Shown: positions 1 to 64,000 of the stretch, piece after piece
Layout of the letters: every line of letters starts with the position of its first letter
How positions within the stretch are numbered: position 1 is the first letter of the stretch
DNA from: Agelas oroides
Taxonomy: Eukaryota > Porifera > Demospongiae > Agelasida > Agelasidae
Reading direction: 5' to 3'
DNA: 64,000 bases
Assembly: GCA_949130485.1 (NCBI GenBank)
Contig: OX422189.1
Location: forward strand, 8,093,620 to 8,157,619
The notes under the pieces: generated by a model
What the model saw: the letters and a program-made list of their open reading frames with translations, nothing else
The model's database searches: none
Told to the model about the DNA's origin: nothing
Program-made: the position numbers and the translations under genes

Positions 1-2369
1 TCATATGCGCTCTTGAGTGTATAGATAGTAGAACATACCGGTAGCTCATTACACCCCAAGATGTAAAAGTTACCTGAGGGAAGAGTTGTCAGGCTAGACA
101 AAACGATGAGTATCTAATCTGAGTGCGTGCACATTTGTTAATACCATGGTGCACTAATACCCTGGGAATAAAACTTTCGTTCACCAACAAGCCTCCCTTC
201 ACCAGCCATACCACTTCACCCCTCTGAATTTCCCCGCTTATGTGACATCACACATTCCATATGCCTGCATATACAATCATTTCTACATGAATCTAAAAGC
301 ACCATGCCGCTTCGGGCTAACAATGCACATGTATCTAAAAGCAGGTGATGGCTTGCCTTGCTATTCACAACAGACAAGCTGAGTCTGGCTCCTCCCTTGG
401 GATTGAAAGTTGTTTGAAGAGCCTTACTTTTTTTGTGACCGTTTGATTAAGTCTTCTGATAAAGCTAAATCTGCAGCACTAAACTCTAGGTTCTGAAAGC
501 ATCTTGGGGTGTGGTTATACTTGTTATACTATAATATCATGCACATTGCTGATGCTTTACATTTGGCTAAAAGCGGACTTAAACTGTCACCAACCTTCAT
601 GTGAAGATGAGGGCTTTCCATCACTCATTTCCATAGAAGGGGGTATATCTGCATCTGTATGGATAACAGCAACTATCAGGATCAATGTGGAAGCCTTGTA
701 GGTTATACTCACTAATATGTCACCTTTTTTCTATACTTGTTTGAGTCTCAAGTGGAAAGGGCTTGTACTTGACTATTCAATTAGTCTCAACTACATGTTC
801 TCCACAGAGCTGGCGAAGTCAATTTAATGTATGACTTTGTGTTAAAGTTTAAATAAAAGCCTACACCACATCATGCCAGCAAAAGATTCACTATGTATAC
901 TATTGCTATCTGGAAGAACAGCACTGTGGTTGGTCATGTATACCACAGAGTCAGACTGTCAGAGAGAGGAAGCAAGGTAACTTATATTATCAGTGGTAGC
1001 TAGTCTAATTCACATGCCCCTGTTTTACTTGTATGCAATGAAAAGGTGGAAAATGACCAGTAATGTCAAAAAGACTGGTGGTTCGGCAGGAAACAAAAAC
1101 ACCCTAATAATAATATTGTGTTCACTAAGTGTCAACGTTTAAGATTCAAATCGACCTTATACCACTGCATACAACAATTGTGTATATTGAGCACATGTAG
1201 TTGAGATAATGTGAAAAGACACTCATGAGTCACAACAGGGCCTTACAAGTGTAACAACTAAAATGGAAGTAGGGGAAGAGTTTAGGACATACCGTAGGTG
1301 TTGGTTGTTAAGCATAATGCTCTTGTAGGTGCTTGTGGCAAAAAACTATGCACTTAACAAACTAACAAAAAGTACCGACTGCAAACCGCAGTAATCGCGA
1401 ACAAAGAGCGTGTTGCTTATCTCGCATTATATCTCCACTTGTAAAAAAGCTAAAAGCTTCTGGTAAAAAACCCCCAGTGAATTGCCTTATGCTTTGCCTA
1501 GCATCGTTACAGTTCTGAAATGTGTAATCCAAGTACAAGCTATGACTTCAGGTCGTGCACATAAAACATAATGGGTAAAACCCTCTGCAAATCATGAGGA
1601 TAATAAAGTGATACACATAGCAACCAGTGCCTAAGGTACTAGCAAATAATACATGCAAATCATTACTCTAGCACATCTTCCTCAGTTGGGTTTCATTCCC
1701 AACAACTTTGGGCTTTCATGCCTCAGAACATCAAACATGTCTTTAACCCATTAACCACCATAGGGCAAGCACTAGAAATTTTTTTAGGCTATGGATGCCT
1801 ACTTTGGTCTGTATTTTCACTTCTGGTTGGAGTTAGCACTGGAAACTTGAGCCAAAGCTTCATTGAGCCATTCTCTGGAAGTTAATTACCTTGACCACAC
1901 CCACTCATTAGCAAGCTTTCAATGGTCAGGGCTCTCTGACCAGCAAACGCCCCTTCTGACTGAAAAATGCCTACAGTATCAGAAATGGTGCTCCAACTAA
2001 TTAGGGGAGAAGAGTGGTTTCTGCACCCATTTGTGCTAATGTGAGAAATGGTCCAGCCAGTGCCGACAAGGGCTGTTCTATAGCCAGCCGAGGCAGCTGC
2101 CATGTGTATGGCACCCCGTGCTAAAACCCGCCCACCTCTCCCTATACCGCCTTTTTTTGAGAGCACAAAACCCACCTTCAAAACGGATTGCATCAACTGA
2201 TAACATGCAGCAAATGTCAGACATGCCGAAAGGTGTCATCGTTGGTTAAAGGGTTTACCATATTTTTCCTACATGTCATGTGGTGATCAGTATTAGTACT
2301 ACATGTCACACGGAAAACCCATGTATATTAGTACTACAAGTCATGCACACTATATGGATACATACAATG
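1..2369. other. 3' flank of the Death/ZU5 gene, no gene recognised
   Basis: No reading frame here looks like a conserved protein. The one ORF of note on the minus strand (1882-2196) belongs to a dispersed repeat described separately. If the ten-exon gene has more 3' exons they would lie here, but I could not identify any. Confidence 0.5.
1745..2235 (-). repeat. dispersed repeat, inverted copy of 22840-23225
   Basis: The minus-strand translation contains MAAASAGYRTALVGTGW. The plus-strand translation near 23.0 kb contains MAAARLCCKKAMVGTGW. The DNA next to them also matches, for example a GTGGGYGTGGTYAAGGT-like end in both. The shared reading frame is probably incidental to an interspersed repeat and not a gene, because neither copy has splice context or a recognisable domain. 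Confidence 0.6.
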
Positions 2370-2597
2370 TTACAAGGATGTGCAATAGTGTAAGTACCAC
2401 ATTGAGTTTGTTACTGTGGTGACAACCAATATACCTGGATCCAAGTCTAGTAGGAAAAAAGTGTGATCACATGCACCAATCAGACCAATTTCACACTGCA
2501 GGCAAGTTGGTGGTGGCTTTTGACTCCACTGTAGAAGCAGTTCACATTTGGGGATACTTTTTCCAGAGCTGAAGCTGTTGATCTGCCGCTTCATGAT
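2370..2597 (-). CDS. Exon 10 (C-terminal tail)
   Basis: The acceptor is CTCCTATAG at 2599/2598. The exon opens in phase 0 with IMKRQINSFSSG and codes for a Cys-containing segment (CLQCEIGLIGAC) before TAA at 2370. An internal GTATAT after GATCCAG (donor at 2434) could instead splice onward in phase 1. So the residues after DLDPG, and the true C terminus, are uncertain. Confidence 0.6.
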   Translation of the reverse strand: MMKRQINSFSSGKSIPKCELLLQWSQKPPPTCLQCEIGLIGACDHTFFLLDLDPGILVVTTVTNSMWYLHYCTSL

Positions 2598-5500
2598 CTA
2601 TAGGAGAAAGTTCTAATTTACAGAGACAGATCACTGCTAGATTCCCCACCATAATTCTGCAATGAACAAAGCAACAAATATCTTACCGTAGAATTAATAA
2701 CTTACTTTAGGGTTGTAGAAAGGAGAGATCTTCCACCCACCAACCTCTCCCTTTTCAGGAATTGTAAGGGATACAAAGTCTTTTTCAAAACTGAAGATGA
2801 ATGAGAACTGTGGGTAGCCATGACAAGAGTACTCCTTTTTCACAACCTGTATGAAGTATGCACTGTATTAAAAAATGAATAGAATATGCATGCACTGCAT
2901 GTTAGTGCTTACAGTTGAGCAAGAGTCAAGATCCTTTGTGACAACGAAGTCCACCTTCCACTTATTGGCTGATTTGCGGGCAATGTAGAGTTGAGCACAA
3001 TATTGCACAACTCCCTTCTCTTTACCCTGCCCAGTTTGATAAGCTGTTTCACTTTGAGTTAACGATTGCTGTTGTTGCTGCTGCTGCTGTGAGTCAATGG
3101 CTTGCCCTGATGACTCAGATGACTGTTGTTGTTGCTGTTGTCGTTGCCCAAGCTCTGAGTCAATGGCCTGCCTTGATGCTGGTAGCACAGGTTGAACTCT
3201 GAAAAACCTTTGAACAAGTGGTCTAATAACTATGCCAATCCCAGAAAAGTGGGATAGAGATAAGCTACCATAGGAACTGTGGGGAGTGAAGACTCCTCCC
3301 ACTCGTTGTTTGAAGATGTAAGGAAGTTCCTTCTGGGTACACTTGGTGTGGACGAATGTAAGCTGTGAACATTGTTTATCACTAGAGAGTGCAGCACAGT
3401 GCTGTATCTCCACAGTGATGGGCTTCATGAACTTGTGAGGACTGGAGATCCAGTAGACTGCACTGACAAGTTCACAGTTGGAAGGCATCTGAAATGGGCC
3501 AGACAGACTAACTTGCACACTCAGCTGAGTTTCTGATACTTCTGCTGGTAAACTGTTTTTTGGAACACACAGCTTGAATCCATACCCCTCAAAATTAAGC
3601 TTGACTGCTTCTTGTGTGAGGGTAAATGTTTGTTTTGCAATCACTTCAACTCCTCGTATGTGTGCTGTAGTCAGAAAGACTGCAGTTCAAAACGTGTTCA
3701 TGAATGCTATTCAATGTGTTACGTACATCAAAACAATTAACAGTAAATATTATTAATATACAGGTACCTTGCTCCTGTGCTATAGTTTCAGTCTGAACTT
3801 GCTGATCTTTGATCTCTATAGTTTTTGTCTGTATGCTCTGGTGTTTCACCTCCACTTTGCCTGGGGCAGGGTGGAAAATATAAATACAATTCACATGGCA
3901 GTCCCATGCACCTATATATACTGCTTCACAAGTATCTACGAATGTTTTACATGCCATACACCAAATTTGTCTATAGCAAAAGTTTTTAGCTGACTCCTAA
4001 CTTAGGATTTGGCATCATGTCTAAAAAATTGGATATAATGCACTTGACAGAGCAATTCCACAGCAATCTGAGCATCTCAGAGGTGGCGTTAATGTGCAGC
4101 TGCTGCAAAAAGTGTTGCTATGTATTGTGTTGTGTGTTATAATGGCAAAAACATTTGAAAAAAAAATACTGGTAGTATTCAAAAAGGAATATAGAAGATT
4201 GTGAATTCCAAGACTATTCAGTCACTAACATTTCACAAAAAGCTCAGATAATTCTGCTGAGTTTGAATACATGTAGTGCACAACTACTGGTATATTATGT
4301 TTAACTTGTCTAGTTGTAAGCAACACCTTAGTGGCTACAACAGTCCATTAAACATGACAACTTTGTATGCTGATTTTGATGGTAAGTTGCTATCCATGTG
4401 TGAAACATGCTATAACAACTTTAAATCCAGGTAGGAACAGCTGTTATGACTCCTTGTAGATTTCATAACCATTTATGCTACTTTATGTGTCATGTACAAT
4501 ACATACAGCCACTGATGCAGAGTATTACCTAGTAGTAACATACCTTGCTCTTGTGCTCTAGTTTTTGCCTGGACATGCTGGTGTTTGATCTCCACAGTTT
4601 CTGTCTGCATGTTCTGGTCTTTCACCTTCACCTTGTCTGGGACAACTGCAGTGAACATATGAATCTCATGGTGGTAACTAAGGGCAGGATCACCTATTTT
4701 TACTTTCATGGATGTACAGCAACTTCAACAATCTCATTATTTTTAAAATGCAATGTACTTACATTTTTTTCATGTCAGGTATCGTGCCCAGAAGTGTCTG
4801 TTTAGAGTTAAAGTTTCAAACTCCCAAACTCCGGGTTTAATATTATGATCAACAACTGTACTTAACATATAACACTGCCTTGTAATAATGCTGTCATACA
4901 TAACACTGCATATAATAGTTAACTTTTTCAGCATTGAGCATGTGGAAATAGCACAATGGGCCAGAAAAAAGCACAGACCTACTTTCTGACAATACCTCCC
5001 AGCCTAGTAACGCGACCACTGCCTGTAAAAGATCTGGTTACAATACATACTGTCGTGTTGCAATCTGGCATGTGGAATGGCCAATCACAATGTAGTTAGA
5101 GCAACTATCAAGTTTGTTACCTATGATCAAAGTAAAATTAACTGTATAATTGAACACGTTGTTTTCAAAGATTGCCATCAGTAGGAAAACTGATCAAAAC
5201 AAACTACAGCACTATCAAAATTTGTAACATTTGTTTGTTTCATCTTACTGACTAACATGTATAGTGGTAAAGTACTTACGTAGCTACGCTGTATTTGACT
5301 TCCTGGGAACATCAAACTGACGCTTCCTTACCAAATTGCCAGCTTGCTTTATTCATTGGGATTATTTGTCTTTTCATTTCTCAGATGACTGATTGTAATT
5401 AAGAACTCCAGCACTTTTGTCATACCCCCAAAGGTGGAGCAGGATGTCATATCCTAACCAGCTCATCTTGTGTAGTGGTAAGTGCTCTGGGAACAAAGCT

Positions 5501-8500
5501 AACTACAGCTTAGCTGTATCATCAGCACATATGACTGTTGGCCTTTTTCACCTGTGTACATGCCATATAGCAAGAAAGAGCTGTGATTGTGCATGTAGAC
5601 TTGTGGCCCAAGTATGCATTGTCATGTGCACTGGAAATATACTGGAACTCCCCAAAATACAGACACCTCCCTATACACAGTGGGAGTCTCTATGGTGTGC
5701 ATTCCTTTCGCAGAATCAAATTACCATGGCCATCCCTAAAGCAGAGTGCTACCACATTCTCTGATACACAGAAGATTCTACACATTGGAAAAGAAAAAGT
5801 ACTATAGCTGTCCATCTAGAGTGAGTTCCATTCAAAACAAGGGTTGTTTTTGTAAAATTGATTTCACTACCGCAGATTAGGAAATTTTCGCCTGTAATAA
5901 TTGTATGTTAAATTTTTGCATTGATTAATTTTCATGAATTCACCACAAAGACGAAAATTAGACACTGTGAAAATTCACAGTCTCATACCCAAATCTAGAT
6001 CCGGGTCTGGGCACAAAGAAGACATGCATGGGTGAGCTGAGCTGTCAAACAATGGAGACCTTTGAGAAAGAGTCATGTGCGAGAGGGTACCATATCTACA
6101 AAAAGTAGTGGGATGCGCCATTGCATGGAGAGGAGCTAGAGTGTCAGCATATATAAGTGCAGAAATGCAGTAATGTTTAAATTTCGTTGTAGTAGGGTGC
6201 TGACGAAGATTTTTTTAACAGCGAAAAATTTCCAATCTACGGTATTCATTAGTGGCCATTACTGCACAAGTATGTAATTGCATTCCAACCTCCTCTCACT
6301 GTTCTCTATTCAACCTAATACTGCTGTTTGTATGCAGAAACTAATCCATGCAGACTCTTGGCTATAATATGAAAATGAAGCAGGAGTCCTCTGTACCTGA
6401 CCTCCGGAAAAGTAGCACTGAAGCATCAATTTCCATTTGTGCTACATGTGATTAAGTGGCTGTCAGATCAAAATATCTATTTTAAGAGGCTGTTGCCTGT
6501 TCCCTTTAAGAATCAGCTTTTGATGAGATTTTTTTGCATCATTGTGATGCTACTGACCCTACATGTGGAATATTCATTTTCTCTGTAACTGCTTTGGTAG
6601 TGTGGATGTTTTTGAATGAAGCCACCATTGACTCGGTGCTACTAGCTGCGATAGAGCAATTCGAAGACCAAACTACCAATAGGCTGCTAATTGCTGCGTT
6701 GGAGAAATATGAAGACTCAGGCACAACACAAAAGGAGGATGTTAAGAAGACACCAGCCAAAACGCTACCGTCAACTCTAACTAAACATTGTATGTTTACT
6801 ATATGCATTTTTGTTGTAAATGACCATAACAAGCAAATTGGAAATGTGAAAGTTGAAAATATAAAATTGAATATCAGTAGCCAAGTATGTAGTATAACAC
6901 AAAACATAGAGAGTTATGCATGTTTCCAGGAGAAGTATTATAAGGTATGTATTGCTAGAGCTGTTGTAAATGAAAGTGTAAGTTTATGTGTCATAGTATG
7001 AGGACTCCCACACTAGGCACATGTAGTTTGCAAGTGCAGCGGTTTCTACTACCATAGCTGAAGTCATTTTGTAATCTAGTCAGTTGCTAGTCATATAACC
7101 CACCTAGATACGAAGTATACTTGATGGTTAAAACACTACTTGGTACTTGCCAGCTAGTGTTTTAACCATCAACTACTCCGTATCTAGGTGGATTATATGA
7201 CTTAGAACACTAACTTGGGCTGTTGCCGTCAGAAGTTCATCTTCACGGTAAGCTAGATCTAAACACGTGCTCAGTTGAGCTTCCGGGGGGCGTACTTGCT
7301 ATGAATAATCTTATTCTAGCAAAATGGCGTATAGCACTAAGCATTTAACATTGGAGTGCTTGAGAATCACTGAAAAATAATTTGAGTTCTACGATAACGA
7401 TAAGTAGTGAGTGCAATACCCGGTGATTTATGCTCTTTTTTTTTGCGTTTGAATCGTTGTAATAGCTTCAGCCGTTATCGTGCTAGCCTGGCTGACAGTT
7501 ACACTGACAGAAGAAAGTCAGAAGATAGACGATTTGCCCATTTTAGCGACTCGCCGGTCTGGTACTTCAGCGATGCTCTCCAGCAAAGTTAACGGTCCCG
7601 TTGCTCATGGAACCACTCGGTAATGCCTGATATGGCTCATAGAGGCCTTTGACTAATCTAACGTAGACATTTCGAGCATGTCATTTGTGCACTTTTAATG
7701 TGGCTGCCATTTTTTTTCAGGGTCATCCCTACATATGGCGTACTACCGTACGCCATGATATATTCTTCCCTGGTTGGCTGGCAGTGGTGGTGGAAGATTC
7801 AGGTTAAGGAGGCTGACGGATGAATGCATGCATCACTTCTAGGACCATTTTTAGGTCAAAAATGCTACTAGAATTTTAAGCCTAACTTGGAGTATTTCCT
7901 GTTTTGCTCTATTCCAAAACTGATCAGAGGACCACTGTGACATTTATATTGTGACCACATTGTAAATTTGCACAAGCATACATTGCCAGTCACTTAGGGG
8001 TGAACAAACTAGCTCTAGCATTCAGGATGGTCCGTACAAATGAACAAACACTAGGCCACACAAAGTAGATTCGCAGTTTATCGTCACCGCCCGCATGCAA
8101 TTTTTTGGATTACCGTTCATTATTCATTATTTGATCACGTGACCTCACGTGACCTTACAACAAACACATAGTTAAACGTTAAAGGTCAAGTGAGCAGGCA
8201 GATAGCCAAAAACGGCCGATTTGGTGTCAGTAAGCGTGGTCTCCCCTACCCACACTATCGTCCCGTGGTCCATTGTCACTGTCAGCAACCCCAGTCATAA
8301 GTTTTCTGACCTTTTCCAGTCCTTAAAGGCTGGGGTACATCCAAGCGTACCAACTTCAGGAGAATTGTGTGAAGCTGTGATCGACACGGTTGCCGTTGGA
8401 AGAGACAAGCAATCACTTTCTATAACTTCGTCAAATTTCGGGTCATCCCAGTGAACGAATCGGTCGTTCCAATAGGCATAATTTGATCCCGTAAAGACTG

Positions 8501-11500
8501 TCCTGCGGTGCAACTCTGAATGTGGACTTACCAGACTGTTTGAAATGTGTGGAAATTCGCTCCCACTGTTGCTTTGACGAAATCGAAAGATTGTACTACT
8601 CTGCATATCCTGAAGACATGCTTTGTATTCACTGTGGTGATACTGAGAACCTAGTTACTGACTTAGAAGAGGGAGCGTTTCCTTACTGCAAGGAATGTGA
8701 ATCTTAACCCAGAATCCACAAGAGGAAAAGCAACAAGAAAAAGCAGGACTAGACATGTATCTGTGAGTGCATATTTGGTACTGCTTATTTCACAAATCAT
8801 ACTGTACATTATACAGTGCAGTTTAGTTAGTGTGTGTATATACATGCATTTGTTGTTGGTATGATGTTTCCATTTTCTTGTGTGTACACCTTTACTCCTG
8901 CTGTGTTGGGTTTTTTTTATTGGTGGTTTGTAATGATTTCCTGTTTGTGGTTTTCTTATTTCCTGGCTGTTACATCATGTTTTTCCTGTATTTCCTGGCT
9001 GTTACATCATGTTTTTCCTGTATTTCATGGTGGTTTTCCTACGAAAATTTATAATGAATTATGAATAATGACCTCCCTCCCTCATGGAAAATAGAAAATT
9101 TGCTGACGATAAACTGTGAATCTACTTTGTGTGGCCCTAGCTACTATGTAATGACATGGATTTATGTTTTAAACCTCCCTTGATGTATCATTTAGGGAGG
9201 CTGTAGCCCCCTAGCGTCCATGGTTCTACTGCCCTTGTTGGTTGGTTTACATACTGGCGTTAGCCTATGCCTGATAGCAATACATAAGACCAGAGGGATA
9301 TATAACCTGTTATCTAGGCAACTCCACTGTACAACAGGAATATCTATGTGCTACATAGGTAACAGACTATACTGAATTATACCTTCTTTGCCATTGTATG
9401 CTTGACAAAGGGTCAGTTATGAATTAGCATGATAAAATAATCATCCAAGCACTAATAGTACATTATGCACATACCTGGGTCAGCCATGTCTCTGTGAAAT
9501 TTGCTCATTGGGTAGTCACCACCTACACTGTGCTGAAGTGGAGTCACAAACCTATGGTCTATACCAGTTGCACTTTCAATAGCTGTCCGTATTCTCTTGA
9601 TATCAGTTACCCTAGCACTTTCAATGTCAGCATTACACTCAAGTCTCAACCTCTTACGTCTGGTTAGATCCAGTCTCTCATCTGAAACTGGGTCAGGCAT
9701 GTCTCTGAGCAATCTGTTGATTGGGTAGCGATCATGATACTGCTGAAGTAGAGCCTGGGCTTCCTTGATATCAAACCTTTCAATGATATCCTCAAGGAGT
9801 CCAGTGTTCATGTAGTTGATGTCCTCTGGAACTAAGCATTTAATAACTTCAGAAACACTACTGGCATTTTGCAGAATATGCTGATCTATACAACGTATCT
9901 CTGGATTCAGAGGATGAGAGTAGAAGTGAAGAAACCGTAACAATGTTTCCAGCTTAACAGTTGTTTCTAGTATTTCTGTAATCCTGTCCAGTGCTATAGT
10001 AAAACAACAAATAATTCTCCTTTGTTCTCTGGAAAGTCGTCCTTTTAATGCTACAGTTGTACTACTTGACTCAGATGTTTCTTCACCTCTGCTATTTGAG
10101 TGCTTCTTAAAGTCTCTCATTTCAGCAGACAGCTGGGTTAGGGTACTAGTGTCAGCAACTCTTGGTGGCAACAGTGACCCTGTGAGTAAAACAATGCATT
10201 ACCCAGCAGTTGAAACTGTACTCATAGAACACAAACTTGCCAACCCGTGATAATGACTACTTGACCCTACGAGTGCTTACCCAGATCAAATGGGCATATG
10301 GAAAGCCGAAAATAGAAAATGGAAACAGAACCCAAGCCTGAAATGCTATACAGATTTCACTGTGCATAGTGAGTACAGAAGTATTATGTATGTACCAAAA
10401 CACCTGCTGTACCAGCTGTAACAACAGACATTCTGCATGTGCCATCAGAACCCCCCGTTAGGTGCTAATGGATACTTCCCATACAGAATGTGTTTTTATC
10501 CAGGTGCTGGTGGAGCAGGTACTTTGGTACACACCATGAATACTTCAGTACTCACTATGTAGAGTAAAGGCCTTGAGATCCAGCCTGGAAATTGAATAGT
10601 GCCTATGGATAAATACCTTCTTGAAAGAGTAAGTTAGCAAGCATAAAAGAAAGTCCTATTGGTATTATGGGTCTTGGTTTTCATTACAGAAGACTTTTTA
10701 TTTTGCAGAGTTTTTTCTCCGTTGGAGAAAGGAATAGATTGAGATTCAGCAAAGGATTGGAGCAAAGGATACTTATACTATTTGACACTGCATGCATGTC
10801 TTCTAACACTTTGTCAAACATCAGCAGTCTCCTTCATCACAGGTAAGGCTAATACCGGTTCTAGCTTCTATTTCTTACTTTTCCATATGCCCAGGTTAGA
10901 TTACTTATGGCATATCATGCTGTGATGACTAAACGACTACAATTTGCATGCATGCCATGCTCTTACCACAATAACAAATTTAATACAGTCTTAGTCTTGA
11001 CCATCACTGGGCACTTGGGTCTGTGTGTCAAGTGGCTGACTTCACCACTAGCAAACTTCCACATACATACATACATACATACATACATACATACGTATTT
11101 TAATACTGGAGCACCTCAATAGTAATTGGACTTGGATTTCTTGGTTGTTCTCAGGGCATGGGAGCATACGTAGCTCAATGGTCCCAGGAAAACCATGTTG
11201 GCAAGTATAAGAACATGTGGTACATTTCACTTACTTTATGTAGATTGAGAAATTTTGTCATATGCGACAGTTCTGTAACACATGTAATTCTTACTGTTCA
11301 AATATTTTATTCTGCAAAATTTCTCGATTTACTGTATGCCAAATCTTAGCGCTATAGATCATGTATTTTCATGCTATACGTAGCAGGTTGACACATGCAC
11401 GAAAACATAATGAACACAACATTTCCTAACTACACTTACGGTAGTGATCAGACATGGCATCAGCAATGTACACCAAGGATGGATCCCCTCTCACCACTGA

Positions 11501-14500
11501 CAGAAACTTGTGCAAAACAGAAGGGTTCGTCATTATCTGGTCCTTCACAGCAGCTAGTAGTTTAGATGTTTTCACATATGTTGATGGTCCTGTGATTTTC
11601 ATTGTTTCATCACGAACTTCTGGACTGATCAGATCTTGTGAGTAGAGCTCAAACGCCAGTCTCTCTGGGTGTGAAATGGACTCCACTAGTTTGTTGAAGT
11701 AAAGCTGAAAAACTTTTAGTTCAGGACTATACAGTGGGTCCTAAAGGGTGAACAGCATTACAGGCTGCATCAACATTACATGTGTAACCAAATCTATGTT
11801 TTGTGAAAGAATAAAAAAGAATTTGTTGCTAGTGTGATATGTCACCTAGCTGAGGCAGCTGTATTACACAGTAACCTGCTTCAAGTGGTCGAAGGTCAAA
11901 TGTGGATAACTGACTACCTACCTTCACAGGGCTTGCAAGTAGGCTTACACTAGCCTTGTGCTTAGCCTGTGTGCATCTCCCACAAGAAATGGTCTGGTGA
12001 ATGAAGTCAAAATTTTTTGGGCTGTTCCCAAAAGACCAATGAGATTGCAAGATCAGTAATTATTACATATATAGCACTTTCCTTACAATAGTAATTTTTT
12101 TTATCTCTACCCAGGTTTCCGTACCTTTTTTGAGCAGGTTTGGTGCAAAATGTTTTGAACGTTGCTAGGTTACACTGTCACAAAATGTGCACTAGCTCAA
12201 GAAATTTGACTTGGTTCACCAGACCGTTTTTTCTCATGAGAGGAAGGGGTCTGGGTACGAGACTAGGTTTACAAATGTGTTCTCATAAATGACATGAATC
12301 TATATTTAAGTGGGCACGCTGCAGAAGATGAACTCATGCATACGAGTTGTATGAATGCTAGGAATCTGTGAAAAAGGGTGAAAGAACTAGTTTCTGTATA
12401 GATGCTGTTCTTGAGTCTGTTGTCCGATGTATAATGACATATATATAAGGAGCACACATTTAACTGTCATGACACATGTAGCCTATAGTTCTTGTCACTG
12501 TGGGGGAGGTGTGAGTGAGACAATTATGTTACATCAAGAAATGTAAATTCTCACCAGTTTGCAACATAAGTGAACTCCATTTGAATACACAAAGTAACAC
12601 TAGCTATAGATTCAGTAAAGTGGAGCAACCAACCCTCTGATACACAGGATAATGTAACTACTAGCTTCCAAGGCTAAACAAAAAGTAATAACATACACTC
12701 ACTCCCAGGCCTTACACAGCTTACATGACAACATATTATACTCTACAAAGCAATCTCTTTTGTGCCTTAATTACTGGAAAGTAATAGTTGATTGCTGTTA
12801 ACCGTTTTCACATGATAACCCCATTTTCATCTCCTTTTTTATTGTATTGCACATTTGCATCCTTGATGCCTGTGTCAAAGCCTCAGTTCACTACGCCATT
12901 GGTCAAAGTGTACCTGTCATACTCTCTTCCTGGCCCTAACACTGCAGATGTGAATAAAGTGATAGAACCTACGTAGTATAATATTATAGGTTGTCGAGAG
13001 GCATTTCATTGAATCACTGCTCGCGTACGTTCATGTGCTATTGGGTGAAATTTAGATACATTGTACATATTGGGAAGGGGGAAGGTAACCTTGTAACCAT
13101 GTTCTTTTTTGTGGAGGGAGACACTGGTAACATTCGGGACTTGAAGCCACTACGTTATCATGTGATTTAGACTGAGCATGCCCCATGTGCATATGTTTTT
13201 TCATAATAGTTGGGGAGGAAGACAGACAAAAAGTAGCAGAAAGCATTAGTAGACATCAGGTAAATTGTATATAAGGCTGAAACCTTCAAGACTTGATAGT
13301 CAGGTAATCGCAGCATAAAGTACACAAAGCAGGTAAGCTTACAACTTATTCACGCAAATTTAAAGCTTTGCCAGCTGTCTCGGTCATCCTTTTCTTTTGC
13401 AACACTCTTGTGATCACTTCATGTCTTAAGGAACAATGTACTGGAATAAGTGAAGCCTGGCCGTATCTCCAATCTTGCTAATCTCTGAATTCAAGACACT
13501 TTATCAATGCTATAACACAGTGAAAGGAATGTTTCCTTGACGTCACTTTTTCTGTCACCTTTCCGTAGGCCACCGTCTAACACTAACATAGCTAACAAAA
13601 TGAGTTTATAACTCCTAGCTTATTTTTTAATGGTAATTTTGTTTGCCATCCATCCATGTGATTTTGTTCTGTAATGAACCTCTAAATGTTACCAGGCATT
13701 TTCTTCCAGCACCTGGAAAGAGTAAATATGGGGATGCCCCAACCCCAGTTGTTTGCCATTCAGGCCCTTGGCATCACCAAAATTTTAGCTACACTGCTGA
13801 CTTTGACAGAGATTGTCATTACCAAGTATGTAGACAGAATTCTTCACATTTCAACTCAAGGTATGCTGTCAACCAAGCAGATTATATGTCAAGGTATTTA
13901 TCCTTGGTGTTCACACCGCTATACCTGTGTGTGCAGGGGTGAGAGAGGAGAGTGAGTGATCACAGCAGCAGCTTGTGGTTCAGGAGAAGTGGGCTTGTCA
14001 GTAATGGAAAAAGGGTAAGGTGGAGTGGAGGTTGCTGGAGAAATGCAAATAAATTACAATGTAAGTATTGAACATAACTACCATATATAGATCTGGAAAT
14101 TTTTGCTGTTAAAATATTTTTGTCGCTCCGTCATGTATGCGCAAGCCAAAGTGATACTGTACACTGTAGATCGGGAAATTTTCGCGCTAAAAACAATTCG
14201 CGTCTTGAATTTTCATGTTAAAAATATTTTGCCACTTGACGTTTCTGCAATGTAGTACGTATTTCATGTTTTAATTCTTTGTGCGTTTAATTTTTGTCAC
14301 AGCAGCGTGAAAATTTCCCGATCTACAGTGTACAGTATCACTTTGGCTTGCGCATACACTCTTGCATGACAGGTCACTGTGGGTATAGGCTCAGATACTG
14401 GTGAAGGTGGAAAGACATTGGTCTCAGGATGGCTACCTTCCGTCCTGTTACCTTGGCAGTATTTTGCCTCGAGAACAGCAGCCAAATGACTTGCTCCCAC

Positions 14501-17500
14501 CATTCGACTCCTGAGAGCATCAATAAGACTCCTCCAGCTGGGATTGTCACCAGTGGTCAACCATGCTTTAAGCATCTCTCGGAGCTGGTGTTTGGGGTAA
14601 CTGAAATCTGCCCGGATGTTGTCCAGTGTTCCAATTCCCACTTTGAGCTTGAGTCCAAGGTCGTACCAATCTTGAGACACATCCAGAATCTCCCCCAGCA
14701 CACAACCAAGGTCATCTGATGACAGTTTGTTCCCTGAGAAAGAAGTAAAACATTTTGGTAATACACTTTACAAGCAACTTAATGCATCTGCAACTGTTTT
14801 AACACCTAATCTGGGAAAAACCTGCATGCACGTACATATATCGCTGCAAAAACAGATTTGTTATACATATTTCCATAGCAAATGAGTGAACAGTGCCAAA
14901 TAACAGACACAATCCATTGCTAAGGTATGAAGAGAGCCTGGTTACATGTAAGAATGCTGTACTGTGCTTCACTAATGCATGGGTAAACATTATTTTCTAC
15001 CATGTAGTGACTACATCATATACATGTAAATGTCATACCGTATGACTGAAAAATTTGGCGGAAATTTAAACTTGGTGAATTGCGATGTACAAAAGATTTT
15101 AATTTGGCGGTTTCCCTACGAGCCAGCGTAGCATGACGTCCTGCTAATGCACATGCTAAACAGACGTATGCCACATGTGTGCGAATGAGTAGTAGCTGTA
15201 ACACTAGCCAGCTGGTGTGAAATCAAACGCATTGGAAATGGAGCTGACAATTGACAGTTGTGTGTACAAGGCCATCATGTCTACAAGAGCACATGGACAC
15301 CAAGTATTGTACTTCTCTTTCTGTGAGGGAGGAGACCTTTGTGGGAAATCCTGGACAAAATTACTTGAGCAACACCATAGTCTAATCCACTTGACATTAT
15401 AGTTTACGCTTGCCTTGCGATTGATCAACAGTGTCAACTGAATGACATGTCATTCCCAGACACTTTGGGGCCCAATTCGATATTTTTAGTTTGGTGGTTC
15501 ACTTATCCAACCACCTATCCGCCAAACTTAATTCTCCGCCAAATATTTCAGCCATAGGGTAAATTTTATGATTTGTGCAAGGAGGACTGGACTTCCAGTT
15601 GTACCGTATATACAGTTGTACCGTATATACGTATAACTGGAAACATTGGCAGTCTGCAAATTTGGTGGTTTAGCCCCAAACTGAGCATAAAAAATATTGG
15701 CGGTGGCACCTCAGCAGCGTATTACATCATCATAAACATTGCATGCTCGTTCATCAGGAAGCATTGCCTTCATCTTGCTTGAGGTACTTAAACAAAGCCG
15801 TGAGTTTGCAAATACAACTGGCAGCATACTAGTGTTGAGCTAGCTACATGTACAGCTCACATAGAAGGGGGGCTGGGCAGGGTCAAGAGCGCTACTGCAC
15901 GCATTACATCATTACGCATTGTGGGCGAAAATAATATAGGCGGATTTTATGGGTGGGGCATTATGACTTGAATGGGTGGGGCTTTATGGCAAAGTGAGTT
16001 ACTGTTTTGGGGGATATGCTAAAAAAACGCTGGTCTTCAGGGGAGTACCCTTTCCGATCATCGCATGACCACAGGTTTTGGTCCTTTTGAACTCCCCGAC
16101 GCCATGGCCTATACTACAGAAGGGGTGGGACCATGCACTCCCTGTCTAAGGCCTGTTTTGAGGAAGCAGACTTTTGGTTAGCATTCACAGTGCTATGAGT
16201 ATACAAAAAACTAAACAAATTGGGGGTGGGGCTCAATGGGTGGAGTTATCATAATATTAGTTAGGGGATGGGATGGGCAAACCAACATTCGAACCCTCGT
16301 CTCGTCCTGGTGGGGCATCTGCGATGCTTATTGCTTGACAGTAAGTGTTCCTGTGCCAAAGATTCTTTCGCTGGACATTCGGGTCTGCACTGTGGCAACT
16401 TTCTCGCGGTAAGTATACTAGTTTGTGTGTGAGACGCTGTCGACGGGCTTTAAATGGGAGCATGCTTCCCTTAGTAACGGTGTACCTATCCTAGAAAGGG
16501 CGTGTTTACGCTAGTTATGGTGTTTGCTTTGCTATAATAATGGTATGCCTAGGGTATACTTGGTTCTGTAAGGCTGGGCTAGGGCTAGGGTTGGGCTGGG
16601 GCTACTCAGTGTTCTGTGAGCCAGTGTGAGGCTCACTCACAGTTACACTATCGTCGTGAATTACAGGTGTGAGGCTCACTCACACTTGAATTACCACTGT
16701 GAGGTAGCCTCGTTCCCCAAGCCCCACCCAGCTTTCTGTCGCTTGCAGTGCGGAAAGCGACAGAAAGCTGGGCAGGGCCTGGGAACGAGGCTAACTGTGA
16801 GGCTCACTCACAGTTACATTACAAATGTGAGGCTCACTCAGTTACACTACGGGTGTGAGGCTCACTCACATTCACATTATGAGTGTGAGGGTCACTCATA
16901 CTTCAGTTACCACTGTGAGGCTCATGCACTCACAGTTACAATATGGGTGTGAGGCTCACTCACATTTACATTACAAAGATTCTTTCACTGGACATTCGGG
17001 TCTGTACTGTGGCAACTTTCTCGTGGTAAGTATACTAGTTTGTGTGAGACGCCGTCGATGGGAGTGTGCTTCTCTTAATAACGGCGTACCTATCCAACAG
17101 CATGTTTATGCTAGTTATGGTGTGTGCTTTGCTATAGTAATGGTACACCTAGGGTATAGTTGGCTCTGTAAGGTTGGGCTAGGGCTAGGGTTGGGTTGGA
17201 GCTACTCAGTGTTCTCCGTAAGGCTCACTCACAGTTACACTATTGTCGTTAATTGCAGGTGTGAGGCTCACTCAGGCTTGAATTACCACTGTGAGGCTCA
17301 CTCACATTTACATTACAAGTGTGAGGCTCACTCATACTTCAGTTACCACAGTGAAGTTACACTATGAGTGTGAGGCACACTCACGAGGAACGAGGCTAGC
17401 AAAAGCAGGATCTAGAACTGTGAGGATTTTGGAATATTCCATCATAGTTTCATGGTTGGTTGTAGGATGGTGGTCACGAGAGGTTTATTTTAGCACTACA

Positions 17501-20059
17501 AACTAATCACAGAAGACAATGTAAGAGATCATCTAACAACCATATATCGTATAGCAGGAAATTTTCGAATGATGCAATTTTCGTATATTTTGAATGCTCG
17601 CTCCGTATTCGAAAATAAAAACTGCGAAAATTTGAACGGCACGGGCAGCTGCAGTGTGAGGTGCTAACAATGTCTCTGTACAGCTACTTTGCAGAGGCTT
17701 CGAAACGGAGGGACCTTCCCAATCCCAATGGATCGCTATCGGCATCAGTTAGCCCTGCCACGATAAAAGAAGCTAATGAAGCTGTAAAGAGTGTGACAAG
17801 TGAGGGAAAGAGCAAGCGGAGAGGGAGTTACGCTAAGACCACTACAAATTGGATAATAGTTTCCCATCCACCGCCCGCATGCCCTTCATGAGCCCGCCTA
17901 ATATTTTTATTATTGTAGTAATCTTCTATTATAGCGAATTATGACGTTATCTATTCAAAATTATTTACGGTCTAGTCCATGTGCTTGAGCAGTACTGTAC
18001 AGTACAGTGCTATTGCAGTGGAGGTTGTCTACTTTCTTTCGCTTTTTCGGGCCTTGCTGTGTGTAGCATGTACAGCTGTTGGAGGTTTGTATGTATACAA
18101 GACACTTAGTGACCATGTTTTAGTATTTTGTGGTTTGTATTTCCTTTACCACATCCGTAATGAATAATAAAAAAAACACCGCCTGCATGCTATTGCATCC
18201 TTAGCCAGGACGGGGAAACTATTATCCAATTTGTAGTGGCCTAAGTTCTCACCTGAGCAGGAAGCTGCAATCGGCAAGTATGCCTCTCTCACCATCGCTT
18301 CCACTGAGAAAGATGCCATCTTCGATTGAACCTGGGTATCATCTTTTTGTATGCTCGTGGAATATTAGCAATGGGCGTGTCCTACTTGGCCGGCCATTGA
18401 ACGTACGCGTGCAGTGGATCATGCGAAATTTAAAACTACGAAAATTTATTCTCAAGGTATTTTGGTCAATTATACGAAAATATGCACCAACGAAAATTTC
18501 CCGCTATACGGTAATCCTCAGATCTACATGAGCATTTGTGAGGGGGTCACCTGCTACTATCAACCATATTGAAACAGTTGTTCTGCCTAACAGACGATCT
18601 AGGATTATCAGTATATGTGGCTAGGTTTGAGAAATGTGACCATGCACTTCTCGCAAAATTTTACTTAGATGTACATGTATGATGTTTAACTAGATTCCTT
18701 TTGACACTTCACTAGCTGCTTTGTTTCCTGCGCTGAAGCAAACACATACATGTATGCAGATGATGGTTTCCAGATAATAGCAACTAGCTACGAACCATTT
18801 CCCATACTTGTTGGCTGTAAACTATTGTTACAAGGGCTTGTTAGTGCTGTCCACATACTCTGTGCAAGTGCATGGAAGATTTTATTTTGTTTCCTTGATG
18901 GTCTCATGCACTTGGTGCGAAGGAAGTTATGTCTGGAGTTCAAAGTTGGCCAGAAGGTAGGGGAAACCCCATACACATTGTAATAACCTGAGTTTACCGG
19001 ATGACTATTTATGACTTACGTATACTGAAGATTTACTTCATGCACAAAGTGGTCACTTTTCTCAAAGTGTATCAGATACAAGTATACCAAAACTTTAACT
19101 TCTCAAGCACTACATGTGGCAGTCCCGGGTAGAATTAGAACATTATTCCGTTGCGTATTTTGACCACGTTACCGCACTGTAGCGCAGAACTTCCATTAAG
19201 GGTGGGCCTCATACGCGCTACGTAGGCTTATCAGGTATTCATGCATCTGCGCATGCTATACTTCACCAAAGATTATTACAATGATGCTATGCGTAAACGG
19301 ATGTAGTTAATGCGGCATGCACGAGCTACACCATGCTGATGGTGACATGATGCAAAACTTCGGTAAATCCGGAAACACTTGAAAAAGCGCCCAAAATGTA
19401 GGTGCTCCATCCATGGGCACTCTTTTGCAAAACTACAGTAAAACCATATAACTGTTTTTAAGCTCTCATGCATGGTGGTTAGGGTGCCGAAAACTAGTGG
19501 CTTTGATGATGATGACATTATGCATATGATAAAATGTACCCTGTCCTTTCCTCTTTTGCAGTATAAGGAAGCTTGGCTACATCCTTACATACTCACCAAA
19601 TGGCCCTGGATTCAGCTCTATATCTCCACTCATCAGTAGCAGTAGAACAACCACTGCCCCCACAACAACCTTCCCTACACCTGAGGGAATGCTGAGAACT
19701 GGGCTGCAGGAAACATGGCAGACACTGGGATGGGACGATGAGCATGACAGACACCAAATGTTTGACTTCAGTACTCCATTCTGGAGTACCATGGCTGGCA
19801 GTATGTTGTTGAGGGATGGTAGCATCAGAGGGGTGTGTTTGAAAGTTGTGTGATGTGGGTAGATACAACACTGGTCCACAGGGTTCATGTGGTCCCTACT
19901 AGCTACTTGCATATGTTCAGCTACCATCACCAACATTGATAGCATGAAAATGCACACAGCCAGAAGAATGGCATGGTCAGGAGTTACATGTACATGATCC
20001 AGTTGGTACAGGAACCGAGGGTTAATGAAGTGAGGTTGTAACCTTCGAAAGGATCTCAT
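2370..20059 (-). CDS. Ten-exon gene: 2A leader, Death domain, CARD-like domain, ZU5 domain protein
   Basis: Seen: ten minus-strand exons (20059-19597, 14733-14437, 14034-13925, 11740-11440, 10179-9475, 4636-4544, 3860-3768, 3664-2913, 2846-2706, 2597-2370). Each intron starts GT and ends AG, and phase is continuous at all nine junctions, giving 3183 nt or 1060 residues plus stop. Order of parts: hydrophobic leader with a 2A motif (1-153), Death domain (about 157-247), Pro-rich linker (254-290), CARD-like bundle (291-390), second helical region (391-625), duplicated repeat exons (626-687), ZU5 (about 700-800), poly-Q (863-887), conserved-looking tail (939-1060). Known: Death and CARD folds mediate homotypic assembly in apoptosis and innate immunity, and ZU5 occurs with Death domains in UNC5, ankyrin and PIDD proteins. 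Inference: a sponge-type immune or cell-death adaptor. No NACHT, kinase or caspase domain was found. The last exon may splice onward at 2435 instead of reading to the stop. Confidence 0.72.
2706..2846 (-). CDS. Exon 9
   Basis: A 141-nt phase 0-0 exon between acceptor CTTCATACAG and donor AAA|GTAAGT. It codes for 47 residues ending GEVGGWKISPFYNPK. This reads as the tail region that follows ZU5 in sponge proteins of this type, judged from memory of the family and not from a search. The strong donor and open frame support a real exon. Confidence 0.72.
2913..3664 (-). CDS. Exon 8: ZU5 domain plus poly-Q segment
   Basis: A 752-nt exon that starts in phase 1 after GACTACAG and ends ACT|GTAAGC. 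The ZU5 domain is recognised by EAVKLNFEGYGFKLCVPKNS, then a block reading VYWISSPHKFMKPITVEIQH and a Ser/Phe-rich strand (YGSLSLSHFSG). ZU5 is a beta-sandwich seen in UNC5, ankyrin and PIDD, where it controls Death-domain exposure or carries autoprocessing sites. I do not see the PIDD-type HFS dipeptide cleavage context with certainty. An HFSG does occur in the last strand, which is worth noting because PIDD and UNC5CL self-cleave at HF|S. Two Gln runs follow at 3066-3140. Confidence 0.78.
3066..3140 (-). repeat. CAG-type poly-Gln tracts in exon 8
   Basis: Two runs of six and eight glutamines are separated by a short Ser/Glu spacer. A duplicated QAIDS motif precedes each run. On the plus strand this is seen as CTG/TTG triplets. 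Length is likely to vary among alleles. Confidence 0.85.
3768..3860 (-). CDS. Exon 7, tandem duplicate of exon 6
   Basis: A 93-nt symmetric phase 1-1 exon (acceptor TGCCCCAG, donor GAGCAAG|GTACCT) coding KVEVKHQSIQTKTIEIKDQQ and then VQTETIAQEQ. It holds two copies of a 12-residue unit. It has the same length, phase and ending (AQEQ) as exon 6, so it arose by exon duplication. Confidence 0.75.
4544..4636 (-). CDS. Exon 6, tandem duplicate of exon 7
   Basis: A 93-nt symmetric phase 1-1 exon (acceptor TTGTCCCAG, donor GAGCAAG|GTATGT) coding KVKVKDQNMQTETVEIKHQH and then VQAKTRAQEQ. Alternating hydrophobic and charged residues with regular Gln suggest an extended beta-like or coiled linker. Because it is symmetric it can be skipped or included without a frameshift, so alternative splicing is plausible. 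Confidence 0.75.
4800..5867. other. Intron 5, proximal part: nothing recognised
   Basis: The longest frame (5417-5764, plus) has no recognisable motif and no coding character. I see no repeat with clear ends here. Confidence 0.4.
5868..6244. mobile_element. TIR element, TAC-GTA / AATTTTCG-ended family
   Basis: The left end TACCGCAGATTAGGAAATTT is matched in inverted form by the right end (AAATTTCCAATCTACGGTA). The element is 377 bp and has no ORF. The TA at each edge fits a TA target, as in Tc1/mariner-type elements. Related ends occur at 14.1, 15.0, 17.5 and 28.3 kb. Confidence 0.6.
6534..7001 (+). CDS. Possible exon or transposon-derived ORF with duplicated LLxAAxExxED motif
   Basis: An open frame, possibly entered through a splice acceptor at TGCTTTGGTAG (about 6601). 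It codes DSVLLAAIEQFED followed by NRLLIAALEKYED, an imperfect repeat of one amphipathic helix, then an acidic/Lys-rich stretch. The 3' half looks like non-coding readthrough. Similar short helix motifs occur at the N termini of sponge transposon proteins, but I cannot assign a family. It lies in intron 5 of the minus-strand gene. Confidence 0.3.
   Translation: MHHCDATDPTCGIFIFSVTALVVWMFLNEATIDSVLLAAIEQFEDQTTNRLLIAALEKYEDSGTTQKEDVKKTPAKTLPSTLTKHCMFTICIFVVNDHNKQIGNVKVENIKLNISSQVCSITQNIESYACFQEKYYKVCIARAVVNESVSLCVIV
7091..7200. repeat. Foldback of about 110 bp
   Basis: Outer arms of about 20 nt (ATATAACCCACCTAGATACG against CGTATCTAGGTGGATTATAT) and inner arms (TTGATGGTTAAAACACTA against its complement) flank a short loop. 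No ORF. A MITE or a strong hairpin. Confidence 0.75.
7297..7765 (+). repeat. Dispersed repeat, direct copy of 27858-28323
   Basis: Both copies carry AAAATGGCGTATAGC near the start, TTTGAATCGTTGTAATAGC in the middle and a palindromic end ATGGCGTACTACCGTACGCC. The 28 kb copy lies inside the 4 kb Harbinger-like element. Confidence 0.75.
8522..8707 (+). CDS. Cys-rich C-terminal fragment of an element-encoded protein
   Basis: The frame codes three CxxC pairs (CLKC, CIHC, CKEC) plus CC in about 60 residues before a stop, a zinc-ribbon-like spacing. Its place inside TIR element A suggests it is the tail of an element-encoded protein. The upstream frame (8221-8454) is in another phase and unrecognised. 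It has no convincing start of its own. Confidence 0.35.
   Translation: MDLPDCLKCVEIRSHCCFDEIERLYYSAYPEDMLCIHCGDTENLVTDLEEGAFPYCKECES
8959..9022 (+). repeat. Two-copy tandem repeat, about 32 bp
   Basis: TTTCCTGGCTGTTACATCAT and its following T-rich stretch occur twice in a row inside TIR element A. Confidence 0.8.
9475..10179 (-). CDS. Exon 5: helical domain
   Basis: A 705-nt exon, phase 1-1 (acceptor TTACTCACAG, donor CCAG|GTATGT). The region RRIICCFTIALDRITEILET through ALLQQYHDRYP reads as an all-helical module with NTGLLEDIIERFDIKEAQAL near its end. This resembles the helical segment next to Death/CARD domains in sponge NLR-like and adaptor proteins (inference from pattern, not a search). 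A Lys/Arg-rich stretch (DLTRRKRLRLE) follows. RDMPDP and RDMADP recur about 60 residues apart. Confidence 0.72.
11060..11093 (+). repeat. (CATA)n microsatellite
   Basis: About eight CATA units in intron 4 of the minus-strand gene. Confidence 0.95.
11440..11740 (-). CDS. Exon 4: CARD-like domain
   Basis: A 301-nt exon with acceptor ACCCTTTAG and donor CTACC|GTAAGTG. It codes DPLYSPELKVFQLYFNKLVE, then a helical bundle with LISPEVRDETMKITG and SKLLAAVKDQIMTNPSVLHK. The Asp-Pro-Leu opening, the I-S-P-E-V turn and the run of amphipathic helices are typical of the CARD-like Death-fold module found in sponge multi-domain proteins. CARDs bind other CARDs in signalling complexes. An earlier reading with the acceptor at TTTTTCAG would drop 12 residues. 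The longer form is preferred because the opening motif is then complete. Confidence 0.75.
12110..12270 (+). repeat. Dispersed repeat shared with about 39110-39255
   Basis: Both copies share AAAATGTTTTGAAC, TTGACTTGGTTCAC-like and AGACCGTTTTT blocks in the same order and orientation. Non-coding. Confidence 0.65.
13710..13860 (+). CDS. Possible lone exon with Alba-like residue pattern, antisense inside intron 3
   Basis: A 151-nt open segment lies between a strong acceptor (TTTTCTTCCAG) and a consensus donor (CAAG|GTATGC). It codes AIQALGITKILATLLTLTEI in its middle, followed by a beta-like VDRILHIST. This matches the order of landmarks in eukaryotic Alba-like proteins (xLSALGxAIxxxVTVxEIL then xxKIxTST). 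I found neither an upstream exon with the RNA-binding N-terminal strand nor a downstream one. It may be a captured, degenerate or retroposed fragment. Confidence 0.35.
13925..14034 (-). CDS. Exon 3: Pro-rich linker
   Basis: A 110-nt exon (acceptor ATTTCTCCAG, donor ACACACAG|GTATAG). Only one frame is open and it matches the flanking phases (1 to 0). It codes a Pro/Ser/Thr-rich linker (TSTPPYPF and further) between the Death and CARD-like domains. Confidence 0.65.
14134..14358. mobile_element. Palindromic TIR element, 225 bp
   Basis: Arms of about 52 nt start TGTATGCGCAAGCCAAAGTG and include GATCGGGAAATTTTCGC, with the exact complement at the right edge. It lies in intron 2 just beyond the proposed exon 2 donor, and open-frame readthrough from exon 2 runs into it. 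It shares the GGGAAATTTTCG core with the 5.9 and 17.5 kb elements. Confidence 0.75.
14437..14733 (-). CDS. Exon 2: Death domain
   Basis: A 297-nt exon, acceptor TTCTTTCTCAG, proposed donor GAAG|GTAGCC. The split Gly codon joins exon 1 in frame. It codes SSDDLGCVLGEILDVSQDWY, then DLGLKLKVGIGTLDNIRADF, then LREMLKAWL and WRSLIDALRS. The pattern of six amphipathic helices with the W-x-x-L-G-x-x-L-x-(V/I) core and the L-x-x-M-L-x-x-W-L helix is a clear Death domain. The exon end is the weakest call: the frame stays open downstream through a Pro-rich stretch, so a longer isoform is possible. Confidence 0.8.
15036..15561. mobile_element. TIR element, 526 bp
   Basis: The left end TACCGTATGACTGAAAAATT plus TGGCGG is mirrored by CCGCCAAATATTTCAGCCATAGGGTA at the right, with TA at both edges. 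A 61-residue frame inside (15217-15402) is not recognised. Confidence 0.65.
16619..16965 (+). repeat. Minisatellite of TGTGAGGCTCACTCAC units
   Basis: Irregular 20-30 bp units, each with the near-palindrome GTGAGGCTCAC and a variable AT-rich spacer (TTACATTAC, TTACACTAC and others). A second array is at 17218-17392, and inverted arrays are at 62938-63290. One Mutator-like miniature element is inserted at 16705-16793. Confidence 0.85.
16705..16793. mobile_element. Mutator-like miniature palindrome with perfect 9-bp target duplication
   Basis: Starts TAGCCTCGTTCCCC and ends GGGAACGAGGCTA, with inner arms CAGCTTTCTGTCGCTT against the complement. ACTGTGAGG flanks both sides (16696-16704 and 16794-16802). 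Because the target is a satellite unit, check that the flanks are a duplication and not two satellite copies. Other family members show the same 9-bp length. Confidence 0.8.
17670..18329 (+). pseudogene. Transposase-like N-terminal ORF, disrupted by insertion
   Basis: ATG at 17670 begins MSLYSYFAEASKRRDLPNPN, followed by GSLSASVSPATIKEANEAV and a basic KRRGSYAK. This is the N-terminal signature (SYF..., LPxPxGxLSxSxxxxxIxxAN, basic patch, then FSPEQEAAIGKYA) of transposon proteins common in sponges and cnidarians. Element B splits the frame between GSYAK and FSPEQ. The second half resumes at 18245 and stops at 18329 (CAIFD-like end), so the copy is also truncated downstream. It was an N-terminal fragment before or after the insertion. 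Confidence 0.6.
17837..18241. mobile_element. PIF/Harbinger-like TIR element B
   Basis: TIRs GACCACTACAAATTGGATAA and continuing, mirrored to GTGGCC at 18241. Target duplication TAA at 17834-17836 and 18242-18244. CCGCCCGCATGC inside the left end and CCGCCTGCATGC inside the right end. No ORF. It sits within the 17545-18513 element. Confidence 0.8.
18530..19560. other. Intron 1, distal part: nothing recognised
   Basis: The short frames here have no motif, and no repeat with clear ends was noticed. Confidence 0.4.
19597..20059 (-). CDS. Exon 1: membrane/leader region ending in a 2A motif
   Basis: ATG at 20059 opens 154 codons. A first hydrophobic segment spans about residues 30-47 (AILLAVCIFMLSMLVMVA). 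A second, GKVVVGAVVVLLLLM, at about 129-143, runs straight into SGDIELNPGP (144-153). The donor is CCATTTG|GTGAGT and is phase 1, matching exon 2. An internal start (for example Met90) would give a shorter leader like the 2A leaders known from sea-urchin NLR proteins. No TATA box was noticed upstream. The middle of the exon (Cys/His/Pro-rich) resembles nothing I know. Confidence 0.68.
19601..19630 (-). other. 2A (StopGo) ribosome-skipping motif
   Basis: The ten codons SGDIELNPGP match the strict 2A core D(V/I)ExNPGP. In known 2As the bond between the last Gly and Pro is not made, and translation continues from Pro. The preceding Leu-rich stretch fits the helix expected in the exit tunnel. The skip point would be Gly152/Pro153. 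Confidence 0.85.
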
Positions 20060-20700
20060 TGTGTTTTCTGGTGCTCAACACTTACTGGAATCTGGAGAGA
20101 GGAGGTGGAGTGAACAGTAAACTATTTGAAGGAGGCGGCTTTCATTTAATTGAATTACAAAATCAACAAAGAACAAGTTCAGTCGGGAGTGAGCTGCGCC
20201 AATGCACTTGCTATAAAATAATAGCCCACAATAGCAACCACAGCCGCATAGCTGTATCTAAATCACTGTGAAGAGTGTATTACATTAATTTTTTTAGTGT
20301 CTTGAATGGCCTTCTTTCCACTATCCTCAAGCTACATGAAAGCTGTGGTCCTAAGCTTTCGCTCCACCTACTTTCAGGAGGCAGGCATGCTATAAACTTA
20401 CATATGTTGTAACATAAGTGTAGCTAGCAATGAGACACAGGAGACAGCTGCCTCCTCGTTTTTACTGCGGCTCCTGGCCATAAGTATTTAGTACATGCGT
20501 GGCATGTTACACAGCTTCATTGTTGTGAAAGACAATTACTTAAGGGACACTACCAGTAACTGCAAATCGTCATTCCCCACAAATGACAGAATGCTAGATT
20601 CCCCCCTGGACATGCATAATGGTCCACAGTGACCCCCAGACAAAAATAAAAACCTGAATGACCCCTGAACAGAAAGAGAAAATCGTACAAAGTGGATTTG
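20060..20700. other. Upstream flank of the Death/ZU5 gene, nothing recognised
   Basis: It probably holds the promoter and 5' UTR of the minus-strand gene, but no TATA box or other element could be assigned. Confidence 0.35.
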
Positions 20701-20709
20701 ACACTTGGT

Positions 20710-20736
20710 TAGCCTTGGGACCCCCCCCCCCCCCCT

Positions 20737-20769
<33 letters not shown>

Positions 20770-21187
20770 TTTTACCTTCCGTTTGCATTTACAATAATAC
20801 ACGGGAGTGGAAGGCCGGCAAAAAACGGGGAAGGCCTGGGAGCATTCATCACGTGAGCGGATGCGAGGTGGACATAGGGGGGGAGGGGCTGATATTCAAA
20901 TATATGAGTACTAAACTTGAAAGCGAGTTTCTTGCTGGTCAAGATGAGTAGTTTCCATCACGCTAAGGTCTGGAGTCTGAAACACAGTAGAGCACTCGAA
21001 CGGAGGATCCTGTGCGTGGTTTTGGCAGTTGGACCCCTCCCCCCCTACATCCACCTCGCGTCCACCTGACATCATTCACGTGATGAATGCTCCCAGGCCT
21101 TCCCCGTTTCTCGCCGGCCTACCGCTCCCATGTATTATTGTGAACGCAAACGGAAGGTAAAACGGGGGAGGCCTGGGAACGAGGCTA
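20710..21187. mobile_element. Large Mutator-like palindromic element with 9-bp target duplication
   Basis: TAGCC start and GAGGCTA end, flanked by ACACTTGGT (20701-20709 and 21188-21196). The internal inverted arms, about 120 nt each (roughly 20768-20890 and 21040-21165), share CGTTTTACCTTCCGTTTGC and GGGAGCATTCATCACGTGA. A long C run occupies the left arm edge. The element has no convincing ORF. Confidence 0.8.
20721..20768 (+). repeat. Poly-C tract
   Basis: About 46 C in two runs split only by TT. The opposite G-rich strand could form G-quadruplexes. Length is likely unreliable in any assembly. Confidence 0.9.
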
Positions 21188-21199
21188 ACACTTGGTATA

Positions 21200-21999
21200 A
21201 AACAGTGCAAAATAATAACCAAAATTTTGCTACATGCTTCACACGTGCATCTCCTTGCCTCCTCATTCTGAAAATCTTAGCTAACTCCTGAACATAGCAT
21301 CTAGTCACAGACTTATGTTTTTTGGGGAGAGTTTTATTACCAATTTCTATTTCTATTCCTGTAATGTAGCAATAGGTGTCTCTGCATGTAGAGTTAACCA
21401 AGGGGAGCATATTAATACGTGTTACCTAATTATCTCGATCAAAGAGAAGGATGCATTTAGTCCGCTAGACAAAGATGAAGTACATGTAATACTTATACAT
21501 GTAGATATTAGCCAAGGATGATTGTGGGTACATGCATAGTTGTTACCTAATCTCATGATATAATTCACCTTCGTACTGACTATAGCTGGAATAGAAATTC
21601 ACAATACAGTACACTCCCACATTCTGACGTGCATTTGAAAATTAACAGAAATTTCAGTGGAACTTTAAAAAAATGCGCAATTTTGAAATGAAAGTACCAG
21701 TAGTTATGCTCCCGACTTTACGGTAATAACACCCCACAAAAATGACATAATTAAGCTGCAGAACACCTATAAGCTTATATCCACAAGTTAGTTCAGCAAC
21801 AGTTCTAGTTTAGCTCCAGGCCTAGCTCCACATGTGCAATCACAGCACAGAGACGACAAGGATGGTTTTCCTTTCATGGTAGCTCATCACTAAGACAAAG
21901 GCTCAAATTTACCTATAGATATATTCCCAGCATCTGGTTTCCATGGTACATGTATGTATTACATCATATTAGAAGTCAAACACCAAGCATGAGGGTCAG
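21200..21999. other. No gene recognised
   Basis: Two frames of 60-90 codons lack motifs. Nothing else was noted. Confidence 0.4.
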
Positions 22000-22760
22000 T
22001 ACTGGTCCATTAGTATCATAAAATCGGTATAACAGGCACCCATGAGTATAGGCATGTATTTTGGTTACAATCACCACAATGTTCATAAGCACCCACAGGT
22101 GCCCCATTTAAATAGGCTCCTGTTACCACGCAGACAAGTGAAACTGCTGATTTGGCTTTTTGAAAGTAGGACCTAACTTCTGCCAGTATATATTTCCAAA
22201 TGTAAGCAAGCTGCATGTATTGAAACAGGATAAAAACTAGCTTACACATGTAGGCGAGGCCTCTTGATAAAACAAATCCAGGAATTAGAAGAAACTCTCA
22301 GGGATCTGTTAGTTCCATGCGTTTTACTTTGGTAGGTGGGGTTGGCAATGATCGATCGAGTGCAGACTGTACCTTGGGTTCAAGAAAAGCTACAGTCATG
22401 GGACAAGAATTAGCAGGTAGAGAAACTCTAGGCCTAATAAATATCTCTCAGCTCGTATGTTCCCCTACAACTGTACCATACTCACAAGTAGTTAAGCATG
22501 TTTCGATGATAAGCGCACATTTGTTATTAAGTGCTGGTTTACATGTGGTCACCGCATAATTCTAAACAAAAGCACACACTGAATGCGTGTCACTGTTAGG
22601 CGGTCACTTCCTTCCTGTGGAGATATAAGCATATGTGCTTAACAACGCATGAGTATGGTACCTTACCATAATGTGTTTATTAGCATTGCATGAATATAAG
22701 CACCCCATGAATATAAGCACCCCATGATTATAAGCACCAATTCGGACTGCTAATTTCGAA
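22000..22760. repeat. Degenerate relatives of the 28.3-28.9 kb repeat
   Basis: Recurring words such as AAGCACCC, TATAAGCACC and GGCACCCATGA are the complement of words in the 28341-28916 element (GGGTGCTTAT, GTGCCTAT). These look like decayed inverted copies. ATAAGCACCCCATGA also repeats in tandem near 22695-22735. Confidence 0.5.
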
Positions 22761-22839
22761 AAGGGATCATCTTACATGTAGTTCACATAGTTCCATGAGG
22801 TACACAAGGGAATTCCTTGTGCCCAACACCCAGGCTTGT

Positions 22840-23225
22840 TAATTAAGTTAAAACCCTTTATACCCTATACTGCACTTTTGGTTACATCATACTGCGCACT
22901 GCGCAGAAAAGATAGTCTCTGTGTGCTTGCATGTGGGTTCTGCGTCAGCAGAAACGGTGAAACAGGGGAAGGTGGGTGGTATGATGCGCAGGGTGCTGTG
23001 CGCATGGCAGCTGCTAGGCTTTGCTGTAAAAAGGCCATGGTTGGCACCGGATGGGCCAATTCTCGCCGTGGCTGCATGAACTGGCATAGAAAACGCTACT
23101 CTCACCTCGTAGGAGGTTCATTTCTGGCAGGGAAAGCTCTTTGGGCTCTGAGCAGGAGTTTGCCAACCGAGTGCTGACTATTGCATTGTCGTTAATGAGT
23201 GGGCGTGGTTAAGGTCACGAGTCTG
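22840..23225 (+). repeat. Dispersed repeat, partner of 1745-2235
   Basis: The frame 22836-23177 shares MAAARLCC...VGTGWANS with the minus-strand copy near 2 kb. No domain recognised, so treated as a repeat. Confidence 0.55.
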
Positions 23226-24032
23226 CTTATTAAGTCTGAAAGTACATTTGGGTTCAGTTTTGGAGACAGCTCAGACAGGACTGAAGATATTGTGCTTTAA
23301 TGGTATGTGCATGCTAAGTGAAAAAATTTAGAAGTTAAAGGAACTTAATTAACTAATTGTTCAAGCATGTAACCACATGCAGGTAGTCTGGACTCCAGAC
23401 ATATGTTGCTTACAATACAGGTTTTAACCCAGACTGCTTTTGTGACCCACACCTTCATCCTACATAGCTTTTGTTACTTACCAGGGTATTAAAGCACAAT
23501 TTTAGTGTAACGTAAGCAGTAAAGGCTTGAGACATAAGGCTATATAGTGCAACAAGTAAAATGTACAGTGGAACCCCCTCCCTACGGATACCCCTGAAAA
23601 GCTGCCATCTACAATATTGTGGACACTTCATTTGGTCCCAAATGCATTTACATAAGTTTGTGTACAATCAAAACCCCTGAAATGCGGAAACCCCAGTATT
23701 CCGTAAAGCAGACAAGTTCCCCAGTCCCAACAGTGCCTGAACTGTACAAAATTCACTCGACATTTTTGTAAGATTCAAAGACCAGGCATTATATTAGCAT
23801 TGTCGCTCATTGTGCTAACCTTTCTCAACATTGTAAGGCAATGGAGAGGTCTGAAAATGCAGTCTCATTATGCTGAACAGCCGAGTACACATTACCATGC
23901 ATACTGGAAGTATACCGGAAGCCCTTGAAATACAGATACCTCCATGTTACTGACATGCAGCCTTGGTCCCAATGGTATCTGCTTTAGAGGGTTCCACTGT
24001 AGTGCTAAACTGGACCACGCATGGTATACATG

Positions 24033-24092
24033 TAGCCTCGTTCCCAGGCTCTCTCCTCAAAAAAATTAGGGGAGGAGAGAGCCTGGGAACAT
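24033..24092. mobile_element. Miniature palindrome, TAGCCTCG family, right end lost
   Basis: TAGCCTCGTTCCCAGGCTCT with arms around a GGGGAGGAGAGAG loop, ending GAGAGCCTGGGAAC without the GAGGCTA terminus. Confidence 0.75.
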
Positions 24093-24566
24093 CCACTGGA
24101 AAAACTTGTCAACTTCCGGCACCAGGCTCTGGCAGTACCAATCAGACTGTAGAACGAAATCACGTTTACCTGTGACAATTTGTCCACTCAGCAAGAAATT
24201 GTCAACTTGAGAAAGAACTTAAAAGCACAGACTACACCTCAAAGTTGGTGAATAACAGTTTTCGGATGTGCAGAAGGGGCATAAGTCCACCAGAATCTAA
24301 GATTGAAGTTCACTATAGTTGGTGTGCAGGAATGGCTCACTCACCATACTTTGCAGCTTTGAGTTTACATGTACAAAGTATGTCACGGAACTCAACAGAA
24401 CTGCGGATGCCTCAAGGACGAAGAGCGATTAGCTTGCGCTGCTACCAGGTATAATACCGATACTACATGGCAGCTTACTGAATCACATGACAAAAACTGG
24501 GAGTGTCCTGCATTGATCACATGAATGATGACGTGCCAGAAGTCGACATGCAGCTTTTCTTGCAAA

Positions 24567-24616
24567 TGTTACCAGGCTCTCTCCTGTTTTTGAGAGAGAG
24601 CCTTGGAACGAGGCTA
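24567..24616. mobile_element. Miniature palindrome, TAGCCTCG family, left end lost
   Basis: CCAGGCTCTCTCCTGTTTTT and then GAGAGAGAGCCTTGGAACGAGGCTA. The left TAGCCTCG is missing. Confidence 0.75.
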
Positions 24617-24738
24617 GGTATACCTGTAGCAGTTAGCAGTGCCTTAACTATGTACGTAGTGTCAATAGCTTTGTGTATCACCCTCGGGCCTGGGCGAGGC
24701 AGAAAGTGTCAACTTGTGCTTGCAGAAACCATGTGTGC

Positions 24739-24785
24739 TAGTCTCATTCCCAGGCCGAATGATCAGTGGTCTAGGAATGAGACTA
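24739..24785. mobile_element. Miniature palindrome, TAGTCTCA-ended
   Basis: TAGTCTCATTCCCAGGCC and then a mirrored GGAATGAGACTA, 47 bp. The flanks CATGTGTGC and TATGTGCAC match at 7 of 9 positions. Confidence 0.75.
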
Positions 24786-25011
24786 TATGTGCACAAGTGT
24801 AAACATCAATTTAAAATGGCCCATGTGACACTGTGCTGTAAATAGCTTTTTATGACCAGGGTAAACTTCAAGTTATGAGGATGCTGAGTGGTTGTAAAGC
24901 TGCACATTGTTGTTAGCATCATCTTCATGCTTGAACCATGGTGAGCACTTGAAAAGTTACCATGAAGGCTGAATGAGGAAATAAATGGCACTTACACTAA
25001 TGCACACTTTT

Positions 25012-25374
25012 GTAGCCTTATTCCCAGGCTCTCTGTCACTTGCAGTATGGAAAAGTGGAGACAGCATGGTATCTTTTCTCACATCAGTATGATGCAATCG
25101 AAAAATGGCAAAATTTTCAGAACAAACGGGGTGTGTTTCACGTATTCAACTGACTACACGCTCAATACTTGGTGCGTACAACAGTTGCCCCACACTAGCT
25201 AGATACATGTAGTAGGTTACCTTGTCTCAGTTTTGGGCCCTGTGTGCCCACACACAATTAAACCCTTGCTACAATTTTGTCAATCCTGACATCACTCATG
25301 TGAGAAAATATACCAGGCCCTCTCCTGCTTTTCCGTACTGCAAGTGACAGAAAGCTGGGCAGGGCCTGGGAACG
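25012..25374. mobile_element. Larger member of the TAGCCTCG palindrome family
   Basis: Left TAGCCTTATTCCCAGGCTCT and right GGCCTGGGAACGAGGCA. The inner arms share TCTGTCACTTGCAGTA against TACTGCAAGTGACAGA. The flanks ACACTTTTG and ACATTTTG are similar. Confidence 0.65.
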
Positions 25375-25604
25375 AGGCAACATTTTGTGTTTAGGCCACT
25401 CCAATAAAATGTTTAGTTTCTGGTCCGCCGCCCGCCTCTATTTTTGGAAATCTATTAAATAAATTATTATTATTACGTATGGCAAAATGGCCTATATGCA
25501 GGCATGACAGGGTGGTTTACATTTCCTTTTCATTAACCCTCGGCGCGCATGCGCCGTAGGGTTACAGTAGTCGTTTTGTGTGTGTGTGTGGATTTCCATT
25601 AATA

Positions 25605-25704
25605 GCAGAACGTTAGCATCCGTAAGCTATACAGTGATTTATATGGTTAGGGTGGGGTTAGGGTTGGTATAAATACCGTATAGCATACGGATGCTAACGT
25701 TCTG
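25605..25704. repeat. Foldback
   Basis: Arms GCAGAACGTTAGCATCCGTA and the complement at the right edge enclose a GGTTAGGGTGGGGTTAGGG loop. Confidence 0.75.
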
Positions 25705-26623
25705 TCGTTAACGGCTTGTTGTGTGTGTGTGTGTGTCTGTCTGCTACCACGCTAGCAGCTACATACCTCGTTTATACGTCTCAAGTGAGGTGTCATAGGG
25801 TTGTTTATGGCGTTTTCAAGATTTTAGTCGTGTGGCTTTCGCTGAAAACGCTTCGTTCAAAAGTTCTGGCGTGATTTTCTGACCGCCACTGCGTTCTTGG
25901 CTTCTTGATGATGATGACGAGCTCTCGATGGACAAGAGAGACAGACTAGTGTGTAGGGATAGCGACAGCTCCTATAACACGACTGACTTGTCACTGATCT
26001 TACTACTACCCTCGAAAGCTTCTTCAGTCTTGGCTTTCATCGGTATGTATCTGCTGACCTGGCACTATGTGTAGACCACACCTTTCCACTTAGATCACCC
26101 GGCAGGGAAGCCGGAAGGGGCGGTGCTAGATCGTGATCGTTCGTGAATTTTGAGAAGGGCCGTCAAAGCGAAGCCTTTTCTTCAACATAGGGAACAAGCG
26201 GCTTCCAGATTTCACACAAGGCTGGAGTACTAGCTTCAAATAACTTGGAAAAGGGCTTAGTCCGTCGGAGCTGTACGTAACAAATGAGAAAATCGGCACC
26301 GTTCCAAATTGCTGGTAAGCTACGATATACACCTACAGATAATGGCTTCAAACAGGTACAAATTGCTTACCTAGCAGTGATCAACAATTTAGATGAACTG
26401 GTCCAGCCTTGTTACATGCTACTTATGCAAATCAGGCCGCTGGCAAGGCCTAGGGCTTGCTAAGCAACTTTGACCTCACACAGATAATTTTAATTTCCGC
26501 GTTAATAAACGGTGACGTTATATAATTTCCGCGTGCAAAGTGTTAATTGTCACATTAATTTTCTCACACTACCCATTAATTTTATTCCAGCATAAATTTT
26601 CCAGCTATACAGTATATATATAT

Positions 26624-27303
26624 AAAGTCACAAAAAAGTTTGCCAAACGCAAACAAGCACATGTAGGGATGAAATCCTCAAAAACCAACCAAACAAGACG
26701 GGAACGACACCACAATACTTTTACACCATCCCTACATCTTGTGCCATTTTGCCAAAACTGTGTGTTTGTATTTGTTTTTTAGTTGTGTGTAGAAGAGGGT
26801 TGTCTTGTAGATGGAAGGGTGTGGCGTGGGTGTGTTGTGCATAGTGAGTATGTTGTGTTGTTGGTGGTTGCTACTGAGTGTAGCAGGTATGGTCCAAGTT
26901 GTGTGTAGAAGGTGTGGAGTGAGTGAGGAGTGGTGAGTGTGTGTGGTATGTTGGAACGTGCATTATGTTGTTAAGTTTTATGCCTGTTTAGCATGATAGA
27001 TATGGGTTGTCTTGTATACAGGTGGCTGTGAAGTGAGTAGTGGTAATTTTGTAATGCTTTGTGAAGGATGGGTTATTTTGTGAGATAGTTGAATGGAGCG
27101 AAGTACTATGTTTGTTTGTGGTTGGTGTGGGCTAATAATTACAAATGTAGAGGGTTTTGTGTTGTGTACAGGTGGCAAAATGGCACAAGATGTAGGGATG
27201 GTGTAAAAGTATTGTGGTGTCGTTCCCGTCTTGTTTGGTTGGTTTTTGAGGATTTCATCCCTACATGTGCTTGTTTGCGTTTGGCAAACTTTTTTGTGAC
27301 TTG
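26624..27303. repeat. 132-bp inverted repeat pair
   Basis: 26624-26755 and 27172-27303 are complementary with no difference I could see. Both arms read, in the same protein frame, CACAAAAAAGTTTGCCAAAC at the start. The 416-bp spacer is GT-rich on the plus strand. Confidence 0.85.
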
Positions 27304-27490
27304 TTTCTGTTGTTTTTTTTTTGTTGTTGTGTAACCACACCCCAAGTGAAATGACTTGTTATGTAGTTTATTGTTGATGTTGATGGATTTCTGGAGGATG
27401 TTAGCTGTTTGCACTTATCCACTTGACAATGGAATCATGGGTGTAACTGTTGTCTAATTGGGTATGTGCATGTGTGTGTGAGTGGTTGTT

Positions 27491-27714
27491 CTAAGGCACT
27501 GTGGTATGGGAAGATGCCCTTTTCTTTTCAGGGTTCTTCCAATAACTAGTAAGAGAGTACGCCCGGGAAGATGCCCTTTGTTTTTCCGGGTTCTTCCAGT
27601 ACTTGTTACGGGACGCTTGCCTTTTGCTTTCTTTGTTTCGCAGATAGTTCTGCTTATCCCGCGCCCGTTTCTTGTGGACGTTACGCATACTGCGTTCCTT
27701 GTCAAATCCAGCAC
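27491..27714 (-). pseudogene. NPEK-repeat ORF, N-terminal fragment of a transposon protein
   Basis: The minus-strand frame (Met at 27688, open further upstream) codes NKYWKNPEKQRASSRAYSLT and SYWKNPEKKRASSH, a tandem (K/S)YWKNPEKxRASS repeat rich in Lys and Arg. Such basic NPEK repeats are found at the start of long transposon proteins in sponges and other invertebrates. It stops after about 65 residues. Confidence 0.5.
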
Positions 27715-27857
27715 AAGTACGTCAACTGCTGTATGAAAGTAGCAACATATGCAATCGTTTGGGAATCAATCGATCGTCAAGTTCTCTACGGAAGTAGAAT
27801 AACCGCAGCTGCATGCCAACTTCACGTGCTGTAGCTGTTGAACTTCTGTTGACGTAA

Positions 27858-28323
27858 TCGCTATGAATATTCTATTCTAACAAAATGGCGTATAGCAGCA
27901 AGCATAAGCGTGGGGTTACCTGAGAATCGCCGATTAATTCGACTTCTTTCTTTGAGAACGATGAGTGGTGGGTACAATACCCAGTAATTTATGCTGATCT
28001 TTCGCGTTTGAATCGTTGTAATAGCTTCAGCCGTTGTCGTGCTATCGTAGTGAGCAAAAGAAGAAGAAGAAGAAGAAGTCAGAAGATAGACGATTTGCCT
28101 TTTTTAGCGACTTGATGTCAGGTATACTTAGCGATGCTTTCCAGCAAATTTAACGATCCTGTTGCCCATGGAAGCACTCGATAATGTCTGATATGGCTCA
28201 TGGAGGCCGTTGACTTATCTAACGCGGACATTTCGAGCGTGTCATTTGTGCACTTTGAATGTGGCCGCCATTTTTTTCCGGGGTCATCCCTACATATGGC
28301 GTACTACCGTACGCCATGATATA
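27858..28323 (+). repeat. Dispersed repeat, direct copy of 7297-7765
   Basis: See the 7.3 kb copy. This one also carries a GAA-triplet run near 28060-28077 and ends with the same ATGGCGTACTACCGTACGCC palindrome. Confidence 0.75.
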
Positions 28324-28340
28324 TAATCCTCACACCGTGC

Positions 28341-28916
28341 TACCGTAAAATCGGATATTAAGCACAGGTGCCTATTTTCGAAATTAGCAGCCAGAATGAG
28401 TGCTTATTTTCGAGGGGTGCTTATTTTCATGGGATGCTAATAAACGCATGTAATTTTATGGTAGCATGCAGTTGTGTGGGAACGGATTAGCTGTGTATAT
28501 TTTACATAGGCCTATGTTCAATCATTGCCAACCCCCCGACCACCAACGTAAAGCACTTGGAACCAACGAATCTGTGACAGGTTTTCGCTAAATCCCGGAT
28601 TTGTTTTACCAAGAAGCCTTACCTAAAATTTCGGTTTATCCCGTGTCAATAGCTTGCTTACAATCACCAGGGATAATATATTACGTGTACGTACACGTAT
28701 ATTATCCCTGCAATCACACTGGCAAAAAGTTGCCGTTACGTTCGAAAAAGCTGAATCAGCAAATTCACTTCTGTTTGCATAGTAACAGGTGCCTTTTCAT
28801 GTGGGGTGCCTATTTTTGTATGGGTGCTTATAAACACGATGTGGTTGTTGTAATCAAAAACGGGTGCCTATATTCATGGGTGCTTATTTTGTGTGTTTTA
28901 TCCCGATTTTACAGTA
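28341..28916. mobile_element. TIR element inside element C
   Basis: TACCGTAAAATCGGATATTA at the left and TTTATCCCGATTTTACAGTA at the right are inverted repeats with TA edges. The interior repeats GGTGCTTAT / GTGCCTAT words. A nested palindrome lies at 28669-28708. Confidence 0.65.
28669..28708. repeat. 40-bp palindrome
   Basis: AGGGATAATATA and CGTGTAC on the left are mirrored by GTACACG and TATATTATCCCT on the right. Confidence 0.9.
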
Positions 28917-29974
28917 TACACCTTGGAACGTCATACTTGCATAGCTATGCTTGCCATGTCAGCATAATAACATTACATAAGAGCATAATGACAGGGTTAT
29001 TGCCAGTTTTAGTACAAAATTTTTTCAAGTTAAACATTTTCATGACATAATTATCACTCAGTGACCCAAAACACACATCAAACGCCGAGGGTTTTGCACT
29101 ATATGTGCTTCATATTTAAAATGCAATGGATAGTCCCACATAGTCTCGCACAGCCAGACTCTCGCATACAATGGAGGGTGTGGTCTACCGCCTATCTGCA
29201 TGGCAGCGGTGCAGTAAATCACTTCCTGTACTTTAGAAGCACTTCAAATGCACTTCCTGTACTTTAATAGCACTTCAAATGCTCTTCACGTTTTGTAATA
29301 ATAACAATAATAACCCGCCCGCCCGCATTGCTGTCCGAGAAGCCATTGAACAGAAACTAAACATTTTATTGGAGTGGCCTTAGCTGTCTTCCACAAGGCT
29401 TTTGGACAACTTTGAGTCTTGCTGATCATAGAGAGGCACTCAAAGAGGAAGGTTAGGTGCTTAAATAAGCTTTTAACATTAAATTTTATGGCTATTGCGC
29501 GTCCACACCATCCTCTCTGATACTTGGCTTATGCTCCCCTCTGGAAATTTTCTAAATGAAACCCTGATCACAGCTTTGTAGGAGGTTTATACCCAACTGT
29601 TTTTTAGAATGTTCAAAGCTCATTCCAGTGTTCCAGTCCATTAGTACAGTCCAAACGGACGCCTAAAGTCATTTGCTTACTCATCTGTCCCACCCCTCGC
29701 TTAGATGTTGTTCATTTCTACCTCCTAGTCCTACTCATGCACTTGTGGGGTCTAACTGAACTGTTAACTAATTAATCACGCACCAATACCTCACCTGCGA
29801 CGTACGACTGGCGATCTTTAGAAAAGCACTGACTCCGACTACGTCTTTGCTCCGTTAGGCTCCGATTAGGTCCGAGGCAGAGGACAGGAGTCTGTTGGGC
29901 AGGTCAAGCTGGGGGGCGGGGAGGGTTAGTCACGTGATCTGCAAAAACGGCAGGATAACGAGATTTACCAGAGG

Positions 29975-30301
29975 TAGTCTCGTGACCAGCCGGAAACAAC
30001 CTACGGAAAATCCGTCTGGTAACATTGCGCGCCTTTCTGGGGCTTTTGCACACGTCAGCAGGGTTTGAACACGGTCGGCGCTGACCATATATGGACGTTC
30101 TCACAACTACATGGCTTCAATTATCACCAATTAGCATCCGCACAAGCGCTAGGGCGCTAGTGGGCCGCCCGAGTAATTGGAAATGCTACAATTTGATTGG
30201 TACGTTCAAATAACTCCGTCGTAAGTAGAAAAGCCCCAGAATCGAGCCCAACGTTACCAGACGGATTTTCCGTAGGTTGTTTCCGGCTGGTCACGAGACT
30301 A
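29975..30301. mobile_element. Mutator-like palindromic element, 327 bp, perfect 9-bp target duplication
   Basis: TAGTCTCGTGACCAGCCGGA start and exact complement end at 30301. TACCAGAGG flanks both sides (29966-29974 and 30302-30310). Inner arms extend past GGTTACCAGACGGATTTT. It is inserted at the outer edge of the left arm of the 2.84 kb palindrome. Confidence 0.85.
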
Positions 30302-30306
30302 TACCA

Positions 30307-33146
30307 GAGGAGGTTGGACACGCTTACGGACGTGCACGAAACTCCGTGTCACGTATGGTTAGTAAACATAGCAAGATCAGCGTGGCGATGGCTCTCGAAG
30401 TGCGTTTTTGTACCTGTCCTGTCGCGGGAACTAGGACCTGTAGGAGCATCATACTCGGTTCGCGGATAGTTGAGATGGGACCCTACTGCTCCTGCGTATC
30501 TGTGGCGCTGGGGAGTCAAAACTTCGCAGCAAGAGCGAGTTAAACCCGGAGCGTGATTAACATGACCTGGAGGACGGTACTTTGAGCAGTTGTAGCTCCA
30601 TAACGCAACGGGCTACGAAGCTCGGACTTGCGTTGTATGAAAGTAGAAAGACGGCTGATTCCAGTGATGTGCATTTGTGGGGGTGACACCCCCATTGGTT
30701 TTGGAGCTACAGAGCTTTGAAAGTTGACAAGATTTGGGAAATGTGAAAATAGGCTACAATTTAGGAGCTCGTATCTTCCGGTCAGATCATGCTATTGTGA
30801 CAGAACTTGTACCAAAATGAAGCCCTTTCCATGTACTTTGTGATGATCTCCACATTGTTGGTGAAACCCCATACAGATTTGGAGTAATCCAGCTTTGAAG
30901 TTGACCATAATTGTGAAAGATGTAAATCTGGGTAAAATTCACTCACCCGTATCTCCTCAACAAAGAAGACAGTGGTGATGGGACTTGCACCAAAATGATG
31001 CACATTCTATATACTTTCTGATGATATCCATATTGTTGGTGACATCCCATACAAATTTGGAGCTATACGGCTTTGAAGTCAACTGTGTTTGTGCAATATC
31101 AAAATATGTGGTAAATAGGAGCCCATATCTTCCCGTCAGATTATGCTATCGTGACAGAACTTGAACGCCTTTCCATGTACTTTGTGATGATATCCACACT
31201 GTTGGTGACACCCCATACAGATTTGGAGTAATCCAGCTTTGAAGTTGACTATAATTGTGAAAGACGTAAATCTTGATAAAATTCACTCACCCGTATCTCC
31301 TCAACAAAGAAGACAGTGGTGATGGGACTCACACCAAAATGATGCACATTCCATATACTTTCCGATGATATCCATATTGTTGGTGACACCCCATGAAGGT
31401 TTAGAGCTTTGAGGTCAACCATGTTAGTGCAATATCCGAATATTTAAAAAATTTAACCACCTGACAGTGTATATCTTCTGAAAAAGAGACAGAAGTGATG
31501 GGACTCATACCAAATGGCTAAGAAGTCAACTATGTTTGTGAAACTTTGAACTACCAATATCTTAGCCATAGGCTATGGAGTGAGACTACCAATATCATTG
31601 AGGACAGTGCATGCATGATGCATGAACTTAACCTAATCTACGAATTTCTATGTGATATTCACCAGAATGCATTTATGTGTAAACCTACTGCAATCAAACC
31701 ATGGTCTAATGAAATGACCTCATTCATAGGCCTTCCCTGCCTCCAGCATATTACCACAGGCCTTCTCCATTTGGAAATGACTAACGTTTGATGTAGAGAA
31801 GGCATGAGAATGAGAGGCTATTAATAGAGTGTCGCCATTGAAGTGAAATCATCGATATCAGAAAGTATAATTATATCATTGTTGGCTATACTTGAGTAGA
31901 TAATACTTTCAAAAACAAAGGTCCAAGAATAAATGGGACATCACCACTATGAGTAGGTATCACCGAAAGTACATAGAATGTGCATCTTTTGTGTAGGTCC
32001 CATCACTGTCCTCAGAGATGTATATTTTTATCAGCAAAATTTGACATCATTTCTGAGCAAGATGGCTTCAAATTTCTATGATATGTCACAGAAAATCTGA
32101 ATATCATCAGAAAGTATACAGAATGTGCTTCATTTTGGTGAGAGTCCCATCGCCACTGTCTTTTTTGCTGAGGAGACACAGGTGATTGAGTTTTACCCAT
32201 ATTTTGAAAGCTGGATTACTCCAAATCCGTATGGGGTGTCACCAACAGTGTGGAGATCATCACAAAGTACATGGAAAGGCCATCAAGTTCTGTCACGATA
32301 GCATAATCTGACGGGAAGATATGGGCTCCTATTTACCACATAATATTATTTTGATATTGCACAAACACAGTTGACTTCAAAGCCGTATAGCTCCAAATTT
32401 GTATGGGATGTCACCAACAATATGGATATCATCAGAAAGTATATAGAATGTGCATCATTTTGGTGCAAGTCCCATCACCACTGTCTTCTTTGTTGAGGAG
32501 ATACGGGTGAGTGAATTTTACCCAGATTTACATCTTTCACAATTATGGTCAACTTCAAAGCTGGATTACTCCAAATCTGTATGGGGTTTCACCAACAATG
32601 TGGAGATCATCACAAAGTACATGGAAAGGGCTTCATTTTGGTACAAGTTCTGTCACAATAGCATGATCTGACCGGAAGATACGAGCTCCTAAATTGTAGC
32701 CTATTTTCACATTTCCCAAATCTTGTCAACTTTCAAAGCTCTGTAGCTCCAAAACCAATGGGGGTGTCACCCCCACAAATGCACATCACTGGAATCAGCC
32801 GTCTTTCTACTTTCATACAACGCAAGTCCGAGCTTCGTAGCCCGTTGCGTTATGGAGCTACAACTGCTCAAAGTACCGTCCTCCAGGTCATGTTAATCAC
32901 GCTCCGGGTTTAACTCGCTCTTGCTGCGAAGTTTTGACTCCCCAGCGCCACAGATACGCAGGAGCAGTAGGGTCCCATCTCAACTATCCGCGAACCGAGT
33001 ATGATGCTCCTACAGGTCCTAGTTCCCGCGACAGGACAGGTACAAAAACGCACTTCTAGAGCCATCGCCACGCTGATCTTGCAATGTTTACTAACCATAC
33101 GTGACACGGAGTTTCGTGCACGTCCGTAAGCGTGTCCAACCTCCTC
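30307..33146. repeat. 2.84 kb near-perfect palindrome
   Basis: Paired coordinates sum to 33453 without indel from 30307/33146 to at least 31003/32450. Identical 73-codon frames (30782-31003 minus and 32450-32671 plus) show the identity. Complementarity continues with small indels to about 31240/32210 and in degenerate form toward a centre near 31.7 kb. Each arm contains imperfect 300-350 bp repeats (CACCCGTATCTCCTCAACAA and GGAGTAATCCAGCTTTGAAG recur). None of the frames resembles a known protein. Confidence 0.9.
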
Positions 33147-33327
33147 GGAAAATCGGTGATGTCAGCATGCGAGAGTAGCAGGTACGGGTGGGTACCTTTT
33201 AATAGCAGGCTCCATTTGTTACCTCAAACTTAGATGTCAATTAGAAAGTTAAAGCGTCCCAGTATCAATCAGTGCTTCTAATACCAAAGTCTGTCCGTGT
33301 GCAACAGCAAACTGCCAGTATCGTACC

Positions 33328-33369
33328 TAGTCTCGGAACCAGACCCTCGAGGGTCTGGATCCGAGACTA
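33328..33369. mobile_element. Miniature palindrome, 42 bp
   Basis: TAGTCTCGGAACCAGACCCT, CGAGGGTCTGG centre, ending CCGAGACTA. No clear target duplication. Confidence 0.75.
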
Positions 33370-34260
33370 ACTCATACCCAGGAGGAAATGAAGGAGAAAG
33401 CAACAGGTAGATGCCACACTTACTGCATATTCATTTTCATGCAGTAGTGGTAGTAGTATGGCATTGTAGTCATGCTGGCCAGACAGCAAGACTGGGAAGT
33501 AGATGAGGATGTATGATTACTGCACATTTCTCTTATCAAAGAGCATGTCCTACTTCTGTGCAGGTTCTGAACTTTGCAAGCCTCACCCAATCGAGTTTGT
33601 TGTCCAGTAATACTAGAGAGTGGTAGATGAATGAAATACACTAGTTGTGTTGCCTATCATATCCCAATAAGAAGCTTTGGTCTGGTCAATGGGCTTGGGT
33701 GGAAGTGTATACTCTGTGCCCAGAATGCAGGTATGCTTCTGATTGGCTTTTGATTAGCATTCTTTTGTTATTTTACTGCACAACAATGATCTTTGCAAGT
33801 GGCCGTGTTTTGCCTTATTGAAGAAAGTTGTGAACACTCAGCAACCACATCTGGTTCAGCAGCTAGAAGACTTGCTGCATGGTGACAGTTATTTAAAATG
33901 TTTTCTGCAACTGCATCTACCATCTATATATAGTCTCCCCCGAAGAAAAGTCTGGACTGAAGACTAGAGAGTTCTCGGTATGAGACTAAAGTGCACTTGG
34001 ATCCTCGACCCATTGGCTTGCTGGTACCTATGCTGATAGGATAACTGAGAACAGAAATTGTTCTAAACCTCCTGCAAGGATTTAATTATGTCTTACACCT
34101 TTCTCTTACCTTTTATCCAGCTATGTTGGAGCTACAAGACTTTGGAAAGTGCTTGGCAGGCAAAACCTTTTTCCTCTTGTGGGACCTGTTACCATGTACA
34201 ATCATGAATTGTGCACACTGATGCTTAATCTAAACTGAGTGTTGTAGTTGTTGTCCCAAG
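33370..34260. other. No gene recognised
   Basis: Short frames only. A decayed TAGTCTC...GAGACTA palindrome is possible at about 33929-33987. Confidence 0.4.
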
Positions 34261-34277
34261 AGCAGTGACGGTACTAC

Positions 34278-34278
34278 G

Positions 34279-34314
<36 letters not shown>

Positions 34315-34331
34315 GCGGGGGGGGGGGGGGG
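34278..34331 (+). repeat. Poly-G tract
   Basis: A run of about 32 G, then AGC, then about 15 more G. Potential G-quadruplex. The true length may be longer in the genome. Confidence 0.9.
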
Positions 34332-35745
34332 CCAGGAGTCCATTGATTCAGTCGAAGGAGCAACAGCCCAGGAGTCCACCGATTCCATCGTACGACCAAC
34401 AACCCACTCAGTCCCTTCGTCAAGCGGACGTTCAGCTTCTACTCTGAGTGGTGGTGCCACACATCATAAATTTTGTGCATGCTTCTCCCCCCCAACCCTC
34501 TACTGCTGTGCACGCCTATGCCCAAGAGCACATGATGACGTTATTTTCTTCCACAATAACAAATGATGTCATCATGCAATCTTGTTTGCCCACAATGATA
34601 CCTTTTAGTAGTGGATGTAGTGAAGTAGTAGAAAATCCACTGTTCGTAAAACAGAATTGACTAAGCCCCAAGACTGCACCAGCCATTTTTACACTAGCTG
34701 TGTTCTGCAAAGACCATAGGATAACATTTATAGAGCACTATCAGTATGATGTCTAGCTGTTCCTGACTCCTGTCCAGTGTATTTGGATACTACTGTATCC
34801 ATGTGGTCCAAGGCTTTTGCTCAGCATTTGCTGTCAGGGTTGCTTATGTGTAGCCAGTCCAGACCACCATCCACTCTGTCTGGCAGTGTGGAGCAAACTG
34901 TTGTCTGGTCTGGTTTCTGTTCTGTGCGACCCTGATTATTCTGCTGATATGCAACAGCCTAAATAAAGTGTGATATCAAACAACTACTACTGAACAGAAA
35001 GGATAAGAATTCTACACCAGCTGTTATGTCATATCGCTCATGGCTAAACACTTAATGATATGCATTCTTTTACTACAGTGGAAACAACAGCTCAAATTTT
35101 GTGGTAAAATAAATACAACATCACTACCACCGCCCACTCCACTGATGTCCATCTATCTGTGCAGGTGAGGAAGTGAGGGGATGATGGGGTGAGAGGATGT
35201 AGAGTCAAGGAGGTGAGGGAGTGGGTAGGGAGTGGGTGGGGAGTGAGAGAGATGGTGAAAGGAGGGGAAAAAATGGATGACTGCAAGAGAGAGGTGTGTT
35301 CCCATACTACCTTTCCTGATTGAGGAACTGTCTTGCAAGCGCTTCTCGTCTCACATGCATGAAACATGCTGCACCGATCAACTCACTCCTCTCCTCATGA
35401 GACAACACATGACCTGCAGGAGGCAAAATACATATAGGACATCCGGGGATGGAAAAATGGAGCACAATTGCTATTGTCATAAAGTTGAGAGTTACTAACA
35501 AAAAGTATACAATTATGTAGTTGGGACAAGAAGAGGTTTCCTGTCAGAGCAATGTGGGCAGCAGAAAGAAAGTGATTTTGCAGATGGGTGGGCAAGGAAG
35601 TGAGGAGGAGAGGAGTGAAGAGTATTAATTTAGTGAGGAAAGAGTAAAGGATAGAAGGTAGATAGGATGGTGGTCATTGGTGTGTGGGATTTGATGTGCC
35701 GTCTTTTCTTGCTTCTTGGAAGCTAGCTACTCATTGCCCAGTGGT

Positions 35746-35820
35746 AGTCTAGTAGCTCAGTCATCAATAGAGCACTGGCAGCTCAAGCCAGGGACTCTGG
35801 TTTGATTCCCAGCAACTGCT
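35746..35820 (+). repeat. tRNA-like sequence, probable SINE head
   Basis: An A-box-like TAGCTCAGTCATCAATAGAGC and a B-box-like GGTTTGATTCC are spaced as in a tRNA, with a CTGGC/GCCAG stem between them. The anticodon loop lacks the U33 equivalent and the T stem is mismatched. So a tRNA-derived element or decayed tRNA is more likely than a working gene. A reverse-oriented tRNA-like segment is at about 35990-36060 (GGTTCAATTC on the minus strand). Confidence 0.45.
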
Positions 35821-35828
35821 AGCTTTTC

Positions 35829-35923
35829 TAGCCTCATTCCCAGGCCCCTCCCACTGTCAGGTTTTTTTATCACTTCTAGTATGCATCAAAACTGGAAAAT
35901 GGGAAGGCCTGGGAATGAGGCTA
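35829..35923. mobile_element. Miniature palindrome between two tRNA-like segments
   Basis: TAGCCTCATTCCCAGGCCCC at the left, GGCCTGGGAATGAGGCTA at the right. Flanks TAGCTTTTC and CAGCTTTTT match at 7 of 9 positions. Confidence 0.8.
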
Positions 35924-36569
35924 CAGCTTTTTCACTTTCCTCTTACATCAAATAATTTAAGCTTTGGAGAGAGAAAAAGGAAAATCCACAGGGATCCAGC
36001 TGAGAATTGAACCTGAGACTTTCCGTATACTAGTTGAATGCTTTTATCACTAGGGCTTAAAATCTGGGATGGAATCACTGCAGTTGCATTTCTGAGGAAT
36101 TAGCTACAGTACTTATATATAGCATGACTTCATCACAGATGTTGTCACACTAGCGTGGTCAACCATGCATAAACCACCTAGACAAGGCTAATGATTGTAA
36201 GATAATTTGCACTAGCTTCCTCTACTATCTGTGATGCTAGTTTCTTCTAGACCACTTTACAACCACATTGTGTAATTAGGGCCTAACATTTGTGAGTAAA
36301 GCAAGTAACCCAGCAGTAGAAGAGTGTATGTGCAAGCAAGCACCAGATATATAGGGCAGTTTGGGTGCATGCCCCTCAGCCTCAGGAAAATGTTACAAAT
36401 TAGATACCCTGAGATCACTTCTGAGACCATTTTGGGGGTAATTTGTCAACCAGAATCATTCCTGTCTTATAGTATCATCAGTCTGTACATGTATGAGAGG
36501 CAGCAGTAGAAGACTGAGCCCAAAGCCACTGAGTATTCTCAGTGAAATAAACAATTAATCCCACAGCAT

Positions 36570-36640
36570 TTACAACTAACCTGCAGCTAGTTACAACTAA
36601 CCTGCAGCTAGTTACAACTAACCTACCAGATGCAACTAAC
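36570..36640 (+). repeat. About 22-bp tandem repeat, three copies
   Basis: TTACAACTAACCTGCAGCTAG repeated, the last unit diverged. Confidence 0.85.
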
Positions 36641-38150
36641 CTATAACTTTAGGCCCTGAGGGTGATGAAGCTACAGCAATATTGCATTTCAGACGTAATA
36701 ATTACATTAAGCCATAATGGAACTTGATATGACACATGATGACATCATTGGGATGTCATCATGCTTCTTGGTTACTACCTAACAGCATTTTATAACTCTA
36801 GCACTGTGGTTGAACATTATATCACCATGGTCTTATATTGTAAGATAATTTCACCATGTAGCGTCTTCTAGACCAGCTGTGTCTTATCTCTAGTTTCTCC
36901 TAGACCACCCACATTGTAGCTACACCCACATTGTAGCTACCATTGTACAACCACATAGCTAGTTGAACATTTGTGATGGAGTCATCACAGTTGTATTTCA
37001 AAGATAAATTGTATCCCATGCATGGGATTATGGAGTAGAGTGACTACCTCACAAGCTTTTTTCAGTATAGATGTAACACCATCTTACAATACTAATATTT
37101 TTGAGAGTTTCCTTGACTGGAAACATTAACATGCAGTTTCAGTTCTTGAACCTACGTAGCAATGACAATTATTAGATCACATTGGAAGAACAGTACTGCA
37201 TGCAAGCGAGTAGTTAGAATGTAATAGTTGGCTAGCAGGTTAAGGTTAAACTAAACCCAAACTACATAAAAGCTATAGTTAGTAGTCTGAAAACACACGA
37301 ATCAATTATGTCATAGCATACAGGAAACCAATCATCATTCTAGCTACAACCTGCAATAGCTAGAGCTGTACTGATTGTGTTCTAGTCCATCCATTTAGGG
37401 TGAACCGTTTCCAGTGAGGCTGTTGTTAAACTGATTCTGACATCCAGCAAGTGCCGCTAAAAAGGAAAGGGAGCTCAAGTTAACTTGTCTTCCAAGATCC
37501 AGCAATTAGTTTGTTTAGCTGCAAAGGTGAAAGGTGAAAGCAACAGTAACAAACACTTTATAAACAGGTCACCAATTAGGTCCTCCAGGCTGTCTTCAAG
37601 GAGTGGATATATAGCTATTGAAAACCGCAAATCGACAAGTGAAAAGTGCCCGACAAGCTAGAAAACAGGTCCCCATTGAATGGACTAAAGTGGAATTAAC
37701 ATCTTGGTTAGCCTGGCCTCGTACCCAGGGTCTTGGGAAGAACCTGGGTACGAGGCTATATCTTGGTTTATCTGTACATTCCCATCTCATTGCATCAACA
37801 CAATAAGAAGTGCACTTCTACATGATGTTATGAGATTACCCAGCTGATGGATAGCATAGTAACTATAGCACACTGCATAACTTGTACTAGCTGTGTTTTG
37901 CTTTGCATTACTTGGAAAAGAGGAGTTTTGCTATAACTATTGGATTGTGTGCAGAAGGCGCTATTCTGAGAAAGTGATATGCATTACCACTGTACTATAT
38001 ATAAGCCTCTGAGTATCATTCACTGTACCAGCTACTTGTACTGTGTATGCTTTCTTGGAACAGCTGTTGTGTGAATGTATGTAGGTGGCCTGACAATTAG
38101 TGTGGGTGACTCTTTTATGGTTTCATGAACTGTGCTATAAGTCAATACTA
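36641..38150. other. No gene recognised
   Basis: Apart from the palindromic element at 37709-37758, only short frames without motifs are present. Confidence 0.4.
37709..37758. mobile_element. Miniature palindrome, 50 bp
   Basis: TAGCCTGGCCTCGTACCCAG start with GGGTACGAGGCTA end. Flanks CATCTTGGT and TATCTTGGT match at 8 of 9 positions. Confidence 0.8.
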
Positions 38151-38154
38151 CCTC

Positions 38155-38515
38155 ACATATTGTTTATGTGCATGAGCTTCATCAACAATGAGACACCTGT
38201 CACAGCACTTAACTTGCTAATGAGATCATAGCCTCATATTGTTTAAGTGAGCTTCATCAAGACATGAGACACCTGTCACAGCACTTAACTTGCTAATGAG
38301 ATCATAGCCTCATATTGTTTAAGTGAGCTTCATCAAGACATGAGACACCTGTCACAGCACTTAACTTGCTAATGAGATCATAGCCTCATATTGTTTAAGT
38401 GAGCTTCATCAAGACATGAGACACCTGTCACAGCACTTAACTTGCTAATGAGATCATAGCCTCATATTGTTTAAGTGAGCTTCATCAAGACATGAGACAC
38501 CTGTCACAGCAATTA
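38155..38515 (+). repeat. 76-bp tandem repeat upstream of the first spongin-like copy
   Basis: Five units: three essentially identical, the first and last diverged (GCCTCATATT recurs at 38231, 38307, 38383 and 38459). Each contains GAGACACCTGTCACAGCA, including the E-box CACCTG. A related sequence lies upstream of the intact gene near 41785-42060, so it may derive from a promoter unit. Confidence 0.85.
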
Positions 38516-38775
38516 ACTTACAATAGGCCATGGGATGACCTGCGTTCCTTTCCACTGAAATGCGATACTATTATGGTAATTGATTCGCCCCCATCTTGGT
38601 AAAAGAGCTTGGAGCTGTGGTTTGACAATACCAAGAATTATTCCACTGTGAATACTTCTTGTATTGTTAGGTGATTTTTGCTAGCTTCTTCTAAATAAGT
38701 TATAGCAAATTATTCACCAGCAAACTTTCTGACCAACTCAACAAGAAACCACAAGACAAAGAGAACAAGGTCAAA

Positions 38776-39012
38776 ATGGAGAAGAGACTTGTTATACTGC
38801 TACTGTGCTGTGCTGGAGCCCTTGTTGCTGAAAGCGTGCCAACAGAGGAGCAGCAGAGGGTTCTTGAACTGCTGCAGCAAGAACTTTATAGCCAGCCAAC
38901 ATGCATGCTGTTGCTGAAAAGCAAAGGGCTGGCTATCCCAATCCTACCATTCCATATGTATACACAGGTTTACATTTTCCTAGTATTGACTATGCTTTGC
39001 ACTCCACGTTAG
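38776..39012 (+). pseudogene. Truncated secreted short-chain-collagen-like copy 1
   Basis: The ATG codes MEKRLVILLLCCAGALVAES, nearly identical to the signal peptide of the intact gene. It is followed by the TEEQQ and LELLQQEL pro-segment. After about 37 residues similarity ends and an unrelated frame runs to a stop. The C-terminal domain is absent from the following kilobases. The TATA-like box of the intact gene is changed here (TTGGTAAAAGAG, about 38597). It could still give a 78-residue secreted peptide. Confidence 0.7.
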
Positions 39013-39437
39013 TGTGGTGATGGTGTACAGGTATGAAATTAGGGACTAATGAAACTGTGACATCTTACACGTAGCACTTCTGTTACAGCCATAAAATTTG
39101 GTATTTCCAGTCAGGTATTGCAACATATTTTGAGCAGGTGTGTCACAAAATGTTTTGAACATTGCTAGATGACACTAGTTGTAAAAGTGTGTACTATATC
39201 CCAAAAAATTCAACTTGGTTCACTAGACCGTTTTTCTTTGTTAGATGATGGGTCTCAGTGGGGAGTCTTGAAACAAGGGATTGATTTGGTGTGCTTAAAC
39301 TATGTATTTAAGGACTTCTAATAATTTGTCATGCACACTGGTGCAATTACATTCCGGCAGACCAGATGTGCAAGATCATAGCATCAAAAACCTCTTCCAG
39401 TAATGCTGATTACTAACAGAGACTCATTAACATAAGA

Positions 39438-39707
39438 ACGGGCGGCTAGAGTAAGAGCGTGTAACTACGTAAAATTCGAAACCAGGCGGAATTTACCGCC
39501 AGTACTAAAAGTAGTAACACGTACTGTGCATGCTGCGTTGACATAAGCATAGATTATATAGAGGTAAGAGCTATATAACCTATGACATAAGCCATTATGC
39601 ATTGTTGCTAAGCGCGCACGTGACCGGGTGTTCTATTTTTAGTACGGTTCAATAATTTTGCCCGGACTACGGGCTACACGCTCTTACTCTAGCCGCCCGT
39701 TTTTATG
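39438..39707. mobile_element. TIR element, ACGGGCGGCTAGAG ends
   Basis: ACGGGCGGCTAGAGTAAGAG plus CGTGTA at the left, exact complement at the right edge. About 270 bp, no ORF. Confidence 0.8.
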
Positions 39708-39899
39708 CGCTCTTGATATATAGTCAGACTCTTTGGCAAGAGACGAAGTTCATGCAACTATGCAAGACTATGCTTAGCCTATGCACATTGAGTATGTATG
39801 GACTGAGGACCTTCCGTCAGAGCCTAAAATTATGAGTTGTGTCCATCATCAACCAGTAGCTAGCTGGTGGCTGATATGCTAGGCAATCCTTTTAGTAGG

Positions 39900-41780
39900 A
39901 GTAAGAATGCATGTCTCAACACTTCATGTGTAAGAAATTGAACATGGGAGTGACCAGCTGCATGATGGATAGCACGGGCATACAGCTACATCAGCAGGCC
40001 TGCCAACCCAAAACCTTGAGATCGTCGGATGGGTGTGGTCCCAATAAAATCGCCCTCAAGCCACACCCACCGCCGGAAGATCGACGATTTCGAGTCAGAA
40101 ACCGCCTCAATACTAGCCTGGTGTCACCAGCCTTCTCTTACACAACTTGCGTATATACGATTTAGTCACATGAACATGCAGCCCTCTTCCGCGGTAAGCA
40201 AAATTCGGCAACCGTTCCCAACGCCAGACCGCATTTTTCGCTCCTGGTGGTATTAAAGAAGTCGGCGTCACTCGCACCAATAGAACGGCATTTGCAGATA
40301 TTTACACGGCGAAGTGAACTACCCGTGAGATTAGCTTGCACTAAGAGACCGTGAGACCTGCACTGAAATCATGAGACTCGCGGTAAAACCGTGAGAGTTG
40401 GCAGGCCTGCATCCGAGTTTCTGCAATAGTCAATCACTATTCTGGGAATTGACTCTCATCGCTATGTGTAGCTATATTATTTGAAAGTACCAAGCACTAA
40501 TTCTCATTAACTTGTACTGTGTTGTGTTTTGTTTTGCATTACCATAGGAGTAGGAAGCAAATTTGAAGTGTAGAGGCCATGTGTGCCGCGCGAAGCGCTG
40601 TTAAAAACAAACGGAAAGGAATTTCGCCGCGCGTAGCGCGGCGGCGAATTTTTTCACCTTTAGACTGCAAAATAAAGCCCTTTTTCAACGGTGTATAATA
40701 TTCTAGCCTCGTTCTCAGAGCTTACCAACCCTCCAGTACAATATTCAATTTATGTGGAAAACAGATTATACTGACTTCGTCGTCGTTCCGAGGAGACCGC
40801 CCGGCTAGCTTTCGTCGCTTGTAGTAGTTTCTTTGAAAATCTGCATTAGCTTCGTTTGGAGCCATCTCACTGCCAAGATTTCGATCACTTTATAGTGTAC
40901 TTTAATCGGAAATGTACGCATATAACTGCACTGATATGAGACTGATGTAACGAAGAGGCTGCTTGACCTTAGCCTCGCTCCCAGACGAGGCTAGCTTGAG
41001 CTAACTTATAGCATGCAGGTTATTACTATTAATTTACGGCCTAAAAAGTGTAGCGGCCAAAGCCGCTACGGCCGCTACGGTTCCTACGCCACTGATTACT
41101 TGGAAAATAGTCTCGCGAAAGAGCACCCACCCCTACTTTTGGCCCGATTTCCTGCAGAGGGTCAAAGTTTACTCAAATGAGCGCCCACCCTGGAGCGAGC
41201 TTCGTGTGACTAATAGAGCGCACTCATGCAGTTGGAGGAGCACAGCATCAAGCGCTATACATATCTGAGGTAAGAAAATTCGAGTTATACTCCACCGAAG
41301 TTTACTACTCGCAAGCCACACCTCGAAGGGTGTGGCTTGCGAGACTAGATCATGCTTACGATGATATGGTGCCGTTCAGAGTGTTGCTTGCCGTCAGGAC
41401 TTCGAAGTCGCTGGCGGCTCCGTTCTACGTAAAAATTATTTGCTTCGAGGGCATCGAGTCGCTATAAACATGACATAGGCCCCTTTTTTATTTTGGTTAC
41501 TATGAATGCGGAAACACTTGAAAGAGCGCCCGCCCACCCCCCTCTTTGGTAATCTTGTAAGGTGCTCCGCCCATGGGCGATCCAAGAGTTGATATTCTGA
41601 GAAACTGATCTGTATTGACTATGGCAGCTGTATTATGCCACTGCATAGTACTGACCATGCACTTGTATGGCTTCTTGGATATTGTTGTATTGTACCCCAA
41701 CAGCGTCCTGGAATAGCTGCTGCAGTAGAGTGCCAAGAATTAGCGTGGGTGTCTCTTTATGGTTGCATAATGTGCACTGT
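39900..41780. other. No gene recognised; several small hairpins
   Basis: GC-rich hairpin near 40590-40650 (GCCGCGCG and GTAGCGCGGC). Short palindromes TAGCCTCGCTCCCAGACGAGGCTA-type near 40974 and CGCAAGCCACACCTCGAAGG-type near 41312. No reading frame stands out. Confidence 0.45.
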
Positions 41781-41784
41781 GCTA

Positions 41785-42065
41785 TAGCCGTTCCTCGAAA
41801 ATGAGACACCCTGTCAATGAAATTTGACTAATCAAATCATACCAGGTATATTGTTCGAGCTTCTTCAACAATGATGAGACAGCTGTTATGGTGATTTTAC
41901 TCAATTAAATCACCCCAAACTTGGTAAAGAGCTTGGAGATGTGGTCTGACAGTACTAATTATTCTGACTGTGGGTGCCTCTTGTATGGTTATATAAAAGT
42001 GATTTGTGCAAGGTTCCTCAAAAATGAGACACCTGTTCCAGCGAATTCACTGAATCAGGTGATCA
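41785..42065 (+). promoter_or_regulatory. Degenerate upstream repeats of the intact spongin-like gene
   Basis: Three spaced copies of GAGACAC/AGCTG-type blocks (about 41800, 41878 and 42026: ATGAGACACCTGTTCCAGCG). They correspond to the 76-bp unit at 38.2 kb. Position just upstream of the TATA box suggests, but does not prove, a regulatory role. Confidence 0.45.
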
Positions 42066-42086
42066 TACCCTTCCGCTTGGAAATGG

Positions 42087-42094
42087 TATAAAAG
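42087..42094 (+). promoter_or_regulatory. TATA box
   Basis: TATAAAAG, 95 bp upstream of the ATG at 42182. Confidence 0.65.
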
Positions 42095-42181
42095 AGCTTA
42101 GCGTTAGCTAGCTTGTCATTCACCAGCAAACTCTCTGACCAACTCAAGAAGAAACTACAAGACAAAGAGAACCCGGTCAAA

Positions 42182-43114
42182 ATGGAGAAGAGACTGGTTG
42201 TACTGCTACTGTGCTGTGCTGGAGCCCTCGTTGCTGAGAGCATGCCAACAGAGGAGCAGCAGAAGGTTCTTGAACTGCTGCAGCAAGAACTTGCCGATGC
42301 TAGGGCCAGCCATTTTCCTGTGGAACAGGGAATCCGCAATCAGCAAATCCGCAATCAGCAAATAGAAAATGCAGAAGAACAGCAAATATTGAATGCAAAA
42401 GAACAAAGGATGCACTTTCCCACCAATCCTGTGGAACAGGGAATCCGCAATCAGCAAATCGAAAATGCGATAAAACAACAAATCGAAGAACAAAGGATCC
42501 ACTTTCCCACCAATCCTGTGGAACAGGGAATCCGCAATCAGCAAATCGAAAATGCAAAAGAACAACAATCAACTAACAGTGGTGTCGTCTACACACGCTG
42601 GGGAAGCACTGAATGCCCTACGACTGCCACACTTGTCTACTTTGGAAGAGCTGGTGGAGCCCACTACAGTCACTCAGGTACAGCTGCTAACTACATCTGC
42701 ATGCCACACACCCCGGAATATTACAGCTCCACTAAAAAAGCAACTTATGCAGCACTTGTCTACGGGTCAGAGTACGAAACATGGGGCAGCCCACTAGCTA
42801 ATCTTGCCAACCACAATGTCCCCTGTGCTGTGTGCTATGCAGAACGAAATGCAATGATAATGGCTCCAGCCAAGATCACTTGCCCAAGCCAGTGGACACG
42901 AGAGTACAACGGCTACCTCATGGCTGCATACTATGGCCATGCCTCACCCAAAAATTTTGTATGCGTGGACCTAGATGCACAGCCAGTGCGTGGTGAGGCA
43001 AAGAATACTGACGGTGCCTTCTTTTGCCATGCCAGGCTTGGTAATTGCCACGGCTTAGACTGCCCCCCCTATGATACAAAGAAAGACCTAGCATGTGTCG
43101 TGTGCACAAGGTAG
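42182..43114 (+). CDS. Secreted protein with short-chain collagen C4 / spongin-type C-terminal domain
   Basis: 310 residues in one exon. Met at 42182 is chosen because a signal peptide follows (MEKRLVVLLLCCAGALVAES). The frame is open upstream but has no ATG there. Residues about 20-45 are Glu/Gln-rich. Residues 46-130 are tandem NPVEQGIRNQQIENA-type repeats. The C-terminal domain, about 134-310, opens GVVYTRWGSTECP and includes GGAHYSHSG, VPCAVCYAERNAM, WTREYNGYLMA and a final LACVVCTR, with eleven Cys. This is the conserved non-collagenous domain of sponge short-chain (spongin) collagens. Unlike those, there is no Gly-X-Y tract; the polar repeats take its place. Inference: an extracellular matrix or lectin-like protein. 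It may compensate by coiled-coil trimerisation. Confidence 0.85.
   Translation: MEKRLVVLLLCCAGALVAESMPTEEQQKVLELLQQELADARASHFPVEQGIRNQQIRNQQIENAEEQQILNAKEQRMHFPTNPVEQGIRNQQIENAIKQQIEEQRIHFPTNPVEQGIRNQQIENAKEQQSTNSGVVYTRWGSTECPTTATLVYFGRAGGAHYSHSGTAANYICMPHTPEYYSSTKKATYAALVYGSEYETWGSPLANLANHNVPCAVCYAERNAMIMAPAKITCPSQWTREYNGYLMAAYYGHASPKNFVCVDLDAQPVRGEAKNTDGAFFCHARLGNCHGLDCPPYDTKKDLACVVCTR
42310..42570 (+). repeat. In-frame repeats in the spongin-like gene
   Basis: Units of about 60-80 bp share GTGGAACAGGGAATCCGCAA and CAAATCGAAAATGC, coding NPVEQGIRNQQIENA, with two shorter IRNQQ/IENA repeats at the start. Copies are near-identical, so copy number may vary. Confidence 0.85.
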
Positions 43115-44110
43115 AAACCTTGTCAGTTGCACACCACCCGAAACTGACTAAAAAATGTGTAGAAATTGCTGATCTAGAACTCTCTTGTGTAATAATTATT
43201 GGACATTCTTTTTTTGTTTATACCCCCAGTTATTTTTGCAGTTTGTAGTAACTGTTAATGATAGCTATAGGCTGTTGCTTTTGCTTGCAAAGAAACTGCT
43301 TAGTTCTACGCATTCTTGCAGTGTATGTACATATTCTTGCTCTGAGTTTGAAAAAGAATTTGAGGCCACAAAACCTGCCAAATTTCTGAAGCTAATTTTT
43401 CTGTTGCAGATTGTCAGAAGGTGGGACAATTGCATGCACCTACTCTGTGCACATTTTAAAAATCACGTGCCTATATTATACTGAGAGAAGGAAGGAGGCC
43501 AACTTCTACTCCAGTCTCTGCACTGAAGTCCATACTTACAAACTGCGCACGCGCGAGTAGGTGGAGTTGTTTGTTGAACCTTGACCTTGAGTTGAGTGTC
43601 GATGTATCAAGTCGTTGCTGACTGCTGCAGCTGCTAATTTGTAAATTACTTTGTACACTTTGAATTAAGTAGATGTGTATTTTGTGTAGCAGAGGCTTTA
43701 TATACTCTAACACATAATTTTCGTTCTAACTCTACCTGTAGTTCATGCTTACACCAGGTCTGTGTATAATATTTTTGAATAGCCAACTGGGTTCATAAAC
43801 AGAGCAGTGTTCCTCTATTGTATCTGGCTTTTTTCATCCTTTATAAAATCTTGTCAGTAGTTCTTGAGTTGTGCTCTGCTACCCAGACTAGCTACATTGA
43901 GCCAGTGCTGTGAGAATCAAGGACCGAAGCTAACAAAGTGATTCTGAAAGTGATTTCCATCAGTGAAGTGCCTTTAGTTTAGTCACCATGCAGCCACAAG
44001 GGCTAAGATGCTTTAAATATGTTCCCTAGGAAGGCCTGGGACAAGGATGGCCACATCAGATTTGTGAGACTACTAGATGTACAACAACAGGCAAGACTTC
44101 CTGATTATGT
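43115..44110. other. 3' flank of the spongin-like gene, no gene recognised
   Basis: It includes the 3' UTR. I did not find an unambiguous AATAAA signal close to the stop. Short frames have no motif. Confidence 0.4.
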
Positions 44111-44123
44111 ACATGAACCTGGA

Positions 44124-44190
44124 TAGTCTCGCAAGCCAGACCCACTTCCGCAAGAGAGGGAAGGGTTAGGGGGTCTGGCTTACGAGACTA
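44124..44190. mobile_element. Miniature palindrome, 67 bp, perfect 9-bp target duplication
   Basis: TAGTCTCGCAAGCCAGACCC start, TACGAGACTA end, flanked by GAACCTGGA on both sides (44115-44123 and 44191-44199). Confidence 0.88.
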
Positions 44191-44281
44191 GAACCTGGAA
44201 TAGTGAGCATGGAAGGGAAAGTTTTTAGTGGCTTAAGAGATCATCTGGGAGGCCAATTCTAACTAGCTGGACAGTACTGCA

Positions 44282-44722
44282 CACTACAAAAACAAGTTGG
44301 TTGTTTTAACCACAGAGTAGTTACCATGGTTGCAGACAAACTGGAGAGACAGTGGTTATGAGATGCTCCCTTTTGGTATTAGACACTAATTGCACAAAGG
44401 ACAGCTGCCCAGTTCATCTTACAACCACAATACACTGAAAACCCTCATAACATCTGTGATTCCCTCACCTGGTTCCAATTAAGAGCATGAAAGTTCCTTA
44501 CTGCAACTTTGAAGTGCATTTGTAATGACTCCTTCACAGATGTTCTGAGGTTTGTCAGTGTATTGTGGTTGTAAGATGAACTGGGTACCTGCCTATTGGG
44601 TTGCCTTATGCAGTAAGTCTTCAATACCAAAAGCTAACCTCTCATAACCACTGTCTCTTCAGCTTGTCTGCAACCATGGTAACCCACTCTGTGGTTAAAA
44701 CAACCAACTTGTTTTTGCAGTG
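44282..44722. mobile_element. Long-armed foldback element, CACTG(C/T)AAAAACA family
   Basis: The left arm starts CACTACAAAAACAAGTTGG and includes TTGTTTTAACCACAGAGTAG and CCATGGTTGCAGACAA. The whole is mirrored on the right, ending GTTTTTGCAGTG. Further inside, CAGTTCATCTTACAACCACAATACACTGA pairs with its complement, so arms extend over most of its 441 bp. Related to 59007-59264. Confidence 0.85.
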
Positions 44723-44943
44723 CAGCAGTGGTAATGCAAAACGTAGCCTCATGGAAATGAGGTTATGGAAATATTAGCATTCATTACCATGTACTGAAAG
44801 CCTTTATTGTATATGGCTGCTTCAGCAAAATGGCTGTTCCTAGGCTCCTCTGGCCTGGAAGTGAGGTTAGGCTGTTCCTAAATTGGAGACTCCAGTTTGC
44901 TCCAATATAAAGGTTCAGCTCCACCCATTTGTACATGCACAGT

Positions 44944-45249
44944 TTATGAGTATGCATACTGTGCCCTTCTACATAGGGCTTTGTCAATGAACCTTGAGAA
45001 TGAGCTTGAATCTGTATAGAGTTCATACAGAGAATGCAAGAGACTACATTTAAAAACAGGTGTGTCAGATAAAAATTTGCCTATATACAGTGTTGGTAGG
45101 AAAAACGACTTTCCGTTTTTTAGTGTTGGCCTCGCCAAAATCTTGCTGCAGCGTTCTAAGAGTTTTTGCTGCAACTCCTCTAATGGCATGCTCTTAGCGA
45201 TAAGAGCTCCAGCACAGCACAGTAGCAGTACAACCAGTCCCTTCTCCAT
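44944..45249 (-). pseudogene. Truncated spongin-like copy 3, minus strand
   Basis: Met at 45249 codes MEKGLVVLLLCCAGALIAKS and LEELQQKLLERCSKILA, the same signal peptide and pro-segment as the intact gene. No repeats and no C-terminal domain follow; the frame diverges and stops after 101 residues. Its 5' leader is cut by a TAGTCTTG palindromic element at 45273-45321. Confidence 0.7.
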
Positions 45250-45272
45250 TTTAATTTTCTCTGTTTTGTGAC

Positions 45273-45321
45273 TAGTCTTGCAAAGCCAGACTTGGTGTGA
45301 AAGTCTGGCTTTGCGAGACTA
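45273..45321. mobile_element. Miniature palindrome in the leader of copy 3
   Basis: TAGTCTTGCAAAGCCAGACT and the mirrored AGTCTGGCTTTGCGAGACTA, 49 bp. The flanks TTTTGTGAC and TTTTCCAAC agree only partly. Confidence 0.75.
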
Positions 45322-46842
45322 TTTTCCAACCGGAGGAGTACAGTAATTCATTTAAGTAAACTAAGTTTGCTGTAACAGAAGCTAGCACAAATCACCTTAC
45401 AACCACAAAGATGCAATAATATGTGTGCGTACCATATTAAGAAGGGTGCAAAGATACAGGTACATAGAATTATAAAGATGCAGCAGCTGATACAGTTGCT
45501 TCCAGTTCACTGTGGCTGAAATGAAAGATAAAAGTGTATGTCTATAGAGCAGATTTCTCTGACTATAGGTTACCAATGGCATTGTGATCAGAGGAATAAG
45601 ATTTACAATGGCTAGTGCCGTACAAACAGTTGTAATCGATAAAGTTTGAAGGCACGAGAACTATGTGAGAGCACGAGCAAATTAGCTGTACCAGGCGTCT
45701 CAAGCTCTTTATGAGGAAGCTATAGCACCGATCACCTTTACAACCATGTATGGAATATTGTTCTTCTATGGAAGAGCCACCCACACTGGGAACTGTAGAG
45801 CGTGCTGTCTGACCACATATAGGGGGAAATTCCAGGATGCTGTTAGGCATTACCCAAGAGGTTATATGCAGTTGCGCACTGTTGCCTAGATTGTGAAAAT
45901 CTGATGTTTTAGGTTGTACTGTTCCCTAGAAATTTTAAAATTAAGAATGATAAACCTTTTCCATTACACTCTTTGTGGTTTATATGGCTATTGTGTATAG
46001 TACATACCACAGATCGTTGTCTTTGCTTTGTGAGCTGGGCTTCATCACAGATGGTAAGACAAGGACTCCTAAGCTTATGGCTTTGTGGGTAGATTGTCGT
46101 TCGTTAGGCTGGGCTTCTGATAAGATTAAGGGTGCATGGTACATGTAGTGGTGCATGCACTTCTCGTCCAATTAAAAAAAAACAATTTTCTAGAAAAGAA
46201 ATTTTAGCTGATTCATCGTCCTTTGACCTACCAGGAAATGTGAATAATCAAATTCTCATGGCATATTTCCTTTTTTCTTTCTGCGGCAAAAAGTAAAGCA
46301 GAATTCTGAAACGTGTGTTCCTTTTGCCTTTTTCAGGCAATTGGAAACACGGAAACGGAAATGGGACAGGAATGAGAACGGTAACAGGAATGGAAATAAC
46401 CGAAAGATGTGGCGAACCAGTCTGTGTTCCCCTAATGTAATTTGTGGGCCAGTTTGTGCACAGCATGTCTTCATTTGGTGCACATGTACATACTGCTTTG
46501 AAGTTAATAAATGAAATTTTAATGTCACACCATGCATGGCAGTTATGAAGCTACTCAAGACTGTTATCACAGCACTTAACACTTGACACTTTTGCACCGC
46601 TTGTCCCAGCAACAAAGGTTCAACCTTCGCTGGACTTATCCGAACAAACCTTCGAGGGTACAAATACAGCCCCTGCTACTGTGTATGGTACATGCTACAG
46701 AATATTCATTTTCCCTATACAGGTGCAAGAAATACAGTCTGGGAATGAGACTAGATCATGATTACTACCCCCTGTCTGGGCAGCATGAGTCCAATAACCT
46801 TGCATTTTCCTGCAGCCAGTTTCTCTCATGCAGTCTAGATCT

Positions 46843-46892
46843 TAGCCTCGTCACCAGGCTCCTCGGGGGGGAGGGGCCTGGGGACAATGCTA
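46843..46892. mobile_element. Miniature palindrome, 50 bp
   Basis: TAGCCTCGTCACCAGGCTCC start, GGGGCCTGGGGACAATGCTA end. Flanks TCTAGATCT and TCTAGATTT match at 8 of 9 positions. Confidence 0.8.
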
Positions 46893-47339
46893 TCTAGATT
46901 TGTGCATTTACGTGTTGCTTAATGTTCAGACAATAGCCCTCAACAATGTTGAGTCAACTTGTATGTACCTACATATCCTACATATGTAGAAGTAAACTTA
47001 ATTAGGTATCAGTAAACTGCCAGTGGATTTCCACTAATGAGCAATTTATTGGAATTAGGCCTTACCATGGTATGAAACCAGAGTACATTGAAGTGCTAAA
47101 CATCCTGTATACGTTAGAAGTCAGTTGGGTGTCACTAAACAGCTTACAGGATTTCCAGGTATGAGCTAGTAATCAGGCTTGCCATAGTATGAAGCAAGAT
47201 ATGTTACTACTAAGAATGATGAGCAAATTATGAAACACATGACCGTAGCTAGCTTTGTGGTTGTAAGACTAGCCTCCTCCAAAATGGGACACCTGATACA
47301 AATCAGATAGTTTTCCACTTTGAAAAACGAGCTTTAAGT

Positions 47340-47530
47340 CAGCGCTAGTAGCTACCCATCGACAGGCAAAATTTCAGACCAACTCAAAGAAGGATCACAA
47401 GACAAAGAGGACACAAAGGGAAGGGACTGGTGGTACTGTGGTATGCCTTGTTGCTAAGAGCATGCCATCAGAGCAACAGGAGAGGGTTTTGAAGTACTGC
47501 AGCAAAAACTCAGTGAGGTCAAACAGGCTG
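47340..47530 (+). pseudogene. Broken spongin-like copy 4
   Basis: The 5' leader matches that of the intact gene (CAGACCAACTCAAAGAAGGA and GACAAAGAGGACAC). The signal-peptide region is frameshifted (GGACTGGTGGTACTGTGGTA), and GCATGCCATCAGAGCAACAG then recalls the pro-segment. There is no usable ATG frame and no C-terminal domain. Confidence 0.65.
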
Positions 47531-47574
47531 ATCTTGTTTACACGTCTGTGGAAGTTTATATTAAATTGAAGACC

Positions 47575-47690
47575 AGTGTTTTTTGAGCATATCCCCCCAA
47601 AAAACAATACTTTCCCATAACTGCCCCACCCATTTAAGTCGTAAATGCCCCACCCATTTTAAGCCATAAATGCCCCATCCCCATATCCCA
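47575..47690 (-). repeat. Fragment of the 16/63 kb dispersed repeat
   Basis: GCCCCACCCATTTAAG and GCCATAAATGCCCC words match the end of the 63-64 kb copy. About 115 bp. Confidence 0.7.
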
Positions 47691-48042
47691 TTATGTTCAC
47701 ACCCTGTGTATGCATGAAAATTTTCACATAATGAACACCGATGTGCCAGCTGGTGTTGGTGCTCCCTCACTCGACACAACTTGTCCTCGTCAGAGAGTGC
47801 TTCAGCGTCCACATGATATTATATTGGGCTGCATGCATCCAGGATTTCATGAATTAGATGTTCCAGTACTTGTACAAAATAAATACACATTCTATGAAAC
47901 AGGGTGAGGAATTTTAGCCTGAAGTGCAAACATTTGCATTTACAGTCAATTAGGCATCACTTGACTGCTTGTGTGAGAATTGGGCTTACCACAAGACACA
48001 TGCAATTGCAATGTCACAGGTGCAAGAACATCTGTGTCATTT

Positions 48043-48372
48043 GGCTGGGACAGGTATGTAGGTGTCAAATCATCCGGCTGGGACAGGTATGTAGGTGTCA
48101 AATCATCCGGCTGGGACAGGTACGTAGGTGTCAAATCATCCGGCTGGGACAGGTACGTAGGTGTCAAATCATCCGGCTGGGACAGGTACGTAGGTGTCAA
48201 ATCATCCGGCTGGGACAGGTACGTAGGTGTCAAATCATCTGGCTGGGACAGGTACGTAGGTGTCAAATCATTTGGCTGGGACAGGTACGTAGGAGTCAAA
48301 TCATCTGGCTGGGACAGGTACGTAGGAGTCAAATCATCTGGCTGGGACAGGTACGTAGGTGTCAAATCGTCT
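48043..48372 (+). repeat. 33-bp minisatellite, ten units
   Basis: The unit starts GGCTGGGACAGGTACGTAGG and continues TGTCAAATCATCC. The length is a multiple of three, so both strands are open (GWDRYVGVKSS on plus), but this is most likely incidental. Single diverged units recur at 48605-48655, 49430-49460, 58370-58415 and 59540-59575, tied to the duplicated blocks. Confidence 0.9.
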
Positions 48373-48380
48373 GGCTGGGA

Positions 48381-48640
48381 CGCACCTGCAGTGGGATGCC
48401 TTCATGTGTATGTACTTCTTAGCCCAATGATTTTGTTTTTGCTTCCTAGCAGCAAGATGATTTTGTGATTAATTTATGCTGACATGTTACACTGGTCAAC
48501 TTGAGTGACTATACACTAACCCACCAGTTAACTTGAAGCTCTCTTATAATATTTTCATTTTGTTCCATGCTATAGTATGCAGGTATTTTAGTGCATAACA
48601 CCCACTTGACACCTACGTACCTGTCCCAGCCAGATGATTT
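48381..48640 (+). repeat. Block inverted at 58395-58635
   Basis: CTTCATGTGTATG, GATTTTGTTTTTGCTTCC, GTCAACTTGAGTGACTATAC and GCTATAGTATGCAGGTATTT here are complementary to the same words in reverse order at 58.4-58.6 kb. Confidence 0.85.
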
Positions 48641-48654
48641 GACTCCTACGTACC

Positions 48655-51600
48655 TGTATGAAACATGTTGGGAAATTTGTTACCGAGAACCAATTTTATT
48701 GTAGATCATAGTTACATGTTTAAGTATAGAACTCATATGTTTCAAGTGTAAACCATTATGGACATAAGTTACAGTACAAAACTTGATGCATGTTACATTA
48801 TTACAACCATAACAGACATGTTTCCAGTAACAAATTGCCCATCTATAACTGACTCGTATCATCAGGACCTAACAATACATGTGATACGAACTTTAGAATA
48901 GAATGTTGGGGGATTTCAGCTCAAGGTACACATTCACTCATCAAGTTACTGATCTTCAAGACAGTCACTTTTATCATGGATAACAGGAAAAGTGCATCAG
49001 TACTCTATCACACCTAGCAGAACAGAAAATAAGGGTGCTAATTTTCCTGCATTGGACCTCCCCTACAATAGCACATCAGTTTGTGACTAACTAAACAGTG
49101 TCAGTGATTCTGAAACTTTCTACATGTTATAATCAAAAGATTAGTCTTGCTCCCTACCAGCCAGTTTTTGATGGAAAGCCATAAAAATTGGCTGGTGGGA
49201 GTAAGCCTGGGAATGAGGCTATGCTAATACCATATCCATTTATAGTAATGAGTAATTTAATGAAATTGGGCTTACACAACTTCTGAAGTACAAAATATCT
49301 GCAGGTTGGATTCAATTTAGAGGTCACTACAGTGCTTATGAGGGTTTCTGGGAATGAGCAAATTAATGGAATTACACTTATCGGAGCATGAAACCAGATA
49401 CATGCTACTGGGAACAAATGCAAAATCATGTGGCTGGGACAGGTGTGTAGGAGTCCAGTGGGTGTCAACACTGAATGGCTGCAGATGTTTCATGGAATTA
49501 GGAATACTAGCTGTAGCGTGAAGCAAAGGTCATTGGGCAACTTGGTTACTAAGAAATGCATACACATGAAAGTTTAAATGCACCCTATGAAACTATACTA
49601 GGCCTTGAATCATAATTATGCAAATGGTCACGTACAACTCTTATACTTCAACCATAAACTCATTATGAATGGACATACCAACAATAATGAATTATATAGA
49701 TCTATATGCAGCAAGGAATGAATCCATCGCTTGTGTAGTGTAGTGCATATAGTATAGCTAAAAGCCCCCAGCTTGTATGTACAGCAGTATAGCCCATGGC
49801 ATGGGGAGCCAATGGGGCTTATTCATAGTACAAAACTTAATCCTTATATCAAATTTGTTTAGTGTACAAATTTGTAGTAACGAATGATCCATTTATGCTA
49901 TGATTTACCTGCTGATTAATAAAATTTGAAGGCAGTTAGGTGAGTCCCACATGTAGCGCATATACCTAATCTTATCGAGGCAAGCCCTAGCACTAGTATG
50001 ACCCATGAAAAAAAGTGATCTGACTGACCAACGAACAATTATAGTGTTTTCCTGTTTGAGGAAGATAACCTGAGTAATTAAATTAAGTTTGTTGGTAGAG
50101 GAAGGTGGCACCAAGAGCTTATGAATCACCAGACAAGGAATGTCCAACTGGTACACCCTAGCCTGGTACCTGGAATGACAAGGTGTACCCATGTAGCGTG
50201 AAATATACTTTCAAAAAAATTCCTTATGTGGATTTTAGCTTACTGTGTCACTATCTTATATGAAGTTTTATTTTGCAGGACATGAACAAATGGAACCATA
50301 TGCAACATATGGTGTTTGACACTCCTTTGCTATATCTTCCGGTCACTTTTCTATGAATTTCTGCACTTCAGTTTTATTTCAGTTGTGTCAGCTAAACAGC
50401 TGATGAATGCTCTCAATCTTAAACATTCAGTTCAAATTCTGTATGCTATGTTATTGCTATAATATCTCTGAAATAGCGCTACATAACTATAACATTATTG
50501 CTGCTTCATGGGTTCATAAGTTCCTGCTAGCACAGATCACTTTACAGCCACAAACAATATGTGGGTGTATGATGTGATTAGTAAATTGCCTATTGTAGGT
50601 ACCTCAAGCTCATTTCTGAGAAGCTATATAGTACAAATCCCTCTACAGCCATAAAAGAGGTGCCCAAGGTGCTAAAATTCATGGTACTGTCAAGCCACTT
50701 ATCAGGATATGGTTGGGATGTAATTACTGCAATATTGGGATATCAAGAATTGAACAGGTAGAACAGTGCCCACTGCACGGTCCTTAAAACAGGATAAATT
50801 TAGTGCAATATACTCACCAGCGTTGTAGCAGAATATCATTGTGAAGCCATCTATAGGGGGTCATGGGCATGTTTTTGTTTGGGTCAGCTCTTGTTTTCAC
50901 TTCTATAAGCCATTTTGAGTAAAAGTTATCATGCACTGCACAATGTGGGTTTTATCACTGCCCACATTTAGTTCATTACTGCTCAAATGGGCAGTAATAA
51001 CCCCTTATTGTAAGCATTGAGTGTCAGACAGTGTATATATATAACGATACTTATTTGTAGAAGTGGACATGCAAGTCTAAGCACAGTAGCTTCTCAGAGT
51101 AATGCAAATCAGTTTCAGTGAATAGCAATAACTAATAATAATTACAGGAATTAGCGTAATGCAAAGTTAAACACATCCTGTAATTACAAGTTAACAACAT
51201 CAGAACACACTGTCAAATACTTATGATAGCTGCTGCACTCACTGTGTTGTGAAGCAGTCTCAGAATAGACCATTTTTCTGGATGAATACTGGATGATCCC
51301 AGTGCATGAGGCTATTGGGAAACTGAATTTGACAACATCAAGCACATGCTGCCAAAGAAGAAATGAAAAGTGAACTGGAATTGACTCTCATGGGGTGTCT
51401 TCCAACAACAGTTACCATAGCAACACACAAAAACCACTCAACAGGCCACAAACAACTAACCTTTGTGTTTGAATATAGCTTGCCAAATATGAACTGCCAT
51501 TATAGAGTTCACTAAACTGCCTGTGGGAGTATTCAGATATAGTGTATGACACTTGGCAATTTCTTAGTAATATATAGCCTTAGGCAACACCATTTATATA

Positions 51601-52222
51601 TGTTGCCTAGGTAACAGGTCATATCTAGCCTGAGTACACTTAACATCTGCTGCCAGGAATTCCAGTGATTGTGCAATTAATTTCATTAGAAATCCATAGT
51701 ACCGGTTCTAGTAATATGAGCCATTTTATAGGTTGCCTAGGTAACAGGTTATCTTAATTCAAAATGCAACATCTGGCTGGTGTCAGGAGCCAGTTACCTG
51801 TCACAAAACAGCTTCGAGTATACTTGCACAATTGAACAACCGTTGACAAACCCTTAGTAGGATCATTCCATGTACTGATAGTGGTCAATTAGGTGTCACT
51901 AAACTTGCTTATGTGATTTCCAGTAATCTTAATTGGACTTACCATATAGAATGAAACAAGAAACAACCTGTCTGGGCACTTTTAATATTTTTGGAAGTAC
52001 AAACACATCAGCATGGACAGGTGGGATTCAAATGGAATTAGGCATACCATACTATGCGATTGTTACTAAGGTGGCCAGCCACCTGACCTCATTCTGTGAT
52101 GGTGAGATAGCAGTCAGCCAAATGCAGCTGATGAAGTCTGGTAATGGCATACAAATGACCAAAACACATCCTGCAAAGTGGGTGAATTTGCGTAACATCT
52201 AGGCCTACCTTTTTTTTTTCAG
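48655..52222 (+). repeat. Segmental duplication, copy 1
   Basis: Direct match to 58622-61992 along its length (for example ACAATACATGTGATAC, GAGGTCAC..AGTGCTTATGAG, GCCACAAACAATATG, CTGTCTGGGCACTT). Coordinate offset drifts from about 9.83 to 9.95 kb, showing indels. No gene recognised in either copy. Copy 1 carries a palindromic element at 49142-49222, which copy 2 has in decayed form. Copy 1 also has about 165 bp near its end that copy 2 lacks. Confidence 0.85.
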
Positions 52223-52249
52223 GCAGTGTACAAAATGCATACATGCAGG

Positions 52250-52445
52250 ATGTGTGTGCATGTGTGTGTGTGAGGGTGTGTTTGTGTGAGTGTGTGTGTG
52301 TGAGGGTGTGTTTGTGTGTGTGTGTGAGGGTGTGTTTGTGTGTGTGTCCATGTGTGTGTTTGTGTGTGTGTGTGTGAGTGTGTGTTTGTGTGTGCGTGTG
52401 TGTGTCCATCTGTGTGTGTTTGTGTGTGTGCATGAGTGTGCGTGT
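52250..52445 (+). repeat. TG-rich microsatellite
   Basis: (TG)n with regular TGTTTGTG and TGAGGGTG interruptions, giving a higher-order unit of about 34-40 bp. Confidence 0.9.
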
Positions 52446-54880
52446 AGCCATTTACTATCTGAGTTTCAGGTGAGTGAACATATTATACGCATGGATAGTT
52501 AATTCTGTGAACAGATTGGTTAATACCCCACAGACACATTCCAGCAACCACCTTTCCATCCAAGCCTGGTGTCTGCTTGTCTGCATTACAGCATTAATTT
52601 GTGATTGAGACGAGATGGAGACGAGTAAAATCATTTTGGCATTCTTCACTGGCTACATGTTTGATACACATGAGTAAGTAAACCGAAAGCTTGGATGGTG
52701 AGAGGATTGTTGTAATGAGTGTTGTGTTTTAACAGATCTAATTAATATGTTCCTTCACTGTTTTGGAATCTGCAAAAGCGACCTTTCCGGACATGTTCCC
52801 TTGCTTGTTGCTCATGCATATATAACAAATGGCTGGTCCATGGTTCTTACAAGTGACAGCGTTGGTAATTTGGGACCAACTAAACTATCTACTATCTCTG
52901 GCCCAATTTTCAACAAAACTATTTATTACACTAAAGTACTGGAGCCAATCATGTGAATTTGTGTTATTGCATAACAATATGTATAGGAGGTTGGATAATT
53001 GTTTTGTGTCCTAGAGTTGGCATAGCAATTGGCCCACTTCTTAACTACTGTTCTTTTTTTTTAAATTTTGTTGGTACACCCTTTCAGTATAAAATCTTTT
53101 TTTAAATGTTGCTTAGTTCTTGCGGTGTGCATGTATTATGCTTATTTGGAGATTGAATGAACTGTTTGCATGATTTCTTGCTAGCCAACTCACTACAAAC
53201 TTGCCAATTACATTTTTGAAAGCAACTTCATCTGTTGCAACCTGCTAGGGTGGGAAATTGCATGCACCTGCCCTAAATCACATGCATGTCTACTCTACTT
53301 GAGCTAAGAAGACTGCAAAATACTTTTAGTGCAGTCTGGCTACCACCCACTTTCCAAAAGGGAAGGGGTCTGCCATGGTATTCTTTAAAACAGATTGCTC
53401 CCTGCTGAGGAGAATTTTGTAACATCCAGCAAATGTTTCCCAACAGTTGTGGGGTTTTGTAATGTCTCCCTGAAAAATGATTGATTGAGGTAAGAAGCTT
53501 TTTAACTAAGGTACACTACTTGGTAAAGGCAAACTCATGTAATGAATATCCACTGTACACAATGCGCGCAGCATTCCCTATCTATATAGAAGTTGCCACC
53601 TAGAACAGACAGACAGTTTGCGTGTCTCATTCTTTCCCATAGACACCATGTGACACATGCGTGGGCTAAGTCAGTCAAAGCTATTTTATGTGCCACACAA
53701 CCATTGGAGTACTAGTTGTCGTAAGACCAGCTTGAAGGCCTTGATGTGTTTGCCAATTGGGCAAGTCTATGTACCCACTCATACTCACCCACGCAATGTC
53801 TTACATTCTTCTGTAAGTTATCTTACCGCTACCAGATGTTTACATGAGGCAGTTATCGATAAGCTCCAGGAGTGAAGCCCAATGATTTTATTGTACTGTT
53901 GAGTGTGTTTCCAGGTAAACACTTGGAAGGGATAGGTTAAGTGTTGTGTACTCAGTAGCTATAGGCACCAGTCAATGGCTATGTAAAGCTAGCTTCGACT
54001 GAAGCCATTGTCCAACAATGCCATTCATGTTATGTTGTTCAGATAATGCATCTGGTTTGTTCCACAAAAAGGGAAGTTTGGAGTCAGATTCCTGTTGGAA
54101 ACAAAACAACACACACTTGAGCATGATGTGATTTAACACCTATGTGGGCTCGCTCAGGCTTGCCCCAGGCCAATAACCCAAAAAGGAATATGGGATGGCC
54201 ATCATACTGCAATCAAGTTCCTCTGAAGGGTTTTGAATAACAAACCTAATGAGCTCTCAAGATTTTACTAGCTGCTGTATGTCATGAGTTCATGTGGTTT
54301 TTGGAATCAGTTTGGTTGACTACTTATTTGTCTGCCTGCAGTGCTAACATCAGTGAAACCTGCATGGGACAATGGGTGGGTCTATGTGTCTGATCATTCA
54401 GTGTGGTGTTCATGGGAGAAAAGGAATAACTGGACTACAAGACTAAACACCATAAGAATATGATTGTTATTGATGCTGATAACCATCACTTCCCGCATGA
54501 AGTTAGGAGAGTGAACCACGATGGGCCAGGTGTTGAATATTTTCATTTTTGTACAACTTTTCGACCCAACTGGGTCTTCCTCAGGTACAATATAAAATGA
54601 ACGTATGCCAGTAATTTATAGTCACAGAATGCAAAACAGTAGCGTAGTGTAAACAACATATGCTATATCCTATAGCGTATGTACGCCGTGGTGGTAGCAT
54701 ATGCACACTATGAAATAGCGTCCTGTAAACAATTATTGTTTATACAAGTATGTACACTAGGTGGAATTCTTAAGGCATCTGTGGCTGTGTCAACCGGTTT
54801 AGTCCTCCAGCTTCATCCCCTCTGGTGCCATAGATCTGAGTTGGTGGATCCAGTAACTCTCTCTTCTTCTCAGCTGTACA
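52446..54880. other. No gene recognised
   Basis: Frames of 60-80 codons (for example 53657-53875) lack motifs. GACCCAACTGGGTCTTCCTCAGGTAC near 54560 is a hairpin-like sequence (20-nt core CGACCCAACTGGGTCTTCCT) of the sort seen in interspersed repeats. Confidence 0.4.
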
Positions 54881-54899
54881 TCCTGCTCAGACCACCTAC

Positions 54900-57150
54900 C
54901 TATAGCTACCGGTAGCTATGCCTCACCCTACAACAGCCCCCAAGATCATTTGGGAGAAGGCCAGGAAACGAACTCCCTGCATGCTTACCAGGAGTCTGTG
55001 TCTACTATCATCACTCCACTCCTTGGTAAATTGTACGACAGATCAGAGCAGCTCATTGATGAGATTTGTCTAGTGTCTCAACAGTTACTCACTGCTGGAC
55101 AGAAGACACTCTATGTGAGGTTCCGAAAAGAAGGTGGAAGTGGTATAAGGACCAAGCTCTAGCCCGCCTTGCCGCACGCAAGAAAGCTGCCTGGGACACA
55201 GTGATCGCCCCACTGAAGGCCCTCTCTATATGAAGAGAAAATCAAAACCCGCGCTGGGTTCAGGAAAAGAATGAATATCTGTGCTGCTAATGAAGAGAAG
55301 AAAAGGTTCAACTCTTTGACCGGAGGTTCAAGCAGAAAACCTCAAACCGCTTTAAGACATCTAAGGCAAGCCGCCAGGGGACCATGCTGAGGGTGGACCA
55401 ACATGTAACATTCTGACTCAGATACCATCCTAACCACCTGGGAGAAACATTTCAAAGACCTCGGTAGGTCCAGGGAAGAACAGTTTCCAGTCCTGTCTGG
55501 CACTAAGAAGCAAGTAGACCAGTTTTTAAGGAAATAGTGCTGGATGTTGCTCCAAGGAGATTGATGGTGCCCTGAGGAAACTAAAATCGGGCAAGTCTCC
55601 AGGTCACGACTTGCTGCAACCTGAACACCTCAAGCATGGTGGTGAAGTACTAAAAATCTGGATCCAGCAAGTCTGCAATGCTGTTGTAGAACTTGAAAGC
55701 GTGCCTGACTCACTGAAGCTAGGAATTGTGACCCCCATTTACAAAGGGGGTGGAAAGGATCCTCTTGACACCAACAGCTACTGAGGGATCACCCTCACAC
55801 CAGTGCTTGCCAAAATGCTTGAGTCCTTGATCCTTGATCGCCTCCGAGATGTGCTGCTGGGAAAAGGGATACTTCATCTCAATCAAACTGGCTATACCGG
55901 AGGAAAGTTTCATGTGTGGAGGCCATCTTCTTGACCATGGAAGCTGTCTTACAATTTGCCCAGCATGTACATGTGCTTTTACGACCTCCAAAAACCCTTT
56001 GATTCGGTGCAATACCCTGGCACTAGCGGCCTGGAGGCTAATAAGAGACTGGTACAATCATCCTAGGAGCGGAGTGAGAGTTGGTGGTCAACTATCAGCT
56101 AAATTCATTCTTGAACGTGGTGTTCTCCAGGGGTCAGTTCAATCACCAGTCCTCTTCCTACTAGTCATGGACCCTCTACTCAGAGAACTAGAGCATAGTA
56201 GTCTTGGCCCCTCTGTCTATGGCACCTATGCCAGCACCTTTGCTCACGCTGATGACATACGAACAGTAACCAGCAGCCTTCCTTCACTACAACAACAGAT
56301 CCATATGGTGCAAAACTTTGCCATAGAGAATGCTCTGGCACTGAATCCAGCCAAGTGTGAAGTCCTGATTGTCTCCCCTTCCAAACTGGCATCTCCAACA
56401 CCTGTCTGCACCATTGCTGACCAGTCACTTCTCCCGAAAGAGAATGTAAAGTGCCTCGGATACTGGTGGTCTTGGGATCTCTCAGCCACCAAGGCTGTTG
56501 ACGAAGCCATCAAGCAAGCCAGGAGGGCCTTCTTCGCCTATGGGACAATGGGAGCCTTCCAAGGAAAATTAAACCCTCTCTCAGGCAAAACCATCTTCGA
56601 CACATGTGTTGTTCCCATCTTACTATTCAGAAGTAAGAACTGGATACTGACTGATTCCCAACTTGACCATCTAGAAGCCTTTCAGGGAGAAATTGGCAGA
56701 AGGATTCTAAGGCTCTCCAAATCCCACTCCACCCTAGCCATTAGAGTCGCTCTCAAATCACCCTCAGTCGCAGCCAGAATTTTAACCAGAAAACTGAACC
56801 TCCTTCCAAGGTCAGCTCCGAAGGGGAGTCTATTGGCTGTCGTATGTACACATCTCTGGCAGTTGCTAACCCTCAGTCTCTCAGACTCATACAGGAATAC
56901 CTATCACTGGAGAACAAGCTCGACTGTCACGGTGCGACCAATCTATAGTCTTTAAAGCCGATAACAATCCTCAAGGTCAACGGGGTATCAAGAAGTTGAT
57001 CCTCGATACTGACTGGAAAGCCGATCTCAGTGAAGCATGTCAACACCAGAGCACATCCCTTGCTGCCAAAATCGCCACCCACACCACCTGGCTGATCTGT
57101 GAACACGTTCTCGGCGTGAGGTTCAAAGGTTAATGCATAAGAAGCCAACA
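54900..57150 (+). pseudogene. Decayed non-LTR retrotransposon reverse transcriptase
   Basis: Fragments in several frames line up as one RT: YKGGGKDPLDTNSY followed by a stop then GITLTPVLAKMLESLILDRL (about 55738-55840), a Gly-Phe/Thr-Gly block in a shifted frame, then GVLQGSVQSPVLFLLVMDPL and FAHADDIRTVTSSL (YADD replaced by HADD, about 56118-56265), then a thumb-like LNPAKCEVLIVSPSK and a C-terminal tail to about 57130. The longest continuous piece is 55834-56955 (373 codons). Upstream, 54920-55560 has RT-linker-like helices. Several stops and frameshifts show it is dead. No intact endonuclease was found, so it is 5'-truncated. Motif order fits LINE-type elements, not retroviruses. Confidence 0.75.
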
Positions 57151-57541
57151 TGGCATAGCATAATGTCAGGTGAAGCTATAGTAACAAAGCAAAGAAGAGG
57201 GATCACAGGCCGGTGACAGGATGCAGGAAATGCTTGGAATGTACAAAAATATCTGTGCTCTCTCTGACCGTAATAATTCAACAATGAACTCAGGACTGGC
57301 AAAGGGTGTATGACAAGTGATGAAGTGGGTCTGGTGAGAGTGCAGTAGAGAGCCTGTACTTCAGCTGTGCCTTGTGCACCATGATCCAGAGCCATGTCCC
57401 ACAGTTTGGGGCAAGTGAAGTGAATCACTCAGGTACTGACACATATCTTGTCGTTTAATATTCATCCAATTGTTGACCAGTTAACCGTCTTCTATATCTC
57501 TGAACTCGTTCTCCAGCCTGCTGTCGTCTTCTATCCTCTGA

Positions 57542-57594
57542 TAGTCTCACATAGCCAGACTCTCGCCGGGAGAGTCTGGCTACGCGAGACCATA
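57542..57594. mobile_element. Miniature palindrome
   Basis: TAGTCTCACATAGCCAGACT and mirrored AGTCTGGCTACGCGAGACCA; the terminal TA is one base off. No clear target duplication. Confidence 0.7.
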
Positions 57595-57599
57595 GATAG

Positions 57600-58220
57600 T
57601 GGACACTCCACTATCTACGATAATCCTCCGAGTCCTCCGTCGCGATATTGACGGTACCATGAGCAGCACGTGCCAGAAAGTACATAAAGTAAGCCAATCG
57701 TGCGGACGTACATACAAACACTGAATCCCAGACAAAGACCCCACTAACACCCGCCGTGCCTGCATGGTTATGAGCCTCATGCTAAGGTGTTCGGCAATTC
57801 ATAAGTTCCAGGAATGTGCAATCGCTTAGCCTGCCAGGTAAAGTGACTATAATAGTTGCACTTGTAAGAATTGGCCCATGGGTACTTAGAGCACATGATC
57901 CAATCAAGTGTCAGTTCTGAGAATTTAGCACAAGTCAGTGTTAATTCATTATAAGTTAATCTAAATTTCTTACTTCAGTCAAATACAGTAAATGTACCTC
58001 TGAAATCTAGCTAGTGTACAGTCTAATAGATGCATTGAGTTAGATCCACTCATTTATTAGTTCCAGAAATAATTTGTCTTGCATTAGATTAGATTGGCAC
58101 TGTGATGGGTCCAAACAGTCAAGAAGTGGAAGTTGTTAACTGGTACATAGCAGCAGCAGCAACAACAGGCTATTCTATTAGGACTAGCTTTTTATAAACT
58201 ATATCTGTGACAAAATAAAC
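57600..58220. other. No gene recognised
   Basis: AT-rich spacer between the RT remnant and the duplicated blocks. Confidence 0.4.
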
Positions 58221-58224
58221 TGGG

Positions 58225-58440
58225 CAGGTTGGAGTCAATTAAGAGGTCACTATAGTGCTTATGAGGGTTTCTGGGAATGAGCAGTTTAATGGAATTGGGC
58301 TTACCATAGCAGAAACCAGATACTGTACATGCAATTGGCCACAAGTGCAAAAACATCTGTCAAGACAAGTAGGAGTCAAAATCATCTGGCTGGGACAGGT
58401 ACGTAGGAGTCAAGTGGGTGTTATGCACTAAAATACCTGC
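58225..58440 (+). repeat. Third partial copy of the duplicated block
   Basis: GTCAATTAAGAGGTCACTAT, AGTGCTTATGAGGGTTTCTG and one minisatellite-like unit match 49310-49460 and 59430-59580. Confidence 0.8.
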
Positions 58441-58621
58441 ATACTATAGCATGGAACAAAATAAATAAAACAGTATAAGAGAGTTTCATGGGTTAGTGTA
58501 TAGTCACTCAAGTTGACCAGTGTAACATGTCAGCATAAATTAATCACAAAATCATCTTCTTGCTTGGAAGCAAAAACAAAATCATCAGGTTAAGTGCATA
58601 CACATGAAGGCACCCCACTGC

Positions 58622-61600
58622 AGGTACATATGAAACAAGTTGGGCAATTTGTTACTAAGAAACTCAAGAAATCATGAACCCAACAAATAGTAATGACTCA
58701 TATCATCAAGACCCAACAATACATGTGATACCAATTTTAGAATAGAATGTTTAGGGATTTCAGCTAGAGGTACATTTACTCATTTAACTTCTGACCTTTC
58801 AAGACAGTCACTTTTATCATGGATAACAACAGAAGTGCGCCAGTACTCAATCACACCTAGCAGAACAGAAAATAAGGGTGCTAGTTTTTACGCATTAGAC
58901 CTCCCCTACAATAGCACAATCAGTTTTAACTTCCTCTTCACATACTAGCATCCAATTGTTAAATAAACAGAATGCCTGTCATTCTGAAACTTCCTATACG
59001 GTATATCACTGTAAAAACAGATTGGTTGTTTTAACCACAGAGTGGTTACCCTGATTTCATGTCTTAGTTTGGTAATTGTAAAGAACAACCAGAGAAGTAG
59101 TTTCCTCGTTGTTTCCTCCACTTTTCCTCATTTCAGAACAAAGAAAAGAGGAAGAAACAACAAGGAAACTGGTTGTCTTATACAATTGGCCTATAGTACC
59201 AAAGTAAACCATGCAACCAGGGTAACCACTCTCCAGTTAAAACAACCAATCTGTTTTTACAGTGACGATCAAAGGATAGTAGCATGAGCCGCACTCCCAC
59301 CAACCAGCCAGTGCTTGATGGAGAGCATATAGAAATTGGATGGTGAGAAAAGCCTGCATGGGAATGAAGCTATACTAATACTGTGTTAACATTTATAGAA
59401 ATGAGGGAATTGGGCGGTATCTGCAGGTGGAGTCAATTTAGAGGTCACCACAGTGCTTATGAGGGTTTCTGGGAATGAGCAATTTAATACCATGGCATGA
59501 AACCAGATACATGCTACTGGGTACAAATGCAAAAATCATGTGGCTGGGACAGGTGTGTAGGAGTCCAGTGGGTGTCAACACTAAATGTCTGCAGATGTTT
59601 CATGAAATTAGGAATACTAGCTGTAGCATGAAGCAAAGGTCATTGGGCAACTTGGTTACTAAGAAATGCATACACATGAAAGTTTAAATGCACCCTATGA
59701 AACTATACTAGGCCTTGAATCATATGCAAATTGTCAAGCATAAACCCATTATGCATGGACATACCGAATTGGGCTTATTCATAATACAAAACTTAATACA
59801 TAATATATCAAATCTGTGCAGCGTACAAATTTTAGTAACGAATGATCCATCTATGCTATGATGTACCTGCTGAGTAATAAAATTTCAACAAAGTTAGGTT
59901 AGTCCCACGTGCAGCACATATACCGGTACCCAATTACTGGTATCTTATTGACACAAGCTCTAGGGACTAGTGTGGTCTATAAAAAAAAAGTAGTCTAACC
60001 GACCAACGAGCCATTAAACTATTTTCCTATTTGAGGAAGATAACCTGAGTGATTAAATTACGTCTGCAGTACCAGGTGTTAGAGGAAGGTGGCACCAAGA
60101 GCTTATGAATCACCACACAAGGAACGTCCAACTGCATGGTACACCCTGATACCTGGCATGGCTAGGTGTACCCATGTATAGTGTGAAATTCACTTTCAGA
60201 AAACTCCTTATGTTGATTTTAACAAAGTATGTCACTACTATCTTATATGAGGTTTTATTTGCAGGACATGAACACATGGAACCATGCAACATATGGTGTT
60301 TGACACTCCTTTGCTGTATCCAATTATCTGGTCACTCTCCTATGAATTTCTGCACTTCCAGTTTCATTTCAGTTGTGCCAGCTAAACAGCTGATGAATGC
60401 TCTCAATCTTAAATGTTCTGTTCAAATTCTGTATGCTATATCTTTGCTCCAATTAACTTGTTCTCTGAAGTATATAGCGCTACATAACAATGAGATTACT
60501 GCTGCTTCATTGGGTCATAAGTTTCTGATAGCACAGATCACCTTACAGCCACAAACAATATGGGTGTATGATCTGATTAGGTGTCTCATGCAAGCTCAAT
60601 TCTGAGTACTGTCAGACCACATATATACCAGGCATGGTTGGGATGTAATTACTGCAATACTGGGATACAAATAATTGTACAGGTATAGAACAGTGTACAC
60701 TGCACAGTGCCTAAAACAGGATAAATTTAGTACTACTCACCAGTGTTGTAGCAGGGTATCATTGTGAAGTTATCTATTTATAGGGAATCCTGGGCATGTT
60801 TTTTTTGTTTTAAATGAAACTTTTACATCTTGTGTCAGTTTTGGTTTCACTTCTATAGGCCATGCATTTAGAGTAACAGTCCCTTTTATCATGCACTGCC
60901 CAACGTGGGTTCTATCACTGCCCACATTTAGTTTATTACAGGCAGTAATAACCAAGTACTAACAGTATAATATATGCATATTTATAGAAGTGGACATACA
61001 TGCAAGGCTGAGCATAGTACAAGTTCCATAATACTCAAGTAGCTTCTCAAAGTAATGCAAATAAGTTTCCAAGAATAGCAATAACTGATAATTACATGCA
61101 GGAGCACTCCTGGTAATGCAAAATTAAACACATGCTGTAGCTACAGCTTAACAGTGCTGCGACACTATCAAATACTTTATGATAGCTGCATGCACTCACT
61201 GTATTGTGAAGTAGTTCTCCATTATTGCTGGATGAATATTGGTTGATCTCAGGGCTGTTGGGAAACTGAGTCTGACATGGACAACATCAAGTATGTGTCG
61301 CTACAGAAGAAATGAGAAGTGAACTGGAATTGACTCTCATGGGGTGTCTTCCAACAATCAGCTTGTTCACCAGAAAAAATGAATAATAGTTACACAAAAA
61401 TACTCACCAACCCATCAATTGTGTTTTGAGTATAGCTAGTCAAATATGAACTGCATTATAAAGTGCACCAAAATGCCTGTGGGAGCATTTAATACCATGA
61501 CACTTGGCAATTTCTTAGTAATAACAAAACACCATTTTTATGTGTTGCCGAGGTAACAGGTTATATCTAACCTAAAGTGCAAAACATCTGCTGCCTAGAA

Positions 61601-61992
61601 CCAATTAGATCACTGGTAGGAATTCCAGTGATTGTGTGATAAATTTTATTAGAATTTAGGCAAACCTTACTAGGAAATTATGTGATTTCAATACATTAAT
61701 ATGAGCAATTTAATGGGTTGCCTAGGTAACAGGTTATCTGAAGTGCAACATCTGCTGTCAGGAGCCCGTTACATGTCACAAAACAGCTTCCAATACTTAA
61801 TACACTCTAGTAGGAACATTCCATGTATTGACAGTATGCTGTCAATTAGGCATCACTAAACTTGCTTATGTGATTTCTAGTAATCTTAATTGGACTTACC
61901 ATAGAATGAAACAGGATCGATGCCTGTCTGGGCACTTTACAAACACATCAGCATGGACAGGTAATATCTAGGCCTGCTTTTTTTTTTTTCAT
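58622..61992 (+). repeat. Segmental duplication, copy 2
   Basis: Direct partner of 48655-52222. It contains an inserted foldback (59007-59264) absent from copy 1, so the duplication predates that insertion. Confidence 0.85.
59007..59264. mobile_element. Foldback element, CACTGTAAAAACA ends
   Basis: The left arm CACTGTAAAAACAGATTGGT and TGTTTTAACCACAGAGTGG is mirrored at the right edge. The inner arms include GTTTCCTCGTTGTTTCCTC against its complement. 258 bp. The matching spot in copy 1 of the duplication (about 49125) is empty. Confidence 0.85.
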
Positions 61993-62934
61993 GGAGGTGT
62001 GGTTCATTGAATGTTGATGCACAATTTCCTGTTGCAAGTGGACAGGTATGGAACTTGACCAGGTGGCTGAGGTCTTGCCCACACCATGTTCAAGTATCTG
62101 GAAATCACTTTATACTGGGAGTTCTATGGTGCGATAAATGGGGGCGGGGCTAATTCAGTGTTGCAAAAAGAGGCCTGACCAAAACTTTCAGACACTCCCA
62201 TCGCATTTCCACGTCAACAGTTGTGAAAGTGCTCCTGTGAGACGGGTTCAATCGCTTCAAGTTGCTTTGTTAGTTGCACTTGCAGTAACTTTAATTGAAG
62301 GCTTTAGAATCGTATAGTGGGCTAATTGGCTTGCTAAAAAGATAACACAGAAATGCTTTGCAAACCCGGGCAAAACTTTCATGCTCATACATCAGAACAT
62401 TTAGGAGTCTGTAAGGCATGCCTATACTGACTTGATTGGCATTCACCTGAACATGTATATAAGTGTTGCTAAACTGATGTGGTATAAAAAAGCAATTCAT
62501 TTCTACTATGGACTTAGGCATACCATAGTAAATTATTGGGACTTTTGTTACTAACTTAAAGTACAAAACAGCTGCCTGGGCATGTAGGAGTCAATGAACT
62601 GCCTATGGGATTTCTACATATAATTTCCACAGCTTAGTCGAATACATCTTTACAACCCCCAGCCCCATTCCCATTTTCCAAAGTTAACCATAGGATACCC
62701 CCTTGGTGAAGAGATAATTGAGCCGGAGGCTGAGGTGGTGGATAGTGAGAGTATCCGCTCAGGCAATGTGCTTGTACAGTCAACCCACCCAGGCCCGCAA
62801 CCCCGTCCGCAGGGGATCTCCACCTAGCTACCACAGTGTATTTAATTGTGAGAGGAAGGACAGCTGTAGTCAAAAAGACCCCGTCTTTATCCATCTCCAC
62901 ATAGATACATGTGTATAAAGTATAAAGCCCTCAT

Positions 62935-64000
62935 CCTAACACACTCACACTCGTAATTTAAAATGCGAATGAGCTTCACACCCATAACGTAACTGTAGTA
63001 ACTCAAGTGTGAATGAGCTTCAGACTCGTAACGTAACTGTGAGTGAACCTCACAGTAGTAACTCAAGTGTGAGTGAGCCTCACACTCGTAATTTTTAATG
63101 TGAATGAGCTTCACACTCGTAACATAACGGTGAATGAGCCTCACAGTGGTAACTCAAGTGTGAATGAGCTTCACACCCATAGCGTCACTGTGAGTGAGCC
63201 TCACAGTAGTAACTCAAGTGTGAGTGAGCCTCACACTCGTAATTTTTAATGTGAATGAGCTTCACACTGTGAGTGAGCCTCGCAGATAACACAGAGCAGC
63301 CCCAACCCCTAGCTCAGCCTTATGGAACCGACTACAGCCCTAGGCGTACCGTTACTATAGTAAAGCACACGCCATAACTAGCGTAACAATGCCGTTACTA
63401 GGATAGGTACGCCGTTACTAAGAGAAGCACGCTCCCATTTAAAGCCCGTCGACCGAGTATCACACACAAACAACTAATAATACTCACCGTGAGATGGTCG
63501 CCGCAGTACAGACCCGAATTATCTTCGGTACAGGAGCGCCTACCAGCGAAGAACAAGCCTCCCAGACGTTCCACCAAGACGACACGATAGCGAGCCAGAA
63601 TCCCGTACGTTAACCGTTCGCCCATCCCCCTAGTTATTATAAGTTAATATAACTCCACCCATTGAGCCCCACCCCCAATTTGTTTAGTAATTTGAATATT
63701 TATAGCACTGTGAATGCCCATAGCACTATGTGCCAACCAAAAGCTGGGCTCCTCAAAGCAAACCTTAGGCGGGGAGTGGTCCCGCCCTTTCTGTAGTAGG
63801 CCAAGGGTCGGGAGTTCAAAGGGACCGAAACCCGTGGCCATGCGAGGACCGGAAAGGGTACTCCCCTGAAGACCAGTATTTTTTGAGCATATCTCCCAAA
63901 ACAGTAACTAACCGCCCCATCCATTTAAGTCATAAATACCACACCCATTTAAGCCATAAAATGCCCCACCCATTTAAGCCATAAAATGCCCCATCCATCT
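62935..64000 (-). repeat. Inverted copy of the 15.9-17.4 kb composite repeat
   Basis: It begins with an array of GTGAGCCTCACA units (62938-63290), then a segment with GCCTTATGGAACC, GTACGCCGTTACTA and CCCATTTAAAGCCCGTCGAC. It ends in GCCCCACCCATTTAAGCC repeats that run off the window edge. Confidence 0.8.

Follow-up and report, generated by a model that had tools for sequence, protein, structure and literature searches.

Ribosome-skipping 2A sequences in cellular genes have reportedly been surveyed by Rao et al. in 2025. In the sea urchin Strongylocentrotus purpuratus, 2As of 26 residues stand at the N-terminus of NLR proteins (Roulston et al. 2016, PMC4981915) and, as far as the accessible parts of these sources go, they are the closest precedent for the 2A-led Death-domain genes described here. 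The available text of Li et al. 2026 (PMC12846837) deals with StopGo/2A sequences from RNA viruses, calls their use in cellular genes rare and describes an LLLLSG-like upstream class; motif 6, one of two L-rich motifs, was active. For sponges, the accessible portion of a study on Dysidea avara (PMC12909245) presents putative membrane-bound NLRs with predicted transmembrane segments, and the terms ‘skipping’, ‘ribosom’ and ‘2a-like’ are absent from its text. Sponges and StopGo are mentioned in separate contexts in the available part of PMC5009743. Two further candidates for a sponge 2A were discarded, as ‘2a-like’ in PMC5890393 belongs to another protein name and ‘npgp’ in PMC9925728 is NPGPx.

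The window analyzed here, 64,000 nucleotides of the sponge Agelas oroides (contig OX422189.1), contains a single D(V/I/M)ExNPGP codon pattern. It lies at the end of an open frame on the minus strand, which starts with the ATG at 20059 and has no stop up to NPGP. The leader region comprises the following features:

19597..20059, minus strand: exon 1, a 153-residue leader with the 2A at its end, then the F codon and the initial base of the G codon (sequence reading; among the 67 strong genome matches)
19913..19972, minus strand: first hydrophobic stretch at residues 30-49, resembling a signal or an anchor (hydropathy; low-confidence model)
19631..19669, minus strand: second hydrophobic stretch, residues 131-143, directly adjoining the 2A (hydropathy; low-confidence model)
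19601..19624, minus strand: 2A core DIELNPGP, expected skip site G152/P153 (sequence)
14734..19596, minus strand: predicted intron 1, phase 1 (junction reading and comparison of leaders, see below)

Exon 1 ends with LLLLMSGDIELNPGP. Its core DIELNPGP agrees with the StopGo/2A consensus (D/G/C/N)(V/I)ExNPGP, and the hexapeptide upstream of it, LLLMSG, is a recognized one. The codon of the final Pro of the 2A, residue 153, finishes at 19601 and is followed by TTTG (19600-19597) and the donor GTGAGT (19596-19591), confirming the initial annotation, which had placed the end of the 2A codons four bases before such a donor. On the acceptor side of the Death exon, TTTCTCAG immediately precedes 14733. 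The exact phase-1 join of the two exons that had been proposed also holds on the sequence at 19597/14733, where the predicted spliced reading is ...SGDIELNPGPFGNKLSSDDLG... with the junction codon G|GG.

Judged by the accessible text of PMC12846837, the window's 2A resembles the LLLLSG-like class in its D(V/I)ExNPGP core with Asp first and in its LLLMSG or LLLLSG hexapeptide, but that class is RNA-viral, whereas the present one belongs to a multicopy cellular gene family. With the sea-urchin leaders, as described in the available part of Roulston et al., it shares the placement of a 2A at, or close to, the N-terminus of Death-domain proteins of innate immunity, a signal-like hydrophobic context and the logic of dual targeting. 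Unlike the sea-urchin type, in which a short N-terminal 2A is itself the signal, the window has a 153-residue leader on its own exon with a separate upstream hydrophobic segment as putative signal. The genes following the Agelas leaders also differ, in that the Death domain is variously combined with NACHT-LRR, CARD-like, ankyrin and ZU5 parts; a downstream NACHT-LRR part was not found in the window by tblastn with NACHT frames of paralogues and is present to some extent in paralogues, with NACHT and LRR in L026 and NACHT in L009, L019 and L028.

The exon 1 family is large and partly tandem, with paralogues numbering in the dozens, NLR-type ones among them. In the 259-Mb genome from which the window comes there are 67 strong leader copies, the window's copy counted, 65 of which are free of stops. 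The D(V/I/M)ExNPGP codon pattern was found 285 times versus 0 for the reversed pattern and a chance expectation, under a single-base model, of about 0.25 core patterns per genome. A Death exon follows within 10 kb on the same strand in 55/67 strong leaders, as compared with 2/67 having one upstream and 0/67 one downstream on the opposite strand. With 150 of 746 Death candidates scored, 12 of the 67 strong leaders had no Death match within 10 kb, and just 22/59 weak leaders had one. On C1, for which the 2A list is complete, 52 of 86 core patterns precede a Death exon by at most 10 kb.

The canonical core was present in 40 of the 41 leaders read, the exception being L024 with DLE, and GTRAG occupied the matching position in 37 of them. 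In the remaining four (L035-L038), which are intronless, the 2A runs into the Death domain in one open frame, and the frame of the 2A relative to Death is therefore settled without splicing; coding thus continues in frame past the 2A Pro by the predicted splice in the window and by an uninterrupted frame in these paralogues. These data bear on the idea that the usual start of the Death gene is elsewhere, exon 1 being a first exon that is alternative or not used at all. In its favor, the list contains no 2A in the 10 kb upstream for 57 of 150 Death exons (2A positions being complete for C1 only), but the donor position is kept in 37/37 intron-bearing leaders read and four fusions lack the intron altogether, and we consider it improbable.

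Among 240 listed database proteins, 210 carried D(V/I)ExNPGP, and in 208 of these 210 canonical relatives the hexapeptide ended in SG (LLLMSG in 111, LLLLSG in 81). Three database leaders had broken cores, NPGH, NPWP and NQGP. In GTDB species genomes and IMG/VR, stretches with the pattern were present and tblastn confirmed 0 relatives.

Constraint is strongest in the 2A, with a pN/pS of 0.12 for the decapeptide versus 0.58 for the leader; omitting the four anchored columns gave 0.17. Constraint was also detected beyond the 2A, at residues 30-49 and 75-105. In the close C9/C10 clade the core showed no significant constraint (pN/pS 0.60, interval spanning zero). Positive selection on residues 106-130 was considered for this clade and rejected, as the pN/pS of 1.77 was not significant.

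A 2A-led mobile element does exist in this genome: in L033 a 2A leader precedes PHD, DUF6570 and Helitron-like domains. L032 contains a pair of cores ahead of Cys-rich frames, the one scanned being without a Pfam match. The 2A-bearing mobile elements in the literature are non-LTR elements. Like these elements, L033 included, the window has a core and an L-rich stretch close to the beginning of a frame, but in the elements the 2A is followed by element domains and not by a Death exon, and the leaders look unrelated by inspection. That exon 1 is a functionless relic of such an element is highly improbable in view of the stop-free strong copies, the purifying constraint on the 2A, the conserved position before Death exons and the four in-frame 2A-Death fusions. 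Likewise, the possibility raised initially, exon 1 as a piece of a retrotransposon, was not borne out, being disfavored by Death pairing, fusions and constraint; after the window's 2A comes the Death exon instead of a reverse transcriptase/endonuclease frame. One of seven window frames scanned had a reverse transcriptase match (55831-56955, on the strand opposite to exon 1). Genome-wide, 150 of 2738 RVT_1 candidates were scored, and no weight is placed on RVT_1 as evidence.

Downstream of intron 1, the window contains:

14359..14733, minus strand: exon 2, Death domain (PF00531, E 4.6e-7); the end is a prediction, with alternative donors after 14452 and 14399
11429..11740, minus strand: CARD-like open frame, exon ends approximate (structure model and Foldseek)
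9452..10198, minus strand: conserved but unnamed region in an open frame, exon ends approximate (homologues in 13/49 loci)
2868..3686, minus strand: ZU5 open frame, presumably of the same gene (PF00791 at 2871-3686, E 2.8e-6; analogue in L055)

With three possible donors in exon 2, the exon ends beyond the Death exon are uncertain. By tblastn, homologues of exon 2 were present at 42 of 49 loci (L009-L057). The 11429-11740 frame was modelled as a six-helix bundle (pLDDT 92.7) with CARDs of NOD1, caspase-1 and Apaf-1 as top PDB matches (best Foldseek E 0.1, prob 1.00). Neither Foldseek at E 0.001 nor Pfam gave a match for the frame, and the model points to a death-fold bundle closest to CARDs at the level of fold only; frames 70-83% identical to it occur in 5/49 loci. 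No significant Pfam match was obtained for the 9452-10198 frame. The ZU5 frame probably belongs to the gene of exon 1 and the Death exon. Its nearest analogue with ZU5, L055, has its 2A, Death and ZU5 parts all inside 4.4 kb, the N-terminal part of its leader being out of the 2A frame. Using three NACHT frames from paralogues as tblastn queries, no NACHT remnant was found in the window, and Rfam gave no match there at gathering thresholds.

The fusion of a 2A to a Death-domain protein, as initially annotated, thus stands with respect to the frame (by the predicted splice in the window and without interruption in four paralogues), the 2A constraint, the hydrophobic segments upstream and the CARD-like and ZU5 frames downstream; the notion of a lone adaptor does not, as dozens of paralogues exist, some of them NLR-type. 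Family, frame, 2A constraint and domain order were seen in the genome; we infer transcription of the 2A-led genes, skipping, ER targeting, topology and a two-product switch.

Exon 1 is probably the 5' leader of a 2A-led immune-type gene, in which skipping would free a cytosolic Death protein and failure to skip would leave it anchored. The ribosome would translate a signal-like segment, a variable stretch of about 80 residues and a hydrophobic segment before reaching LLLLMSGDIELNPG|P. There the bond to Pro would usually be skipped, the leader being set free as a small protein that is secreted or sits in a membrane, and translation would proceed to a cytosolic Death/CARD-like/ZU5 protein beginning with Pro. 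In the first hydrophobic stretch of the window's leader the 19-residue hydropathy peaks at 2.59 (starting at residue 29), and in the second it reaches 2.31 (window from residue 131); the structure model, poor overall (pLDDT 52.7), places helices at 27-57 and 128-143 over them. Three of 41 leaders missed the hydropathy mark of 1.6 in the first segment, and four missed it narrowly in the second. Via the second stretch beside the 2A, failure to skip could yield a single-pass membrane protein whose cytosolic tail is the Death protein.

The 2A might instead act as a plain separator. Skipping would then be near complete, the unskipped form would have no role, and the leader would be a small protein in its own right, secreted or in a membrane, co-produced with the Death protein. 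The canonical core, an upstream class found active in tests (Li 2026, PMC12846837, available text) and the constraint outside the 2A, as though the leader had a task of its own, would suit this. Yet some residues upstream of a 2A inhibit skipping when ER-translocated (de Felipe 2010, PMC2978324, accessible part) and the hydrophobic segment sits where the anchor of a fusion would be; we take the separator seriously while leaning against it. For the 5' leader of a switchable gene speak the family, Death pairing, fusions, GTRAG, constraint, hydrophobic segments, the LLLLSG-like class and the sea-urchin precedent, and against it the leaders lacking a Death match, DLE in L024, the broken database cores, the leaders below the hydropathy mark, the poor leader model, the C9/C10 pN/pS and the L055 frame.

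A multicopy cellular gene family with 2A leaders on varied Death genes goes beyond the sea-urchin precedent and is provisionally regarded as new. More speculatively, and rather doubtfully, the 2A of the whole superfamily might be a translational topology switch of an early animal lineage, giving from each mRNA a single-pass membrane protein with variable ectodomain and cytosolic Death tail plus a soluble cytosolic sensor or adaptor, in a ratio set by translocon engagement and translation stress, with related leaders serving NLR-type, ankyrin and ZU5 genes. The 285 core patterns in one animal genome contrast with the rarity of 2A recoding in cellular genes stated in the accessible text of Li 2026 (PMC12846837). 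Going by the available part of PMC12909245, whose NLR architectures likewise have predicted transmembrane segments, 2As on sponge NLRs would alter the interpretation of such predictions, and the family offers a test of how these NLRs might be membrane-bound and cytosolic together. The related leaders form a natural set for studying the effect of an ER-entering chain on skipping and, if skipping occurs, one message may yield both membrane-bound and free protein from many immune-type genes.

The 2A exon of the window was read as one open frame:

Exon-1 frame: ATG at 20059, minus strand, 153 residues, C-terminal end LLLLMSGDIELNPGP.

A GTGAGT starts four bases past the end of this frame, and the acceptor preceding 14733 is predicted to bring back the frame (codon G|GG) on splicing into the Death domain. 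The local claims of the initial annotation, namely the 2A exon, the GTGAGT, the G|GG junction and the Death domain, hold on re-reading of the sequence. Between Death and ZU5 the window contains one CARD-like frame and one unnamed conserved frame, and no NACHT was detected in it. Two places in the window, 16796-17354 (inside intron 1) and 62998-63268, carry tandem arrays whose similar units measure about 30 bp and are rich in GTGAGTGAGCCTCACA-like sequence.

The exon-1 protein was searched in six frames against the window's assembly (259.3 Mb, 141 contigs), where the window corresponds to C7:8093620-8157619. The gene repertoire suggests that this genome belongs to a sponge. The whole assembly gave 126 matches at E ≤10; 67 of these, including exon 1 itself, were strong leaders (E 3.9e-8 or better), 65 of them stop-free inside. 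Many leader matches were clustered, on contigs C9, C1, C11 and C2. The 2A codon pattern GAYRTNGARNNNAAYCCNGGNCC, which permits Met too at the V/I position, occurs 285 times in the genome, versus 0 for the reversed pattern and 0.25 expected from a single-base model. Positions were listed for the first 100 of the 285, complete for C1 (86), and on C1 the core was present in 20 of 21 strong leaders. One C1 stretch (C1:4146346-5095709) carries 32 cores, all on the same strand, across 0.95 Mb; a copy sampled from this array, L029, has the order 2A, Death, ankyrin.

The Death exon was likewise searched in the genome (150 scored of 746 candidates) and its positions were paired with the leader list. 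A same-strand Death exon follows within 10 kb downstream of 55 of the 67 strong leaders, versus 2 with one upstream and 0 with one downstream on the opposite strand; the weak leaders, 59 in all, gave 22, 2 and 0 in the same order. Conversely, a listed 2A lies no more than 10 kb upstream of 93 of the 150 scored Death exons and none precedes the other 57 within that distance, 2A positions being complete for C1 only. NACHT (105 scored of 314 candidates) lay within 20 kb downstream of 8/126 leaders versus upstream of 3/126, and ZU5 (80 matches) downstream of 5/126 versus upstream of 1/126. Taken alone, such distance pairing of NACHT and ZU5 is weak evidence for domain order, which is drawn from the individual loci read.

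Domains found with Pfam in loci elsewhere in the genome
L009, L019, L028: NACHT
L026: NACHT and LRR
L029, and L056 downstream of the L045 leader: ankyrin repeats
L055, L057: ZU5

In L028 the NACHT comes after a second Death-like frame and could thus be part of an adjacent gene. L055 holds 2A, Death and ZU5 inside 4.4 kb, the N-terminal part of its leader being out of the 2A frame. A database protein, P0343, has a kinase domain ahead of a Death region of this same type and lacks a 2A leader.

Four loci, L035 (C1), L036 and L037 (C2) and L038 (C11), run in a single open frame from the 2A directly into the Death region; in the three scanned with Pfam, Death scored over the cut-off in L037 and L038 and slightly under it in L035. 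All 37 remaining of the 41 leaders read have GTRAG four bases past the NPGP codons. In a second, weaker leader class (L029-L031, L034) the donor-like GT differs in place or form. Within this class, L030 (C3) and L034 (C10) have a Met 27 residues ahead of DVERNPGP with a hydrophobic run between; these leaders resemble the short sea-urchin 2As in size, but the frame is open further upstream, so that the start is a candidate. Of these two loci, L030 alone gave a Death frame. Among 100 canonical database entries listed, 16 continue for more than 50 residues beyond the core. One entry, P0241, matches the L037 frame at 100% identity; the protein database therefore contains this genome or one nearly identical to it. 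Some other entries extending past the core appear to read through short introns.

The 41 leaders were chosen by leader homology or closeness to a Death exon and were extracted with the NPGP codons, present in 41/41, as the anchor. A canonical core was found in 40 (L024 has DLE). Pooled pN/pS was 0.12 for SGDxExNPGP versus 0.58 for the leader, and 0.17 after dropping the four anchored columns. Eight of the 16 near-invariant columns fall in the final 10 of 153 (hypergeometric 8e-8), and without anchored columns 4 of 12 fall in 6 of 149 (3e-4). Among 17 close C9/C10 copies, core constraint was not significant (pN/pS 0.60). Of 240 database relatives examined (120 listed of 271 and 120 listed of 172), 210 have the canonical core, P0040 has DLE and three others carry a broken core (NPGH, NPWP, NQGP); no leader 2A end was picked up on scanning the remaining 26, most of which look like Death-only pieces.

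2A also heads a Helitron-like frame, L033 (C1:10533700-10537600), whose 1299 open residues comprise a 2A leader (LLLLLCGDIETNPGP) and, after it, PHD, DUF6570 and Helitron-like domains; gene and mobile-element 2A classes thus coexist in this genome. Additionally, the window holds a reverse transcriptase fragment (55831-56955, plus strand; PF00078, E 3.2e-14) and a related frame pair on opposite strands (42092-43114 plus, 44944-45318 minus; MEK.LVVLLLCCAGAL...). The former of the pair carries NPVEQGIRNQQIEN-type repeats, and its Cys-rich C-terminal part had no significant match in Pfam. Rao et al. 2025 reportedly surveys 2As of viruses and of cellular genes. It and Odon et al. 2013 may include sponge cases; among the open-licence papers listed, none dealing with 2A in genes of sponges was seen, judged mostly by titles and abstract openings. 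Roulston 2016 (PMC4981915) deals with S. purpuratus, where 2As are likewise split between genes and elements, there non-LTR rather than Helitron-like as here; 'sponge', 'Amphimedon' and 'Porifera' are absent from its main text.

The hexapeptide ends in SG in 208 of the 210 canonical relatives, the commonest forms being LLLMSG (111) and LLLLSG (81). Li et al. 2026 (PMC12846837) describe an LLLLSG-like class, in which they place their motifs 2 and 6, and report motif 6 as active in reticulocyte lysate. Judged by this class and this activity, skipping at the exon-1 2A is likely. In 19-residue hydropathy windows the exon-1 leader peaks at 29-47 (2.59) and 131-149 (2.31), and 34 of the 41 leaders exceed 1.6 at both places; L038, L039 and L052 fall below at the first and L028, L046, L048 and L049, narrowly, at the second. 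A low-confidence structure model (pLDDT 52.7) places helices at 15-20, 27-57 and 128-143. According to de Felipe 2010 (PMC2978324), skipping is inhibited by some of the residues that precede 2A as these pass into the ER, an effect absent in vitro. By this precedent, a leader of this kind could make skipping tunable.
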